From positions 372,001 to 436,000 of the forward strand of contig JASXSU010000002.1 in assembly GCA_030674875.1 (NCBI GenBank): DNA of 64,000 bases. The letters run 5' to 3'. This stretch comes from Candidatus Endonucleibacter sp. (ex Gigantidas childressi) (lineage in GTDB: Bacteria > Pseudomonadota > Gammaproteobacteria > Pseudomonadales > Endozoicomonadaceae). Positions 1-64,000 of the stretch are shown here, piece after piece. A program made the position numbers and the translations under genes. The notes under the pieces were generated by a model. That model was not told the origin of the DNA, did not search any database, and saw only the letters and a program-made list of their open reading frames with translations. Every line of letters starts with the position of its first letter. Positions within the stretch are counted from its first letter, which is position 1.

Positions 1-510
1 CCGTCGTAGCCACTAAAAAGCCAGACAATATAATAGACGAGAATGTCATGCCCTCTGCCATCAGCAAACCATGGATGCACTGATCTACCTCCCATTCTGG
101 CAAAAAAATACCCTACTACACAATATATATCTCGCTATTTAGGAAAGTTATTTCGCCATGAATGAGTATGGCATGATGCTTAACATGGTTTTATCTTCCA
201 ATACTATGCCTTCATAATATTTTGCTGCAAGTTAATTCTTTCTTTTGTTAACCTTTTTTATGGCATAATGATGTATAACCCAGTACCACATTTTTTATAC
301 CCACATGAAACTTAATAAAATCATGCCTACTAAACTCTACGTTAGTATTCTTTAATTATGCTAATAACTGCTCCATAAAACCAGACAGCTGCCCTGCATT
401 ATCAAAACAGTCATTCACACTAGAATACGGGCTGTCTGAATATACGTATAGGACAGTTTAAAAATAATTGCGAATGCAATAACTACTTTTATTAATTTAA
501 TATTTAACAT
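1..510 (-). pseudogene. decayed paralogue of the 402-aa secreted protein gene
   Basis: No open frame remains, but reading on the minus strand this stretch matches the intact gene at 2078-3286 in several collinear blocks. The start region (about 480-510) matches the signal-peptide start of the intact gene. The block near 370-400 matches its segment around 3065-3085, and positions 100-190 match about 2805-2895. The stretch between the blocks is shorter than in the intact gene and carries stops, so it has suffered deletions as well as substitutions. It probably continues to the left of the window. This is an old duplicate of an accessory secreted-protein gene; the judgement comes from comparing the two DNA stretches by eye. 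Confidence 0.6.
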
Positions 511-619
511 AAAAAAATCGTTTTATTATCTTACGAACAATGTGAACAAAAAATAATAAAAATATTTTTATAACGAAACTTTTATTTTAGAGAGACCTCA
601 GTATAACCAACGACTTTGG

Positions 620-1869
620 TCACGGTAATTGAACTTTCCAAGTTTTGTCAGCCATTACGAAGTTTTCTAAGGAGTTGAACATCAAATCATTTGTTTTACA
701 CACTGATTTTAGTGCTTCGGACTGATTTTTAACGTACCTATCCTGTATAACATGGTTTTGACACAGCATAGAGCACCAAAAACTTAGCACCTTTACGAAT
801 GTTCGCAGCAATAGCGGCCAGCCCATAAGTTATCGCATTTTTGGCAAGGCCCATGAACCGAGTCCCGGCAAGTCCGTAGTGTCTTTTATAGGTGGCAAAA
901 AGATGCTCACCACCCGCCCGTGTTACGGCTATTTCTTTGTTACGAGTTCTATCTTCTTTCGATAGAGGCTTCCTCTGTAGCCCTTACGTTGAACTTGATC
1001 TTTAATACCTAGCTGCGCTAATTCCCCTCGGTTCTGCTCAGAGCCGTACGCGGAATCCGCATACAGCGCCGTTTCATCTCCCAGCAGCAAGGTATCACGC
1101 TCCTAAGAATCATAAACATTGTCAGGCGTTACGCTTTGCCTATGAATAAAGCCATCTTCATCGACACAGGTATGAACAGAAAAACCATAGGTGCTTTTTT
1201 GTTACCACGACTGTTATTCTTAACGTGCCAGCCCGCTTCAGGATCTTTTGTCGGTTTTCCGCTTTTGTCATGGCCAGAACCTGATCGCGCTGCCTCTATC
1301 GGTGTAGCATCGATGATATTAATGCGACCTTCGCTCATTATGATGTTTTTGGCTTCAAGCTGACGATTAATCTCTGCCAATAATTGATCCCACAGACGAT
1401 GCTCGACAAGTCGTGTTCGAAAGCGTCCCAAGGTGGAGGCTTCAGGAACTGCTCCACCAAGTTCAAGGTGATAAAATTTACAAAACAGAAGATTTCTATA
1501 TCCAAAGCATTTCAAATTGCTACTAGGCAGCAAGTAAGCGAAGTCCCGTGAGCCTACGAGTAGTAGGTGATCGGGGTGAGCGAACGCAGCCAACAACGTA
1601 GCAACTTGAAAGGCGATGGGTATATACAAGCACTGAGTCAACTGTACATCGAATAAGCGATACCATGTTCCAAGCAACAAGGCTCGAAACAAGGTCAGCA
1701 GAGGATAGCTCGGGCGACCGGTGTTATAGGCGTAGTTTGAGGATAATAACTTCTCAATCTCTTACCATTTCAGCAGCGCTTTTGTATCATCCAAACTACG
1801 AAGAATTGAATGATTTAGGTCGCTGGCTTAAACGAAGAGTTTGGGCTGTGTTGTGAAGGATTTTTGCAT
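620..1869 (-). pseudogene. IS5-type transposase pseudogene (copy 1)
   Basis: By comparison with copy 2 the original start is the ATG at 1869. A TAA then interrupts the frame near 1763, where copy 2 has a Ser codon (LLKRSEIG becomes LKW-stop). The longest open piece is 1692-1129. It includes 42 residues encoded by the inserted repeat and the DATPIEAARSG motif, and it shifts frame near 1200. The 3' part (1060-620) holds more stops. No functional transposase can be made from this copy. Confidence 0.8.
1499..1624. repeat. 126-bp TATACCC palindromic repeat (family A) inside IS5 copy 1
   Basis: This is one copy of a dispersed repeat with ends TATACCC...GGGTATA and an imperfect palindromic body. 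Arms contain TTCAAATTGCTAC and GTAGCAACTTGAA, with a centre holding CCTACGAGTAGTAGGTGATC. It lies within the IS5-type transposase frame. Its length is a multiple of three with no stop in that frame, so the transposase frame reads straight through and gains 42 residues. The flanking TA suggests insertion at a TA dinucleotide. Copy 2 of the IS (30240-30365) carries the same repeat at the same codon. Confidence 0.8.
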
Positions 1870-2077
1870 GCCGATATTGTACCAGAATATAATCGTCTTT
1901 GTTGAGTTATGCTGAGGTCTCTTAGAATTATTCTGAAGTAAATAAAAAATCATTTGTTTTTAACACATATACCTATGCCCTCTGAAGGCATAGTATTTTT
2001 GGCTGCGCTCACTCACCCCAGTCACTTACTACTCGCAGGTTCATAATGCTGTGCTCGTTTGTCACCTACACACAAAT

Positions 2078-3286
2078 TCAACCGCGATCGGTATAGGGAC
2101 ACCATAGTAAAAACTTGCGTAATAAATTATAACCATAGCCAATTGTTTCCTGCACACCATCTTTAACAACACTCCACACGCTTGGATGTTGAGATGAGCA
2201 TGACTGTATTTTATTATATAGAGCTTTCAAATGATCTGCGAAATTCAGTTGAGTGCTAGTGAATTCATAAAACCCAGGCGTTACTATACTTCTTATTTTG
2301 GCCGGTTCGTTCACGCTTTTTATAGCGACAAATTGAAGACACAGCGCACAATATTCACTCATCGCAAATAGTGGGCAGACAGACCACGTGACCAGGCTAT
2401 AATAAGTTTGCCCAAAAACATCAAACTTGCCTCTCTCTGCGTAGCTATCTATTTGGACTGGGTTATGCACACTATCGCTATAATCCTCAGAAGCATATAC
2501 ATCCGTAAAAATAACGTGGTACTTGGTTCGTAATGCAGCCATAACAGAAATCATATAGTCACTATGCAGGTTTGCTATCTCAGTATCCTCATCGCAACAT
2601 TTATCCATAAAATCATCGCGACTGCACATATACTGAGTTAGCAAAATATATATAATTATAGAATGGAAGATTTTACGATCATCTTTTGTTGTCGGCGATT
2701 TTCCTCCATACCCCCTATACCACCAAGAAAGCGCAGAGCTAAAAGCAATCTGAAACCGGCCATCTTTATCAAGCAACCACGGACGTCTTCTGCAACCTTC
2801 ATTTTTGTCGCAAAAAATGCCTACTACACAATCTATATAGTATACTATTTCGGAAATTTCTTTCGTCGTGAATGGACATAGCATTAACGAATCCATACCT
2901 CCCATGACGACCTCCCGCGCCTTAAATATTTCATTTACAATGTTTTCTCTAGGGAATTCTATAGAGTTTTTCACCATACTTTTTATACTCTCATGCAATG
3001 TAAGAACCTTATTTGCACGCTCTGTGTCTCTAATAAAAGTAGAGCATTCTGATATATCATCTAAAAAACCAGACAGCTGCACTGCATCGTCGGGTAAGTC
3101 AGCCCTTACATAATCTTTACTATACTGACAAATATAAATATGCCTGTCTTTATTTGCATCATTTTTTATTAGGCCACACTGGCAACAATTATCTAAGCCC
3201 CCAGCCATGACAGAACCGACAGTTACTATAGTAAAAAAAATCATTACGAACGCAACAACCACTTTAATTAATTTAATATTCAACAT
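2078..3286 (-). CDS. secreted protein of unknown function, cysteine-rich (402 aa)
   Basis: Not recognised as a known family. The first 29 residues form a typical Sec signal peptide: charged MLNIKLIK, a long hydrophobic stretch, then SVMAGG with probable cleavage after SVMA. The mature protein has many cysteines, including NCCQCG right after the signal and later CDKNEGC, DKCCDED and EYCALC, so it probably folds with disulfides outside the cytoplasm. No membrane segment follows the signal peptide. A degraded paralogue lies upstream at 1-510. The gene is isolated, with IS debris on both sides and no operon partner. A host-interaction role is plausible only from export and context. Confidence 0.7.
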   Translation of the reverse strand: MLNIKLIKVVVAFVMIFFTIVTVGSVMAGGLDNCCQCGLIKNDANKDRHIYICQYSKDYVRADLPDDAVQLSGFLDDISECSTFIRDTERANKVLTLHESIKSMVKNSIEFPRENIVNEIFKAREVVMGGMDSLMLCPFTTKEISEIVYYIDCVVGIFCDKNEGCRRRPWLLDKDGRFQIAFSSALSWWYRGYGGKSPTTKDDRKIFHSIIIYILLTQYMCSRDDFMDKCCDEDTEIANLHSDYMISVMAALRTKYHVIFTDVYASEDYSDSVHNPVQIDSYAERGKFDVFGQTYYSLVTWSVCPLFAMSEYCALCLQFVAIKSVNEPAKIRSIVTPGFYEFTSTQLNFADHLKALYNKIQSCSSQHPSVWSVVKDGVQETIGYGYNLLRKFLLWCPYTDRG

Positions 3287-3894
3287 AAGACTACAACTTT
3301 ATTGCTTAGATCACTGAGATGGGACGCATTATATAAAAATATCTTGTAAAGTCCTATTTATTTTAGAATAATTCTTAGCTGGCGCCTACCACATAACGGC
3401 ACTTATTTTTAGTAACTACCTATCACCCATAGCTCAAGAGGCACTAGAGAAACTAATTGCACCACTTAAAAGCACCCAAAATAAAGATTTACCCTACCGC
3501 AAGAACCACTCTCATGCTACTAGAAGAAATACATATTAGAAAGAAACTCAAGCATCTCAGCCAAAAAATATAACACCTATCATCTTACTACCCGTAAAGT
3601 ATGTTCTAGTCAAAAGAACCGATCACTTTAATCAAAAACATTATTAGATTGTTATGATAGGACAGAAGCATAATTACAAACAACACCCAAAAGAACTTAA
3701 AGTCGATGCGAGGACCTTGACTCCAGATCAAGGATATTAGACAGCTAAATCTGCTAAATCTAGCTGAAAATGAACGTATTGAGATTCAGCTCCGGCTTAA
3801 AGAAAACAAACAGTTGCGCATGGAGAAAGATATTTAAAAAAACACGCTCAAAGCTACCCTATAAGGTTGCATTGCCAAGTGATGATAATCGGCA

Positions 3895-4071
3895 AATCAG
3901 CCCTTTACACCCTGTTACCATTGAAGGACGGAGAGGCGAAGCCACATGTCTGCGAGAAGAGAGAGAGAGTAGAGAGAGTAGAGAGAGAGGCCGCAGAAGC
4001 TTAACAGTAGGAAGCTACTGTGATGAAGTAGCTCTGGCAATAACGTAGCAACTTTAAAGGCTACGGTTATA
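3895..4071. repeat. decayed family-A repeat with internal GA microsatellite
   Basis: The left side (CCTGTTACCATTGAAGG) and right side (AACGTAGCAACTTTAAAGG, ending GGTTATA) match the ends of the dispersed TATACCC repeat. Between them lies a run of GAGA and TAGAGAGA units (about 3955-3992), a simple-sequence expansion that inflates this copy relative to the roughly 126-bp form. Confidence 0.55.
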
Positions 4072-4079
4072 TAGGCGGA

Positions 4080-4360
4080 AAAGGCACGTTTATCGGACGC
4101 ACATCTTGCGGCTATTATTTTGTTACTAGCTCAACCCTATCCCAATAGCCCCCCCTGCTAAAGACCTTACTCTGAGTTTGGTCTCAAATACCTAGCTTTG
4201 CTAAGAGCTCTCGGGTATGCACATTCACATACAAAATACCGCACCATCTTCCATAGCAGGGTGTCGCGCTTCTGAGAATCGCAATCACTACACGGTATCA
4301 CGCATTAGCTGTGAATAAATCGACACCGATATGAACAGAAAAGCCATATACCCATTCCCT
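4080..4360 (-). pseudogene. IS5-type transposase relic
   Basis: Badly eroded match to IS5 copy 1 from about 890 to 1200. Shared landmarks include the AATACCTAGCTTTGCTAA stretch, the GTGTCGCGCTTCTGAGAATC stretch and the ATATGAACAGAAAAGCCATA stretch. No frame survives. It joins directly to the repeat remnant on its left. Confidence 0.55.
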
Positions 4361-4742
4361 CTGGAAGCATGAGACTACTGACTACTCCCATTCACCCATT
4401 ACGATTAAGGTTAAGGTTAAAGACATTCACTCGTTTATCTCTTACTCTCACCTTCAATAATAACAGGAAAACTAGATCAAACCCAAGTAAATAGATCATA
4501 TTTACCCGCTTGAAATTCGAAAAGATCTTATTTTGACCGACACTCAAAACAAGTGGCAATACATTGCGCTTCTTTCATTTCTGTTTCGTTAGTTTCGCTC
4601 ACTTATTACCTGTACCTTCCATTGTTTTGAGTATACAATACGCAAGGAGCTTTTTTTCTAACCCACCATGCTTTTCTTGATGTGAATTTCACGAAAAGAA
4701 ATAAAAAACATCAGAACAAGCGAGATTTGTAAAAATAACCCC

Positions 4743-5366
4743 ATGAGTCAATTCTTTCAGATCCACAAAAAAAACCCTCAACTTCGGCTGATACGCCAAA
4801 CCGTTGAAATAATTCTGTCCGGAGGAGTTATAGCTTATCCTACAGATTCAGCTTATGCACTAGGATGTTTAATAGGTAATAATAAAGCAGTTGAACGAAT
4901 AAAACGTATACGCAACCTGACAGATAAACATAATTTTACGCTAGTTTGCAGAGATTTATCTGAACTTGCTACATACGCCATGGTCAATAACAGTCAATAC
5001 AGGCTATTAAATACCCACACTCCAGGACCCTTTACCTTTATACTAAAAGGATCACGTGAAGTTCCAAGACGCCTTATGCACCCAAAACGAAAAACCATCG
5101 GCATCAGAGTTCCTGACTGTGCAATCACCCTAGCCCTATTAACAGAGCTAAATGCACCTTTGATGAGCACCACCCTGATTTTACCATTCGATGACGCACC
5201 CATCCTAGATGCTTATGATATTCGCCAAGCTCTTGAGTCACAACTTGACCTAGTTATTGATGGTGGCTGCTGTGGCATGGAAGCAACCACCGTGGTCAGC
5301 CTGATAAATGATCAACCTGAATTACTCAGGAAAGGTAAGGGCGATATCTCTGCCTTTCTGGCATAA
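4743..5366 (+). CDS. yciO: YciO/Sua5-YrdC family protein
   Basis: The 207-aa single YrdC-type domain has the family hallmarks: GGVIAYPTDSAYALGC near residue 28, the basic IKRIRN segment, the TPGPFTFIL segment near residue 92 and KTIGIRVPD near residue 118. Family members bind ATP and RNA. The well-studied relatives TsaC/Sua5 make threonylcarbamoyl-AMP for tRNA t6A, while YciO itself is a divergent paralogue of less certain role. The C-terminal part keeps LVIDGG and ATTVVSL. It lies 300 bp upstream of trpS on the same strand and close to rnm and yciB, the usual gammaproteobacterial grouping. The start is the ATG at 4743; no better upstream start is visible. Confidence 0.88.
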   Translation: MSQFFQIHKKNPQLRLIRQTVEIILSGGVIAYPTDSAYALGCLIGNNKAVERIKRIRNLTDKHNFTLVCRDLSELATYAMVNNSQYRLLNTHTPGPFTFILKGSREVPRRLMHPKRKTIGIRVPDCAITLALLTELNAPLMSTTLILPFDDAPILDAYDIRQALESQLDLVIDGGCCGMEATTVVSLINDQPELLRKGKGDISAFLA

Positions 5367-5668
5367 AATACAAAAATAACGCAAATTATTTTCGTAGACA
5401 TCTTTCCAGTAGGTGAAATCTGTCGTAACCTATCCTTTAGTACGTTTATATTGTAAGGCTGATTCAGATTCTTAACTATAAATATGAGCATTGCCAGCCA
5501 AATAGGAAAATAAGAATATAGGGCAATAAATAGCTATAGCTTTAGCTTTAGCTTTAATCAATATCCTAGATGTGAATTTTGCGTTCAGATAATTAGTACG
5601 ACAATTTAAATGGTACATATTAGCAAATACAAAAGGTACTAATAGTGCAATAACAAAGGGAGACGCTT
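5367..5668. other. yciO-trpS intergenic region
   Basis: A 302-bp AT-rich gap without a convincing gene. It contains a small run of GCTTTA units (about 5530-5555) and ends in the trpS ribosome binding site. A promoter for trpS probably lies here but no clear -35/-10 pair could be fixed. Confidence 0.4.
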
Positions 5669-5671
5669 TTG
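5660..5671 (+). promoter_or_regulatory. Shine-Dalgarno and TTG start of trpS
   Basis: AAAGGGAGA ends about 6 bases before a TTG that opens STVDPPSRVLSG. There is no ATG or GTG at the right distance, and the conserved TrpRS start follows at once, so TTG is taken as the start codon. Confidence 0.65.
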
Positions 5672-6883
5672 AGTACTGTAGACCCCCCGTCGCGAGTATT
5701 ATCAGGTATGCGCCCAACTGGCCGACTGCATATAGGTCACTATCATGGAGCGTTAAAAAACTGGATTGAACTGCAACATAAATATGATTGTTTTTTTTTC
5801 GTTGCTGACTGGCACACTCTAACCACTAAGTATGAAGAAACAAATAACCTAGAAGATCAAGTGCATGAGATGGTCATTGACTGGCTGGCAGCAGGCATCA
5901 ATCCGGGAACAGCAACATTATTTGTTCAATCTCGAGTGCCTGAGCATGCAGAATTACATTTACTACTTTCAATGATAACCCCATTACCATGGTTAGAAAG
6001 AGCGTCCAGCTTTAAAGATCAACAAGAAAAGCTTCGAGGAAAAGATCACTCTACCTATGGCTTCCTTGGTTACCCATTGCTACAGAGCACTGACATCCTT
6101 GTTTATCGTGCAGGCCAAGTACCAGTTAGCACAGATCAAGAAGCATATGTGGAAATTACTCGGGAAATAGCCCGACGGTTTAACCACCTCTACGGCCGAG
6201 AGCCAGACTTCATAGAAAATGCTGAAACCGCTATTCGGAAAATGGGTAAAAAAGCGGAAAATCTTTATCGTACGCTGCGCAAAAACTATCTTGAACAGGG
6301 CAGTGTAGAAGCGCTAGAAACAGCCAGAGCATTATTAAAAGAACAGAATAATATCACCTTGGGTGACAAGGAGCGACTTTTCGGTTATCTGGAAGGCACC
6401 GGTAAAGTGATTCTCCCCGAGCCACAAGCATTATTAACATCTTCTTCATGGATTCCTGGCATGGACGGCCGAAAAATGTCAAACTTTGATAATAATACTA
6501 TTAGTTTGCGGGAAGCTCCGGATGAAATCAGCTCAAAATTACGTCGCATGACTACAGATCCAGCTAGAATGCGTCGTAATGACCCCGGAGAACCTGAGAA
6601 ATGTCCGGTATGGCAGCTACATAAGATTTACTCCGACAACGAAAGGAAGCAATGGGTACAAAAAGGCTGCCGAAGCGCAGGTATTGGCTGTCTAGATTGC
6701 AAGAAACCGCTAATTGATGCTATTCAAGCTGAGCTTGAACCAATTAGAATAGAAGCTGCTGCGCTAGAAAAAAATCCAGATGTCGTAAAAAATATCATTG
6801 CAGAGGGATGTGAAGCTGCACAGGATGAAGCCCTCGACACCCTTAGGGAAGTTCGAGAAGCAATGGGACTTAACTACAGATGA
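5669..6883 (+). CDS. trpS: tryptophanyl-tRNA synthetase
   Basis: This class I synthetase charges tRNA-Trp in the cytoplasm. The ATP-binding HIGH motif is seen in GRLHIGHYHG (residues 18-27) and the KMSKS-type loop in DGRKMSNFDN (about residue 268). The STDQEAYVEITREIARRFN segment is typical of the Trp/Tyr subclass. At 404 aa it belongs to the longer form, with an inserted helical region (about residues 188-255) before the KMSNF loop. It starts with TTG and overlaps scpA by ATGA, so translation is probably coupled. trpS-scpA-scpB is a standard gammaproteobacterial order. Confidence 0.95.
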   Translation: MSTVDPPSRVLSGMRPTGRLHIGHYHGALKNWIELQHKYDCFFFVADWHTLTTKYEETNNLEDQVHEMVIDWLAAGINPGTATLFVQSRVPEHAELHLLLSMITPLPWLERASSFKDQQEKLRGKDHSTYGFLGYPLLQSTDILVYRAGQVPVSTDQEAYVEITREIARRFNHLYGREPDFIENAETAIRKMGKKAENLYRTLRKNYLEQGSVEALETARALLKEQNNITLGDKERLFGYLEGTGKVILPEPQALLTSSSWIPGMDGRKMSNFDNNTISLREAPDEISSKLRRMTTDPARMRRNDPGEPEKCPVWQLHKIYSDNERKQWVQKGCRSAGIGCLDCKKPLIDAIQAELEPIRIEAAALEKNPDVVKNIIAEGCEAAQDEALDTLREVREAMGLNYR

Positions 6884-7710
6884 ATACCACGAATATCGTG
6901 GAAAATCAGCCAGCAGTAACAGAGCCTGAATCCGCACACATGCATGTAGCTATGTTAAAGGGAAGACCATTAACCAAGCTACCCTTAGATCTTTATATTC
7001 CACCGGAAGCGCTCAAAGTCTTTCTGGAAGCTTTTGAAGGCCCCCTTGATCTACTGCTTTATTTAATCAAGCGGAATAATACGGATATCTTAGATATCAA
7101 GGTCGCTGAAATCACCATCCAATATATGAATTATGTGGAATTAATGGATGTCAATCAGTTTGAGCTGGCTGCCGAGTACTTGGTCATGGCGGCAACCCTG
7201 ACAGAAATAAAATCTCGCATGCTACTGCCTCGTTCAGAAGCACTCGACGAGGAAGAAGAAGACCCACGAGCAGAACTAATACGTCGCCTCCAGGAATACG
7301 AACGATTCAAAAAAGCCGCGGAAGATCTTGATGCACTACCGCGCGTAGGTCGAAACATACACCCTGTTTTCCTCGACGCCCCAGACTTTGAACTAGCCAA
7401 ACCCCAGCCCGATGTTAGCCTTAATGAGATATTACTGGCTATGGCTAAAGTCATGCGCCAGGGAGATATGTTCGAAAACCACATAATAGAAGAAGAAGCA
7501 CTATCCGTTCGAGAGCGCATGAGCGATGTTCTTTCACTGCTATCAGCCGAAAGGTTCACACCTTTTGTTGCCCTATACCGCGTTAAAGAAGGGCGGTTAG
7601 GTGTTGTAGTTACGTTTATGGCCGTTATGGAGCTAGTTAAAGAATCATTGATAGAATTAACCCAGAGTGATGATTACTGTCCCATCCATTTAAAGGCACG
7701 CGTTGCATAA
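6880..7710 (+). CDS. scpA: segregation and condensation protein A
   Basis: ScpA is the kleisin subunit of the SMC-ScpAB condensin that organises the chromosome for segregation. The domain starts with FLEAFEGPLDLLLYLIKRNNTDI (about residues 48-70) and continues through EYLVMAATLTEIKSRMLLP, both diagnostic. The winged-helix end is seen near residues 230-265 (TPFVALYRVKEG, FMAVMELVKE). The protein is 276 aa, with a 40-residue N-terminal lead that is less conserved. The ATG overlaps the trpS stop, and scpB follows after 5 bp, so the three genes form one operon. Confidence 0.93.
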   Translation: MNTTNIVENQPAVTEPESAHMHVAMLKGRPLTKLPLDLYIPPEALKVFLEAFEGPLDLLLYLIKRNNTDILDIKVAEITIQYMNYVELMDVNQFELAAEYLVMAATLTEIKSRMLLPRSEALDEEEEDPRAELIRRLQEYERFKKAAEDLDALPRVGRNIHPVFLDAPDFELAKPQPDVSLNEILLAMAKVMRQGDMFENHIIEEEALSVRERMSDVLSLLSAERFTPFVALYRVKEGRLGVVVTFMAVMELVKESLIELTQSDDYCPIHLKARVA

Positions 7711-7715
7711 ACACT

Positions 7716-8723
7716 ATGAATGAAGAAGACCCCATAGAGTCCGTAAAATCTATAGATTCAGAAGAATCTATAGAGCTTGAAGAATCTATAGCGCTAGAAG
7801 AAGCCGAAGACTCCATAGAATCGGTAGAGTCAACAACGTCCAACTTACCCCTGTTTAACCATCTCGAACGGCCAAAGCTCCATCTTATTTTGGAAGGAGC
7901 AATCATGGCTAGCAACAAGCCATTAACCATAGATCAGCTGGCTTTGCTGTTTCCAGAACAAGCACGCCCAGATCACAATGAAATTATCGAAGCACTAACA
8001 TTTATTAGCGAAGCATGCGAACAACGTGGATTTGAACTAAAGCAGGTAGCTTCTGGATTTCGCTTCCAGATCAAGCAATCTTTGGCACCTTGGGTTGGTC
8101 GGCTCTGGGAAGAAAAACCTCAGAGATATACCCGTGCTCTTTTGGAAACACTAGCACTGATAGCCTATCGTCAGCCCATTACTCGGGGAGAAATTGAAGA
8201 TGTTCGAGGCGTTAGTGTTAGTAGTAACATTGTCAGAACGCTTCAAGAAAGAGAGTGGATCCGTGTTGTAGGCCATCGTGATGTTCCGGGGCGACCAGCC
8301 ATGTTTGCCACTACTCGCCACTTTCTCGATTATTTTAATCTAGAAAATCTAAATGACCTCCCCTCGCTTTCAGAAATTCGTGATTTAGAAGAAGCTGCCA
8401 GCTCCCTCGAACACCAGATAGATATACTAGATAATATTAAGCAGAGCGCACAGACAAATTCTGCTGAATCCGAGGAAGAAAGCAAAGAAATAGCGGCAGA
8501 AACCTTATTTGCAGAATTGGATAAAATGGAAGCAGAGCTGCCCGTTAATTTTCAGGACTTGATCAAAAAACAAAAATACGAGAGCCCCAATTCTGACACA
8601 ATGAATATATCACCAGAAAAGTCAGAAATACCCACAGAAGAACCGTCAAAAACACTCATAGATAAACCTATAGAAACTTCCATAGATAAACCTATAAAAA
8701 CCTTGACGGATGACCTTACATAA
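7716..8723 (+). CDS. scpB: segregation and condensation protein B, with long acidic extensions
   Basis: ScpB partners ScpA in the SMC complex. The core (residues about 50-215) has two winged-helix units with the diagnostic ETLALIAYRQPITRGEIE and GRPAMFATT segments. The first 48 residues are a Glu/Ser/Ile-rich run of repeated ESI units, absent from ordinary ScpB. The tail after residue 230 is acidic with repeated IDKPI units. A strong GGAAGGAG lies just before an internal ATG at 7905 (Met64), but that Met is inside the first core helix (LHLILEGAIMASNKPL), so the upstream start is preferred. The frame stays open after the stop (see 8724-8819). Confidence 0.9.
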   Translation: MNEEDPIESVKSIDSEESIELEESIALEEAEDSIESVESTTSNLPLFNHLERPKLHLILEGAIMASNKPLTIDQLALLFPEQARPDHNEIIEALTFISEACEQRGFELKQVASGFRFQIKQSLAPWVGRLWEEKPQRYTRALLETLALIAYRQPITRGEIEDVRGVSVSSNIVRTLQEREWIRVVGHRDVPGRPAMFATTRHFLDYFNLENLNDLPSLSEIRDLEEAASSLEHQIDILDNIKQSAQTNSAESEEESKEIAAETLFAELDKMEAELPVNFQDLIKKQKYESPNSDTMNISPEKSEIPTEEPSKTLIDKPIETSIDKPIKTLTDDLT

Positions 8724-8819
8724 TCCTCGCCGAGAGAACTTACACCCTCCTCAACAGAAGAACCATCAGAACAGCTAGAAGACTCTATTTATCATCAGAA
8801 GCCAGAGAAAGAACCTTAA
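8724..8819 (+). pseudogene. former C-terminal tail of ScpB beyond a new stop
   Basis: Immediately after the scpB TAA (8721-8723) the same frame stays open for 31 codons to a second TAA at 8817-8819. The residues keep the style of the preceding tail: STEEPSEQLED echoes PTEEPSKTL, and QKPEKEP follows. This looks like a recent nonsense mutation that shortened a low-complexity tail; stop readthrough is the less likely alternative. Confidence 0.5.
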
Positions 8820-8844
8820 AAACACCCCCACACCACTCCCTTTT

Positions 8845-8965
8845 GATAAGAGTGTAAGGGTTGCTAACCACTCTCACTTTCCCCAATCACCCATTGCTCT
8901 TAGACTCATGCGGCCTATCTCGTTTTTCGCCTACTCAAACCTTCAACGGTAGCCGATATAGTTAT
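8845..8965. repeat. decayed family-A-type repeat between scpB and rnm
   Basis: Contains GTAAGGGTTGCTAACCACTCTCACTTTCCCCAATCACC-like order and CCTTCAACGGTAGCCGATATAG, matching the right end of the A2 form of the dispersed repeat (TATACC-GTTACC-TTGAAGGTG). It sits between convergent genes and could double as a bidirectional terminator; that is inference. Confidence 0.4.
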
Positions 8966-8970
8966 TATAT

Positions 8971-9960
8971 TTACCACCCCTCCCAAATGGGAATGACATT
9001 TTTTGGCATGCCAGTCAAACGGCCAAGTTCAACCCATGGGCTCTCAGGATTATGAAAGTCACTTCCCTGAGAACCTTTCAGTGAAAACTCTTGGCAGAAG
9101 CTGGCAATCTGCTGGATTTGACTAGAAGGAACATTGCAACCAACGACTTCCAAGGCATGCCCTCCTGCCAACTTAAAGTCGCTTATTAGAGCTTTCAGCT
9201 TGGTTCTGGTCATACCGTATTTTCCAGGATGCGCAAGCACAGCACTGCCACCAACCCCACGAATACGAGCAACGCCTTGGCTCATGGAAGGCCAGAAAGC
9301 CCTGAGATTACCTAACCGGTTATTACTTAAATATTTTTTAAATGCCTCCTGATCGTTTTTAACCAAACCCTCCCTTTTTAGCCACTTAGCAAAATGGGGG
9401 CGTCCTGTCTGTATGCGTTCATCCGGTAGATAAAAGCCATCGGAGGCTATTTGTTGTGCTTTTTTTGCTTCTAATAATACTGCCGCAAAGATCATTTCAG
9501 CGGAGAGTCCTAAGGGCAGTCGCCTTGCTAATTGTTTAGCAATATGCAGTGATCGCTGATACCTTGCCTGACTTTGTTTTTGAACAATGATATCCAGATC
9601 AGGGTTATCTAGGGAGAAGTTGAGACCAATAATATGAATCTCTACACCAGACCATGTAGTTGAAAGCTCGATCCCAGGTATAATACGAGGCCCTGAAGGA
9701 AGCGATACAGAGTGAAGATATTGACAGGCAGCGTGAGTATCATGATCAGTGATGGCTAAGGTAGTAACATTTTGAGAATGAGCCCTTTTATATAACTGAA
9801 TCGGGCTAAGAGAACCATCTGAGGCAGTGGTATGACTATGAAGATCAACAATACTCAACGTATATGGCCTTACTTGAGGAGAATGGACGTCAGCAAATAC
9901 CGAGAATCTGTTAACAGCAGCACTATCAAAAATAATGCCCGCTTCAAAATCAAGATGCAT
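8971..9960 (-). CDS. rnm: PHP-domain 5'-3' exoribonuclease RNase AM (TrpH/YciV family)
   Basis: Metal-binding PHP motifs are in order: DLHSHTTASDGSLSP (residues 39-53), AITDHDTHA (about 71), PGIELSTTW (about 94), HIIGL (about 109), AHPGKYG (about 239) and GSDFHNPESPW (about 298). E. coli RNase AM (YciV) is a 5'-3' exonuclease that trims rRNA 5' ends and acts on short oligonucleotides. At 329 aa it is longer than the usual 280-295; the first 35 residues are not conserved and a TTG nearer VDLHSHT (about residue 36) is a possible real start. It is divergent from yciB, as is usual around yciO-trpS. Confidence 0.88.
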   Translation of the reverse strand: MHLDFEAGIIFDSAAVNRFSVFADVHSPQVRPYTLSIVDLHSHTTASDGSLSPIQLYKRAHSQNVTTLAITDHDTHAACQYLHSVSLPSGPRIIPGIELSTTWSGVEIHIIGLNFSLDNPDLDIIVQKQSQARYQRSLHIAKQLARRLPLGLSAEMIFAAVLLEAKKAQQIASDGFYLPDERIQTGRPHFAKWLKREGLVKNDQEAFKKYLSNNRLGNLRAFWPSMSQGVARIRGVGGSAVLAHPGKYGMTRTKLKALISDFKLAGGHALEVVGCNVPSSQIQQIASFCQEFSLKGSQGSDFHNPESPWVELGRLTGMPKNVIPIWEGW

Positions 9961-10266
9961 TCCAAAAAAATAAAATACTAATTACTAACCTAAGCAATCA
10001 TGGCAGACTTTAGTCCGTGTGGCCAGAATACTGCTTATGAAAGAATCTAACACATTTATTACCCATCCGCACCCGTTGTTTGATGTTACAATTTAACGTA
10101 AACTTCTGGTGCGTAGGAAGTCTTTGCCAGCTAGCATTAAAAGGGTGAAATTGTCGCCTATCCACACCTACATTGGTAACTAGTGCAACTGTTTTTCTTT
10201 AATCAAATATCATCATTTGATTACTTTTTAGGCTATTATACAGAATACTCTTTTTATTGGTTAAAT
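9961..10266. other. rnm-yciB divergent intergenic region
   Basis: 306 bp between divergent genes, which should hold both promoters. No strong -35/-10 pair, operator or RNA could be fixed by eye. Confidence 0.35.
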
Positions 10267-10845
10267 ATGAAACAAATTATTGATTTTATTCCCCTGATCG
10301 CTTTCTTTGTAGTTTATAAGATGGAGCCAAGAACTTTGGATTTATGGGGTAGTTCAGTGGATCTAGGTGGCCCTTTTAGCGCAACGATGGTGCTAATGCT
10401 GCTCTCTGGTTTGATTTATGGCATTGTATTTTTAAAAAACCGTACACTGGAAAAAAGCCAGTTAATAACACTGGTGGCAGTTATGGCTTTTGGTAGCTTG
10501 ACCTTATCATTCCATGATGAAGTGTTTTTAAAGTGGAAAGCCCCTATTGTTAACTGGATTTTTGCTAGCGTTTTTCTAGGCACCCACTTTATTGGTAGTA
10601 GCCCGTTGATTCAGAGGATGCTTGGTCATGCTATGACTCTACCGGATGAGATCTGGAGCAAACTGAATATCAGCTGGGCAGTGTTTTTTTACTGCCTAGG
10701 AGCTGCCAATCTGTTCGTGGCATTTACTTTTCATAGTATATGGGTTGACTTCAAAGTGTTTGGCAGCCTGATACTAACTTTCATTTTTGTTGTTATCCAA
10801 CTTCTTGTCATATCCAAGCATATTCGCACAGAGGAAAAAAAATAA
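10267..10845 (+). CDS. yciB: inner membrane septation protein A (YciB family)
   Basis: The ATG at 10267 gives a 192-aa membrane protein opening [18 protein letters not shown], the diagnostic YciB/IspA start. It has about five hydrophobic segments, including [18 protein letters not shown] and the [13 protein letters not shown] segment, plus the conserved [19 protein letters not shown] core. Family members sit in the inner membrane and interact with division and envelope-elongation proteins. An in-frame GTG 84 bases upstream is disfavoured because the family starts at MKQ. The stop abuts the yciI start codon with no gap, so the two are co-translated. Confidence 0.92.
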
Positions 10846-11145
10846 ATGCTATATGTTATTCTCAGTAATGATGCTGAACACAGCTTACCTCTTAGACAAA
10901 AAGCTCGGTCTGACCACTTGGCTCGGCTAGAATCACTTAACTCCCTTGGCCGCTTGGTTCTAGCGGGACCATGTCCGGCTATTGATAGCAGTGATCCCGG
11001 AGTGGCTGGATTTTCCGGAAGCTTGGTTGTGGCTGAGTTTGGCAATCTTGACGAAGCCCAAGCTTGGGCGAATGCAGACCCTTATATGGAAGCTGGTGTA
11101 TATCATCAGGTTATCGTTAAACCTTTTAAACAAGTATTACCATAA
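10846..11145 (+). CDS. yciI: YciI family protein
   Basis: A 99-aa YCII-type alpha/beta protein. The pattern [21 protein letters not shown]...HLARLESL...GRLVLAGP...GSLVVAEF...[10 protein letters not shown] matches the family closely, including the DHLARL His and the ADPY segment. YciI is a small ferredoxin-like-fold protein of unsettled biochemical role, commonly encoded next to yciB as here. Its ATG follows the yciB stop directly. The 230 bases downstream contain a short overlapping frame with no gene-like features. Confidence 0.9.
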
Positions 11146-11379
11146 AATATATAAAAAAATATTAGCACCATTATTGATTGGCCTGTTATTCACTCTATAC
11201 CTATTCCCCATTAAAAACTGGGGTTGTTGACTACTCTTCCTTCAATAGTTACTGGTATAGCTGTTTTCTATATTTGTGTTATTCTTTTTTGAACTTTCTT
11301 CCCTTACGGTCTTCTTTGGATATGGCATAAATAGTGGGAGAACATGGCTTTTAGAATTTGAAACTTGGGACAAAAAGAA

Positions 11380-12900
11380 ATGAGTGTAATTAGAGAAGAT
11401 GATGTTATTCAAAGTGTGGCCGATGCATTACAGTTTATTTCTTATTATCATCCCCAGGATTTTATCCAGGCTCTTCATAAAGCTTGGGTAAAGGAGGAGT
11501 CAAAAGCAGCAAAAGATGCTATGTCGCAAATTCTAGCTAACTCCAGGATGTGCGCTATAGGAAAACGGCCTATCTGCCAGGACACAGGTATTGTTACGGT
11601 ATTTTTGAAAATTGGCATGAAAGTCCAGTTTGAAACAGATAAAACCATCGATGAGTTAATTAATGAGGGTGTCCGTCAGGCATACACTAATCCTGACAAT
11701 GTTTTGCGTGCATCTATTCTCAACGACCCTGCTGGTGCGAGAACAAATACCAAAGATAATACTCCAGCGGTTATCCATATCAGTATGGTACCTGGCGACA
11801 AACTTGAAGTAGACATTGCCGCTAAAGGTGGTGGCTCTGAAAATAAATCCAAGCTAATGATGTTAAACCCATCCGATAGCATAGTTGATTGGGTAAAAAA
11901 AACCGTACCTTCTATGGGGGCCGGCTGGTGTCCTCCTGGCATACTAGGTATTGGCATTGGTGGTACAGCAGAAAAAGCAACATTATTAGCTAAAGAATCT
12001 CTGATGGAGCCTATCGACATACATGAGCTTTGCGATCGTGGTCCGCAAAACCATATTGAAGAGATGAGGCTAGAAATTTTTAATGAGGTTAACAGCTTGG
12101 GTATTGGTGCCCAAGGGCTAGGCGGCTTAACAACGGTTCTCGATGTGAAAATCAAGGACTATCCAACCCATGCAGCTTCATTACCTGTAGCGATGATCCC
12201 CAACTGCGCAGCAACACGGCACGTGCATTTTATTCTGGATGGTAACGGCCCAGCAATTCTGACACCTCCTCGCCTAGAAGACTATCCGGAAGTGACTTTT
12301 CAAGTTGACGATAGTGTCAATAGGGTTAACCTTGATACTGTCACTGAAGACGATATCAAAAACTGGAAGCCTGGCGATACGGTGTTGCTGTCTGGTAAGC
12401 TTTTAACAGGAAGGGATGCAGCCCATAAAAGGATGGTTAACTTACTAGAGGAAGGTGAAGACTTACCAGTTAGCTTACAAGGCCGTTTTATTTATTACGT
12501 TGGCCCAGTTGATGCGGTAAGGGATGAAGTAGTGGGTCCTGCTGGCCCCACTACATCCACCCGAATGGATAAATTTACCCGCACACTGTTAGAAAAAGCT
12601 GGTCTTATGGGAATGATTGGCAAAGCTGAACGTGGACCTGCTGGAATTGATGCTATTCGCGATAACAAATCAGTTTATTTAATTGCCGTTGGTGGTGCCG
12701 CCTATTTGGTATCACAGGCTGTTAAAAAAGCAAAGGTAGTTGGGTTTCCAGAGCTGGGCATGGAAGCTATCTATGAGTTTGAAGTTGAGGATATGCCTGT
12801 AACAGTAGCAGTGGATCATACTGGGGAGTCGGTGCATATCACTGGACCTCAGATTTGGCAGAAAAAAATCAAGGAACAGGCAATAAATATCTTGAAGTAA
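11380..12900 (+). CDS. fumA: fumarate hydratase, class I (Fe-S)
   Basis: Class I fumarases use an oxygen-sensitive [4Fe-4S] cluster to interconvert fumarate and malate in the TCA cycle. The single chain carries both halves: the N-terminal alpha part (PICQDTGIVTVFLKIG, with a cluster Cys, through PPGILGIGIGGTAEKA) and the C-terminal beta part (DTVLLSGKLLTGRDAAHKR, VGPAGPTTSTRMD, IAVGGAAYLVS). It is 506 aa from the ATG at 11380, which has GGGA about 9 bases upstream; a TTG five codons earlier is in frame but less likely. It is monocistronic, with a repeat immediately after the stop. Confidence 0.94.
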   Translation: MSVIREDDVIQSVADALQFISYYHPQDFIQALHKAWVKEESKAAKDAMSQILANSRMCAIGKRPICQDTGIVTVFLKIGMKVQFETDKTIDELINEGVRQAYTNPDNVLRASILNDPAGARTNTKDNTPAVIHISMVPGDKLEVDIAAKGGGSENKSKLMMLNPSDSIVDWVKKTVPSMGAGWCPPGILGIGIGGTAEKATLLAKESLMEPIDIHELCDRGPQNHIEEMRLEIFNEVNSLGIGAQGLGGLTTVLDVKIKDYPTHAASLPVAMIPNCAATRHVHFILDGNGPAILTPPRLEDYPEVTFQVDDSVNRVNLDTVTEDDIKNWKPGDTVLLSGKLLTGRDAAHKRMVNLLEEGEDLPVSLQGRFIYYVGPVDAVRDEVVGPAGPTTSTRMDKFTRTLLEKAGLMGMIGKAERGPAGIDAIRDNKSVYLIAVGGAAYLVSQAVKKAKVVGFPELGMEAIYEFEVEDMPVTVAVDHTGESVHITGPQIWQKKIKEQAINILK

Positions 12901-13017
12901 TATACCAGATACCATTGAAGGTGTGGATAGGCGATAACGCCCCATGAGTCTACCAGTAGTAGGTAATTGGGGTGAGTGAGAGAAGTCAGCCTCCACCTGC
13001 AAAAGTGAATTGGTATA
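12901..13017. repeat. family-A repeat, TATACCAG variant
   Basis: Begins TATACCAGATACCATTGAAG one base after the fumA stop and ends AATTGGTATA. The centre carries CTACCAGTAGTAGGTAATTG, equivalent to the CCTACGAGTAGTAGGTGATC core of other copies. Further right (13020-13066) a second end (CTCACCTTCAATAATCACC) remains, so two eroded copies may be fused. It may act as a terminator hairpin for fumA; inference. Confidence 0.6.
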
Positions 13018-13155
13018 TTCACCATTAAGGTGGGCAGTGCTGACTGCTCTCACCTTCAATAATCACCCCCTACCACAACATCTTGGCAATCTAAGCTTGC
13101 ATGGTATTCGCTCTCTTGTTGCGTGCCCAGATTTTTCAATGAATTTAAAAGTATC

Positions 13156-16100
13156 CTAATCTTGATGCGATTTACACCCAGAGAGAGCCATCGGTACCGG
13201 CAGTCGTGAATAGTACGCCATAAAGTCTGCTTCATGCTTCAAAAGCTCTATCAATATTGGGAGTAGGGAACTCATTGCCGATGCTTTATGTAGGTCAAGT
13301 GCCATTGCTCTTGCAACTAAGTTATCTATAGCGTCAAAATTATTATGCCCACTTGTAAATGGAATTGTGACTGAGGGAGGTCTATATTCTAGTTCATCTG
13401 CCCCTGAGCCGCTGGCCTCTACTGTAGATATCATATCCCCGATCTCTGTATTAACAGGAGGGTGTAATATACCGTTTGTACGAGTCTTAAGTTGATGGGA
13501 AATGAACGCATGATGAAACATATGAGAGAGAGGATTATGATTTAACTTAGGTTTTTTAATAGTTTCAGTAATGGTTACAGTAACGTCCGGGGAAGTATCA
13601 TCACCATTCTTACTACGTGCATTTCTTTGAGTTAGATCTGATGCTGAATCCAAATTAATTGATTCAAACTCTGAACCTGCGCCAAAGAAATGTTCCTGTC
13701 CACTACTTTCAGTTGATTGACCATTGTTCAAAGACTTGAGCTTTAACCAGTCTTCTTGCAGAAGCGACTCACTTCTCTTTAGGAAAGCAGTCATAAAATC
13801 CGAGTGTTGAATAACTCCATCTTGTGAAAGCATGCTTATTATTTCTTTTGCGAGCAAAGTATATTTTCTTGGTGTGTCGCAACAGCTCATTGCCTGACGC
13901 CAACATGATTCTATAAGGTGACGTCCGGCTATTCGTGTAGAGGGAGGGACGTTTAGCATATTACGCGCACTCCTTTCTGAGTTACCAGCATCAACTACAA
14001 ATCCTTCTGCAGCATCTATGGCTCCTGCAAAAGTCATGGCTGCCGGGTCTCCGCTTTGCAATAGTGTGCGATTATACGGGCCTGTTACGCCATTTTTCAA
14101 ATTTCCTAGTACCGCTTGCGCATTATTCCCCATGTTCGCCGTACGCCTAGAGGATGATAACCTTTGGGATTTCCCAAGAAAATAAACAGAGGCTCCAGCG
14201 GGAACTTTTTCCTTTATAGTTCTAGTGCTCAAATTAATACCTGTTTTGAGTGTATGCTGCATAACACCTTTCCATGTGTCATCACTTTCCTTACCCTTGA
14301 CTATATTCCACAAGCGTTTGAAGGGCCTTGTTGGAAAAGCCGCTGTGAAGGGTTTAACACAAGTTCCAATAATACCGGAAGGAACTTGACTGACAGAATA
14401 CGCAAGGGCTGCACATCCTGTTATCCAAGAGGCTGCAGATAACGCTTTATCAACCGAGCGAAAAGGGATTTTTACAATCTTTTCTCCGCGGAGCAGATAT
14501 TGAGCACGTTCTGAATTGTACATTTTAGATAAGACATCCATGTCCACCTCGTTGCGAGCTTCAGTCGTATAAACTTTGGAAAGTGCTCGACTAACGGATT
14601 CATGCTTTTCAAAGGCATTAGCTTGGCAACTAAACTTTGCAATTTCACCCACGGCTATTACACCGTCAACAGTTAGCGCGAACACTCGTCCTAACAGAAT
14701 CGCTGTTTTACGCTTATCACCAGTATTTAAAAATTCTTTAAATGTATTATACGGAACTGTTCTAGTAGCCGTGCCAATTGTTCGCTCCGAGGCTCCGTCC
14801 AATCTATCACGCACTACTTGCCTGTAATTATGGGGATTATTGCCAATAATTGCTTTTAAAGGTGCACACAGCATCCCAGGACCTGCACATAAACAACAGC
14901 AACAATACGACGTCGCTTGGGAGATATTTCTTGCACAGGGTGACTTATCAAGATCACAACAAATGCCAAAGCATTTATGAACAGTAGTTTCTGGACATGT
15001 ATGGATACAGGCAAGACCATCATGGCATCTATTTATTACGTCACAGCAAGAGCTTTTGCATATGTTGCCGTCAAATGCACCATTATCATTGGAGCAATTA
15101 CAACGACATGCATATTTCAACTTGCATTCAACTGGACACCCAGGCTGGCCTGCAGCTTTGTTTTTACACTCACAAAGTTCGAAAGCCGGCTGATATAGAC
15201 ACTCACCCACCTCCATTTTTAAGTAATGCTCGGCAATTTGAGGTGGAAGCATACCTGTAATAAGGCCTATATTTTCCGTAGAGAGGGTTTTCTCCATTAT
15301 GGATAGTTGATCTCCAAACCAGCCGGCACTTTGCACCAGCCCAACAACTGTAGCCAACAAAGATGATACAATATTGGCTGTATACCAACCACTTTCCGTG
15401 GCACCAAAGTTATTATTATGTTTACTACTCATGTCAGCTGCTGTTTTATGTATTTTTTCTGCGTTTGCTCGCATTGATTTCACATAATCAACTAGCGATC
15501 CTGAGGAGGCGCTTGTTGATGATTCACGAGAGCATTCCTCTAAAGCATTAATGACGCTCTCAACGGAGGTGCCGTTGTTTGTGGGTGCGCTCAAGTCTCT
15601 AATATCCATGACGCTATCAAGAACTTCACCGCCTGACGAGAGAGACTTAGACGTTAAAAGGCTCCAAGTTATGTAAACAGGTAATATCCATACATCCCAT
15701 TTGGCCATGGCTTCAACACCACTTCTCGCGTAATTACGAATTGCACTCCACCAACCAGATAGTTGTGATCCGACTAATAACTTGTCAAGTTCAGCTATTA
15801 TTTTCCATCTTTTATTCTGATCAGTCATATCTTTACAATAAGATTTATAGAACTTATTCAGTTTTTTAAGTGCATCTGATTTCTGTATAGCTTTTACTTC
15901 TTGGTCAAGATGATGAGGCGCATGGCTATCAGCACCGTTAAGCATAAAATAAGCCAAGTGTGTACCAGTACTATCTATGTTATCTGAAAATAATTTTGAA
16001 GCTAACTCAAATAACTTAGGGGAAAATGGCTCAATTAATTCAGACTCAATTATCTTACTTGTATCATTCTCCTCACTCTCAACTTGTTCTTGATTTACAG

Positions 16101-19100
16101 GAGAGAAACACAAGTTAGATAGATTAAAACCCCCATCGTCACCAACCTCTGTCGTTCCGCATGAAATGCATGGAAGTGACATACCTTGAATTAAATATGA
16201 TAATTCGTCATCAGTATGCTGCACAATTGAGAGCGCATAATCGCAACCGAGAACTTCCTGCCAAGAACGTTCAAGACACCTGTACGCATGATAAAATTCT
16301 TCGCATCCATTGGACTTTGCGCCATCTATCTTATCTAAAGTCAGACGATTCAATAAGCAAAAATTGCTATCATCCTGAAAATAGTTTCCGGATATCTTCA
16401 GCCAGCCATTCTGTACAGACTTATTCACAATATTCTTTATTTTGGTTTTATTCTCCTGCGTTAATAAAGCCTTTTCCATTACAATAGTTATAATTTCACT
16501 AGGCTCCAAGAGTTTACAGCCTGACCTTTCTATTTCTTTGTGCTCCACCATGCTTTTGTTGTGATAGTTTTTCCTATAATCAATTACTTTATTATAACGT
16601 TTCTTTATTTCTCCATTTTCAGCTAATAGACTCTTCAAAACAGAGCACGCCTCGGCTATAGCCTGATCACCAAGGTGTTGAGATCGCTCTCGCTCAGCCT
16701 TAAATATACTGTACGTTATCACCATTTCAGTTATAAACTGGATTGAATCAATGATCTCAGGAGTCACCACCATGGTGTTACTCTCAGGGATGGTTTCTAT
16801 ACCTTTATTGCTTTTTTCCTCCCTTGCCAAGTGCCACCAGTGCTTATAATTTTTATTGAACTTAAGATAGCCAGTGGTGTTGATAAAGCTTTTTATTTCA
16901 TCTTCAGCCCACTCGCTAACTGGCTTGTGAATGCCAGCCAACTTACCCGTTTGAGAGTCACAAGGCCATTGAAATCTATCCCAAATCAGTGACTCTACTA
17001 TATCCTTAGACTTTTCTAAGAACGATCCTGGAGTACGTACGATATATTTAGCTAAAAAAGGCACAAAACTCTTGCCTTTCTTCAATTGGAGATCTACAGG
17101 AAGATGCTTTTCCTCTCTATTTTCAGCATACTTAGCTCGCTTTTTTCCATCCAAGCAAGCTTTGAGAAATAACCAAGCGTAGGTCAACTTTCCCTTACCT
17201 ATCAGTTTTTTGGTATTCATGCTGGACGAGACGTCTTTATCTTTATCTCCGTTTTCTCTTATATCTAACTTCTCAAATGCCACAAAAACATTTGTACTAT
17301 CATCCTGACTGTTATCTAAGCTCCGAGAGGCATCAGAAAGAATGTCGAAAAGATGCCTTAACGCATTAACTCCTGCATGGACTGACGTTATTTTGCCTTG
17401 CGTTGCTTTTATAAAGCAACATTCTGCCTGCCGTAACTTTTTGGCCTGCTCCGGTATATCGAATTCATTTTCTTCCTTCATTTGACTAAAAGCGTTATAG
17501 ATCTCATTCATTTTTTGCTGTATACCTAGCAAGTGCTCTAATAATACAAAAAATTTATTGGAATCTAGTCCTACGCCTCTCTTAGAGATGGTTGATTCTA
17601 TGGTGGATATCAAACAATCTCCAAATGAATCACCACTCTCCGCTTCTGATAAGAAGTCTGTATATAATCCTCGCACAATAAGAGCTATCTGCCCTGCAAC
17701 ATACGATAAGGTGGAATTTTCCAGTAAATCTTGTAAGAGTGGAGACGCGCTTTGGGTCTCCGCTTGAATGAGATTGCTGTACTCCCTATCTACTGGAAAG
17801 TGTTGAGGAAGGAGATTGTAGCTCTTGGGTACTGCTGATTTTATTCTATTCAACTCTTTTGTTATATTTAAGTAAATTTGGCTGAGTTCATCATCGTTTT
17901 GAGGTGCTTTTTTTGCCATTTGGTGCATAGCAGCTATTACCACATAGGATGTTGGGATATCGAGTAGCTCGTCACCTTCAAAGCTTTCTTTATCAAAAAA
18001 CAGCTCTTTCAGATTAGTTTTTGTATGCTCCCATAACTTATCAAGCCTTTCCGCAGACTCTCTAGCACCATTTATTAAGTCACATGTTAATTTTTGTCTA
18101 CCTTCAAACTCTACAGGAATATTACTTTCAATATACGTGACATAATCACAAAATGATTTCAATTCTGCACTGTCAGTTAATTCATTTTCTGTGTCTCTGA
18201 TGTCGCTACCAGCACTGATTGATTCTTGCGTAATAAGCTGCCATTTACCACCCCTTTCTTCAGCAACCATGCCAGCTTTTATAAAAAGTTTATGTAACGT
18301 ATGTAGCCAATGATTGTCAAGCGAAGAAATAACTCTCATACGACAAAAGGACATAATCGCAGGACACAGCTTCACACAAGTTGCGCAATTATAAATTATA
18401 ATCTTCAAGTGATCGCCAATGCTCTCAAAATGGGGACACTCCAACTTACGACAAACTTCATTAATTTCTGCTATTATATTCTGTTCATCACGTGTCTTTA
18501 TTTCGCCCACATATCTGACAAGATCTTTTATTATCTTATTAAGAAATGCAAAAGCATTCTTATATTTTTTCCCATAATCGATAGCCTTACTTTCAAGTTG
18601 CGTAGCAGCGAACGCAAGATTCCCATCCGCCTGAGGGGAGACTGCCCCCTTATCGAACTGCAAAGACTTATTTGTGGAAAAATATCGGCTTTCTTTAGCT
18701 CTTTTAATGTCGTATGAACTCAAGATCCACAAATCGTGAATACTCAAATCATTATCTTCACAAAAATGATTAAATCTGTGATGAAGAGTATCTTGACAAC
18801 AAGAGTTGGCAATATCCCATATTATTGCACGAGCCCACTCCCCATAACTTTGATGCAAAGGAATATGCTCTACAGGAAATTCAGCCTCCATTTTCTTTTT
18901 TATTTCCATCCACATCTCTATTGGACATACTCCCGTTGGAGCACTGGAGCATACTGAAGATATATTTCTGCTCGGAAGGGTTGACTGGCTTACTAAGCAT
19001 TCTGTGGGTTTAGATACAAACCCATCTGATTGTATTTTCTTTAACATCTCCACTTTTAGCAACATTCCAGAGCAGCTCCCTGACACTATGGAGCCCAACT

Positions 19101-19920
19101 CTGACTTATCATCCACTAGAGGTAAAGGTATAACATTAAATTCTGAGCCCTTATTGCAAATTGTGGCTGGACAGCAAGAATTATCGTTAAAAACAATCAT
19201 CGGAAGCACGCTTCCACTCTTCTCTAGATAATTATCACCCTCTAAAAGAGACGCTACCAACAGCCCTTTCACTTGTTTATTGGAAGCATTCCCTGCGTAA
19301 GAATTGGGTGATAGCAACCTACCCGTCCTTATCCTTATGCTGGAAATTGGTTTATAATTTGTGATAAAATGTGCAACTATATCACCAGAGTATTTGCTGA
19401 ACTCCTCAAAAAAAGATACAGTTGAGCCATTTGCTAGGGTTAAGCTACATTTATCTGTTAACGCCTTGTTAAGATATATTTTCCCTTGAAATGATTTAGG
19501 TTTAAATGAGAACTTACTACTATCTGGGAGTTTTTCATGTCCAGATTCTTCAATCTGTATATCTGTATTTGATGTTAAATAATAATTTTTTGTACGTTCA
19601 TCCAAACTTTTATCATCAAATTCAAGGCATATACGTGAAATCGGGTTATCTTCTTTCTCAGGAAAGCACCATTCTATATACCATTCACTTTTTTGGGATA
19701 CATTTTCACGACCCTCTTCGTCATTAATATTATCTGAGAAAAGGCAAGTACGATAGCAAGAAGGAAAGTCTGTTTGCTTTTTATCTACCTGGATACAAGA
19801 GAAAACATCCACGCAAAATGAGTCGTTAGCTTGTATAAAACAAAAAGAAAAAATAGTGATGAAAAAAAACTTGCGTATCTGCAATCTATAATCTTGTGTT
19901 TTAAGTACGATATTATTCAT
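13156..19920 (-). CDS. very large secreted protein of unknown function with cysteine cluster (2254 aa)
   Basis: One uninterrupted frame of 6.8 kb amid decayed DNA, so it is probably under selection. The N-terminus has a signal-like segment (RKFFFITIFSFCFIQANDSFC, about residues 16-36). Residues about 60-250 resemble the small secreted family encoded at 21.5-27.3 kb (see findings). The middle (about 300-1450) is helical and charged. Around 1510-1540 there is a hydrophobic stretch (NIVSSLLATVVGLVQSAGWFG), followed at about 1569-1690 by a cluster of some 24 cysteines, including YCCCCLC. Other hydrophobic segments lie near 1725 and 1815. The tail is Ser/Thr/Asp-rich. No enzyme motif was recognised. 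No operon partner is adjacent. Export and size suggest a surface or effector protein, unproven. Confidence 0.75.
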   Translation of the reverse strand: MNNIVLKTQDYRLQIRKFFFITIFSFCFIQANDSFCVDVFSCIQVDKKQTDFPSCYRTCLFSDNINDEEGRENVSQKSEWYIEWCFPEKEDNPISRICLEFDDKSLDERTKNYYLTSNTDIQIEESGHEKLPDSSKFSFKPKSFQGKIYLNKALTDKCSLTLANGSTVSFFEEFSKYSGDIVAHFITNYKPISSIRIRTGRLLSPNSYAGNASNKQVKGLLVASLLEGDNYLEKSGSVLPMIVFNDNSCCPATICNKGSEFNVIPLPLVDDKSELGSIVSGSCSGMLLKVEMLKKIQSDGFVSKPTECLVSQSTLPSRNISSVCSSAPTGVCPIEMWMEIKKKMEAEFPVEHIPLHQSYGEWARAIIWDIANSCCQDTLHHRFNHFCEDNDLSIHDLWILSSYDIKRAKESRYFSTNKSLQFDKGAVSPQADGNLAFAATQLESKAIDYGKKYKNAFAFLNKIIKDLVRYVGEIKTRDEQNIIAEINEVCRKLECPHFESIGDHLKIIIYNCATCVKLCPAIMSFCRMRVISSLDNHWLHTLHKLFIKAGMVAEERGGKWQLITQESISAGSDIRDTENELTDSAELKSFCDYVTYIESNIPVEFEGRQKLTCDLINGARESAERLDKLWEHTKTNLKELFFDKESFEGDELLDIPTSYVVIAAMHQMAKKAPQNDDELSQIYLNITKELNRIKSAVPKSYNLLPQHFPVDREYSNLIQAETQSASPLLQDLLENSTLSYVAGQIALIVRGLYTDFLSEAESGDSFGDCLISTIESTISKRGVGLDSNKFFVLLEHLLGIQQKMNEIYNAFSQMKEENEFDIPEQAKKLRQAECCFIKATQGKITSVHAGVNALRHLFDILSDASRSLDNSQDDSTNVFVAFEKLDIRENGDKDKDVSSSMNTKKLIGKGKLTYAWLFLKACLDGKKRAKYAENREEKHLPVDLQLKKGKSFVPFLAKYIVRTPGSFLEKSKDIVESLIWDRFQWPCDSQTGKLAGIHKPVSEWAEDEIKSFINTTGYLKFNKNYKHWWHLAREEKSNKGIETIPESNTMVVTPEIIDSIQFITEMVITYSIFKAERERSQHLGDQAIAEACSVLKSLLAENGEIKKRYNKVIDYRKNYHNKSMVEHKEIERSGCKLLEPSEIITIVMEKALLTQENKTKIKNIVNKSVQNGWLKISGNYFQDDSNFCLLNRLTLDKIDGAKSNGCEEFYHAYRCLERSWQEVLGCDYALSIVQHTDDELSYLIQGMSLPCISCGTTEVGDDGGFNLSNLCFSPVNQEQVESEENDTSKIIESELIEPFSPKLFELASKLFSDNIDSTGTHLAYFMLNGADSHAPHHLDQEVKAIQKSDALKKLNKFYKSYCKDMTDQNKRWKIIAELDKLLVGSQLSGWWSAIRNYARSGVEAMAKWDVWILPVYITWSLLTSKSLSSGGEVLDSVMDIRDLSAPTNNGTSVESVINALEECSRESSTSASSGSLVDYVKSMRANAEKIHKTAADMSSKHNNNFGATESGWYTANIVSSLLATVVGLVQSAGWFGDQLSIMEKTLSTENIGLITGMLPPQIAEHYLKMEVGECLYQPAFELCECKNKAAGQPGCPVECKLKYACRCNCSNDNGAFDGNICKSSCCDVINRCHDGLACIHTCPETTVHKCFGICCDLDKSPCARNISQATSYCCCCLCAGPGMLCAPLKAIIGNNPHNYRQVVRDRLDGASERTIGTATRTVPYNTFKEFLNTGDKRKTAILLGRVFALTVDGVIAVGEIAKFSCQANAFEKHESVSRALSKVYTTEARNEVDMDVLSKMYNSERAQYLLRGEKIVKIPFRSVDKALSAASWITGCAALAYSVSQVPSGIIGTCVKPFTAAFPTRPFKRLWNIVKGKESDDTWKGVMQHTLKTGINLSTRTIKEKVPAGASVYFLGKSQRLSSSRRTANMGNNAQAVLGNLKNGVTGPYNRTLLQSGDPAAMTFAGAIDAAEGFVVDAGNSERSARNMLNVPPSTRIAGRHLIESCWRQAMSCCDTPRKYTLLAKEIISMLSQDGVIQHSDFMTAFLKRSESLLQEDWLKLKSLNNGQSTESSGQEHFFGAGSEFESINLDSASDLTQRNARSKNGDDTSPDVTVTITETIKKPKLNHNPLSHMFHHAFISHQLKTRTNGILHPPVNTEIGDMISTVEASGSGADELEYRPPSVTIPFTSGHNNFDAIDNLVARAMALDLHKASAMSSLLPILIELLKHEADFMAYYSRLPVPMALSGCKSHQD

Positions 19921-20354
19921 ATATTACAATGTTCCTGTCACTCAATATCTTCAATACTTAGCGCGCTAGCCACTATATACTAGCAATTATTAAAGGTGTT
20001 AATTTTTATCGATCTCGCCCGCCATCAATAGTCACCGGTGTAGCAAGAGCCATAGTGCATGACATAATTATATCCACACGTCCTCATCTGCCTACAAGTT
20101 CATTGCTATACTTATACCGCCGTAGTAGGTGAGTGTCTATTTAAATAAGTGGCTACATCCATACATACATAAGCATGGGAGACTATAACAAAAAGACTAT
20201 TTGTATGTATATACAAATTTATATTAAAACACATATCCTATACCCATCTGAGCTCAAGTACAGGTTTGAGAACCTAAAAATTATCGCTAATCCTAATGAT
20301 CAACAAAACACCAACTTCCAGTACAGTACTGTAGTTATACAATAAGTGCAACAA
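19921..20354. other. gene-free stretch upstream of the large secreted protein
   Basis: AT-rich and without a credible frame. Faint pieces of the A2 repeat (CAATAGTCACCGGTGTAGC near 20026-20044) are visible. The promoter of the large minus-strand gene should lie in the first 150 bases but no clear consensus boxes were found. Confidence 0.35.
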
Positions 20355-20783
20355 CCTATGTCCGGGACAAAATATTTAGCAGATCTAAAAAAGTGGTTTG
20401 ATCATTTTTTGCACAGCTGTTTTTGAGCACCCGTCTAAGCCCATCCAAACCTAATATAAACAGGCTCTTGGCTGGACGGCAATGCTTGTTCAGCGGAATT
20501 GATTTGCATTCCCATAACACCAGAGCCCTACTAGTAGGCACCACACAACAGCAATCGTCAGTAGTCCAATCAGTTTATCCATCCGCTCAAGGTTCGTCAT
20601 CTGTGTGGACTCCAAATCAAAGCCCCGACTTTTTAGATTGCCAAACATGGTTTCAATACTCCAGCGCTTACAATAGTCATCTATTATACTGTCTGGATTT
20701 TTAGTAGCTACGACGATCAACAATCCTTTCAGAGTTCGACGGACTGCAATATAGAGCGGCACTCCCGATACATGCATCTTGGT
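20355..20783 (-). pseudogene. IS4-type transposase relic (C-terminal part)
   Basis: The right end, CCTATGTCCGGGACAAAA, resembles the ends of other IS4-type relics here (58481, 47378, 62863). On the minus strand the residues YCKRWSIETMFGNLKSRGF contain the YREK-like region and catalytic Glu of IS4/IS10-type transposases. Only the last third of the gene remains and it has frame breaks after ANQFR. It is fused at about 20783 to an IS30-type relic in the opposite direction. Confidence 0.75.
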
Positions 20784-21385
20784 CGCCAGTGCAAGAAGTA
20801 TGACAAGCGACGAAACGGCAAGTTAACGGCGGCCAGATAAAGAACCGCGTCAGCATGATGATCGCCCAGAGATCGTTGACGATAAATCGCGTATCGGAGA
20901 CTGGGAGATTGATACCATCATTGGCAAAGGACATAGCTGGGCTTTGGTAACTATCGTCTAGCTGGTCACGAAGTACACGGCTCAGCCCAGGCGAACAGCA
21001 AAATCGCAGCAGATGTGACAAGGGCTACGATCAGCTTGCTCAACCCATGCAAGAATATTATTCACACCATTACGGCTGACAACGGGAAAGAGTTTTCGTA
21101 CCATGAGAAAATCAGCCAAGCATTATCGGCGGAGGTTTACTTTGCGCACTCCTACAGCTCTTGGGAGCGAGGGTTAAATGAAAACACCAACGGCTTGCTA
21201 CGACGATATTTTCCAAAGAATACAGACTTCAAGAAAGTCGGTCAGATAGTGTGAAACGAGCATTGATGCGGCTTAATTCTCGGCCAAGAAAAGATTTGAA
21301 TTTTAAAACACCCGCTCTGATAATGGGTGAACACAAGGCTGCGTTAGCAGCTTAAGCTTTGATGCACTTGGAATTTGAATCCGCG
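20784..21385 (+). pseudogene. IS30-type transposase relic (C-terminal half)
   Basis: Several frames together give RIGDWEIDTIIGKGHSWALVT (first catalytic Asp), TADNGKEFSYHEKISQAL (second Asp) and SSWERGLNENTNGLLRRYFPK (Glu), the DDE triad order of IS30. Stops and shifts separate them. The right end, ATGCACTTGGAATTTGAATCCGCG, resembles the terminal repeat found in the 114-bp element at 53982-54095. The 5' half is missing. The family is distinct from the IS30 element at 22428-23504. Confidence 0.75.
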
Positions 21386-21387
21386 AA

Positions 21388-21441
21388 GTATATAAACCCA
21401 CTCCATATAAAACACAACCAAGTTGCACAGAATTAGAAATT
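21388..21441 (-). pseudogene. lptG fragment (duplication scar 1)
   Basis: The stretch ACCCACTCCATATAAAACAC and following bases to TTGCACAGAATTAGA match intact lptG at about 28015-28065 (CTCACTCCATATAAAACACCACCTGGTTGCACAGCATTAAA). It lies just downstream of the first secreted paralogue, cut on the left by the IS30-type relic. Confidence 0.6.
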
Positions 21442-21492
21442 AACACCATTGAAGTTAATGAGTATATTATCTAAAACTGCGCCATATCAATA

Positions 21493-22308
21493 TTACTGAT
21501 AATCTAATATACAACCGAGCAACTCACAAATACACTCTGCCGCGCCTAAGGAATCTGTCTCATCCGTACTGCCTAACACCTTAAACGATAAAGAAAGCTT
21601 TGTCTCTACCTTATACAAAGAACCACAGCTACAAATAGACGGTCCAACATCTAACTCTAGCCCCCCGCAATGGCCGCAGAGATAATCAAAATGGTTATAC
21701 ACCTTCCCTCTACCCCCTTCTACTACCTCACTAGACCTCACTTCATCTTTTCTACAATATGATATAGTACCTTGGCCTGTATCTTTATCACAAACAAAGT
21801 CCCCACCCATGGTATTAACTGTGACCCAGGGCACCTTTAACACACTTAGCTCTTTATTAGAATTTCTTATCTCAATATTTATCTCATTACCATTCGCACT
21901 ACCGTTTTTAAATACCATCAACGGTGACATAGGCTCCCTAGAAGAAGATGCACCAGTATCTTCCAAATACACAAAGAAAGCAGGTTTTATAGTGTTAATG
22001 GAAAACATAGTCGTGTTTTCTATGATCTTATCCACATGAACCATCTGAACTTTTGAAATTACTATATTAGATTTATTATCATAATAAGTAATACTATCCT
22101 CTTCATACTTCTCTTTTATATCCTGACAAATTACAGGGCTTGAAAGAGAGTAAAGCAACTCCCACGGCTCATTAAAACTCTCGCAGCTGAATGCCTTGCC
22201 TTCATTAACGATACTTATACCCGCCCAACAAGAAGCACCGCAGAATAACATAAAGAACAACACAACAAAAGGCTGAAAGCACTTTCCGTACCTATACAAC
22301 AAAAACAT
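21493..22308 (-). CDS. secreted protein, tandem family member 1 (271 aa)
   Basis: Unrecognised family, one of four tandem paralogues (21493, 23658, 25116, 26497). It starts MFLLYRYGKC, then has a hydrophobic signal segment ending ASCWAG, so it is exported. Conserved blocks across the family are PW.L.YSL....ICQDI...Y, a run of beta-like strands around NIVISKV, NTTMFSI...P.FFVYLE, and PMSPLMVFK. Near the C-terminus lies CGHC...CSC, part of a conserved C-x2-C...C-x-C pattern that could bind metal or form disulfides. This member is closest to member 3. It has an extra Cys-containing tail (CICELLGC). A TATAAT-like box lies about 30 bases upstream. Confidence 0.75.
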   Translation of the reverse strand: MFLLYRYGKCFQPFVVLFFMLFCGASCWAGISIVNEGKAFSCESFNEPWELLYSLSSPVICQDIKEKYEEDSITYYDNKSNIVISKVQMVHVDKIIENTTMFSINTIKPAFFVYLEDTGASSSREPMSPLMVFKNGSANGNEINIEIRNSNKELSVLKVPWVTVNTMGGDFVCDKDTGQGTISYCRKDEVRSSEVVEGGRGKVYNHFDYLCGHCGGLELDVGPSICSCGSLYKVETKLSLSFKVLGSTDETDSLGAAECICELLGCILDYQ

Positions 22309-22335
22309 AATTTACACCTAATTTAATGTTAAGGA

Positions 22336-22341
22336 ATTATA
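22336..22341 (-). promoter_or_regulatory. putative -10 box of secreted paralogue 1
   Basis: On the minus strand GCTATAATTCC sits about 28 bases before the ATG at 22308. The whole upstream block (ending TTAACATTAAATTAG before the start) is nearly identical upstream of paralogue 3 at 25916-25921, which supports a shared promoter. No strong -35 is visible at 17 bp. Confidence 0.5.
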
Positions 22342-22399
22342 GCTCATGCAAAGCTTTTTACTGACTTATTCTTAGAACGAACCACGCTAAACATACAGC

Positions 22400-22427
22400 A
22401 TACAGCAAGCGACAAGCGACAAGCGAC
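22400..22427. repeat. short tandem repeat (about 7-bp units)
   Basis: Units of CAAGCGA repeat before the IS30 left end. Equivalent runs of AAGCGAT units lie at 24539-24556 and 25995-26035, in the same position upstream of paralogues 2 and 3, so the run is part of the duplicated unit. Confidence 0.55.
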
Positions 22428-23504
22428 GCTGGATCAATATAATAAGTGCAATTGACTAAAATCTTATAGGTGAGCCAGCTGCCGGTATATTTGTAGCTAT
22501 CACCCTAAAAATGGAAGCCAAGAATGAGTACTCAAACTAGGCCATACAAGCAGCTTACTCAAAGGCAACGGTATCAGATTGAGGCTCTTCTTAGAACAGA
22601 CTACATGCAGAAAGAAATCGCAGTGTCAGTAGGTATCAGTGAGAGTGCTTTATAACGAGAGTTGAGTCGTAATGCCAATGATGATGGCTACGGTGCTGAA
22701 AGCACCCACGCACTAGCCAGTCAGCGTAGAGTAAAAGCTACAAAGTTCAGCAAAACAGGTAAACGACACATGCCCATAATAAAGAAAGGGCTATTGCTTG
22801 GTTGGTCTCCTGAAAATATCAGTTTCCGGATGAAGGTGGAAGTGCCCGACATCGCACTCAGCCACACCACTGTTTATAAACGTGTTGCTACTAACAAAGT
22901 GCTAGGAGGCTCTTTGCATAAGAATCTACCCCGCTTTGGCAAGAGGCGCTGCAAAGGTGGTAAGCGTAAGGCTGGGCGTATCACGATCCCAGGCCGCGTC
23001 GATATTTCCGATCGGCCCGCAGTTGTTGATCTGCGGTCTCGTTAGGCGATTGGGAGGGTGATACTATTTATGGACAGGACGCCCATCTGGTCACCCTTGT
23101 AGACCGCAAAAGTCGGTTAACTTTAATAGGAAAAGTTGATACAAAACACGCCGAAGTTGTTGCTGAAAGTATGATCAAGCTTCTGAAGCGGGTGTCATCG
23201 GTCTGCACAGTCACCCTAGATAATAGTGGTGAGTTTGCAGCCCATGAGAAAGTAGCAAAATCAATGAATGCAGATATCTACTTTGCCAAGCCTTATGCTA
23301 GTTATCAGCGGGGAACTAACGAAAATACCAATGGCATCATTCGGAGAACCTGGCCTAAAAAAATGGCGTTGAGTCATCTAACAGAAGATGATCTGAGGAC
23401 AATGGAAATGTTGATCAATACCATGCCTAGGAAGGTTTTAGGAGGGCGAACACCACTCGAAGTCTACACAGGACAGCCGATTGCACTTATTGCTTGAATC
23501 CAGC
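22428..23504 (+). mobile_element. IS30-type insertion sequence, copy A (inactive)
   Basis: Left end GCTGGATCAATATAATAAGTG (22428 on) and right end ATTGCACTTATTGCTTGAATCCAGC form imperfect inverted repeats; the length is 1077 bp. The transposase would start at the ATG at 22524 (MSTQTRPYKQLTQ). A TAA at 22653 replaces a Ser codon in SESALSREL, and a one-base deletion near 23040 shifts frame in RSRLGDWEGD. Catalytic landmarks still readable are LGDWEGDTIYGQD, VTLDNSGEF and RGTNENTNGIIRRTWPK. It landed between secreted paralogues 1 and 2. Confidence 0.88.
22524..23497 (+). pseudogene. IS30 family transposase pseudogene (copy A)
   Basis: About 324 codons when the two lesions are repaired. It has an N-terminal helix-turn-helix (MQKEIAVSVGISESAL, also the place of the nonsense mutation) and a C-terminal DDE core. 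The open pieces are 22662-23045 and 23171-23497. In copy B the same gene has a different single lesion, so the copies decayed independently. Confidence 0.85.
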
Positions 23505-23592
23505 ATCACCTATTACTCGTAGGCTCATTGGGTTCGCTTATTTATCGCAAATTGGCACCTTCAATTGTAAGAATGCACACTATTGAAGTTAA
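23505..23592. repeat. family-A repeat fragment beside IS30-A
   Basis: CACCTATTACTCGTAGGCTCATTGGGTTCGC matches the central part of the dispersed repeat and TTGAAGTTAATGGGTATGC its right end. The left half is missing, probably cut by the IS30 insertion. Confidence 0.5.
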
Positions 23593-23657
23593 TGGGTATG
23601 CTACTTGAAACTGCGTCACATTAATGTTACAAACGTGAATCAACCAGTCGAAATATT

Positions 23658-24422
23658 TTATTCACCCACACTATCTAGCACCCTAAACGAGAAAGAAAGC
23701 TTTGTCTTTATCATATCCACCAATTTGCAGCTACAAGAAAAAGGTCTTCTAACATCAATCAACCCTCCCCCACGGCAAGTGCTGCACAACTTATAAACTC
23801 TATCATACACCACCCCACGCTTATCCCCATATTTTTTTTGTTCCCTACTACACCTACTTTCACCTACTCTATAATATGACATAGTACCTAGGCCGTTGAC
23901 TTTATCATAAATAAAACTCTCCTCACGCGTCCGCACTACTACGCACGACATCGGCAACACCTCTATCTCTTTATTAGAATTTCTTATCTCAATCTTTATT
24001 ATCTTATCACTTTCCTCACGTTTTCTGCTAAACACCAACAGCGGAGACATAGGACCCCATAAAGAGGGCGCACCAACACTTTCCAAATATACAAAGAAAA
24101 CAGGACAGTCAGTGTCAATGGAAAACAGGCTAGTGTTTTCTATGACATTTGTCACATCAACCATCAAAACTTTTGAAATTACTACATTATATTTATCATA
24201 ATAAGTAACACTATCCTCATTATAACTATCCCTTATATCTTTACAAATCACAGAGCTTGAGAGAGAGTAAAACAACCGCCATGGCTCACTCAAATATTCG
24301 GTTCTGAATGCCTTACCTTCATCAATTATCTCTATACCTGCCAAAGACGCACTACAGAATAACATAAATAATAATGCCACAAAAGACTGCCTGCACTTTC
24401 CACACTTATACAACAAAAACAT
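23658..24422 (-). CDS. secreted protein, tandem family member 2 (254 aa)
   Basis: Paralogue with the same start (MFLLYKCGKC), signal segment ending SASLAG, and family blocks PWRLFYSLSSSVICKDI, NVVISKVLMV, NTSLFSI...FFVYLE and PMSPLLVF. The C-terminal cysteine motif is CSTCRGG...SCSC. It is more diverged from members 1 and 3 than they are from each other, with a Lys/Arg-rich insert (YDRVYKL region) before the motif. Downstream on its strand is an IS30 copy instead of the lptG scar seen for others. Its function is unknown. Confidence 0.75.
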   Translation of the reverse strand: MFLLYKCGKCRQSFVALLFMLFCSASLAGIEIIDEGKAFRTEYLSEPWRLFYSLSSSVICKDIRDSYNEDSVTYYDKYNVVISKVLMVDVTNVIENTSLFSIDTDCPVFFVYLESVGAPSLWGPMSPLLVFSRKREESDKIIKIEIRNSNKEIEVLPMSCVVVRTREESFIYDKVNGLGTMSYYRVGESRCSREQKKYGDKRGVVYDRVYKLCSTCRGGGLIDVRRPFSCSCKLVDMIKTKLSFSFRVLDSVGE

Positions 24423-24538
24423 AATTTACACACTTAATTTAATCTAATATTAAAGGGTTTTAGTCTATACAAAACTTTCTGCCGCCTCTGCGCTTGCACT
24501 ACTTTCCTTATGACGAATAACTCTAGACATACAAAAAG

Positions 24539-24556
24539 CGATAAGCGATAAGCGAT
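24539..24556. repeat. short tandem repeat (AAGCGAT units)
   Basis: AAGCGATAAGCGATAAGCGAT upstream of paralogue 2, matching the runs at 22400 and 25995. It is shorter here. Confidence 0.5.
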
Positions 24557-24589
24557 AACGGAAATATATCAGGCCATTTAATTGCTACA

Positions 24590-24880
24590 AGTCACATACC
24601 ACTCCGCGAACTATAATCACCCCCACAACAAAGCAAAGAGCAGGAAGAATCAAAACCGCCAGAACAGATGAAAAACCAAGCACCAATCTTAAAGAACCAA
24701 TCAAACTTTGAATAACCGTAAAAACAATACCAATGTTCACACCTGAGAGCACTCTTAATCCCATACCGACAAAACGAAATTACCAAAAATTAAATGAAAG
24801 GCTAATCATGACCAAAGAAAAAAACAGACTGATGCTGTACAATCTCAATTCAAAATATTAGCCGATACTATCACTAGCCC
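24590..24880 (-). pseudogene. lptG 3'-end duplicate (scar 2)
   Basis: The stretch from about 24598 matches intact lptG from 27472 on, covering its last ~90 codons: membrane-segment coding around ATCAAAACCGCCAGAACA and AACCAATCAAACTTTGAA, and the region TGAAAGGCTAATCATGACC. Frame is lost by indels. It ends where the 139-bp element at 24893 begins. It lies upstream of paralogue 2 and downstream of paralogue 3, as expected if a unit of secreted gene plus lptG end was duplicated. Confidence 0.8.
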
Positions 24881-24892
24881 GCCACTCAATAT

Positions 24893-25031
24893 GAGACCTT
24901 TGCACGAGCCGTAATTTTGTTAGTCGGTGAGGAAAACACGCACTAAAATAGATGATTTATGCTTGTAAATTATCGATTTAGTGCGTTTTTAAAGCAGCCA
25001 GCTGGCAAAAGAACAATCGTGCAAAGGTCTC
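24893..25031. mobile_element. 139-bp MITE-like element (family B), copy 1
   Basis: Perfect 15-bp terminal inverted repeats GAGACCTTTGCACGA and TCGTGCAAAGGTCTC. ATAT flanks both sides, suggesting a target duplication. Second copy at 54276-54414 is over 90 percent identical by eye. It has no coding capacity. The GAGACC ends resemble those of the IS5-type element here, so an IS5-class transposase may mobilise it; inference. Confidence 0.82.
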
Positions 25032-25115
25032 ATATTATCTAAACCTCCGCCATATTAATATTATTACTCTACCTTATCATCCAACTAATCAACCCACAAA
25101 TCCGATTTTTCGAGG

Positions 25116-25886
25116 CTATGGATGGGAATCTTTCTCATCCGTGATGTATAGCACCTTAAACGAGAAAGAAAGCTTTGTCTCTACCTGATACAAAGGACCA
25201 CAGTCACAAATAGACTGTTCACAATCTATATCTATACCCAGGCAACGGCTGCAGACCTTATGAAAATTGCCATACACCTTCCCTCGACCCCCTTCTACTA
25301 CCTTATCACTAGACTTCACTTCATCTTTTCTACAATATGACATAGTACCTAGGCCGTTTACTTTATCATAAACAAAGTCTCCACCCAAAGTCTTAACTGT
25401 GACCCAGGACGCCTTAAACACACTTAGCTTTTTATTAGAATCTCTTATCTCAACATTTATCTCATTACCCTTCGCACTATCGTTTTTAAATACCATCAAC
25501 GGTGACATAGGATCCCAAGCAGAAGATGCACCAGTATCTTCCAAATACACAAAGAAAACAGGTTTTCCAGCGTTAATGGAAAACATAGTCGTGTTTTCTA
25601 TGATCTTATCCACAGAAACCGCCATAACTTTTGAAATTACTATATTAGATTTATTAGTATAATAAGTAATACTATCCTCTTCATACTTCTTCTTTATATC
25701 CTGACAAATTACAGAGCCTGAAAGAGAATAAAGCAATTTCCATGGCTTACTAAAACAACCGCATTCGAATGCCTTGCCGTTATGAACTATACTTACTCCC
25801 GCCCAACAAGAAGCACCGCAGCATAACATAAATAACAACACAACAAAAGACTGAAAGCACTTTCCGTACCTATACAACAAAAACAT
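25116..25886 (-). CDS. secreted protein, tandem family member 3 (256 aa)
   Basis: Very close to member 1 through most of its length: MFLLYRYGKCFQ, signal ending ASCWAG, then PWKLLYSLSGSVICQDI, NIVISKV and EDTGASSAWDPMSPLMVFK, and cysteine motif CSRC...CDC. It differs in a shorter tail and in scattered charged residues. The near-identity with member 1, including upstream DNA, points to a recent duplication or gene conversion. Its function is unknown; export is likely. Confidence 0.75.
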   Translation of the reverse strand: MFLLYRYGKCFQSFVVLLFMLCCGASCWAGVSIVHNGKAFECGCFSKPWKLLYSLSGSVICQDIKKKYEEDSITYYTNKSNIVISKVMAVSVDKIIENTTMFSINAGKPVFFVYLEDTGASSAWDPMSPLMVFKNDSAKGNEINVEIRDSNKKLSVFKASWVTVKTLGGDFVYDKVNGLGTMSYCRKDEVKSSDKVVEGGRGKVYGNFHKVCSRCLGIDIDCEQSICDCGPLYQVETKLSFSFKVLYITDEKDSHP

Positions 25887-25915
25887 AATTTACACACCTA
25901 ATTTAATGTTAAGGA

Positions 25916-25921
25916 ATTATA
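25916..25921 (-). promoter_or_regulatory. putative -10 box of secreted paralogue 3
   Basis: Minus-strand GCTATAATTCC about 30 bases before the ATG at 25886, in an upstream block nearly identical to that of paralogue 1. Confidence 0.5.
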
Positions 25922-25977
25922 GCTCATGCAAAACTTTTTGCTGACTGATTCTTAGAACGAACCACGCTAAACATACG

Positions 25978-26037
25978 ACATACAGCATACAGCATACAAC
26001 AAGCGATAAGAGATAAGCGATAAGCGATAAGCGACAA
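25978..26037. repeat. short tandem repeats (ACATACAGCAT and AAGCGAT units)
   Basis: Runs CATACAGCATACAGCATACA and several AAGCGAT/AAGAGAT units stand upstream of paralogue 3. The longest of three such runs in the array. The unit size is too small and there is no spacer structure, so it is not a CRISPR. Confidence 0.6.
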
Positions 26038-26082
26038 TAAAAATGTAGCAGATCATTTTCTTTCTTATGCAACTCTGCAAAT

Positions 26083-26465
26083 CATCACACCCCTCAACCA
26101 AACAAGGGGCAAGATAAATCAAACCTGTCAGAACCAATGAAAAACCAAACATCAACCTCAAAGAATCTAGCAAACCTTGAATAACTGTAAAAACCATACC
26201 TATGATCACACCTAAGAATACTCTTAACCCAATACTGACAGAACGAAGTGAGCAAAAAATAAATACAGGCTAATCATAACCAAAGCAATAACAGACAGCT
26301 ACTGTAAAACTTTAAGTCAAAATATCATCAGAGTACGTTTTCAGATCAGTCATAGAAAGCTCATCAGCCTTCAAAATAACAATTTTTAATAATGCTATTC
26401 TAAGAGTGGCCAAAAGACCCAGTTAGCTTTGCTTCCACGATATATAGTTTTCCATTAAAGTGATA
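26083..26465 (-). pseudogene. lptG 3'-end duplicate (scar 3)
   Basis: Matches intact lptG from about 27475 to 27910 in order, for example ATCAGAGTACGTTTTCAGAT against 27775 and TTCCATTAAAG against 27899, with a deletion of about 60 bases in the middle. It is the longest of three lptG pieces and abuts the 3' side of paralogue 4. The frame is broken. Confidence 0.82.
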
Positions 26466-26496
26466 CACTATCTGAAACTACGCCATATGTATATTA

Positions 26497-27312
26497 TTAT
26501 TCTACCTTAACATCAGACTTGACCAAAACCCAATCACTCGAATCTATGATATCTGATGTATCCGTACTATTTAACACCCTAAATGAGAAAGAAAGATGTG
26601 TTTCTATAAATTCCTCAAAACAACAGTTACAAGGATCAGCGCCATAAGGTTTAGCCGCCCTACAAGAGTCACAGATATAAAAACTCTTAGCATACACCTC
26701 CCCCCGCCTTGTATCCCTCCCCTCTTTTCCCGTTCTCTCTTTACAACTCATTTCATTGTACCTCGAATATAAAATAGCACCTACGCCACTCTCCTCATCA
26801 AGAGACCACCTCTCAGTCTCAACGGTGACCCACGGCACAACCACCAGTTTTAGCGCTTCCTCTGGACTGGCACCTTTCATCTCAAACCTTATCTCATCAC
26901 CACCCACACTCTTGTTTTTAAATATCAATAGCGGCGACACAGGATCATACGCAGAGGGCGCAACAACATTACCCAAATACACAATGAAAGCAGGCTCGTT
27001 CGTGTCAATAGAAAACAGAGTCGTGTTTTGTATGACATCAACACTAACCCTCAAAACTCTTGAAATTACTATATTAGGCTTGGATTGATACTGAGTAAGA
27101 CTAACCTCATTATACTTATCCCTTATATCCTCACAAATAACAGTGCCTGGTAGAGAATAATTCAAACTCCATGGCTCACGAAAAACTTCACTTGTGAATG
27201 CCCTACCCTCATTAATTATATCTATACCAGCCCAGGAAACACTACAAAATAACATCAATAAAAACGCCACAAAAGACTGCTTGCACTTTTCGCATATATT
27301 TAATAAAAACAT
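26497..27312 (-). CDS. secreted protein, tandem family member 4 (271 aa)
   Basis: The member nearest to intact lptG and so probably the parent copy. It starts MFLLNICEKC, signal ends SVSWAG, then family blocks PWSLNYSLPGTVICEDI, NIVISRVLRV, NTTLFSI...FIVYLG and PVSPLLIFK. The cysteine motif CDSC...CNCC is kept. It is the most diverged in the middle (EEALKLVVVPWVTVE). It lies 156 bp downstream of lptG on the same strand and may be partly cotranscribed with lptFG. Its function is unknown. Confidence 0.75.
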   Translation of the reverse strand: MFLLNICEKCKQSFVAFLLMLFCSVSWAGIDIINEGRAFTSEVFREPWSLNYSLPGTVICEDIRDKYNEVSLTQYQSKPNIVISRVLRVSVDVIQNTTLFSIDTNEPAFIVYLGNVVAPSAYDPVSPLLIFKNKSVGGDEIRFEMKGASPEEALKLVVVPWVTVETERWSLDEESGVGAILYSRYNEMSCKERTGKEGRDTRRGEVYAKSFYICDSCRAAKPYGADPCNCCFEEFIETHLSFSFRVLNSTDTSDIIDSSDWVLVKSDVKVE

Positions 27313-27467
27313 AAATTACAACCCTAATCTCATTTAACGTTAAGTATCATATTCTATGCAAAATTTCTTGCTAATAATGTACTTACCCTATGCTTCTTCG
27401 GACTAATCACTTTTGACATACAGAATGCGAGATACAACAATAGTAACACAATAAATTACTAGTTTGC

Positions 27468-28526
27468 TTATGCCACTCTGCGAATCATAACCACCCCCAC
27501 AACCAAGCAAAGTGCAGGAGGGATCAAAACTGCCAGAACAGGTGAAAAACCAAATACTAAGCTCAAAGGGCCGAGCAAACTTTGAAGAACCTTAAAAACA
27601 ATACCGACGATCACACCTGTGAATACTCTTAACCCCATACTGACAGAGCGAAGTGGCCCAAAAACAAATGAAATGCTAATCATAACCAACGCAAAAACAG
27701 ACAGCGGCTGTAAAACTTTAATCCAAAAAGCCAGCCGATATTCACCACTGTCCAAATCCTGCCGCTCAAGATAATCAGAGTACGTTTTCAGACCTGACAT
27801 AGAAAGCCCATCAGGCTTCAAAATAACAACTTTTAATAATGAGGTTGTAAGAGTGGTTTCCCAAAGCTCAACCAGATTTTCTTCCATAATATAGCGTTTT
27901 CCATTAAAGCGGCTGCGCTTTACATCTTCCAGGATCCAGTGATCACCTTGAAAAACACCCCTCTTGGCAAATAGAGACTGCTCAAGTTCCATGTTTTCAT
28001 TAAAGGTATACAAGCTCACTCCATATAAAACACCACCTGGTTGCACAGCATTAAAATACATAAACTCATTACCTTCACGATGCCACATACCCTCCCCTGT
28101 ATAGATCCCCCCCGCAGAACGAGCAATAGTACGGTGAGTTTCCGCAACTTGTTCCAGCATCGGAGCAAAAAACTCCCCCAACAAAATACCGATAAAAACT
28201 AAAACCAACGCAGGCCTCATAGCCGACAAAATAATGCGCCACAGCGATATACCAGCCGCCCTCATAACCACCAGCTCACAGTTTGAGGCCATATTACCCA
28301 GACCAACCAAGCAACCAATCAATGCCGCAAAAGGAATAAAGCTATAGATTTTTTTGGGTACAAGTAAAACGATATAAAAAAAAACATTCACCATCGTGTA
28401 CTGGGCACGCATATTAGCTAACTGAGCCAAAAAAGCAAACAGAGACTCCAACATAACCAAGCCAAATAGAACAATCATCATTGCCCCAAAAACATTGCGC
28501 GCAATATAACGATCCAGCCTAACCAC
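27468..28526 (-). CDS. lptG: LPS export permease LptG
   Basis: LptG pairs with LptF in the inner-membrane LptB2FG ABC transporter that extracts lipopolysaccharide. The 352-aa protein has the family topology: about three N-terminal membrane segments (including GAMMIVLFGLVMLESLFAFLA), a periplasmic domain (about 110-270), then three C-terminal segments (VFALVMISISFVFG and on). LVVMRAAGISLWRI is the coupling-helix region. It starts with GTG, supported by AGGAGAG upstream, and overlaps the lptF end by 8 bp. Pieces of its 3' half are scattered among the downstream secreted genes. Confidence 0.94.
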   Translation of the reverse strand: MVRLDRYIARNVFGAMMIVLFGLVMLESLFAFLAQLANMRAQYTMVNVFFYIVLLVPKKIYSFIPFAALIGCLVGLGNMASNCELVVMRAAGISLWRIILSAMRPALVLVFIGILLGEFFAPMLEQVAETHRTIARSAGGIYTGEGMWHREGNEFMYFNAVQPGGVLYGVSLYTFNENMELEQSLFAKRGVFQGDHWILEDVKRSRFNGKRYIMEENLVELWETTLTTSLLKVVILKPDGLSMSGLKTYSDYLERQDLDSGEYRLAFWIKVLQPLSVFALVMISISFVFGPLRSVSMGLRVFTGVIVGIVFKVLQSLLGPLSLVFGFSPVLAVLIPPALCLVVGVVMIRRVA

Positions 28527-29628
28527 TAGCTACTCTCCTGCGAGCCCAAATCATTTTCACAGGCTCATAACAGTAAAACACAACAGCCAACAACAGATAA
28601 CAAATGTGTACCCACCACACACCTAAAGCAGATGATAAACGATCATCAATAACAGCCTCACGAGCACTAATCAGAAGCATAATGTAAAGCATATACAACA
28701 ATAGAGCAGGAAGTAATTTAACATACCTCCCGTGCCGTGGATTAACTCTTGCCAAAGGTATTGCCAACAAAACAAGGATGGGTATTGACAGCGGCAACGA
28801 TAACCTCCACTGAAGCTCACCAATATGGCTCGCAAGATCAGACTCCAACAACTCTTCAGTAGAAAGAGCCTGCTCTTTATTAACCTCCTCCATAGCCTTA
28901 TATGAGGGCAACTCAAAACCATAAGTTTTATATTTTGTACTACGCACACCTGGTTGCCCCGGGGTCAGATCATGTCGATAGCCGTCATTTAAAAGCAGAT
29001 AACGTATACCAGTGCCACGTTTTTCCATTTTTGCGTAGCCTGCCAAGATTATGGTTACACTATTAACATCCTTAGAATCTTGATCGCGATTAGCAATAAA
29101 AATATTCCTCATAATTCGTTTATCGTTACTCATAGATTCTGAATAAGTAGCCCTAGATCCGTTAGCTACCACCTTAAATCTCCCAGGCACCATTGCCTCA
29201 AACTCAGTCATATTATCTTGGTTAGAAAGAATTAGCTCAACGTTCCGAGTAGATGCCGGTGCAAGATAAAGACTTAGATAAGCAACAATAATCATAACCC
29301 CTATAGCCGGAATCATAGTCATGCCCAGCAGCTGGGTTGGACTCACTCCACAGGCACTCAAAACAGTCATTTCATTATCAATATAAAGCCTACTATAAGA
29401 AATAATAATACCTAAAAACAAACCCAGCGGTATAATCATCATAAGAAACTCAGGTATTCTATAAGCAACAACCTGCACTAAAAAATCAATATTAAACAAA
29501 CCACTGGCGGCTAGAGACAAATAACTGATAAAACGCCCGCTCATGAGTATCAGAAGCACTATTAATGACACAGCAAATAGCACCTTCAGCATCTGCAGCG
29601 TAAGATATCTAAATATAATAAAAGGCAT
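28519..29628 (-). CDS. lptF: LPS export permease LptF
   Basis: Partner of LptG in LPS export. It opens MPFIIFRYLTLQMLKVLFAVS, then has membrane segments near residues 15-38, 60-80 and 100-120. The cytoplasmic coupling region is MTVLSACGVSPTQLLGMT. The periplasmic domain carries PGRFKV and ATYSES, and the last third has further membrane segments (LPALLLYMLYIMLLISA). The length of 369 aa is normal. The lptF-lptG pair faces pepA-holC-valS, the standard gammaproteobacterial arrangement. Confidence 0.94.
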   Translation of the reverse strand: MPFIIFRYLTLQMLKVLFAVSLIVLLILMSGRFISYLSLAASGLFNIDFLVQVVAYRIPEFLMMIIPLGLFLGIIISYSRLYIDNEMTVLSACGVSPTQLLGMTMIPAIGVMIIVAYLSLYLAPASTRNVELILSNQDNMTEFEAMVPGRFKVVANGSRATYSESMSNDKRIMRNIFIANRDQDSKDVNSVTIILAGYAKMEKRGTGIRYLLLNDGYRHDLTPGQPGVRSTKYKTYGFELPSYKAMEEVNKEQALSTEELLESDLASHIGELQWRLSLPLSIPILVLLAIPLARVNPRHGRYVKLLPALLLYMLYIMLLISAREAVIDDRLSSALGVWWVHICYLLLAVVFYCYEPVKMIWARRRVASG

Positions 29629-29678
29629 GCTCGCACCATCAAAAGCATAAATTGACTGTTATGGATAGAATCAGGCTA

Positions 29679-29805
29679 TATACCCAAAGGATTTGGAGTT
29701 GCTACGCGGCGGCAAGCAAACTAACACACATAAGCTTAGGAGTCTTAGGTGACTATACTAAACTAGCGCTAACAACAAAGTAAAACTTTAAAGGCGACGA
29801 GCATA
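29679..29805. repeat. family-A repeat (diverged) truncating IS5 copy 2
   Basis: TATACCCAAAGGATTTGGAGTTGCTAC at left and AAACTTTAAAGGCGACGAGCATA at right are the terminal arms of the repeat; the centre is diverged (AGCTTAGGAGTCTTAGGTGAC). It sits exactly where the IS5-type copy is cut off. Confidence 0.65.
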
Positions 29806-30612
29806 CAGTGCCGTTTCATCCCCCAGTAGCAGGGTATCACGTTCCTGAGAATCATGAACATTGTCAGGAGTTACGCTTTGCCTATGAATAAAGCCATCTT
29901 CATCAACACCGGTATGAACGGAAAAACCATAGGTGCTTTTTTTGTTACCACGACTGTCATTCTTAACGTGCCAGCTCGCTTCAGGATCTTTTGTCGGTTT
30001 TCCGCTTTTGTCGTGGTCCGAACCTGATCGCGCTGCCTCTATCGGTGTAGCATCAATGATATTAATGCGACCTTCGCTCATTATGATGTTTTTGGCTTCA
30101 ATCTGACGATTAATATCTGCCAATAATTGATCCCAAAGACGGTGTTCGACAAGTTGTGTTCGAAAGCGTCCCAAGGTGGAGGCTTCAGGAACTGCTCCAC
30201 CAAGTTCAAGGTGACAAAATTTACAAAACAGAAGATATCTATACCCAAAACATTTCAAATTACTACTAGGCAGCAAGTAAGCGAAGCCCCGTGAGCCTAC
30301 GAATAGTAGGTGATCTGGGTGAGCGAACGCAGCCAACAACGTAGCAACTTGAAAGGCGACGAGTATATACAAACACTGAGCCAACTGTACATCGGATAAG
30401 CGATACCATGTTCCAAGCAATAAGGCTCGAAACAAAGTCAGCAGAGGATAGCTGAGGCGACCAGTGTTAGAGGCGCAGATTGAGGATAATAACTTCCCAA
30501 TCTCTGACCTTTTTAGCAACGCTTTTGTATCATCCAGACTACGAAGAATTGGATGATTTAGGTCGCTGGCTGAAACGAAGAGTTTTGGCTGTATTGTGAA
30601 GGATTTTTGCAT
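29788..30612 (-). pseudogene. IS5-type transposase, C-terminally truncated, with in-frame repeat
   Basis: The start is the ATG at 30612 (MQKSFTIQPKLF). The frame is open for 274 codons, through AQCLY, then 42 residues encoded by the inserted repeat, then RYLLFCKF, EASTLGRFR and DATPIEAARSG. It continues beyond the frameshift that breaks copy 1 (VDEDGFIHRQSVTPDNVHDSQ), and ends after LLLGDETALYA when it meets the repeat. The final catalytic Glu region is absent, so it should be inactive. Confidence 0.82.
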
Positions 30613-30664
30613 GCCGATATTTTGCCAGAATATAATCGTCTTTGTTGAGTTATGCTGAGGTCTC
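29806..30664 (-). mobile_element. IS5-type insertion sequence, copy 2 (3' truncated)
   Basis: The transposase 5' end and terminal repeat (GAGTTATGCTGAGGTCTC, ending at 30664) are intact. The other third is missing, replaced by the repeat at 29679-29805. It lies between lptF and pepA, so it separates the two divergent promoters of that locus. Confidence 0.85.
30240..30365. repeat. 126-bp family-A repeat in frame inside IS5 copy 2
   Basis: Same repeat, orientation and codon position as in IS5 copy 1. Removing 126 bp would restore CLY-RYL. The translated insert runs ILVAFQVATLLAAFAHPDHL and on to NLKCFGY. Confidence 0.85.
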
Positions 30665-30791
30665 ATCATTAGTAAATAAACCCTAAAAACATTCACATAC
30701 CCATCCTTTCTCTGGTGAAAATAGCGCACCCTAGGTATCCTGTTATAGCTATCATCTCTCAGTTCAAAATTATTGCCATCCTGGAGGAAGT

Positions 30792-32282
30792 ATGGAATTT
30801 AATGTCAAAAGCGGCGCAGTCGACAAACAAAAAACTGATTGCCTAATTATCGGTGTCCAAAAGACCGGCCAATTACCTTCTTTTAAATCCATCAATACAC
30901 TAACCAAAGGTCTACTTGCCAGTATAATAAAGCAAGGAGATATATCATTTAAGCCAGGTAAAACCTTGCTACTTCATCATGTTCCCGGCGCTCTCTGTAC
31001 AAGACTGTTAATGGTATCAACCGGCAAACAAACAAAAGCAATGAAAGAAGGGGAGTATCAAACCCTAGCCAACAACATGATAACAGAATTGAGCACCACG
31101 GGAGCAAAAGAAGCGATAATCGCCATTAATGATATTACCGTCAAAAACAGAGACCTGTTCTGGGTAGCGAGACAGCTAGTTGAAATAATCGAATATCAAC
31201 TATACAAATTTGATCAGCTCAAAAGTAAAGAACCTGACCACAAAACACCCAGCCTAAAAAAGATTACATTACTTACGGACAACGAAACAGTTGCCACAGT
31301 AAATACAGCTATACAGCAAGGCCTTGCTATCGCAAAAGGACGCAATATAGCCAGAACTCTAGGCAATTTACCAGGCAACATCTGTCACCCCAGTTACTTG
31401 GCAGAGGAAGCGAAAAAACTGGCAAAGCAGCACCCCAAACTTTCAACAAAAGTACTGAATGAAAAACAGATGTATGATCTGGGTATGCATTCTTTATTGT
31501 CCGTCAGTACTGGTTCCGAGCAAGAAGCAAAGCTGATTCTAATGGAATATAAAAATGGCCCTCGCAGCCTAAAACCTTTGGTCTTACTGGGCAAAGGTGT
31601 CACCTTTGACTCTGGAGGCATATCCCTCAAGCCAGGTCGTGCCATGGACGAAATGAAATTTGATATGTGCGGTGCCGCCAGTATTTTTGGCGTCATAAAT
31701 GCCATTATTGAAATGAATCTACCACTAAACGTTATAGGTATGGTTGCTGCAGCTGAAAACATGCCAGACGGCAAAGCATCTCGACCTGGTGATATCGTAA
31801 AATCTATGTCTGGTAAAACCATTGAAATTCTAAATACTGATGCCGAAGGCCGATTAGTACTGTGCGATGCTCTAACCTACGCTGAACGCTATAACCCTGA
31901 AGCAGTAATTGATGTAGCTACCCTAACCGGCGCCTGCATAGTTGCTCTCGGCCATCATACCTCTGGCATGCTCAGCAATAATGACACCGTTGCCACAGAG
32001 TTGCTAAACGCATCAACTCAGGCATCCGATAAAGTGTGGCGACTACCCATGGGTGAGGAGTACAAAAAACAGCTGGATTCTAACTTTGCAGATATGGCAA
32101 ATATTGGCGGAGCATCTGCAGGCACCATCACCGCAGCTTGTTTTCTATCACAGTTTACGGAAAAATATCCTTGGGCTCACTTAGACATAGCTGGCACCGC
32201 TTGGTCTTCAGGAAAAGACAAAGGTGCTTCCGGACGACCTGTACCAATGCTGGTTCAGTACTTGCTCAACAAAGTAAAATAA
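30792..32282 (+). CDS. pepA: leucyl aminopeptidase PepA
   Basis: Cytosolic M17 aminopeptidase with two metal ions. In some bacteria it also binds DNA in Xer recombination and carAB control. The C-terminal catalytic domain shows GKGVTFDSGGISLKPG (about residue 265), the metal-site DMCGAA region, and the signature NTDAEGRLVLCDAL (about residue 347). The N-terminal 170 residues form the less conserved macro-like domain. The 496-aa length is usual. GGAGGAAGT before the ATG is a good ribosome site. holC and valS follow on the same strand. Confidence 0.94.
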   Translation: MEFNVKSGAVDKQKTDCLIIGVQKTGQLPSFKSINTLTKGLLASIIKQGDISFKPGKTLLLHHVPGALCTRLLMVSTGKQTKAMKEGEYQTLANNMITELSTTGAKEAIIAINDITVKNRDLFWVARQLVEIIEYQLYKFDQLKSKEPDHKTPSLKKITLLTDNETVATVNTAIQQGLAIAKGRNIARTLGNLPGNICHPSYLAEEAKKLAKQHPKLSTKVLNEKQMYDLGMHSLLSVSTGSEQEAKLILMEYKNGPRSLKPLVLLGKGVTFDSGGISLKPGRAMDEMKFDMCGAASIFGVINAIIEMNLPLNVIGMVAAAENMPDGKASRPGDIVKSMSGKTIEILNTDAEGRLVLCDALTYAERYNPEAVIDVATLTGACIVALGHHTSGMLSNNDTVATELLNASTQASDKVWRLPMGEEYKKQLDSNFADMANIGGASAGTITAACFLSQFTEKYPWAHLDIAGTAWSSGKDKGASGRPVPMLVQYLLNKVK

Positions 32283-32556
32283 TTTTCCAATACTAGCAAG
32301 CACAGCAATGTCTTCTAACAATTGCTTTCTATCTTCAACATATCTTCGTTACCCTTGAAAGTGTGAGGATGATGACTGCCCTCACCTTCATGGAGAAATA
32401 TAGCGCGCCTCACTAGCCAAAGCTAATGGTAAAGCATGGCATCAAGAAATAGATGTAGACAAATTGAAAGTATGTTAATCTCGGGATATCGAAAGCAATT
32501 AAAGATGCCCAAATTGCATTCATGATGATTTCTTCCTTGCAACGTACACTAAAAAA
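32283..32556. other. pepA-holC gap with repeat remnant
   Basis: 274 bp with an imperfect hairpin, GAAAGTGTGAGG...CCTCACCTTC (about 32356-32392), which resembles the A2 repeat end and may terminate pepA transcripts. No gene is visible. Confidence 0.4.
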
Positions 32557-33006
32557 ATGCCTCAAGTTACTTTTTACAAACTAACATCCAGAGACCTGAC
32601 CCCTGAAGAATTTGCCTGTAGACTCAGCAATAAAGCTTGGCATAATAATTTGACTATACATATACATACACTCGATGAAAAAGCCTGCCAGCACTTGGAC
32701 AAACTTCTATGGGAATGGCGAGACTGCAGCTTTATTCCACACTTTATTCACCAGCCAAAAGACACTTTTGTTATTCACGGCAATATTGTTACCATCGGCT
32801 GCGATAACCCTCCCAAAGAGCAGCAAGACGTGCTAATAAATTTAGCGCCATCCTTACCTCCATTCTACAATCAATTTAATAAAGTGTGCGAAATTGTAGC
32901 CAACCTAAACGATAACGACAGCATCAACGTGTCACGGAACAAATTCCGCCAATACAGAGCAGCGGGGATAAAACCGAAAACCTATCCTATTAGCACAACC
33001 CAGTAA
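32557..33006 (+). CDS. holC: DNA polymerase III chi subunit
   Basis: HolC links the clamp loader to SSB at the replication fork. The 149-aa protein has the expected start (VTFYKLTS), the ACRLSNKAWHN segment, LDKLLWEWRDCSFIPH and the VCEIVANLND...RNKFRQYRAAG end, all typical. The pepA-holC-valS order supports the call. Confidence 0.9.
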   Translation: MPQVTFYKLTSRDLTPEEFACRLSNKAWHNNLTIHIHTLDEKACQHLDKLLWEWRDCSFIPHFIHQPKDTFVIHGNIVTIGCDNPPKEQQDVLINLAPSLPPFYNQFNKVCEIVANLNDNDSINVSRNKFRQYRAAGIKPKTYPISTTQ

Positions 33007-33061
33007 CTCCACCTAAACATCCAACGCACCTTAAGATGCCGCAGATGCTATACTAGTTTTC

Positions 33062-33172
33062 ACTGAAGACATGGGAGTCAATAGACAAGTGAACGCCCAT
33101 GAGCTTACGAGCAGTAGCTGACTGCGGCGAGCCAGAGCAGTCAACACCCAAGTTTCAATGGGTATAAATTCG
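33062..33172. repeat. family-A repeat, diverged copy
   Basis: The centre GAGCTTACGAGCAGTAGCTGACTGCGG and right end TTTCAATGGGTATA match the family. The left end is eroded. It lies 115 bp upstream of valS. Confidence 0.5.
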
Positions 33173-33287
33173 TTGTTAGCAGACTCTACCCACCCAAAGT
33201 ATGGGAGAGGGTTTTACGCAGACTCAATAAAAAGTGTATAATTCTCAATTTTATTAATCTCTCCGAAATCACAAGAATTCTGGAATT

Positions 33288-36143
33288 ATGGAAAAAACTT
33301 TCAACCCTCATTCCATCGAATGCGCATGGTATAAAAAATGGGAAGAAAAAGGCTACTTCGCCCCATCTGGTAAAGGCTCTCCCTACACCATTATGATCCC
33401 ACCGCCCAATGTCACCGGCAGTTTACATATGGGCCATGGGTTTCAAAACTCCATAATGGATGCATTAATTCGCTATCAACGCATGAAGGGCAAGAACACC
33501 CTATGGCAGGTAGGCACCGACCATGCTGGCATTGCCACTCAAATGGTAGTAGAGCGTAAACTGGCACTTGAAAAAAATAAGTCACGTCACGATCTCGGCC
33601 GAAAAAAATTCCTCGATGAAGTTTGGCAGTGGAAAAAGGAATCCGGTAACAATATTACTCACCAGCTCCGCCGCTTGGGAGCCTCTGTAGATTGGGATCA
33701 CGAACGATTCACCATGGATGATGGTTTCTATAAAGCAGTTCAGGAAGTTTTTGTACAACTGTATGAAGATGATCTTATTTATCGAGGTAAAAGACTTGTA
33801 AACTGGGATCCCAAATTACACACTGCCATATCCGACCTGGAAGTAAACAACAAAGATGTCAAAGGTCATATGTGGTACCTCCGCTACCCTCTAGCAGACG
33901 GAGAACAAACTAGCGAAGGCAAAAACCACATTGTTATTGCCACCACCAGACCAGAAACTATGCTAGGAGACAGCGCCGTTGCCGTTAATCCGGCAGACCC
34001 TCGTTACAATCTCCTCATTGGAAAAGAGATCATTTTACCACTGGTAAATCGCCGTATTCCCATTATAGGTGATGAACACGCTTCTATGGAAAAAGGCACT
34101 GGTTGCGTAAAAATCACCCCGGCCCATGACTTTAATGATTATGAAGTCGGCAAGCGCCAAAAACTACCTATGATTAATATAATGACCTTGGACGGCAATA
34201 TCTGTAATGAGTCCCAGGTATATACTGCTGACGGTTCCATAAGTGGTAGCACCCAGATCCCTGCGCAATACCAAGGGATGGATCGTTTTGCAGCCCGCAA
34301 ACAAATTGTTAAAGATTTTTCCTCACTAGGCCTAGTTGCAGAAATCAAAGATCACGATCTAACCATACCTTATGGTGATCGTTCCGGAGTTATCATTGAG
34401 CCACTACTTACAGATCAGTGGTTTGTTAGAGGAGAACCTTTGGCAAAACCTGCTTTACAAGCCGTTGAAGATGGCCGTATAAAATTCGTGCCCTCACAAT
34501 ACGAAAACATGTATTACTCTTGGATGAGAGACATTCAAGATTGGTGTATTTCTCGTCAACTTTGGTGGGGACACAGGATACCAGCTTGGTATGATGAAAA
34601 TGGTAAGGTATATGTGGGTCGTAATGAAGAGGAAATACGAGAAAAATACGGACTAAATGACGACACCCCCCTAAAACAAGACGACGATGTGCTAGACACA
34701 TGGTTCTCATCTTCCCTATGGACATTTGCCACGCTAGGCTGGCCTGACGCAACAGAGCGCCTTAAAACCTTTCACCCTACCGACGTACTTGTCACAGGAT
34801 TTGATATCATCTTCTTCTGGGTTGCCCGGATGATAATGATAACCATGCACCTTTTAAAAGATAAAGACGGCCAACCCCAAGTACCGTTCAAACATGTATA
34901 CGTTACCGGGCTAATTCGCGATGAACAAGGACACAAGATGTCAAAATCCAAAGGTAACGTGCTGGATCCTTTGGACATGATTGATGGCATTAACTTGGAA
35001 AGCTTGGTTAGCAAACGAACCTGCAACATGATGCAGCCACAGCTGGCTGCGAAAACAGAAAAGAATACTCGGGAAGCTTTTCCAGAAGGTATTTCACCCC
35101 ATGGGACAGATGCTCTGCGTTGCACTCTTTACTCGCTTGCTTCCACCGGCCGCGATATCAACTGGGATATGAAGCGCCTAGAGGGATACCGCAATTTTTG
35201 CAATAAAATCTGGAATGCCAGCAACTATGTGCTAACGAATACCCAGAATTATGACTGTGGCCAAAATGGCGGTGAGATTTCACTAAGCCTTGCAGACCTA
35301 TGGATCACTTCCAAACTTCAGAGTACCGCAGCCAAAATAAAGAAAAACATTAACGAGTTCCGCCTCGACCATGCTTCTCAAAATTTGTACGACTTTATCT
35401 GGAACGAATACTGTGCCTGGTATCTGGAACTATCAAAACCAGTACTCTGGGATAAAAAGGCATCCGACGCTAGTCAACGTGGCACCCGCAAAACATTAGT
35501 TCAAACCCTTGAAAGCATTCTGAGAATGGCTCACCCTTTTATGCCTTATATCACTGAAGAAATTTGGCAAAACATCAAATTACTGGCGGGTGTCGACGGC
35601 GAAACAATTATGCTACAAGCCTACCCTGAGGCTGATAACAACCAAATTAATGAACAAGCTGAGGAGGATATTGAATGGTTAAAAGCCTTTATTATCAGCA
35701 TTAGGAATATCCGCAACGAATTGAATATTGGCCCATCCAGACCACTTGAAGTTAACCTGAGAAACGCCTCAACAGAAGACCGGCGGCGTTTAAAGCAAAG
35801 TACAACCTTCCTGATGTCATTAGCAAAGCTCAACAACATCCATCTTTTAAACGAAGATGAAGAAGCACCCATATCTACAACCCAACTGGTTGGGGATATG
35901 GAAGTGCTTGTACCTATAGCAGGGCTGATAGACAAAGAGGTAGAAATTCAGCGCCTAACCAAAGAAGTAGAAAGAGTAAGCAAAGAAGTATTGCGCTTTG
36001 AAAGCAAGCTAAATAACCAGCACTTTACCAGTAATGCCCCTCCTGAGATTGTAGCAAAAGAGAAGGCAAAACTAGCCGATATCAAGAGTGCTAAATCAAC
36101 GCTTGAGCAGCAACTGCAAACAATCAAATCACTCAAGCAATAA
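33288..36143 (+). CDS. valS: valyl-tRNA synthetase
   Basis: Class I synthetase for Val of 951 aa. The HIGH-type motif is [12 protein letters not shown] (about residue 44). The editing domain (about 190-340) contains [11 protein letters not shown]. The KMSKS loop is [17 protein letters not shown] (about residue 546), followed by the anticodon-binding domain and a C-terminal coiled coil (about 885-951, rich in Glu/Lys/Leu), the usual ValRS tail. The gene appears intact and single. Confidence 0.96.
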
Positions 36144-36167
36144 ACAATTTCTGCAGAACCAAATCAA

Positions 36168-36292
36168 CATCCTCTTATTGGAGTTACTACGCTACGACAA
36201 GTGAACGGGACCACAGAAGCTTAGGAGTATTAAGTAACTGTGGCGAGTGAACGCTAACAACAACGTAGAGTTTTAAAGGCGACGGGTATATA
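36168..36292. repeat. family-A repeat, diverged copy
   Basis: GGAGTTACTACGCTACGACAAG at left and AACGTAGAGTTTTAAAGGCGACGGGTATA at right; the centre AGAAGCTTAGGAGTATTAAG matches the subtype at 29679-29805. Confidence 0.6.
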
Positions 36293-36491
36293 CCTTCAAA
36301 AATTATTGCCACCTAATGTTCTAACTGACAACAGGGTAAATCAGTCAAATAAACGACTATGGTTTTCAGTTATTTGTTTTAAAATAAGAATAAAATGATA
36401 TAGCTCTTGAGTGGTTAGCGATATACATCGTAATATGCGAAATGCATACACCCACAACAAATACCACTTTAAACAATAGCAGGCCAATGAT

Positions 36492-36620
36492 TATACCCAA
36501 AGGATTTGGAGTTGCGACGTGGCGTCAAGTAAGAGAAACCACAGAATCTTAGGAGTACCAAGTAACGGTGTTGAGCAAATACTGACAGCAAAGTAGCAAC
36601 TTCAAGGGAGTGGGAATATA
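36492..36620. repeat. family-A repeat, diverged copy
   Basis: TATACCCAAAGGATTTGGAG at left and GTAGCAACTTCAAGGGAGTGG at right, ending in TATA that is shared with the next repeat. Same central subtype as 29679-29805. Confidence 0.65.
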
Positions 36621-36738
36621 CCAGTTACCATTGAAGGTGTGAGTAGGCGACAAACGAGCGAAGCCCACCATGAGCCTACGAATAGTAGGTGATCTGGCTG
36701 AGAGTCAACACCCCCAAACCTTTAAGGTAATGGGTATA
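36618..36738. repeat. family-A repeat, TATACCAG variant
   Basis: Starts TATACCAGTTACCATTGAAG, holds CGAATAGTAGGTGATCTGG in the centre and ends TTTAAGGTAATGGGTATA. It abuts the previous copy head to tail, sharing the TATA. Confidence 0.65.
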
Positions 36739-36811
36739 AACATTGCCCCATAGGTTTTGAGTTTACCGAGCAGCTTCTTCAGCAGGAAAATTAAACTGGA
36801 AAATCAGATTT

Positions 36812-37981
36812 ATGACTATATACCCTACCTTAAATTTTAACCTCGGAGAAACGCTGCACTTACTGAGGGATCAGGTAAGTAACTTTGCAGCCAAAGAGAT
36901 TGCACCAGTAGCGGCGAGCGTTGACCAAAGCAATAACTTTCCTTCATCATTTTGGAAAAAGTTTGGAGATATGGGATTACTGGGCATCACCGTTGAAGAA
37001 GGTTACGGGGGTAGTGATATGGGGTATTTGGCTCATGTGGTTGTTATGGAGGAGATTAGTCGTGCATCGGCATCACTAGGATTAAGTTATGGTGCTCACT
37101 CGAACCTTTGTGTTAACCAGATTTGTCGAAACGGTACCGAGGAACAAAAACGGAAATACTTGCCACATCTAATTAGCGGTGATGCAGTTGGTGCATTAGC
37201 TATGAGTGAGGCTGGGTCAGGATCTGATGTGACAAGCATGAAGCTAAAAGCAGAAAAAAATGGTGATCACTACCTTTTAAATGGCAACAAAATGTGGATA
37301 ACCAATGGCCCAGATGCCAGCACTTATATTGTTTACGCTAAAACAGATCCTCAAAAAGCTGCACATGGTATCACAGCCTTTATCGTTGAAAGAGGCTACT
37401 CAGGATTCAGTCAGGCTCAGAAGCTCGACAAATTAGGGATGCGAGGTTCAAATACTTGTGAGCTGGTATTTCAAGACTGCTTAGTACCAGAAGTTAATAT
37501 TCTGGGAGAGTTAAACAGTGGTGTTAAGGTCTTAATGAGTGGTTTGGACTATGAGCGGGTAGTATTGGCTGGAGGCCCTACTGGTATAATGCAAGCTTGC
37601 ATGGATATTGTTCTTCCTTATATTCACGATCGCCAACAGTTTGGTAAGCCTATTGGTGAGTTTCAATTGATTCAAGGAAAAGTAGCAGATATGTACACGC
37701 AATTAAATGCTTGTCGTTCTTACCTTTATATGGTGGCTGCTGCCTGTGATCGTGGTGAGGCTACAAGAAAAGATGCTGCAGGTGTTATTCTTTATTGCTC
37801 CGAAAGAGCAACACAAATGGCTCTGGATGCTATTCAAATTTTAGGTGGAAATGGCTATATTAACGATTACCCCACTGGCCGCTTACTCAGGGATGCGAAG
37901 CTTTACGAGATTGGTGCAGGCACATCAGAAATTCGACGAATGCTGATAGGTCGGGAATTGTTTAAAGAGTCCGGAAGCTGA
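36812..37981 (+). CDS. liuA: isovaleryl-CoA dehydrogenase
   Basis: FAD acyl-CoA dehydrogenase for the third step of leucine breakdown (isovaleryl-CoA to methylcrotonyl-CoA). Seen are [18 protein letters not shown] (about residue 130), the isovaleryl-specific [17 protein letters not shown] (about residue 247) whose Glu is the catalytic base in this subgroup, [28 protein letters not shown] and [18 protein letters not shown] at the end. The 389-aa length is normal. It heads the liuABCDE-aacS operon, and liuB starts 2 bp after its stop. Confidence 0.95.
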
Positions 37982-37983
37982 AT

Positions 37984-39591
37984 ATGACTATTCTCAAGTC
38001 TCGCATTGCCATTGATAGCCCTCAATATCATGCTAACTGCTACCATATGATGGCTATGATTGCTGATATCAATAGCTGCTATAACAAAATAAAACAAGGA
38101 GGAAGTGATGAAGCAAGGCAGAGGCATATTGCTAAAGGTAAGCTTTTACCAAGAGATAGAATTGCTGCACTAATTGATCCCGGGTCGTCTTTTCTGGAAG
38201 TAGGTCGGTTTGCTGCTGAAAATGTATACGAAGAAGCAATCACCTGTGCAGGAGTCGTTGCAGGAATTGGTCAAGTATCCGGTCGAGAGTGCATTATTGT
38301 GGCTAATGATGCCACTGTGAAAGGAGGAACATATTATCCCTTAACGGTAAAAAAACACCTTCGGGCACAAGCGATTGCCGAGCAAAACAGACTGCCATGT
38401 ATTTACCTAGTCGATTCAGGAGGTGCGAATTTGCCTAGCCAAAGTGAAGTCTTCCCTGATCGGGATCATTTTGGACGTATTTTTTTTAATCAGGCAAATA
38501 TGTCGGCGAAAGGAATAGCACAAATTGCTGCCGTGATGGGTTCTTGTACTGCGGGTGGAGCATATGTTCCTGCTATGGCTGATGAAAGCATTATTGTTCG
38601 GGAAAAAGGCACGATTTTTTTAGCTGGGCCTCCATTAGTGAAAGCGGCAACAGGAGAAGATGTAACTGCTGAAAAACTAGGTGGTGCTGATGTTCATTGT
38701 CGTAAATCAGGAGTTGCTGACTACTACGCCGAAAACGACGCCCATGCTCTTGAGCTGGTTCGTAGATGTATTTCCAGAAATAATTATGTAAAAAAAGTAA
38801 ACATGGATATTAAGCCAGCTATTGACCCACTTTATAACCCAGAAGAAATATATGGCATTGTGCCTCATGATTTAAGGCAGCCTTATGATGTTAGGGAAGT
38901 AATTGCCCGTATTGTTGATGGCTCTGAATTTGATGAGTTCAAGGCATTATACGGTGAAACAGTGGTCTCCGGATTTGCAAGAATTCATGGGTATCCTGTG
39001 GGGATTATTGGTAATAATGGCGCATTGTTTTCCGAATCCGCCCAGAAAGCGACTCATTTTATTGAGCTTTGCTGTCAGCGTCGTATACCTCTAGTATTCC
39101 TACAAAATATCAATGGTTTTATGGTAGGTTCAAAATACGAAGCTGGAGGTATTGCCAAACATGGGGCAAAAATGGTTAATGCTGTAGCTTGTGCGAAGGT
39201 ACCGAAGCTGACGGTTATTATTGGAGGTAGTTTTGGTGCGGGAAATTACGGTATGTGTGGTCGAGCTTATGATCCTCGCTTCTTGTGGAGCTGGCCGAAC
39301 AGCCGGATTTCCGTTATGGGAGCCGAGCAGGCGGCAGATGTATTAGTGCAGATAAAAAAAAGCGCACTTAAAAAAATAGGACAAAGTATGTCTGAGGAAG
39401 AACAGACAACCTTAAGGCAACCAATACTTGAATCTTATCAACAACAAAGTTTAGCAATGTATGCCAGTGCTCGCTTATGGGATGACGGCATTATTGATCC
39501 GGCTGATACTCGTAGCGTTCTTGGGCTCAGTCTTTCAGCTACGCTTAATGCCCCCATTGAAGATAGCCAGTTTGGTGTTTTCAGAATGTAG
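37984..39591 (+). CDS. liuB: methylcrotonyl-CoA carboxylase, beta (carboxyltransferase) subunit
   Basis: Carboxyltransferase half of MCC, transferring CO2 from biotin on LiuD to methylcrotonyl-CoA. The 535-aa protein has the [21 protein letters not shown] start, [20 protein letters not shown], the oxyanion-type [37 protein letters not shown] and [20 protein letters not shown], all characteristic of MCC-beta. It is flanked by liuA (2 bp) and liuC (22 bp). Confidence 0.95.
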
Positions 39592-39613
39592 CTATTCTCA
39601 GACAGGATTAAAA

Positions 39614-40411
39614 ATGACAAGCACCTGTAATAAAAAGCTGATTGTGGAACATGATGATAATGGTGTCGTAAGGCTTATTCTGAATCGTCCTGAAGTTAAA
39701 AACGCACTAGATGAAGAGTTAATTTCCCTGCTTGGAAATACACTAGAAGCATTAGAAAGTAAGCATGTTCAAGTCTTGCAACTACGAGGCACTGGTGATT
39801 ATTTTTCCGCAGGAGCGGATTTGAGCTGGATGCAGAAAGCCCAATCATTAGATGAGAAAGATAATTATTACGATGCTTTGAAGCTAGCAAAATTCTTACA
39901 TAAGCTTTCAGCTTTTCCGGCTCCAGTGGTAGCGGTTATTAATGGGCCAGCCTATGGGGGTGCGTTAGGGATGATTGCTGCGTCAGATATCGTTGTTGCC
40001 AGTGAATCTAGTAAATTCTGCTTTAGTGAGGTTAAGTTAGGATTGATTCCTGCAGTGATTAGCCCTTATGTTATTGCAGCTATCGGTGCCAGACAAGCTC
40101 AACGATATTTTTTGACTGCAGAGACTTTTAATTCAGATCAAGCCAAAGCACTAGGCCTGATCCATGATATTTTTTCTGATGATAAACTAGAAGATGCCGT
40201 AACAGATATTACGCAAAAACTATTAAAGTCAGGGCCTCAAGCATTAATAGAAGTTAAAAAGCTTATACAGGAAGTACATCACAGAGAACTAAGCGACCAT
40301 TTGGTTGAATTTACCGCACAAAAAATTGCAGCCATTCGGGTGTCAGACGAGGCAAAGGAAGGTCTTAATGCATTTTTTAATAAGAGAAAGCCTGAATGGA
40401 GAGTATCATGA
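39614..40411 (+). CDS. liuC: methylglutaconyl-CoA hydratase (enoyl-CoA hydratase family)
   Basis: Crotonase-fold hydratase turning methylglutaconyl-CoA into HMG-CoA. Markers are ILNRPEVKNALDEELI, the oxyanion loop GTGDYFSAGADLSWMQ, and VVAVINGPAYGGALGMIAASDIVVA. From the ATG at 39614, with AGGAT upstream, it is 265 aa, the usual size; a longer frame starting inside liuB is not used. Its TGA overlaps the liuD start (ATGA). The assignment within the crotonase family rests on the operon. Confidence 0.9.
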   Translation: MTSTCNKKLIVEHDDNGVVRLILNRPEVKNALDEELISLLGNTLEALESKHVQVLQLRGTGDYFSAGADLSWMQKAQSLDEKDNYYDALKLAKFLHKLSAFPAPVVAVINGPAYGGALGMIAASDIVVASESSKFCFSEVKLGLIPAVISPYVIAAIGARQAQRYFLTAETFNSDQAKALGLIHDIFSDDKLEDAVTDITQKLLKSGPQALIEVKKLIQEVHHRELSDHLVEFTAQKIAAIRVSDEAKEGLNAFFNKRKPEWRVS

Positions 40412-42387
40412 ACTGGGCCGCCACCAGCAAAGTCAAACGTATATTGATTGCTAATCGTGGAGAGATTGCCTGTAGAGTTATTCGTACTGCCAAAAAAATG
40501 GGATTAGAAACTGTTGCCGTTTATTCTGATGCAGACAACAGCGCAATGCACGTTTCTCAGGCTGATAGAGCTTTTTATCTGGGGTCTTCAGCAGCCTCTG
40601 AAAGTTATCTAAAGAGTGATCGTATTCTTAACATAGCTGAACAGGCTGATGTTGACATGATTCATCCTGGATATGGATTTCTATCAGAAAATGCGACTTT
40701 TGCTCAAGCCTGCACAGAAAAAAAGATACAATTTATTGGACCACCAGCTGCTGCCATTAGGGCAATGGGATCAAAAAGTAAGGCAAAAGAAATTATGGCT
40801 CAGGCAGGAGTGCCATTGATCCCAGGCTATCACTCTGCAGATCAGTCAGATCAGCGATTATTTCAAGAAGCACAGGCGATTGGCTATCCTTTGCTAATCA
40901 AGGCTGTAAGCGGTGGTGGTGGTAAAGGTATGCGAGTTATCCACTGCGCTGACGATTTTGCTGAGGGTGTTGCTTCAGCTCGGCGCGAGGCCGGAGCCTC
41001 TTTTGGTGATACCTCGTTATTGCTTGAATCTTACCTTATTAATACTCGTCATGTAGAAGTACAAATCTTTTTTGATCGACATGGACAAAGTGTTTTTCTT
41101 TTTGATCGAGATTGCTCCTTGCAGCGTCGACATCAAAAAATCATAGAAGAATCTCCGGCACCAGGATTAGCTGATAGCACTCGAAAGGCCATGGGAGAGG
41201 CAGCTCTCACTGCAGGTCGAACCATTGGTTATGAAGGAGCAGGTACAGTTGAGTTTCTGTTGTCAGGCGATGATTTTTATTTTATGGAAGTCAATACCCG
41301 TTTGCAGGTTGAGCACCCAGTGACCGAACTTATTACTGGTATTGATATGGTGGAGTGGCAGATAAGAGTAGCCAACGGTGAAAAACTACCGCTAGAGCAA
41401 GACAAACTAAACTATAACGGACACGCTATTGAAGCGAGAATTTATGCTGAAGATCCTGACAATGATTTTTTGCCGTCCGCAGGAAGACTTTTTTATTTTG
41501 GCTTACCAAAACAAAACGAAGATGTTCGCATTGACTCAGGGGTTCAACAGGGAGATGTAGTAAGTAGCTGGTATGACCCAATGCTGGCTAAGGTTATTGC
41601 TTGGGGTGAAAATCGTAACCAGGCAATAAACAAACTTACGGAGGCATTAGCTGAAACGCATCAGGTAGGATTGATTGATAATCGAGACTATCTATTGTCT
41701 TTACTTCAACATTCTGAGTTTCTTAAAGGTAATGTTCATACTGAATTTACCAACGACTACTGTCATAGAATTGGTAACAACTCTGTTAATACTCACTTAC
41801 TAGCGGTAGCGGCACTATATCGTTATCATACTGAGCACTATCAATCATCCTCTGTACCTATATTGGGTAATAACACCTTTCCCATGTATTTTTATTTCGG
41901 GGAAAAAGAATATTGCGTACGGGTTTCACCTATAGGAGAGCAGTTCAGAATTAATTTTGTCGATGGTAGCTGGCAAGGCAGAATCGAGTGGCAAAAAGAA
42001 GAACTCGGCCTTTCAGGTTTTGTGCACACAGAGCACGAAGTGCTGCCATGTCGGGTGGTACCTTTTCCAGTCAGTAAGATTAAAGTATTTTTATCCGACT
42101 GCAGTCAGGTTATTGGTTTGCCTGGGTGTCAGTCAGAACAGCATCAGACCTCAGATAAATCATTAACAGCACCTATGACCGGAACCGTTACAGCTATTAA
42201 TGTAAGCCCGGGTCAATCTGTAGATATAGGGTTTTTATTGTTAACCATGGAAGCAATGAAGATGGAATACTCTATTAAAGCACCGAAAAAAGGAATAATT
42301 GAGTCAGTGTATTTTACCAAGGGTGATCAGGTGGAGTCTGGTGCAGAATTAATATCATATAAAGATGCTGCTGATGCAACAGTCTAA
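40408..42387 (+). CDS. liuD: methylcrotonyl-CoA carboxylase, alpha (biotin) subunit
   Basis: Carries biotin carboxylase and biotin carrier. The 659-aa protein opens with KRILIANRGEIACRVIRTA, then HPGYGFLSENA, the ATP-grasp loop SGGGGKGMRVI, FFMEVNTRLQVEHPVTE near residue 290, and a C-terminal biotinyl domain with TMEAMKMEYSI (Lys biotinylated, about residue 615). Start at the ATG at 40408 overlaps the liuC stop and has GGAGAG at the right distance; an ATG four codons upstream is possible. The pathway partner is LiuB. Confidence 0.95.
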   Translation: MNWAATSKVKRILIANRGEIACRVIRTAKKMGLETVAVYSDADNSAMHVSQADRAFYLGSSAASESYLKSDRILNIAEQADVDMIHPGYGFLSENATFAQACTEKKIQFIGPPAAAIRAMGSKSKAKEIMAQAGVPLIPGYHSADQSDQRLFQEAQAIGYPLLIKAVSGGGGKGMRVIHCADDFAEGVASARREAGASFGDTSLLLESYLINTRHVEVQIFFDRHGQSVFLFDRDCSLQRRHQKIIEESPAPGLADSTRKAMGEAALTAGRTIGYEGAGTVEFLLSGDDFYFMEVNTRLQVEHPVTELITGIDMVEWQIRVANGEKLPLEQDKLNYNGHAIEARIYAEDPDNDFLPSAGRLFYFGLPKQNEDVRIDSGVQQGDVVSSWYDPMLAKVIAWGENRNQAINKLTEALAETHQVGLIDNRDYLLSLLQHSEFLKGNVHTEFTNDYCHRIGNNSVNTHLLAVAALYRYHTEHYQSSSVPILGNNTFPMYFYFGEKEYCVRVSPIGEQFRINFVDGSWQGRIEWQKEELGLSGFVHTEHEVLPCRVVPFPVSKIKVFLSDCSQVIGLPGCQSEQHQTSDKSLTAPMTGTVTAINVSPGQSVDIGFLLLTMEAMKMEYSIKAPKKGIIESVYFTKGDQVESGAELISYKDAADATV

Positions 42388-43285
42388 ATCAAGAACGGTC
42401 AAGATTGTAGAAGTAGGCCCCAGAGACGGCCTGCAAGGCATTTCAACTCATGTTCCTGCAGCTGTGCGCGCACAATTGGTTGATAAGCTTGCTGATGCAG
42501 GCTTAACACATATAGAGGTAGGTAGTTTTGTTTCTTCCAAAAAAATACCTGCAATGGCGGACTCTGATCAAGTTGTTAAGCAAATCAAACGTAAACCTGG
42601 TGTAGTCTATTCTGCTTTGACGCCAAATATGAAAGGTTTTGAGCAGGCTCTAGCAGTAGGTGTTTCAGAAGTGGCCGTATTTTCTTCAGCCTCTGAACAT
42701 TTTTGTCAGAAAAACATTAATTGCAGCATCTCTGAGAGCTTCCGTCGTTTTGAACCTATAATAACTGCTGCTAATAAGCATAATATCCCCGTTAGAGGAT
42801 ATATTTCTTGTGTTATGGGGTGTCCTTATGAAGGCGGCATTAGTTTAAAAAAAGTGGTGGAAGTATGTCGTGAAATGAAGCAAGCGGGGTGTTATGAATT
42901 ATCGTTAGGAGATACCATCGGTATTGGAACACCAAAAAAAGCCAGAGAACTTTTTAATGCGGTCGTAGGTGCTGTCCCAGTCAGCTGTATAGCTGCCCAT
43001 TTCCATAATACCTATGGCCAAGCATTAGCTAATTTATACGGGATGGTTGTTGATGGCCTGTCGGTGATTGATTCTGCTACTGCGGGATTAGGCGGTTGTC
43101 CTTATGCACCTGGATCTTCTGGCAATATTTCTACTGAAGATGTAGTGTATATGCTCAATGGTATGGGCATTAAAACTGGAGTTGATATGCAACAGTTATT
43201 AGAGGCCTCTGACTATATCTGTAAATATATTGGTATTGAGTCAAAGTCTAATACTGGTCAAGCATTGGCAGCAAAAAAACAATAA
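42365..43285 (+). CDS. liuE: hydroxymethylglutaryl-CoA lyase
   Basis: Cleaves HMG-CoA to acetyl-CoA and acetoacetate, the last leucine step. It has VEVGPRDGLQ (metal and substrate site, about residue 15), EVAVFSSASEHF, SCVMGCPYEG, ELSLGDTIGIGTP, the metal-binding AHFHNTYGQA and the catalytic-Cys loop GLGGCPYAPGSSGNISTED. The length of 306 aa is normal. The start overlaps liuD by 14-23 bp depending on which of two ATGs (42365 or 42374) is used. Confidence 0.95.
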   Translation: MLLMQQSKSRTVKIVEVGPRDGLQGISTHVPAAVRAQLVDKLADAGLTHIEVGSFVSSKKIPAMADSDQVVKQIKRKPGVVYSALTPNMKGFEQALAVGVSEVAVFSSASEHFCQKNINCSISESFRRFEPIITAANKHNIPVRGYISCVMGCPYEGGISLKKVVEVCREMKQAGCYELSLGDTIGIGTPKKARELFNAVVGAVPVSCIAAHFHNTYGQALANLYGMVVDGLSVIDSATAGLGGCPYAPGSSGNISTEDVVYMLNGMGIKTGVDMQQLLEASDYICKYIGIESKSNTGQALAAKKQ

Positions 43286-43295
43286 GGATAACTCT

Positions 43296-45239
43296 ATGTC
43301 ATCAGTGCTATGGTCGCCAGACAGTCAGCGCATTTGCAACTCAAACATGCACTCATTTATTGATTATGTAAAGGAAAAAAAAGGTGTAATTTATTCTGAT
43401 TATCACGATCTATATCAATGGAGTGTCAGCGATAAAGCCGCTTTTTGGCAGTTGACTGCTGATTTTTTTAAGGTGAATTTTCACAAAGAGCCTGAAGCTA
43501 TATGTAAAGGTACTGGCATGCTGGGCACTCAATGGTTTCCCTGTGCCACATTAAATTATGCAGAGCATTTACTCAGGCATAAAGAAGATAAAGCAGCCAT
43601 AATCTTTTGCGGGGAAAATAACCATCGTTCAGAATTATCGTATTTAGAGCTTTCTCAGCAGGTAGCAGCAGCACAAGCGGGACTTGTTAAAGCCGGTGTA
43701 ATTAAAGGAGACCGAGTTGTAGCGGTATTGCCTAATTGTCCTGAAGCTATTGTTATGATGCTAGCAACAACTTCTATGGGAGCCATCTGGTCTTCCTGTT
43801 CTCCTGACTTTGGCCTTCAGGGAGTAGTTGATCGTTTTGATCAAATTGAACCAAAAGTCCTAATAATTGCAGATGGCTATTTTTATAACGGTAAAATGTT
43901 TGACTGCACGAACAAGATTAATGACATACCATCAAATATAAAAAGCATTAAGACAACTGTGATTGTGTCGTTCGCAAAAACAAATATTATAGTTGACGGC
44001 AAAAAGACTATGGCCTATGAAGATTTCATTGACCAAAAATCACACTCTCTAACTTTCCAGCCTGTGAGTTTTGATCACCCACTTTTTATCATGTATTCAT
44101 CAGGGACAACCGGAGTACCTAAATGCATTATTCATGGACATGGAGGTACGTTATTGCAACACCTGAAAGAGCTAGGGCTTCATACAGACGTTAAGGCCAA
44201 AGATAAGATATTTTATTTCACCACTTGTGGTTGGATGATGTGGAACTGGTTGGTATCTTCTCTGGCTTTAGGATCTACCATTGTACTTTACGACGGATCT
44301 CCATTTTATCCTGAGCCAAAAGCTTTAATGGACATGGCAGAACAGGAACAGATTAGTATCTTCGGTACCAGTGCTAAATATATTAGTGCTTTAGAAAAAT
44401 CAGGAATTAAGCCTGTTAAAAGCCATAACTTAGAGAATTTACGAACAATTCTTTCTACAGGTTCACCACTAGCACATGAAAGCTTTGATTATGTTTATCG
44501 AGACATTAAATCAGATGTGTGCCTTTCATCTATTTCTGGGGGTACCGATATTATTTCTTGTTTTTCTCTTGGTTGCCCACTGTTACCAGTGAGAAGAGGA
44601 GAGATTCAGTGCCGTGGTTTAGCGATGGATGTTCATTTTATTGATGACAAAGGCCAGTCTGTGACACAAACAAAGGGTGAGCTGACGTGCCAATCATCAT
44701 TCCCTTCAATGCCTGTAGCATTTTGGAATGATCTAGACGGTGAAAAATACCATAATACCTATTTTAGTCGCATCACCGGCGTTTGGTCCCATGGTGATTA
44801 TGGTGAGTTGACAAGTGCTAAAGGCATTATTATTTACGGGCGCTCAGATGCAGTGCTTAATCCTGGTGGGGTCAGAATAGGAACAGCAGAAATTTATCGT
44901 CAAGTAGAAAAAGTTGAAGAAGTTCTGGAAAGTGTCACAATAGGACAGGAGTGGCAGGACGATATCAGAATCATTTTATTTGTGACATTACGAGAACATA
45001 AACAGCTCAGTGAGGCAATCATAAATAAGATCAAGAAAGCTATTAGAGAGAATACTACCCCTCGCCACGTCCCCGCCAAAATTATTCAGGTAACTGATAT
45101 ACCTAGAACCATTAGTGGCAAAATTGTTGAGCTTGCCGTTAGAGATATTGTCCATGGTCGCCCTATTGCCAATAAAGAAGCTCTTGCCAATCCAGAGGCT
45201 TTATTGGAATTCCAGGGGTTAGCGACGTTAACATTATAG
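43296..45239 (+). CDS. aacS: acetoacetyl-CoA synthetase
   Basis: AMP-forming ligase that activates the acetoacetate released by LiuE. The ATG at 43296 has AAGGAT 8 bases upstream and follows the liuE stop by 10 bp. The protein is 647 aa. It shows the ANL P-loop MYSSGTTGVPKCIIHGHGG (about residue 265), the TTCGWMMWNW segment and TLSTGSPL-like region typical of AacS, ISGGTDI, and IYGRSDAVLNPGGVRIGTAEI with the hinge. The C-terminal catalytic Lys region is IPRTISGKIVE. The last gene of the operon. Confidence 0.93.
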   Translation: MSSVLWSPDSQRICNSNMHSFIDYVKEKKGVIYSDYHDLYQWSVSDKAAFWQLTADFFKVNFHKEPEAICKGTGMLGTQWFPCATLNYAEHLLRHKEDKAAIIFCGENNHRSELSYLELSQQVAAAQAGLVKAGVIKGDRVVAVLPNCPEAIVMMLATTSMGAIWSSCSPDFGLQGVVDRFDQIEPKVLIIADGYFYNGKMFDCTNKINDIPSNIKSIKTTVIVSFAKTNIIVDGKKTMAYEDFIDQKSHSLTFQPVSFDHPLFIMYSSGTTGVPKCIIHGHGGTLLQHLKELGLHTDVKAKDKIFYFTTCGWMMWNWLVSSLALGSTIVLYDGSPFYPEPKALMDMAEQEQISIFGTSAKYISALEKSGIKPVKSHNLENLRTILSTGSPLAHESFDYVYRDIKSDVCLSSISGGTDIISCFSLGCPLLPVRRGEIQCRGLAMDVHFIDDKGQSVTQTKGELTCQSSFPSMPVAFWNDLDGEKYHNTYFSRITGVWSHGDYGELTSAKGIIIYGRSDAVLNPGGVRIGTAEIYRQVEKVEEVLESVTIGQEWQDDIRIILFVTLREHKQLSEAIINKIKKAIRENTTPRHVPAKIIQVTDIPRTISGKIVELAVRDIVHGRPIANKEALANPEALLEFQGLATLTL

Positions 45240-45247
45240 CTGCATCA

Positions 45248-45339
45248 AGCACCTTCAACGGTAACTGGTATAGCACTCCTAAACTTTTGTGGCTTCGCTC
45301 ACTTACCGACGCGTAACAACTCCAAACCCTCTGGGTATA
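45248..45339. repeat. family-A repeat fragments after aacS
   Basis: CACCTTCAACGGTAACTGGTATA (A2 end) followed by GTGGCTTCGCTCACTTACCG and CTCTGGGTATAG (A end). It lies in the aacS 3' region, possibly with terminator function. Confidence 0.5.
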
Positions 45340-45445
45340 GTTAGTTTTCTTAAGCTTTATCGTAATCCCTTTTAAAATAGCAATTTATTACTTTGTTTTT
45401 TAAATAAACTCTGATTTTGGCGAAATCATTATCATAGCTAAGAAC

Positions 45446-46123
45446 TTATTCATCAACTTCATCACTATCTGGTGACGAATAATTAATCTCAAGTTCTTTT
45501 ATAGCAATAACCGCCTGAGTCCGATTTCGTACATCCAGCTTTTTGAAAATTGCTGTGACATGGGCTTTTACGGTAGCTTCTGAAATCTCCAAGTCAAAGG
45601 CTATCTGCTTATTTAGCATCCCTTGACTGATCATACCAAGAACTCGAAATTGCTGAGATGTTAGGGTTGCCAACCGACTTTCTATTTTTGTAATTCCACT
45701 TTTTGTGTCAGTATTAGTAACTGCCGATACAAACTCTGCAGGGAACCAAGTCTTGCCCGTAAGTAGTTTATCAATGGCTATGCTCATAGTTTCCATTGAC
45801 GCAGTTTTTGGAATGAATCCACGAGCGCCGTAATACAATGTTTTCTCTATAATATGGAGGTCTTCATACCCAGAAATAATAGCAATCGGTATTTCTGGGT
45901 ATTTCTGCCGCAAAAAAATCAGACCTGAAAAACCATGAGCACCAGGCATTTGTAGGTCTAGCAATATAAAGTTAGGTTTATGTCCCTTAGCAAGTAAATC
46001 TTGCAATTCAGCAATAGATCCTACTTCATAAATAGCGGGAGCTATTAAAATCTGCTTCAAAGCTGCCCGCATGGCTGCTCTGCATAAAGGATGATCATCA
46101 GCTATTATTATTTTTTTATCCAT
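45446..46123 (-). CDS. two-component response regulator, NarL/FixJ (LuxR-type HTH) family
   Basis: The 225-aa protein has a receiver with acidic pair ADDHP (residues 8-12), phospho-acceptor Asp56 in LLDLQMPG and Lys106 in FIPKTA, then a LuxR-type helix-turn-helix (about 155-210: LTSQQFRVLGMISQGMLNKQIA...SEATVKAHVTAIFKKL). It should bind DNA upon phosphorylation. No histidine kinase is next to it. It is convergent with aacS and divergent from the dinF relic; a link to carbon metabolism is possible from position only. Confidence 0.88.
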   Translation of the reverse strand: MDKKIIIADDHPLCRAAMRAALKQILIAPAIYEVGSIAELQDLLAKGHKPNFILLDLQMPGAHGFSGLIFLRQKYPEIPIAIISGYEDLHIIEKTLYYGARGFIPKTASMETMSIAIDKLLTGKTWFPAEFVSAVTNTDTKSGITKIESRLATLTSQQFRVLGMISQGMLNKQIAFDLEISEATVKAHVTAIFKKLDVRNRTQAVIAIKELEINYSSPDSDEVDE

Positions 46124-46213
46124 TAATTCAGGTTGCCATTTTGAACGACATAGGTCAACCCATAAAATAAAAAAACAACATAAATACTAATCAAGAAAAC
46201 ACAGATAGCTTAC

Positions 46214-46914
46214 TTGCATCGTCACAAGATTGATTGGGCAAGGCTAATAGATCTCCGTGCCTTTAAAAAACTATTGTTGCTAAACCGACGTTTATTTATC
46301 CGAACTTTATGTCTATTATTTGTTCAGACTTTTTTTACCGCCGCAGGGGCTAAGCAAGGGGATGAAGTGTTGGCAGCAAATGCGTTACTACTGAACTTGT
46401 TAGTGTTTATCTCTAATGGCCTAGATGGTTTTGCACATGCTGCCGAGGCTATGGCTGGAGGGGCTCTGGGGCAAAAGAAACTGAAGAAGTTCAGATATAT
46501 CGTTATGGTAACAGGCTTTTTTTCTCTGATTTTTGGCCTGTTGTTTATGCTATTGTTTGCAGTGGGCGGTGTTTGGTTGCTGGGCATTATGACAAACATT
46601 TCCGAGGTAAGGGATATCTCCAGAATTTATTTACCTTGGCTGATCGCTACACCGCTGATTGCGGTATGGTGTTATTGGCTGGACGGCATTTTTATTGGCG
46701 CATTAGAATCCCGAATCATGCAACATACTATGATAATAGCTACAATAGGCGTATTCCTGCCCTGTTGTTATGCAGCTCAAGACTAGGGAATCATGGCTTG
46801 TGGCTGGCTTATAGCTTATTTATGGCTGCCAGAGGTATTGGGCTACTGCTGGCTTATCGATGGCTCGATGTTAGAAATCGCTGGCGATTGGCGGGTGATA
46901 TAGATGGGAGATAA
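46214..46914 (+). pseudogene. dinF: MATE family transporter DinF, truncated and frameshifted
   Basis: Only the C-terminal half of a DinF-type MATE exporter is left. FIRTLCLLFVQTFFTAAGAKQGDEVLAANALLLN and DGFAHAAEAMAGGALGQ (the frame at 46214-46786) match DinF. A one-base loss near 46755 moves the rest (ALLLCSSRLGNHGLWLAYSLFMAARG) to another frame ending at 46914. The N-terminal ~220 residues are absent; the 5' DNA is unrelated AT-rich sequence. It overlaps the tusA start. Confidence 0.8.
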
Positions 46915-47182
46915 ATCTTCAAATTCTGGTGTAGATATTTTATTGGAAACCATTGAAGTTAATCATGAACTGGATACCTCTGGATTGTGTTGCCCAGAAC
47001 CCGTAATGCTACTGCATAAGAAAGTGCAGGAAATGGTATCAGGAGAGGTAGTACGAGTTATTGCTACCGATCCATCAACGCAAAGGGATATACCCAAATT
47101 CTGTATTTTCCTAAATCATTACCTATTAATGAGTGAAGAACAGGGAAATCATTTTTACTACGTGATCAAAAAAGTATCGTGA
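46904..47182 (+). CDS. tusA: TusA-family sulfurtransferase
   Basis: Small sulfur carrier (92 aa) with the CPxP motif in DTSGLCCPEPVMLLHKK (residues about 25-41), the first Pro-preceding Cys being the persulfide site, and VIATDPSTQRDIPKFC, both diagnostic. TusA passes sulfur to the TusBCDE relay for tRNA 2-thiouridine and to other acceptors. The first 18 residues are extra compared with E. coli. It follows the broken dinF with overlap. Confidence 0.9.
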   Translation: MGDKSSNSGVDILLETIEVNHELDTSGLCCPEPVMLLHKKVQEMVSGEVVRVIATDPSTQRDIPKFCIFLNHYLLMSEEQGNHFYYVIKKVS

Positions 47183-47376
47183 ACACAGAGCCTGCACAAT
47201 TGTCTATACCCACCCCCTTTGAAGATGAGTGGTTGTTGATTTATCTAACTCACCCCAATCCCAACTACTTCGTAGAATCATGGCTCTTCTTGTTCTTAAT
47301 TGATAAATTAATGACATTAATTATCGCTTGGAGTGACTGCGAACATCGTTTGAGCGTAAAAGTGTGAGTAAGAGAC

Positions 47377-47640
47377 TTATGTACTGTACAAAAAACCTTA
47401 AACTCTTTATTTTCAAGGCATAATTAGTATGAGGTGACTCCCAGATAAGGTAGCCTGCACGGTCTTTTATCCCAGAATAGGTTATGGTTGTTGAACATGA
47501 AAGACGTAAGTTCATTGGCTGAGAAGCTTAAGGATCATCTGCCCTGCATAAAGCTCGAATCACCTTCATTGCACAGTGTGTAATGGCCTTACTGCGTAGC
47601 CGTTGCACTAATGTTCTGATTGAATAAAAGAGACATTAAC
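47377..47640 (+). pseudogene. IS4-type left end with transposase N-terminus
   Basis: CTTATGTACTGTACAAAAAACC, then a non-coding lead nearly identical to 62863-62999, then MKDVSSLAEKLKDHLPCIKLE from the ATG at 47497 before a stop. The counterpart at 56365-56640 (minus) reads on through the same region. The rest of the IS is missing. Confidence 0.65.
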
Positions 47641-48006
47641 ATATTTGCAGATTTTGGCTTGTCTTAAATATAAAACTACTACTGACCTTTACTTCCCAGT
47701 GATGTTTTCTTATCATACATGCTGTGTTAGATGCAAGAGATAAAAAAGTGGTACACCCTTAACATTCTAAAATATGGGTAGAAGGACGGTAGTGTGTCTG
47801 AGTGTATTAAGCTCCCTCCCCTTTACAACACTCTACCCTCAACAGTTAAGATATACGGCTTATCATAATGGTGCTACATAGATATGTATCTGCTGCATGA
47901 CAAGTCATTTTTTTTGGCATTTTATGAATGGTGTTGGTTGGCAATGAGGTAATATAGGTAAAAAATAGGCATTATAGTACCGTTTCCTGACTAACTGAGA
48001 ATTAGA

Positions 48007-48150
48007 TAGGAAACTTTCCTTATTTCATCTCAGCCAGAACCTATAAATATGGCTAACATGTTGCTTTTGATAGCAATTGATAGCAAAGATTCAAATACTA
48101 AAATGAAGATAGGCGGAAACTTTTCTAGGAATTAGAAGGAAAGTTTCCTA
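48007..48150. mobile_element. 144-bp inverted-repeat element (family D)
   Basis: Bounded by perfect 15-bp inverted repeats TAGGAAACTTTCCTT (48007-48021) and AAGGAAAGTTTCCTA (48136-48150). Each end is itself nearly palindromic around GGAAACTTTCC. No coding capacity. Only one copy is seen in this window. Confidence 0.55.
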
Positions 48151-48177
48151 CTAATAATATGATGTTGGTTGGCCAAT

Positions 48178-49254
48178 GCTGGATTAATATAATAAGTGCA
48201 ATTGACTAAAATTTTATAGGTGAGCCAGCTGCCGGTATATTTGTAGCTATCACCCTAAAAATGGAAGCCAAGAATGAGTACTCAAACTAGGCAATACAAG
48301 CAGCTGACTCAAGGGCAACGGTATCAGATTGAGGCTCTTCTTGGACAGACTACATGCAGAAAGAAATCGCAGTGTCAGTAGGTATCAGTGAGAGTGCTTT
48401 ATCACGAGAGTTGAGTCGTAATGCCAGTGATGATGGCTACGGTGCTGAAAGCGCCCACGCACTAGCCAGTCAGCGTAGAGTGACAGCTACAAAGTTTAGC
48501 AAAACAGATGAACGACACATGCCCATAATAAAGAAAGGGCTATTGCTTGGTTGGTCTCCTGAAAATATCAGTTTCCGGATGAAGGTGGAAGTGCCCGACA
48601 TCGCACTCAGCCACACCACTGTTTATAAACGTGTTGCTACTAACAAAGTGCTAGGAGGCTCTTTGTATAAGAATCTACCCCGCTTTGGCAAGAGGCGCTG
48701 CAAAGGTGGTAAGCGTAAGGCTGGGCGTATCACGATCCCAGACCGCGTCGATATTTCCGATCGGCCCGCAGTTGTTGATCTGCGGTCTCGTCTAGGCGAT
48801 TGGGAGGGTGATACTATTTATGGACAGGACGCCCATCTGGTCACCCTTGTAGACCGCAAGAGTCGGTTAACTTTAATAGGGAAAGTTGATACAAAACACG
48901 CCGAAGTTGTTGCTGAAAGTATGATCAAGCTTCTGAAGCGGGTGTCATCGGTCTGCACAGTCACCCTAGATAATGGTGGTGAGTTTGCAGCCCATGAGAA
49001 AGTAGCAAAAGCAATGAATGCAGATATCTACTTTGCCAAGCCTTATGCTAGTTATCAGCGGGGAACTAACGAAAATACCAATGGCATCATTCGGAGAACC
49101 TGGCCTAAAAAAATGGCGTTGAGTCATCTAACAGAAGATGATCTGAGGACAATGGAAATGTTGATCAATACCATGCCTAGGAAGGTTTTAGGAGGGCGGA
49201 CACCACTCGAAGTCTACACAGGACAGCCGATTGCACTTATTGCTTGAATCCAGC
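48178..49254 (+). mobile_element. IS30-type insertion sequence, copy B
   Basis: Ends as in copy A (GCTGGATTAATATAATAAGTG and ...TTGCTTGAATCCAGC). Over 95 percent identical to copy A by eye. It carries one lesion, a one-base deletion near 48344. Immediately followed by a direct 295-bp repeat of its own 3' end. It sits just upstream of the restriction-modification operon. Confidence 0.88.
48274..49247 (+). pseudogene. IS30 family transposase, N-terminal frameshift (copy B)
   Basis: The natural ATG is at 48274. A deletion near 48344 (CTTGG-ACAG instead of CTTGGAACAG) shifts frame after about 23 codons. From the ATG at 48354 (MQKEIAVSVGISESALSREL) 297 codons are open, covering the helix-turn-helix and all of the DDE core: GDWEGDTIYGQD, VTLDNGGEF and GTNENTNGIIRRTWPK. 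Initiation at 48354 could still make a nearly complete protein lacking the first residues; activity is uncertain. Confidence 0.82.
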
Positions 49255-49549
49255 GTCACCCTAGATAATGGTGGTGAGTTTGCAGCCCATGAGAAAGTAG
49301 CAAAAGCAATGAATGCAGATATCTACTTTGCCAAGCCTTATGCTAGTTATCAGCGGGGAACTAACGAAAATACCAATGGCATCATTCGGAGAACCTGGCC
49401 TAAAAAAATGGCGTTGAGTCATCTAACAGAAGATGATCTGAGGACAATGGAAATGTTGATCAATACCATGCCTAGGAAGGTTTTAGGAGGGCGGACACCA
49501 CTCGAAGTCTACACAGGACAGCCGATTGCACTTATTGCTTGAATCCAGC
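49255..49549 (+). repeat. 295-bp direct tandem duplication of the IS30-B 3' end
   Basis: Positions 49255-49549 repeat 48960-49254 essentially base for base, joining directly after the right terminal repeat. It encodes the second Asp and Glu part of the transposase core and ends with a second copy of the right terminal repeat. The 5' portion of the IS is not repeated. Confidence 0.9.
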
Positions 49550-49638
49550 ACTACATATAAAAACTAGCTAACAATCGCTTCCAGCCGACCGTAAAAATCG
49601 GGCGCTAGGTAATGCTTGAACACAGTGATCTTTGTGTC

Positions 49639-49674
49639 TTGACAAAAAGGGACAAAAATGTGACTATTAGTCAC
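49639..49674 (+). promoter_or_regulatory. putative promoter and palindromic operator of the R-M operon
   Basis: TTGACA at 49639-49644 is a consensus -35. At 17 bp spacing a weak -10 (GACTAT, 49662-49667) falls inside a perfect 15-bp palindrome GTGACTATTAGTCAC (49660-49674). The methyltransferase start is 40 bp further. The palindrome also fits the GACT-N3-AGTC pattern of controller boxes, but no controller gene is present. The N-terminal helix-turn-helix of the methyltransferase is the obvious candidate ligand. Confidence 0.55.
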
Positions 49675-49714
49675 GTTTTAACTCCAAAATAATGTCTTCT
49701 CGGAGAGAATGCCA

Positions 49715-51067
49715 ATGCAAGACCATAATGACTTTGAATTATTGAATAAACTTTCCTCTATCTATTCACAGCAAACTATTGCTGATGAAATTAATCATCC
49801 CAGAGAAGTTATTAACCGTTGGATCAAAGAACGATCTAGGAAACAGGATGAAAGCTGGTTGACTTATAGTGAACATATTACCCTGGAAAAGATGTTACCT
49901 ACTCCAACAAAGACAAAGCATGACTTTACATTTATTGACTTGTTTGCGGGTATAGGAGGGATTAGGCGTGGCTTTGAGTCGATAGGGGGGGAATGTATAT
50001 TTACCAGTGAATATGACAAATATGCTATTAAAACCTATCAAGCAAATTATTACTGTGATCATGAAATTCATGGTGATATAAAAGAGATCACACAGCATGA
50101 AGGCATGACGAAAAAACAGGCCTATAATCATATTCAACAATCCATTCCTGACCATGACGTATTACTTGCAGGTTTTCCTTGCCAGCCCTTTTCAATTGCA
50201 GGCGTATCGAAGAAGAATTCATTGGGCAGGGCACATGGTTTTGAATGTGATACGCAGGGGACATTATTTTTTGATGTTGCCAGGATAATTGATGCCAAGC
50301 AACCTCTTGCCATCATGTTGGAAAATGTAAAAAACCTAAAAAGCCATGATAAAGGAAAAACCTTTAAAGTCATCATGAATACTCTGGATGAACTTGGCTA
50401 TGAGGTAGTTGACAGGGAGTATGATAAAACAGGGGCAGACCCGAAGATCATCAATGGCAAGAATTTTGTTCCACAGAATAGAGAACGTATAGTAATAGTC
50501 GCCTTCAGACGAGACTTAAAAGTAATGGAAGAGTTTTCTCTTAAAAAAATCAATAAATATTTCCCCAAAACTGAACCCGTAGTGGGAGATGTTTTACAGC
50601 CTGACAATGAAGTGGATGATAAATATATTTTGACCCATAATTTATGGGAATATCTAAAAGCTTATGCTGACAAACATAAAAAAGCTGGTAATGGTTTCGG
50701 GTTTGGAAAGGTTTCTATTTCAGACAGGTCAACTCGCACATTATCAGCGAGATATTACAAGGATGGATCAGAGATACTTATTGATCGAGGAAGCAGGAAG
50801 CGCCCTCGAAGGCTGACACCTAGGGAATGTGCCAGGTTAATGGGCTTTGACAAACCAGGAGAGAGTAAATTTATAATTCCTGTGTCTGATACGCAAGCTT
50901 ATAAACAATTTGGCAACAGTGTAGTTGTTCCTGTATTTGAGGCAGTAGCTAAACTGATGAAACCATACATTCTTAAAGCACAAAAAGCGACAAGAGTTGA
51001 TAAAGGAAAAATAGCTGTTGAGAAGAGAATGACTCAAGCTGATAAATCACGCAAAGCGGTCTTATGA
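49715..51067 (+). CDS. type II DNA (cytosine-5) methyltransferase with N-terminal HTH
   Basis: Modification enzyme. Numbering from 49709: residues 8-50 form a helix-turn-helix-like region ([21 protein letters not shown]) before motif [16 protein letters not shown] (75-89). Catalytic PCQPFS with Cys158 follows, then LENVKN (motif VI, 204-209), [11 protein letters not shown] (motif VIII), a variable target region, [13 protein letters not shown] (motif IX) and [13 protein letters not shown] (motif X). GGAGAG sits at the right distance from the ATG at 49715, too near the ATG at 49709. The stop overlaps vsr (ATGA). The partner nuclease is of MvaI/BcnI type, so a CCNGG-like target is likely; that is inference. 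Confidence 0.92.
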
Positions 51068-51545
51068 CAGATATTGTTTCCCCTGAAACCAGAAATCGCA
51101 TGATGTTGAGTATCAAAGTGGCAAACACAAAGCCAGAAATGATAGTCAGGAAGGGACTTTTCAGACGAGGATCAGATACCGTATTCATGCTAAACATCTT
51201 CTTGGCAAGCCTGATTTGGTTCTTGCCAAATATAACACCATTATTTTTGTTCATGGTTGTTTTTGGCATCACCACGATTGCAAGCTGTTTCAATAGCCTA
51301 AAAGTAATACTGAATTCTGGCGAGAGAAAATTACTGCAAATACGCAACAGGATAAATGATATAATACTGAGCTAATAGATGATGGCTGGAGAGTTCTTAT
51401 CGTGTGGGAATGCGCCACTAAAGGAAAAAAAGATCAGGGAATCAATAAAATTATAGACTATATTTCTGATTGCCTGTTGACTGATAATAATACAGATGTA
51501 ATTTTAGGAGGTTGTTTCAATGACATCAAAACTCGGAACATATGA
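51064..51545 (+). pseudogene. vsr: very-short-patch repair endonuclease Vsr, inactivated
   Basis: Opens as Vsr (VSPETRNRMMLSI, ANTKPEMIVRKGLFRRG). A one-base loss near 51172 shifts frame. In the next frame the protein continues RYRIHAKHLLGKPDLVLAKY, FVHGCFWHHHDCKLF (catalytic and Zn residues), a TAG, then KSNTEFWREKI, a TGA, and DDGWRVLIVWECATKGK. So it has three lesions. Vsr repairs T:G mismatches made by 5-methylcytosine deamination and usually travels with C5 methyltransferases. The relic overlaps the nuclease start. Confidence 0.85.
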
Positions 51546-52929
51546 TACTCAATCAGGAAAAAAAATAAGTGTGGATGGTGTCTCAGACCTTCTTCAAAAA
51601 CTGGGTTGTACTCATATTTATGTAAAGAAACTTGCTCCCAATGATAATAGTAAAAATCAGCCTTATTTCGGTAGTCATCTAACTGATTTGCCATTTATTC
51701 CCACAGGTGAACTGGTTACTTCAGCATCTGTTTCAAAAAAAAATAGCAATACCAAAAGGAAAATCAAGTATCAGACAACTTTGGATTTATCCTGGGTTGA
51801 CGCTGATGGTGTGGTCTATGATGCTCCACATTCAAAGCTCATCTATTACCCTCAATATCCTGAAGTAAGATTCTCTGGCTTTCTGCGTGGTTCTAAAGTC
51901 AATGCCAGTGAATGGATGTCACCAGATAAACAGGGCAGAAGTGAGGGCAGATGGTTAATTTTGGGTATTACCAAGAATGAATCTATCTACGCTTACCTTG
52001 CAACACCAGAAAGTCGTTTATCCCGTGAGCTTGCAGAAACAAATTTTATAGAAGTAAGTAATGTTTTTTGTCAACTGGATGTTGAGTGTATTGCCCCCAA
52101 AGTGTCTACACGAGAAGCACTTATTAGCAAGTTACTTGAAATTCATCACATGGGATGGGTATCAAGTCGGAGGCTAAACTCAGAGATGAGTGTTATTCCC
52201 TATAAAGCACTCAATGGTGGCGGATATACACTGGAGTGTATGCTGGGAATTTCACCTAATGGGATTGCAGAACCTGATTATCTGGGTTGGGAGGTAAAAC
52301 AGTTTGGCGTTTCCAAGTTTCCGACAATAGCATCAAAGCCTACAACTTTAATGACTCCAGAACCTAATGGAGGCTTCTACTGTGAGAGCGGAGCGATAGA
52401 GTTTGTCAGAAATTATGGCTATCCTGATAAAAGAGGCAATGTTGACAGACTCAATTTTGGTGGAAAACATAATGTCGGAGAATGCCAGAAATTGACAGGA
52501 TTAACTATGGAACTGATTGGTTTTGATTCGGAAACATCTTCTATAACTGATGCTGAAGGTACAATTGCTTTAATTGACAGTACTGGTAATGTAACCGCTA
52601 GTTGGAGTTTTGCCAAACTTATGGATCATTGGAAACACAAACATTCTCAAGCTGTTTATATTCCCTGTATGAAACGAACACAATCAGGTATTAATGAGTA
52701 TTATTATGGTAAGGATATTGAAATGGGCACAGGAACGAATTTTGAAATGATTCTTTCGGCTATGCACTTAGGATCGGTATATTATGACCCAGGAATAAAA
52801 TTGGAACATGCTTCTACTGATAAACCCAAAATAAAACGGCGAAATCAGTTTAGAGTTAATCATAAACATCTTAATACGTTGTATACAAAATTCGAATTTG
52901 TAGATGTAAAGATCGAAATTAATTCTTAA
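51520..52929 (+). CDS. type II restriction endonuclease, MvaI/BcnI family
   Basis: The 469-aa protein has the family core GGGYTLECMLGISPNGIAEPD-YLGWEVKQFG (about residues 233-262). The PD-(D/E)xK catalytic set would be Asp253, Glu258 and Lys260. IEFVRNYGYPDKRGN and FGGKHNVGE follow as in MvaI/BcnI enzymes, which act as monomers on CCWGG or CCSGG. The N-terminal 200 residues form an additional, less conserved domain. AGGAGG 8 bases before the ATG marks the start. Gene order is M, broken vsr, R. Confidence 0.85.
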   Translation: MTSKLGTYDTQSGKKISVDGVSDLLQKLGCTHIYVKKLAPNDNSKNQPYFGSHLTDLPFIPTGELVTSASVSKKNSNTKRKIKYQTTLDLSWVDADGVVYDAPHSKLIYYPQYPEVRFSGFLRGSKVNASEWMSPDKQGRSEGRWLILGITKNESIYAYLATPESRLSRELAETNFIEVSNVFCQLDVECIAPKVSTREALISKLLEIHHMGWVSSRRLNSEMSVIPYKALNGGGYTLECMLGISPNGIAEPDYLGWEVKQFGVSKFPTIASKPTTLMTPEPNGGFYCESGAIEFVRNYGYPDKRGNVDRLNFGGKHNVGECQKLTGLTMELIGFDSETSSITDAEGTIALIDSTGNVTASWSFAKLMDHWKHKHSQAVYIPCMKRTQSGINEYYYGKDIEMGTGTNFEMILSAMHLGSVYYDPGIKLEHASTDKPKIKRRNQFRVNHKHLNTLYTKFEFVDVKIEINS

Positions 52930-53111
52930 TGCTATAGAGAGTGAAAATTAATTTTAAAAGAGAATTGTTTGTGTTGTAAACTACCTAACAATAACTTGCA
53001 CGCGGACTGCAATAAGCGTCATGGGTTTTGCGAAGCAAAAAGAGCCGCAAAAACCACTTCTCTTATGGCAGCCGCTTAAGCTGGCGTTAACACTAAAAAT
53101 GAGGAGAAAGA

Positions 53112-53321
53112 ATGCTTACTTTTACACAAGCAATTGATGAGTCTAAAAAATATAATAAAAGACATGCATTATTAGGTAATGGCTTTAGTATATCGTGTAG
53201 CCCTGATATTTTTGTGTATGGAAAATTATTTGAGAGGGCTTACTTTAGTGAATTATCGCCCTCTGCAAAAAAAACATTTAAAGCAACTGATGTAACTACC
53301 TTTTTCACAAAATCGCTGTAA
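53112..53321 (+). pseudogene. DUF4917-type protein, N-terminal fragment (69 aa)
   Basis: The start MLTFTQAIDESKKYNKRHALLGNGFSISC resembles DUF4917 proteins, whose LLGNGFSI stretch recalls the nucleotide-binding loop of SIR2-like domains; full proteins are some 300 aa. Here the frame ends after DVTTFFTKSL, 20 bp before the yceH stop (convergent). GAGGAGAAAG before the ATG is an excellent ribosome site, so the fragment may still be translated. It could be a remnant of a defence gene next to the R-M system. Confidence 0.6.
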
Positions 53322-53338
53322 AAACACCAGCCCTAACT

Positions 53339-53959
53339 TTAATTGCAACCATCTTTAAGGCGCTCTATTTCTGCCTTGAGAATTACAATTTCATGCTCTA
53401 GCTCTTCTATACGAGCCTTGTCACTCGCTACCGTCTCATGCATCAGAGGAATAGGCTGCTCAATATTTCCGGAAAAAAGATGAGAATAACGACTTTCTCG
53501 CTTACCAGCCTCCCGTGGTAGACAGATCACCCAGTCTTTAGCCATCATATCGCTCAACACTCGATCTACTTCATGAACATCAACAAATGTTGCCATTCGT
53601 CCGGTGCGCCCCCTCAGCTCACCAGGTGTCTGGGGCCCTCGAAGAAACATAACCCCCAGAATTGCTCGCTCCTGATCCGATAGCTGCAACGTACTAAATT
53701 CGGTATTACAAAACCGGTGTTTATATTTGCTAACCCGTGAATTATCCTCTTCACTAACAAGCAACTTTACCTTCAAACCATCTACAATATTTAATACATC
53801 AGATTGGCTCAGTGCCATCACCGGTTCACGATTACTTTTCTGATTGCAGGCATTAGTGAGCGCATTAAGCGATAAAGGATATTGCTCAGGCGTCGTGCTT
53901 TCTTTTTCCAACAAACAGCCAATAATCCGAGTATCATGCAACGTTAATTCTATATCCAT
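53339..53959 (-). CDS. yceH: YceH family protein (DUF480)
   Basis: 206 aa with two winged-helix-like repeats and conserved blocks: [24 protein letters not shown] (9-32), [37 protein letters not shown]-like ([18 protein letters not shown], near 103) and [17 protein letters not shown] (near 145). The C-terminus is a short coiled coil. Function is not well established in the family. Monocistronic, facing the DUF4917 fragment. Confidence 0.9.
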
Positions 53960-53981
53960 TTTATATTCCCGTTATTAAATA

Positions 53982-54095
53982 TGGCGAATTCAAATCTGAA
54001 GTGCATAACTTGACTAGGTAGAAGAAAGGGCCAGCTGAAGGTAAGCTCCTACCCTTTTCTCCGGCAAGAGATGCACTTCAGGTTTGAATCCGCCA
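53982..54095. mobile_element. 114-bp MITE-like element with IS30-type ends (family C)
   Basis: Left end TGGCGAATTCAAATCTGAAG and the complement of the right end TGGCGGATTCAAACCTGAAG are near-identical over 25 bp. The right end resembles that of the IS30-type relic at 21360-21385 (ATGCACTTGGAATTTGAATC), and the left the IS30-type end near 60120. So it is probably a deletion derivative mobilised by that IS30-type transposase. It has no gene. It lies 22 bp upstream of yceH. Confidence 0.7.
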
Positions 54096-54275
54096 ATTAT
54101 AATGACGGTGAACAGAGTCTTTTCAAGTATTACCTAGATTTTCTTTATTTATTTTTCATGATCTTATTAGCATCTTGCACAAGTATGACATTTAGATATT
54201 AACAACACCAGAAATACAGGCAGAATAGCGATAAAAATGGTTGCAACAAACACTCAAACAAGATACCAGTATATT

Positions 54276-54414
54276 GAGACCTTTGCACGAGCCGTAATTT
54301 TGTTAGTCGGTGAGGAAAATACACACTAAAATAGATGATTTATGCTTGTAAATGATCGATTTAGTACGTTTTTAAAGAAGCCAGCTAGCAAAATAACAAT
54401 CGTGCAAAGGTCTC
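54276..54414. mobile_element. 139-bp MITE-like element (family B), copy 2
   Basis: Same 15-bp perfect ends and length as the copy at 24893-25031. ATATT occurs at both flanks, suggesting a target duplication of 4-5 bp. It lies 55 bp downstream of pgeF. Confidence 0.82.
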
Positions 54415-54469
54415 ATATTAATTAACTTCCTAACAACAAAACCATCAGTACTAGAACCAGAGAAAAGCA

Positions 54470-55237
54470 TCAGCTTTCTTTCACCCATATAGCAGAAGCC
54501 ATTCTTCCACTGGCCTTACCATCCCTGCGATAAGAAAAAAACAGCTCGTCTTGCGTGAATGTGCAAAAAGTACCTCCATAAACGCGAGTAATACCTGTAT
54601 AAGTAAGTCTCTGTCGTGCCAACAAATAAAGATCTGCCAACCAACGATCTTTATCTCCAGGAATAAATCCCTTCTCCGCTTCAGCGTTTGCATCTACAAA
54701 TGCATCACGCACTTCAGGGCCAACCTCAAAACAAGGTTGACTTATTGCCGGCCCCAACCACGCCATCAGTTTCAATGATGAACAATCCATGGCGGCAACA
54801 GTGTTCTCCAACACTCCTGCAAGTAATCCTTTCCATCCTGCATGAGCTGCCGCAACACAACTACCACTCTCATTGCAAAACAAAACTGGTAAACAATCTG
54901 CCGTCATAACCATTGCAGGAATTCCTACCATCCTTGATATAGAGGCATCAGCTTCTGGTTCGGCATCACACTCTGCAGAGTCGACAACATGAGTCCCGTG
55001 CACCTGCTTTAAATAAACCGGCGGATAAGACCATCCACAGTCATCAATAATCCGCTGACGGTTAACCTTAACCAATTCAGAGTTATCACCAGAAGAAAGG
55101 CTCAGGTTCAAGCTAATATAGCCTTTGCCCTCTTCACTAACACCTCCATTTCTAGTTGTCGTTACAGCACAAATATTATCTGGTGCCGGCCAACTAGCTG
55201 AAATATAGCGATCAGCGTGTTGCACCTCATAATTCAT
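54470..55237 (-). CDS. pgeF: polyphenol oxidase/purine nucleoside phosphorylase-like YfiH (PgeF)
   Basis: The laccase-like (DUF152) domain has VHGTHVVD, VMTADCLPVLFC and AAHAGWKGLLAGV, whose His and Cys residues bind the metal, plus the GPAISQPCFEVG segment. Work on YfiH homologues reports removal of wrongly built peptidoglycan precursor and purine nucleoside phosphorolysis. The ATG at 55237 (MNYEVQH) overlaps the rluD stop by about 10 bp; the ORF start at 55261 is inside rluD and less likely. The rluD-pgeF order is standard. Confidence 0.92.
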   Translation of the reverse strand: MNYEVQHADRYISASWPAPDNICAVTTTRNGGVSEEGKGYISLNLSLSSGDNSELVKVNRQRIIDDCGWSYPPVYLKQVHGTHVVDSAECDAEPEADASISRMVGIPAMVMTADCLPVLFCNESGSCVAAAHAGWKGLLAGVLENTVAAMDCSSLKLMAWLGPAISQPCFEVGPEVRDAFVDANAEAEKGFIPGDKDRWLADLYLLARQRLTYTGITRVYGGTFCTFTQDELFFSYRRDGKASGRMASAIWVKES

Positions 55238-56192
55238 CTTTACTTTCCTGATCATCGACAAGTGCTCTCAGGAGATTTTGAAAATCATCAGGCAAAGGGG
55301 CTTGCCATTCTATAAATTCATTAGTAACAGGATGCATCAAGCCTAACCTCTTGGCATGTAGTGCTTGCCTCCGAAAATTTTGTAACTGCTCCTTTAACTC
55401 AAGTTCACAAGCCTTAGGCAATCTTAACCCACCGCCATATAGTTGATCCCCCACCAATGGATAACAAATATGGGCCATATGAACTCTTATCTGATGAGTC
55501 CTCCCTGTTTCAAGCTTTAACCGCACATGGGTGTGCGCCCTATAACGTTTTATAACACGATAATGGGTAATGGATTGCTTACCACTGGAAATAACCGCCT
55601 TTTTCATGCGATGCACTCCATGACGGCCGATAGGCTGATTAACCACTCCTCCTCCGGTCATAACACCTTGCGTCACCGCTTCATATTCTCTATTTATGGA
55701 ACGTTTTTGAATCTGTGTCACCAGATCAGTATGGGCTGCTAAGGTTTTAGCCACGACCATTAAACCGCTTGTATCCTTATCCAGCCTATGAACAATACCA
55801 GCCCGTGGCAATGACGCCAATTGATGGCAGTGATATAACAAGCCATTTAGCAGAGTGCCAGAATAATTACCTGCAGCAGGATGCACTACTAGCCCAAAAG
55901 GTTTATTAATAACAAGAATATGCTCATCTTCATAAACAATATCTAAGGGGATACATTCCTGACCCCAGCGTTCATGCTCCTCAATTTCAACATTTAAACA
56001 AAGATGCTCGCCTCCAAAAAGCTTATCTTTCGGCCTACATAATTTCCCATCCACTTGCAAAGCCCCTTGCCTGATCCAAGCCTGCAATTTTGATCTTGAG
56101 TAATCGGGAAAAGAGTCCGCAGCTATTTGGTCAAACCGCCGACCACCAAAACCTTCTGGTACAACGCTGGTCTGCTGAATAATTTCACCCAT
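55227..56192 (-). CDS. rluD: 23S rRNA pseudouridine(1911/1915/1917) synthase
   Basis: RluD family of 321 aa. The N-terminal S4 domain (RRFDQIAADSFPDYSRSKLQ, near 16-35) is followed by the catalytic loop RAGIVHRLDKDTSGLMVVAK (Asp near 138) and LETGRTHQIRVHMAHI (near 212). The start at 56192 (MGEIIQQ) fits the family; 28 further in-frame residues upstream look untranslated. In most gammaproteobacteria bamD lies divergently right next to rluD; here it is 7.7 kb away across an island. Confidence 0.94.
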   Translation of the reverse strand: MGEIIQQTSVVPEGFGGRRFDQIAADSFPDYSRSKLQAWIRQGALQVDGKLCRPKDKLFGGEHLCLNVEIEEHERWGQECIPLDIVYEDEHILVINKPFGLVVHPAAGNYSGTLLNGLLYHCHQLASLPRAGIVHRLDKDTSGLMVVAKTLAAHTDLVTQIQKRSINREYEAVTQGVMTGGGVVNQPIGRHGVHRMKKAVISSGKQSITHYRVIKRYRAHTHVRLKLETGRTHQIRVHMAHICYPLVGDQLYGGGLRLPKACELELKEQLQNFRRQALHAKRLGLMHPVTNEFIEWQAPLPDDFQNLLRALVDDQESKDEL

Positions 56193-56302
56193 CTGTAATA
56201 TCTCAAAAAACAAGTAACACCAGTATATACCACCCTTGTTTAAAGATGCAGAGATGTTGACTATACGCCCTCTCACCCACCCTCATCGCCAACCTCTTTG
56301 GA

Positions 56303-56362
56303 TACATACCAATTCCCATTGAATGAATGGAGTTGATAACTACTCTCACTCACCCCAGCCAC
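56303..56362. repeat. family-A repeat fragment
   Basis: CATACCAATTCCCATTGAATGAATGG and ACTCTCACTCACCCCAGCCAC match the A2 variant. It marks the left edge of the island between rluD and bamD. Confidence 0.4.
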
Positions 56363-56364
56363 CT

Positions 56365-56640
56365 GTGTACGGGACAAAACATTTAGCCGGTCTAAACTAT
56401 CCGACTGCCTTCTTATGAAACTCCTAGGCACGGTACAAGTTAGTGGAACGGCTACGCAGTAAGGCCAGTGTAGCCTGCTCAATAAAGGTGATTCTAGCTT
56501 GATACAGGGGCAGATGAACCTTACGCTTCTTGGCTAATGAACTGACTTCCTTCATATTCAACAACCGTAACCTATTCATGGGTAAAATACCGTGCAGGTT
56601 ATCTTATCTGGAAGTACCTAATACTAATTATGCTTTGAAA
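56365..56640 (-). pseudogene. IS4-type element with large internal deletion
   Basis: The right end GTGTACGGGACAAAACATTTAG and, in reverse, the left-end lead found at 47377 and 62863 flank a short transposase piece (KEVSSLAKK...ATLALLRSRSTN, with stops). Most of the gene is gone. It is one of at least five IS4-type remnants in the window. Confidence 0.65.
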
Positions 56641-56641
56641 A

Positions 56642-58366
56642 TCATGGGGTGCAGCTTTTGTGTCTCGCACATGGCGTATTAACGTTGTCTTTTTTTAAAA
56701 TAAGCTGCCAGTGCATTTGATCATGAAGAAATACAATTGGATTATAAGTATTAATAGCACTAATAATTTCATCTTCGGAGCACAATAAATTAACTTGATT
56801 TTGTCCTAAGTATAATTCGCCTCTCAACGACCATGCTGTACTTTCTTCCCTTTCTATAATGATAATTAAAAATATACGTTCAATCAATGGCAAAAAAACA
56901 TGCCTAATAATGTTGTCATCACCCCACATAGCAGCACCTCGTGTGCCTTCATGGCAAAATGATTCCCCCATTAGCTTATAAGCCTCTGTGTTGTTGTCAA
57001 AGTCTTCAGATATCAATATAGCGACCACTTCTTTGCTATATTCATAAAGGTCAATCCCACTAACATCACTCTCTTTATCATGATCCTTGTAATAATCAGT
57101 AGCCAGAAGTTTACTTTTTTCTTCTTTATTTGCATTAAAAAAGTTGGCAAAAGAATGATACATGCATAAATCATCTGCAGGACTTTTGATAACTTCATAC
57201 CCTCCAGATTTTAAAAACATACTTAAGCAATCAATAGCTTGCAACTTTTCTTGTGCGCCAAAAAAACCAATGTCCGTCATGTGAAAAAATAGCGCCAACA
57301 TGGGTTTAAGCCGTTCACGATCATTACCATCACTCTGCCCACTATCATTGCAAATGTTTAGATGAGAAAAACTGTCAGCTAAATCGACTGCAGATTCAAC
57401 GCTACTATCTTCTGGTTTAACTGCATCTTCCTGATTTTTTATATCCTCATAGCTTTGCATAGGAATAGTTATGACTCTAGCTTTCTTACCATCATTTATA
57501 TAAATAAGCGCTGTATCTTCTATGTTTAAACTCTCAGATATTTCTTTTTGGTGAGGCTTATTAATATTAATAAAGGAAGTACGATTGCATACTGCTTTCC
57601 TAATATTTAGTTTTTGTGTACAAGAGTTACTGTTGTTTTTCGGATCGTAATTTTTACAGTTAACTCTGCAACCACTTAACGCATCTTCAAACTTCATTAG
57701 CTCAAAATTAATAGGTAGTCTAAACAATTTTCTCGTCTCTGAATCTACACTAAGAAACTCAACTACATTAATTATAATATGAGCGTATAATCTAGACGTC
57801 TCTGGACCTTGCTTGAGAACCACTTTCCATTTCATATGGTCTATAGCTGCCTTAATATGATTCATCCAGTGCTCATATGCTTCGTAATCCCAGACTTCAA
57901 ACGAAAAAACCATTGTTATAAAAAATTTACCACTTATTCGAGGCAGACTAGAACTAACAAGGCCGTCAACGCTTGTCGTAGATACAGAAAACCCTGGATC
58001 GCCATCACATGTCAACGCTCTACAAAAACCAGAACGATTTATTGCCCATCCAACAAAATTTGATGCTAATACTGAAACTTCCGATATGCATGGTGGGATT
58101 TTGTACGTAACACAAAACAATTCGGTTTTTCTATCAAGTGTAGCTCCCAACTCCATTTCAAGTGGGAGACAACTATTTTCTTTCGTAATGTTTAACACGA
58201 TATCAGCTACTTCGGATTGAGTAAATTTTTTGATACTACTATACATGACAATAATGCTCGGCGGTTCTTGATCAATTCCTGCTAGCGCATACTTGTGTAA
58301 GAACAATAGTATAAATAATGTAATAATTTTTTTCATATTGGATTGACACATAGTAAATTTAAACAT
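56642..58366 (-). CDS. secreted protein with OTU-like cysteine protease domain (574 aa)
   Basis: The ATG at 58366 is favoured by GGAG 6 bases upstream. The N-terminus MFKFTMCQSNMKK plus IITLFILLFLHKYALAG is a signal peptide. Residues to about 330 are unrecognised, with scattered cysteines. The C-terminal part resembles OTU deubiquitinases: YEVIKSPADDLCMYHSFANF (Asp398, Cys401), then GAAMWGDDNIIRHVF, and NPIVFLHDQMHWQLILKK (His552), in the OTU order D-x2-C ... W-G ... H-W. OTU enzymes cut ubiquitin chains, a host target, and are known bacterial effectors. Enzyme activity is inferred, not shown. It is flanked by IS4-type relics. Confidence 0.68.
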   Translation of the reverse strand: MFKFTMCQSNMKKIITLFILLFLHKYALAGIDQEPPSIIVMYSSIKKFTQSEVADIVLNITKENSCLPLEMELGATLDRKTELFCVTYKIPPCISEVSVLASNFVGWAINRSGFCRALTCDGDPGFSVSTTSVDGLVSSSLPRISGKFFITMVFSFEVWDYEAYEHWMNHIKAAIDHMKWKVVLKQGPETSRLYAHIIINVVEFLSVDSETRKLFRLPINFELMKFEDALSGCRVNCKNYDPKNNSNSCTQKLNIRKAVCNRTSFININKPHQKEISESLNIEDTALIYINDGKKARVITIPMQSYEDIKNQEDAVKPEDSSVESAVDLADSFSHLNICNDSGQSDGNDRERLKPMLALFFHMTDIGFFGAQEKLQAIDCLSMFLKSGGYEVIKSPADDLCMYHSFANFFNANKEEKSKLLATDYYKDHDKESDVSGIDLYEYSKEVVAILISEDFDNNTEAYKLMGESFCHEGTRGAAMWGDDNIIRHVFLPLIERIFLIIIIEREESTAWSLRGELYLGQNQVNLLCSEDEIISAINTYNPIVFLHDQMHWQLILKKDNVNTPCARHKSCTP

Positions 58367-58392
58367 AAAACACTCCAAAAGAATTATATAAA

Positions 58393-58479
58393 GAGACTTC
58401 AGTATAACCAACCACTTCAGTGACCGTCATTCAACTTACCCCACTTTATCATCCCTTACGAAGTTCGCCAAGGAGTTTA
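58393..58479. mobile_element. IS5-type end relic
   Basis: AGAGACTTCAGTATAACCAAC and the following 70 bases match the 591-680 end of IS5 copy 1, including TACGAAGTTCGCCAAGGAGTT. It stops where the IS4-type end CCTATGTACGG begins. Confidence 0.65.
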
Positions 58480-58480
58480 A

Positions 58481-59368
58481 CCTATGTACGGTACAAAACA
58501 TTTAGAAGATTTAAAAAAGTTGTTTCATCATTTTTTGCACAGCTGTTTTTGAGCACCCATCTAAGCCTATCCAAACCTTATCGAAACAGACTCTAGGCTG
58601 GACGGTAATGCTTGTTCAGCGACAATTGATTTACATTCCCATAACACCGGCGCCCTACTAGTAGGCACCACACAACAGCAATCCTCAGTAGTCCCATCAG
58701 CTTATCCATCCTCTCAAGGTTCGTCATATGTGTGGACTCCAAATCAAAGCCACGACTTTTTAGATTGCCAAACATGGTTTCAATACTCCAGCGCTTACTG
58801 TAGTCATCTATTATATATACTGTCTGGCTTTTTAGTAGCTACCACGATCAACAATCCGTTCAGAGTTCGATGGGCTGCAATATAGAGCGGTACGACAGAT
58901 ACTTTCTTTTTGCTATGCCACGTTACTGTTTGATTGATACTAACTCCTCTGCATAGCTTGCCAATAGCAATCTTTTTGCTTCGATGTTCCACCTCATTGT
59001 TGTTTTTAACCCGAATTTTGCATAACAGTTTATTTTGACGTAACTAGTCTAACCATTCGTGGCCTATAAACTCACGATCTGCCAGAAGGTTATCAATTCT
59101 CTTTATGGGAATGAGATTTAGTACACGCTCCATTACCGCTATGCGTTCATCGGTATTGGAGTTACCTACTTTTTTGTCAAGACACCCCAAACAATAGGAA
59201 TTGAGGTTCCTTGCCAGCAATTGATACCACCAGATAGTTGACGTTTTGGGAGCCATGCTTCCAGTTGGTTCTATTCATGCACAGGGTAAAGAGATCTATG
59301 TCCAGGCAGCTCAGAATCAGCTCACCTAGCTGCTCAAAACTGTAGTCATAGTCAGCGAAAAATCGCTT
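58481..59368 (-). pseudogene. IS4-type transposase relic (C-terminal two thirds)
   Basis: Frames 59377-59177, 59256-59044, 58992-58804 and 58775-58593 read in sequence as one IS4-type transposase. CMNRTNWKHGSQNVNYLVVSI is the first Asp region (here Asn in place of Asp at one catalytic-like position). LLADREFIGHEW is the second, and IETMFGNLKSRGF the Glu region. Several frameshifts separate them. The N-terminus is cut by the repeat at 59369. Confidence 0.75.
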
Positions 59369-59495
59369 TATACCCAAAGCATTTCAAATTGCTACTAGGC
59401 AGTAAGTAACCGAAGCCCGTGAGCCTACGAGTAGTAGGTGATCGGGGTGAGCGAACGCAGCCAACAACGTAGCAACTTGAAAGGCGACGGGTATA
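59369..59495. repeat. family-A repeat separating IS4 and IS30 relics
   Basis: Nearly identical in ends and centre to the 126-bp copies inside the IS5-type transposases: TATACCCAAAGCATTTCAAA at left, GTAGCAACTTGAAAGGCGAC and GGGTATA at right. It lies exactly at the break between the two transposase relics. Confidence 0.8.
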
Positions 59496-60125
59496 GACCT
59501 TTTACCCATCACGGTATCTATTTCCCAATGACTTAGTATTTCACGCGTTTCTACTTCAGCTAGTCGGTCTGCTATATTGCGCTTATTAGCAATCCTGCCT
59601 CGACTATAATAAGCCTTGTAGCGTTTACGTCTTCGCTTTTGAGCACAACGCAAGTGCTTCCATAGCAAGCCGCCTTTCTTTTTATCACGCCAAATATATC
59701 GATAAATAGTTTCATGGCTAAAGCAACGTACACCTATCCGTTTTAAGTAACCCGTAATCTGTTCAGGGCTCCGTTGTTTATGTAAGAGTTGCCTAATGAT
59801 CACGTAATCCTTTTCTGTAAAATGTTGATTTCTCCTTGAACGTCGACGTCGAACTCTTGTACCTTGCTGTGCCCTGATGGGTCGATATGAGCCATCCTTA
59901 TGCCAACAAGTATTGCGTTGAAATTATCGATATATGGTACTTCGGTGTTTTTCCGATAAGCTGTGGCAATGTCCGTAAAACTTAATCCTTGCCATTTTAG
60001 CGCGACTACCATATATCTATCACCCTCGGTGAGCTGTTGATACTTCATAGGTTTTTACTTCGTGATTGGATCAAAAAACTAAGGATATCGCAGTTCATCG
60101 TTTTTATTAAATTGAGTGTCGCACT
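59496..60125 (-). pseudogene. IS30-type transposase relic (N-terminal half)
   Basis: Starts MKYQQLTEGDRYMVVALKWQG at 60048, then helix-turn-helix remnants, a frameshift, and IIRQLLHKQRSPEQITGYLKR with HETIYRYIWRDKKKG. It ends at HWEIDTVMGK (first catalytic Asp), where the repeat interrupts. It is the same IS30 subtype as the C-terminal relic at 20784-21385. The 5' end is near 60120 and abuts an IS5-type piece. Confidence 0.75.
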
Positions 60126-60129
60126 TAGT

Positions 60130-60482
60130 ATATGAATTCGGCAGCCGTAACACGGGCTGGTGGTGAGCGTCCTTTTGCCACCTATAAAAGACACTACGGA
60201 CTTGCCTGAACTCGGTTCATGGGCCTTGCCAAAAATGCGACAATTTATGGGCTGGCCGCTATTGCTGCGAACATTCGTAAAGGTACTAAGTTTTTGGTGC
60301 TCTATGGTGTGTCAAAACCATGTTATACAGGATAGGTACGTTAAAAATCAGTCCGAAGCACTAAAATCAGTGTATAAAACAAATGATTTGATGCTCAACG
60401 CCTAAGGAAGCTTAGTAATGGCTGACAAAACTTGGAAAGTTCAATTACCGTGACCAAAGTCGTTGGTTATACTGAGGTCTCA
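60130..60482 (+). pseudogene. IS5-type 3' end relic (inverted relative to copy 1)
   Basis: Reverse complement of IS5 copy 1 from about 591 to 900, ending in TTGGTTATACTGAGGTCTC. The residues GSWALPKMRQFMGWPLLLR and ENFVMADKTWKVQ-like pieces correspond to the degenerate 3' transposase end. An IS30-type element appears to have inserted next to it. Confidence 0.7.
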
Positions 60483-60696
60483 CAAAGTTATTAAATATTT
60501 TTATATGTAAATGTTAGTATCACTAACTAAATATATTATTTCTATTGTATCTACAGAAACTTTTTTATGTTCAACATGTCATACATATAGAATTTGATCA
60601 TTTTAATAGCACTGTTTGTCTGGATTATTATGACTGCTTCACCGTAATGGCTACGACCACTACTAACCATCAAACTGCAATAAGGAACTTTATATC
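60483..60696. other. upstream region of the kinase-like gene
   Basis: 214 bp, AT-rich. AAGGAAC lies about 8 bases before the ATG at 60697. No clear promoter boxes were fixed. Confidence 0.35.
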
Positions 60697-62076
60697 ATGC
60701 ACGCAAATACGGGGATAATTAATATGCAACCAAATATAGAAAATATAGATAACGGACCGATAAAATCTAATAAACATGAGATTGATAAGCACAGTAATTT
60801 AAGTGCTGGAGGCACCATATCAGCCTATGATAAATACTTAGTTGACATAAACGCACAAAAACCATCTTTCTCACTTGCTATCTGCACTTTAAATACCTTT
60901 CAGCATACAAAGAGATTAAAGAAAATATTATTAGCTCTTGCAATTTTATGTGTAACATTCACTGAATTGAAAGCTGACTTTAAATCATTCCCTATTATGC
61001 AAGAATTTAAATATATCACCTCAGAAGATAATGCTATTGACCGGTTGTTTCATGACCAGGTTTATACTGTTTCAAAAATAACAAGAACAAGCATTCAAGC
61101 AAAAAATATCTATGCCGTCACCACTTCTGAAAAAAAATGGTTTGTGAAAATAATAAGAGATGACTGCTATTTATGCTCTAGCACTTCATTTGATTATGAG
61201 TGGGAATTAAAATATGCCCAGAACAAACATGATTTATTAAAAACAGTAAATGCTGAAATGATAGTACCTAATGAAAGTGCAAGTTTTTTCTTGCGAAATA
61301 AAAACCATATCATCGTAAGTTACCCATGGGCTCCTGGAAAAACTTTACAAGAAATTTATACCGAGCATTATTTAGGAAACAGAACCTCACAAACATTGAA
61401 TAAGGCGATGTATAGATACGGGCAAGTGCTAGCAACTACACACCTAGATCAGAATGAGCCTGAAGATAATATGGATAGATTATTAGAAAGAGCGCCACGG
61501 ATATCATTAGATGATAGACATGGAGGAAATACAAAATATTTTGAAAGTGACGATAAGATATATTTACTTGATTTATCAACTATACACACTAATATGGACC
61601 CTGATACCGTTGGAAAATCAATAATATCAACCATCAGTGATATTTGCGAGTTACTAGCTCACTTTCTAAAATCCGAGGATTATCAATCTAGTATTCACGC
61701 TGACAGCCCTCAAGAGATACTGACGCATGGCCGAGAATATGTGATTAGTACTTTAAATCAATTTATTGCAGGTTATATATCAGCCTCACCAAATTATAAC
61801 CCCAATGTAATTAAAAGCATGTTTCGGCAACAAATCACTGCTGTTTTTAAAGATTTCTGTGCTATTGGGTCTTGCCAATTGTTTTGCAATATAATCCATA
61901 ATATGCATTTACTAAAATCACTGCAAGAAACTAATATTTTAGATATAATGATTCAGCTACCGCTACATTTGGGTGCGGTGCCGCCCTATCCATCCGTAGC
62001 AAAGTGCCGCTCTCCTGAGAATAGTGAACATTGCTCGGCATTACGCCTTGACGATGAATATACCTATACCCCTTGA
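60697..62076 (+). CDS. kinase-like protein with internal signal/anchor segment (459 aa)
   Basis: The pattern of a phosphotransferase (APH/protein-kinase-like fold) is visible. VTTSEKKWFVKIIRDD gives Lys151 on a strand, with Glu in FDYEWELKYA following. IIVSYPWAPGKTL (205-217) is hinge-like. The catalytic loop DDRHGGNTKYF gives Asp273, His275 and Asn278. KIYLLDLSTIH gives Asp292 in the metal-binding position. A hydrophobic segment (LKKILLALAILCVTF, 74-88) ending near ELKAD looks like an export signal behind a 70-residue lead; no ATG lies closer. The last ~34 residues (from about 426) are encoded by an IS5 relic. The substrate is unknown; a host-directed kinase is possible. Confidence 0.65.
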   Translation: MHANTGIINMQPNIENIDNGPIKSNKHEIDKHSNLSAGGTISAYDKYLVDINAQKPSFSLAICTLNTFQHTKRLKKILLALAILCVTFTELKADFKSFPIMQEFKYITSEDNAIDRLFHDQVYTVSKITRTSIQAKNIYAVTTSEKKWFVKIIRDDCYLCSSTSFDYEWELKYAQNKHDLLKTVNAEMIVPNESASFFLRNKNHIIVSYPWAPGKTLQEIYTEHYLGNRTSQTLNKAMYRYGQVLATTHLDQNEPEDNMDRLLERAPRISLDDRHGGNTKYFESDDKIYLLDLSTIHTNMDPDTVGKSIISTISDICELLAHFLKSEDYQSSIHADSPQEILTHGREYVISTLNQFIAGYISASPNYNPNVIKSMFRQQITAVFKDFCAIGSCQLFCNIIHNMHLLKSLQETNILDIMIQLPLHLGAVPPYPSVAKCRSPENSEHCSALRLDDEYTYTP

Positions 62077-62090
62077 AGGAAAAAGAAGAG
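61974..62090 (-). pseudogene. IS5-type relic overlapping the 3' end of the kinase-like gene
   Basis: GCGGTGCCGCCCTATCC through CTCCTGAGAATAGTGAACATTG and TTACGCCTTGACGATGAATA matches IS5 copies at 1060-1145 and 29801-29890. The kinase-like frame runs through it and stops at its edge, where a family-A end (TATACCCCTTGAAGG) begins. Confidence 0.6.
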
Positions 62091-62206
62091 CTAACAACGG
62101 CTGTGAGTAATGGTATTAAAAAGATACTATACATCACGAACTTTACCAAAAAAATGAATCACGTATTCGGCAAGAATCAGTAGCCAGACTCAAAAATAAA
62201 AGTAAT

Positions 62207-62332
62207 ATGGTGTTAAATGTTATACCTATAAATATTACTACACCAAAAACTGTTACTATAGCTTTATATGAGTATGAAGACCTTACAAAAGCAGAATACA
62301 AACTGGCATATTTACAAGGCGCTGGCGTATAG
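62207..62332 (+). CDS. possible small protein (41 aa)
   Basis: ATG-led frame MVLNVIPINITTPKTVTIAL, ending YLQGAGV. The frame is open some 100 bases further upstream without an ATG. No ribosome site is evident and nothing is recognised in it. It may be the end of a decayed gene ahead of ssb. Confidence 0.2.
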   Translation: MVLNVIPINITTPKTVTIALYEYEDLTKAEYKLAYLQGAGV

Positions 62333-62424
62333 CTGGTCGGATGAATGTGATCTAGATATGGAAATGTACCATTTAAAATACCACATATCATAAATCACAC
62401 AACATTAAATATTAAGGAGTTAAT

Positions 62425-62844
62425 ATGTCAGAGTGTGGGGTAAATAAAGTAATTATACTGGGTAATATTGGTGTCGTTTCAGAGCCAAGAATTACAAATG
62501 ATGGTGAATCAGTTCTTAATATGTCCGTAGCAACTAGCGAGCAATGGAAAAGTAAAGAAGGCTCACAGAATAACAAAACTGAATGGCATCGTATAACCAT
62601 TTTTGGTAAGTTGGCGGAAGTTGCACAACAATACGTGCAAAAAGGCTCTAAAATTTATTTGGAAGGAAAATTGAGAACTACTAAATATATAGGCAATGAT
62701 GGCGCTGAAAAATATAGCACAAGTATTATTGTAGATAGCATCAATGGCGTCCTACGATTCATAAGCTATAAAGATCAAACACCGATACAGTACACAGCCG
62801 ATGAAGCTAGGCGTATTCTTGCTAATCAAACCCAGCAACAATAA
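62425..62844 (+). CDS. ssb: single-stranded DNA-binding protein, accessory copy
   Basis: OB-fold SSB of 139 aa: VNKVIILGNIGVVSEPR (7-23), SVATSEQWKSKEGSQNNKTEWHRITIFGKLAEVAQQYVQKGSKIYLEGKLRT in order, then YSTSIIVDS. AAGGAGTT precedes the ATG. The C-terminal part is short (after about residue 110) and ends ILANQTQQQ. The acidic tip (DDDIPF type) that recruits partner proteins in chromosomal SSB is missing. Together with its place in an IS-rich island, this suggests a mobile-element or plasmid-derived copy. Confidence 0.88.
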   Translation: MSECGVNKVIILGNIGVVSEPRITNDGESVLNMSVATSEQWKSKEGSQNNKTEWHRITIFGKLAEVAQQYVQKGSKIYLEGKLRTTKYIGNDGAEKYSTSIIVDSINGVLRFISYKDQTPIQYTADEARRILANQTQQQ

Positions 62845-62862
62845 TAAAAGGATTATACTATG

Positions 62863-63003
62863 GAAGACCTACGTACTGTACAAAAAACCTGAAGACCTTG
62901 ATTTTCAAGGCATAATTTAGTATGACGTGACTCTCAGACAAGGTAACCTGCAAGGTCTTTTACCCCAGAATAGGTTATGGTTGTTGAACATGAAAGACGT
63001 AAC
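62863..63003 (+). mobile_element. IS4-type left end relic
   Basis: CCTACGTACTGTACAAAAAACC and the 120-base lead match 47377-47500, up to ATGAAAGACGTAA. The IS30 copy C starts at the next base, so it inserted into or recombined with the IS4-type gene start. Confidence 0.65.
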
Positions 63004-63406
63004 GCTGGATTAATATACTAAGTGCAATTGACTGAAATTTTATAGGTGAGCCAGCTGTCGGTATATTTGTAGCTCTCACACTAAAAATGGAAGCCAAGAA
63101 TGAGTACTCAAACCAGGCAATACAAGCAGCTGACTCAAGGGCAACGGTATCAGATTGAGGCTCTTCTTGGAACAGGCTACATGCAGAAAGAAGTCGCAGT
63201 GTCAGTAGGCATCAGTGAGAGTGCTTTATCACGAGAGTTGAGTTGTAATGCCAGTGATGATGGCTACGGTGCTGAAAGAGCCCACGCACTTGCCAGTCAG
63301 CGTAGAGTGACAGCTACAAATTTCAGCAAAACAGATGAACGGTACATGCCCATAATAAAGAAAGACCTATTGCTTGGTTGGTCTCCTGAAAATATCAGTT
63401 TCCGAT
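63004..63406 (+). mobile_element. IS30-type insertion sequence, copy C (5' part only)
   Basis: Left end GCTGGATTAATATACTAAGTG as in copies A and B. Its transposase starts at ATG 63100 (MSTQTRQYKQLTQGQRYQIEALLGTGYMQKE); the N-terminal 102 codons are open, with no early lesion. It breaks at ISFR near 63405, where a family-A-like remnant (GAAGGCGACAAGCTAGC) begins. The catalytic core is lost. Confidence 0.85.
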
Positions 63407-63600
63407 GAAGGCGACAAGCTAGCAAGTTCCATTATTCTAAGAGCAGGAGATGATTGAGGTGGATAACCTACGCCTTCAATAGTAACGGATATAGGTCAGG
63501 AAAGTGGCTAGACAAAGAGCTTGGGCTGTGCTGTGAGTTATTTGTCATGCCGTATTTTATCAGAATCTGATCGTCTTGATTGAGTTATTCTGAGGTTTAA
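63407..63600 (-). pseudogene. repeat remnant and IS5-type 5' end relic
   Basis: Repeat pieces (CCTTCAATAGTAACGGATATAG, about 63463-63485) precede a diverged match to 1820-1921 of IS5 copy 1: GGGCTGTGCTGTGAGTTATT, then GTCATGCCG and GATTGAGTTATTCTGAGGT at its end. Only about 100 bases of the IS remain. Confidence 0.55.
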
Positions 63601-63871
63601 AAATACAACTCTCTTTTCCTTTTTCAGTGTACTGTGATTAGAATGGTAGTTATACTCGATATCTCTGGGTACAATACGTGTTCTGGAAGTTTATCAATAC
63701 AGGCAATCCCTAGGAGGCATCACCCTCTATTTGCTACAATACCAGCTTATAAAGTAGACCCTGTGACTAGCTCAAGAGCAGTAGCCACGGACTCTAAATA
63801 AAGCTGTTACTTTTAATGCTTATATACGGTGCTTCCCATCGTGTACTGAAGAATGAAAAGCGATCAAAGCC
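63601..63871. other. bamD upstream region
   Basis: 271 bp, no gene. It should contain the bamD promoter now detached from rluD; no clear boxes were fixed. Confidence 0.35.
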
Positions 63872-64000
63872 ATGACTAAACTGAAAACCAACCTAACATG
63901 TCTGCTACCCTTGCTACTTAGCACACTTATTGTGACTGGTTGCGCCTCAAAAGGAGATAAAGATAGCCTGCCAGAGGCTCTATCTGAAACAGAAATTTAT
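63872..64000 (+). CDS. bamD: outer membrane assembly lipoprotein BamD (start only)
   Basis: 43 codons to the window edge: MTKLKTNLTC, a hydrophobic segment, then the lipobox VTGCAS with Cys24 as lipidation site. LPEALSETEIY follows, matching the (L)SEVELY-type start of the first TPR of BamD/ComL. BamD is an outer membrane lipoprotein of the BAM complex. In related genomes bamD faces rluD directly, which supports the identity. Only the N-terminus can be judged. Confidence 0.75.
   Translation, partial: MTKLKTNLTCLLPLLLSTLIVTGCASKGDKDSLPEALSETEIY

Follow-up and report, generated by a model that had tools for sequence, protein, structure and literature searches.

Tandem array downstream of lptG

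The window, that is, the whole 64,000-nucleotide stretch analysed on contig JASXSU010000002.1 of Candidatus Endonucleibacter sp. (ex Gigantidas childressi), contains an intact lptG, which the LptF/LptG permease profile PF03739 covers over its full length (profile positions 1-353 of 353). Four paralogous genes, named A, B, C and D, lie downstream of it, all on the minus strand; this arrangement, described in an earlier note, is confirmed by the ORF list and by alignments (Table 1). The copies are positioned head to tail and are collinear across the gene and its non-coding flank; in A, B and C the order is lptG end, spacer, gene. The alignment of units A and B forms one block (27909-26475 with 26460-25042), and that of A and C runs over 27772-26549 and 24892-23653. 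Hence, the repeated unit proposed earlier, made of the lptG end and the gene, is borne out by the alignments in a fuller form that also includes the spacer and a short 3' flank. The lptG 3' end opens units B and C, an insertion sequence occupies the corresponding place in unit D, and no unit follows psi1. Gene duplication of this type is commonplace; its traces are unusually clear here.

Table 1 Features of the lptG array (window coordinates)
Feature	Position	Strand	Remarks
Intact lptG, source of the captured 3' end	27468-28526	minus	ORF of 352 aa; Pfam PF03739, E 3.5e-70
Spacer of unit A	27313-27467	minus	without heptamer tract (alignments; tandem-repeat scan)
Paralog A	26497-27312	minus	271 aa, signal-like N-terminus
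psi3, lptG 3' fragment before B	26061-26465	minus	blastn and alignments
Heptamer tracts, spacer B	25970-26034	minus	AACATAC x4.6, AAGCGAT x4.9 (+ strand reading)
Paralog B	25116-25886	minus	256 aa
146-bp element at the B-psi2 joint	24892-25037		inverted-repeat ends
psi2, lptG 3' fragment before C	24575-24892	minus	blastn and alignments
Heptamer tract, spacer C	24536-24558	minus	AAGCGAT x3.3 (+ strand reading)
Paralog C	23658-24422	minus	254 aa
IS30-like element	22428-23513 (end approximate)	plus	where the C-D scar would be expected
Heptamer tracts, spacer D	22392-22427	minus	CATACAG x2.3, CAAGCGA x3.1 (+ strand reading)
Paralog D	21493-22308	minus	271 aa; nearest paralog B (74.5% aa)
psi1, internal lptG fragment after D	21388-21441	minus	blastn and shuffle control; corresponds to 28006-28056
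Two insertion-sequence fragments	20353-20771 and 20769-21385		adjoin psi1

When lptG was compared with the window by blastn, psi3 was recovered at 26061-26460 (73.6% identity over 447 columns, 48 gaps, E 3e-79), psi2 at 24575-24892 (76.0% over 325 columns, E 1e-63) and psi1 at 21388-21438 (84.3% over 51 bp, E 1e-8). Their local scores against lptG are 202.5, 164.5 and 35.5, respectively, as compared to 29, 27 and 24.5 for the best of 200 shuffles each and to 12, 10.5 and 16 with wrong-strand lptG. Therefore, the three lptG pieces placed between and after the genes by the earlier note all exceed every shuffled control. However, the C-D gap contains no such piece: an element that we take to belong to the IS30 family stands there instead, and its flanks score 9 and 11 against lptG, within the range of their shuffles.

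The scars start at different points of lptG, corresponding to window positions 27909 (the limit of the psi3 similarity), about 27772 (psi2) and 28056 (psi1), and psi3 has lost about 41 bases from its interior. Of the six indels in psi3, five have lengths that are not multiples of three, as do two of the three in psi2. Differences are distributed 26/14/26 and 19/12/22 over the three codon positions in the scars, and 31/13/64 in an intact lptG used for comparison. Most likely, the scars have no function of their own. An origin of psi2 and psi3 in the lptG of another species is unsupported, since they are 78% and 81% identical to this lptG and 53-58% to those of two genomes of the same genus (G001 and G002).

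Positions 22428-23510, in the IS30-like element, are 97.8% like window 48178-49260, and the heptamer tracts of spacer D end at this insertion sequence. The 146-bp element occurs at 40 or more places in the genome. A relic of a fifth gene was sought left of psi1 and rejected, as blastn of 19921-20370 against the window returned nothing below E 0.2 but the query itself.

Relationship of the scars

psi2 and psi3 are sisters, with 11 derived bases common to both against two conflicting sites. The conflicting sites divide one and one when two outgroups are used (184 polarised sites), and two and none with 14 correctly oriented outgroup lptG sequences out of 29 other lptG loci (180 polarised sites). 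One of the common derived bases turns the same Trp codon into TGA. The psi2-psi3 grouping has an ultrafast bootstrap of 100 and an AU test P of 0.998, versus 0.00175 and 0.00178 for the topologies pairing either scar with lptG. Parallel decay alone would be expected to give on average 4.9-7.1 common derived sites, versus the 11 observed. With 145 polarised sites, the permutation P is 0.00065, 0.00265 and 0.0193 for nulls keeping the base spectrum, the codon position and the next base, respectively; on all 267 sites, none of the 20000 permutations reached the observed count for any null. In addition, the exact pattern CGCTTRTCGCTTRTCGC is found at three places genome-wide, one in each of spacers B, C and D, and the tandem-repeat scan detected no repeat in spacer A. 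A single capture is also in line with the heptamer tract in spacers B, C and D. Taken together, the sisterhood of psi2 and psi3, their common TGA and the AU rejection suggest that capture of the lptG end most likely happened once, and that the end decayed before being carried along with the gene.

Some observations count against a single capture. The excess of common sites is weakest, at P 0.019, when the next-base context is kept, and 10 of the 11 common changes are AT-ward, so some of them may be parallel. Moreover, the branch of lptG itself is close to zero, while the scars have 0.13 in common plus 0.17 and 0.19 of their own. A clock on those branch lengths predicts a dS between A and B, C or D about 1.7 times that of B-C, whereas the observed values are 0.45-0.51 versus 0.42.

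The earlier note had read the array as a series of duplications, each leaving a new lptG scar. If every duplication had restarted from the intact lptG end, the scars would be independent copies ranking the events; their unequal 5' ends fit such independent breakpoints, as would AT-ward changes that are in part parallel. However, the 11 against two derived sites and the AU test, at P 0.0018 for each scar-lptG pairing, contradict this reading, and so do the TGA present in both scars, the heptamer tract absent from the spacer of A, and the closeness of B and D on either side of C. We consider it very improbable and reject it on the psi2-psi3 overlap, with the context-preserving null as a caveat. 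An equally small probability is given to a model in which the lptG end was captured twice and later conversion between units made psi2 and psi3 alike. Such conversion would leave the same picture as a single capture, the similarity is continuous over whole units, and B-D identity varies between 72 and 97% in windows of 100 bases, without a clear tract edge anywhere in the unit. On the other hand, extra events are needed, and conversion would have been incomplete, because the internal deletion of psi3 is missing in psi2.

Contrary to the earlier reading, the scars do not record the order of duplication: no scar precedes D, psi1, at 51 bp, has no overlap with another scar and is not placeable among them, and the closest pair, B and D, are not neighbours. 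The agreement expected between gene and scar trees holds as far as the overlap allows, lptG | psi2, psi3 being compatible with A | C, B.

Divergence of the encoded proteins

Read by eye, the N-terminus of all four proteins is hydrophobic and closes with W-A-G or L-A-G, and they are probably Sec-secreted. C-x-x-C and C-x-C motifs are conserved in the array proteins. At E 1, Pfam and NCBIfam gave no family for any of the four. PHROGs gave two matches only (E 0.067 for B and 0.3 for D), and solved structures gave seven at E up to 1, the best being a ribosomal protein at E 0.25; all were taken as chance. With a mean pLDDT of 37, the fold predicted from the four sequences was unusable. No RNA family reached its gathering score in the window. 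Searches of the genome with A and with a four-sequence profile returned A-D and no further copy. The family was found in two of 57 genomes, the source genome and G001, where one distant relative (E 1.7e-7) lies far from lptG. G001 and G002 have kept lptF-lptG with no array after lptG.

Amino-acid identity is 45-75% by pair, and the copies are thus not near-identical as in concerted evolution. B and D align at the DNA level with gaps of 3 and, close to the differing C-termini, of 1; DNA-level gap lists of the distant gene pairs were left out as alignment noise. In site models, M2a was favoured over M1a with an LRT of 25.4 on 255 codons and of 20.3, 20.3 and 19.4 on three stricter sets, four sequences being few for such models and the code being our own, unchecked against a published program. 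The observed LRT was reached in none of 23 and none of 200 null simulations (0/223 in total), with one and two, and one and one, optimiser starts for the simulations and two and three for the data. M2a assigns 20-23% of codons to omega 4.2-6.3; columns 41, 107, 218 and 243 of the gene alignment, among others, have a posterior above 0.95 for positive selection, whereas no codon of the four genes exceeds 0.9 for the conserved class. Signal-region codons show omega 0.13-0.26 in three of the four pairs tested. Hence, positive selection has probably acted on some of the sites as the mature proteins diversified, with the signal region and the cysteine skeleton conserved. The scars, as decaying non-coding DNA linked to the adjoining genes, provide a built-in neutral yardstick for protein-gene change: B-C dN is 0.354 and psi2 and psi3 differ at 61 of 267 sites, an informal comparison that points in the same direction as the site model. 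The comparison of gene and spacer divergence between B and D falls short of significance (P 0.057).

The genes could instead be relaxed, nearly neutral duplicates without positive selection. Whole-gene omega is 0.67-1.45 by pair, none significantly different from 1 (B-D 1.45, P 0.22), and the tree-wide value is 0.87 (LRT 1.1 against 1). Yet all four frames are open. In simulations of random neutral change, gene B remained free of stops in 10.8% of runs after 50 substitutions and in 1.7% after 105, a number close to the B-D total. A class with omega below 0.1 together with one at 4-6 also fits better than the nearly neutral model. We regard neutral drift of these duplicates as unlikely.

Proposed history and comparison with known systems

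The account that we consider quite probable combines one capture of the lptG end, its decay, re-duplication of the unit, trimming by insertion sequences and partial positive selection. A gene whose small product is probably secreted through Sec would have come to sit directly downstream of lptG. Duplication breakpoints can fall inside a flanking gene, and one tandem duplication with breakpoints inside lptG and some tens of bases past the gene would have left lptG-A in front of a new unit, in which the lptG 3' end was joined to a second copy of the gene; we infer this event from the collinear units observed. The lptG copy of the second unit would then have been free to decay. The decayed end, the heptamer spacer and the gene may have been duplicated at least twice more, probably when units recombined with one another; this would have produced C and the B/D lineage, and afterwards B and D themselves. 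The closest pairs psi2/psi3 and B/D are observed, while recombination as the route and A as the root are presumed. Insertion sequences, which are present at these places, and putative small deletions would have trimmed the scars to unequal lengths, removing the C-D scar and whatever followed psi1. Diversification is as expected for exported proteins meeting a changing partner, perhaps host molecules.

A further reading, tentative and rather improbable, is that the array serves to diversify exported proteins that interact with the host, the scars and heptamer tracts supplying homology for expansion, contraction and exchange of units. If so, strains would carry different sets of fast-changing paralogs beside an essential operon. 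The array suggests that Endozoicomonadaceae have a rapidly changing and probably exported family of proteins that is described in none of the libraries searched (Pfam, NCBIfam, PHROGs). Its scars separate an end captured once and then amplified from one captured each time, a test that, in our opinion, is seldom possible within one bacterial genome.

Three published studies allow a comparison with known systems. The apoptosis inhibitors of Ca. Endonucleobacter (PMC11521996) carry Sec signals and resemble the array proteins as a multi-copy family in an insertion-sequence-rich Endozoicomonadaceae genome, but no Pfam family, BIR among them, matches the array proteins. The PEX/NEX candidate-effector families of Parachlamydiaceae, which evolve by birth-and-death (PMC4209131), are likewise lineage-specific tandem arrays with fragments in intergenic DNA. 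However, the fragments in the PEX1 case derive from the family itself, whereas here they come from an unrelated housekeeping gene, and PEX/NEX are under purifying selection (M0 dN/dS 0.29-0.63), whereas the lptG array has a codon class fitting omega >1. Finally, PMC11111574 describes an engineered and selected tandem duplication in bacteria, with 9-bp borders and join points at short homologies. Both cases involve a new join point, then copies carrying the same junction; in contrast, the event in the array is old and the captured gene end has decayed, so that this decay can serve as a clock.

Layout of the array and its repeated unit

The window, C2:372001-436000, belongs to a genome of 3.68 Mb in 12 contigs. 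Outward from intact lptG, the minus-strand order is lptG, gene A, psi3, gene B, a 146-bp element, psi2, gene C, an insertion sequence, gene D, psi1 and insertion sequences, where A-D are paralogs with signal-like N-termini and psi1-psi3 are decayed lptG pieces, or scars. These pieces, reported in an earlier note, are real, since all three outscore the best of 200 shuffles in local alignment to lptG (psi3, 202.5 against 29; psi2, 164.5 against 27; the 51-bp psi1, 35.5 against 24.5). Neither flank of the C-D insertion contains lptG (scores of 9 and 11, inside the range of their own shuffles). As anticipated, psi2 and psi3 are closer to their own lptG (78% and 81% identity) than to those of two same-genus genomes, G001 and G002 (only 53-58%). 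Among seven named loci, the nearest LptG proteins are those of Endozoicomonas sp. ISHI1 (65%) and E. arenosclerae (63%), which places the genome in Endozoicomonadaceae.

Features of the lptG-linked array (window positions)
Feature	Position	Remark
lptG	27468-28526	intact
A	27312-26497	minus strand
psi3	26061-26465	scar
Heptamer tract, B	25970-26034	upstream of gene start
B	25886-25116	minus strand
146-bp element	24892-25037	inverted-repeat ends; at least 40 genome places
psi2	24575-24892	scar
Heptamer tract, C	24536-24558	upstream of gene start
C	24422-23658	minus strand
Heptamer tract, D	22392-22427	upstream of gene start
D	22308-21493	minus strand
psi1	21388-21441	scar
Insertion sequence adjoining psi1	20769-21385	high-copy

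Units A and B align unbroken from inside lptG to beyond the gene (27909-26475 with 26460-25042, 67%), as do units A and C (27772-26549 with 24892-23653, 70%). Therefore, each repeat comprises the 3' end of lptG followed by a spacer, the gene and a short stretch of 3' flank; this flank, GGCGNAGNTTNAGATA, is present in three of the four copies and missing from C. Such a unit bears out the proposal that lptG end and gene were duplicated together. The 5' ends of the scars are unequal, falling in lptG at 27909, about 27772 and 28056, and psi1 overlaps neither other scar. The 146-bp element sits at the psi2 joint. The psi3 joint could result from a later deletion between short repeats, starting from a longer psi1-like joint, because ACTTCAATRG occurs in the C and D flanks and lptG carries GCTTTAATGG at this joint (read by eye). 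As a scar, psi1, follows D, a further unit is suggested to have formerly existed beyond D; blastn of 19921-20370 against the window found no relic of it.

Probable single capture of the lptG end and order of duplication

The scar tree was built by maximum likelihood (HKY+G4) from 267 columns with bases in lptG, psi2 and psi3, with 14 outgroup lptG genes. It pairs psi2 with psi3 (ultrafast bootstrap 100) and both alternative pairings are rejected (AU P 0.0018), so that the idea of a new lptG scar at each duplication is not supported. As an oddity, lptG's own branch has near zero length. The two scars have 11 derived bases in common, including TGG to TGA at the same Trp codon, with two conflicting sites. 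Because scar decay is AT-ward (10 of these 11 bases), parallel change was tested by permuting one scar among sites with the same lptG base, then also keeping codon position or next base. Common polarised sites averaged 4.9 (P 0.00065), 5.3 (P 0.0027) and 7.1 (P 0.019) under these respective nulls, and the 21 differences common to psi2 and psi3 over all 267 sites were never reached in 20000 permutations of each. A second mark of one capture is the exact heptamer pattern CGCTTRTCGCTTRTCGC, whose three occurrences genome-wide lie in the B, C and D spacers; the spacer of A gave no tandem-repeat row. The heptamer unit varies slightly by copy, being CGCTTAT in B and C and CGCTTGT in D. Most likely, the essential-gene fragment was captured once and then carried along with the gene.

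Amino-acid identity is highest between B and D (74.5%; C-D 55%, B-C 54%, A versus the others 45-49%), although they are not adjacent. With C between them, the most recent step was one of three things: duplication of a block, conversion, or duplication with subsequent loss. The scars do not fit as a ladder ranking duplication events. The expected agreement of gene and scar trees is seen as far as the trees can show it, a rooted reading A | (C, (B, D)) being compatible with lptG | (psi2, psi3), with the root taken from the scars, not from the genes.

Scar decay and selection on the genes

Differences from lptG by codon position are 26/14/26 and 19/12/22 in two scars, and 31/13/64, 35/22/59 and 37/17/60 in three intact genes. 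All four protein-gene reading frames remain open. Omega is 0.87 across the whole tree and 0.67-1.45 between pairs, no pair departing significantly from 1. The nearly neutral model is outperformed by a site model that allows a class above 1, with an LRT of 25.4 on 255 codons, 20.3 on both 244 ungapped codons and 152 codons away from gaps, and 19.4 on the 131 mature codons among these last. Null simulations, given fewer optimiser starts than the data, peak at 10.7 (23 runs) and 9.7 (200 runs). For the fast class, 10 codons exceed a posterior of 0.9; for the conserved class, no codon does. Constraint on the signal-region codons is seen in three of the four pairs tested (omega 0.13-0.26; B-D, 0.45, not significant), and the invariant cysteines include C-x-x-C and C-x-C. 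For B-D, overall omega (1.45, P 0.22) and gene versus spacer differences (95/765 versus 5/90, P 0.057) are weak, single-pair estimates.

Mobile DNA, relatives and overall reading

The insertion sequence beside psi1 occurs at no fewer than about 38 other genome places (40 of 304 candidates scored; 49 rows, 11 being second halves of split copies), in copies 85-93% alike, many partial. The 146-bp element, with copies 92-100% alike (40 of 75 candidates scored), is likely a MITE. Between the C-D insertion sequence and the 3' flank of C, 23500-23570 may be more mobile DNA, since it is 80-85% like 36625-36697 and 59403-59442. Beyond the array, a minus-strand 2254-aa ORF (13156-19920) has a signal-like N-terminus, cysteine-rich stretches and no match in NCBIfam; a G001 frame of at least 1226 aa, beside a valyl-tRNA-synthetase-like gene, is 25% identical to it.

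In a profile search, the family was present in 2 of 57 genomes, with four copies here and one in G001 (E 1.7e-7), distant from lptG. Both G001 and G002 retain lptF-lptG without the array. The array is undescribed among the matches listed for literature on lptG duplication, tandem arrays, join points, secreted families, Endozoicomonas and Endonucleobacter, and likewise in the excerpts of PMC11521996, PMC4209131 and PMC11111574. BIR-domain matches number 28 in this genome, in about 12 open frames on three contigs (C1, C2 and C3), 11 in G001, 9 in G002 and none in 14 control genomes. According to the excerpts of PMC11521996, insertion sequences account for 10-11% in two Ca. Endonucleobacter species, whose apoptosis inhibitors number 7 and 13; our guess is that the present genome is close to them. 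Overall, the array is a real record of duplication that has survived well. It is of an ordinary kind, with two twists: the fragment most likely taken up only once, and an accompanying gene that is changing fast.
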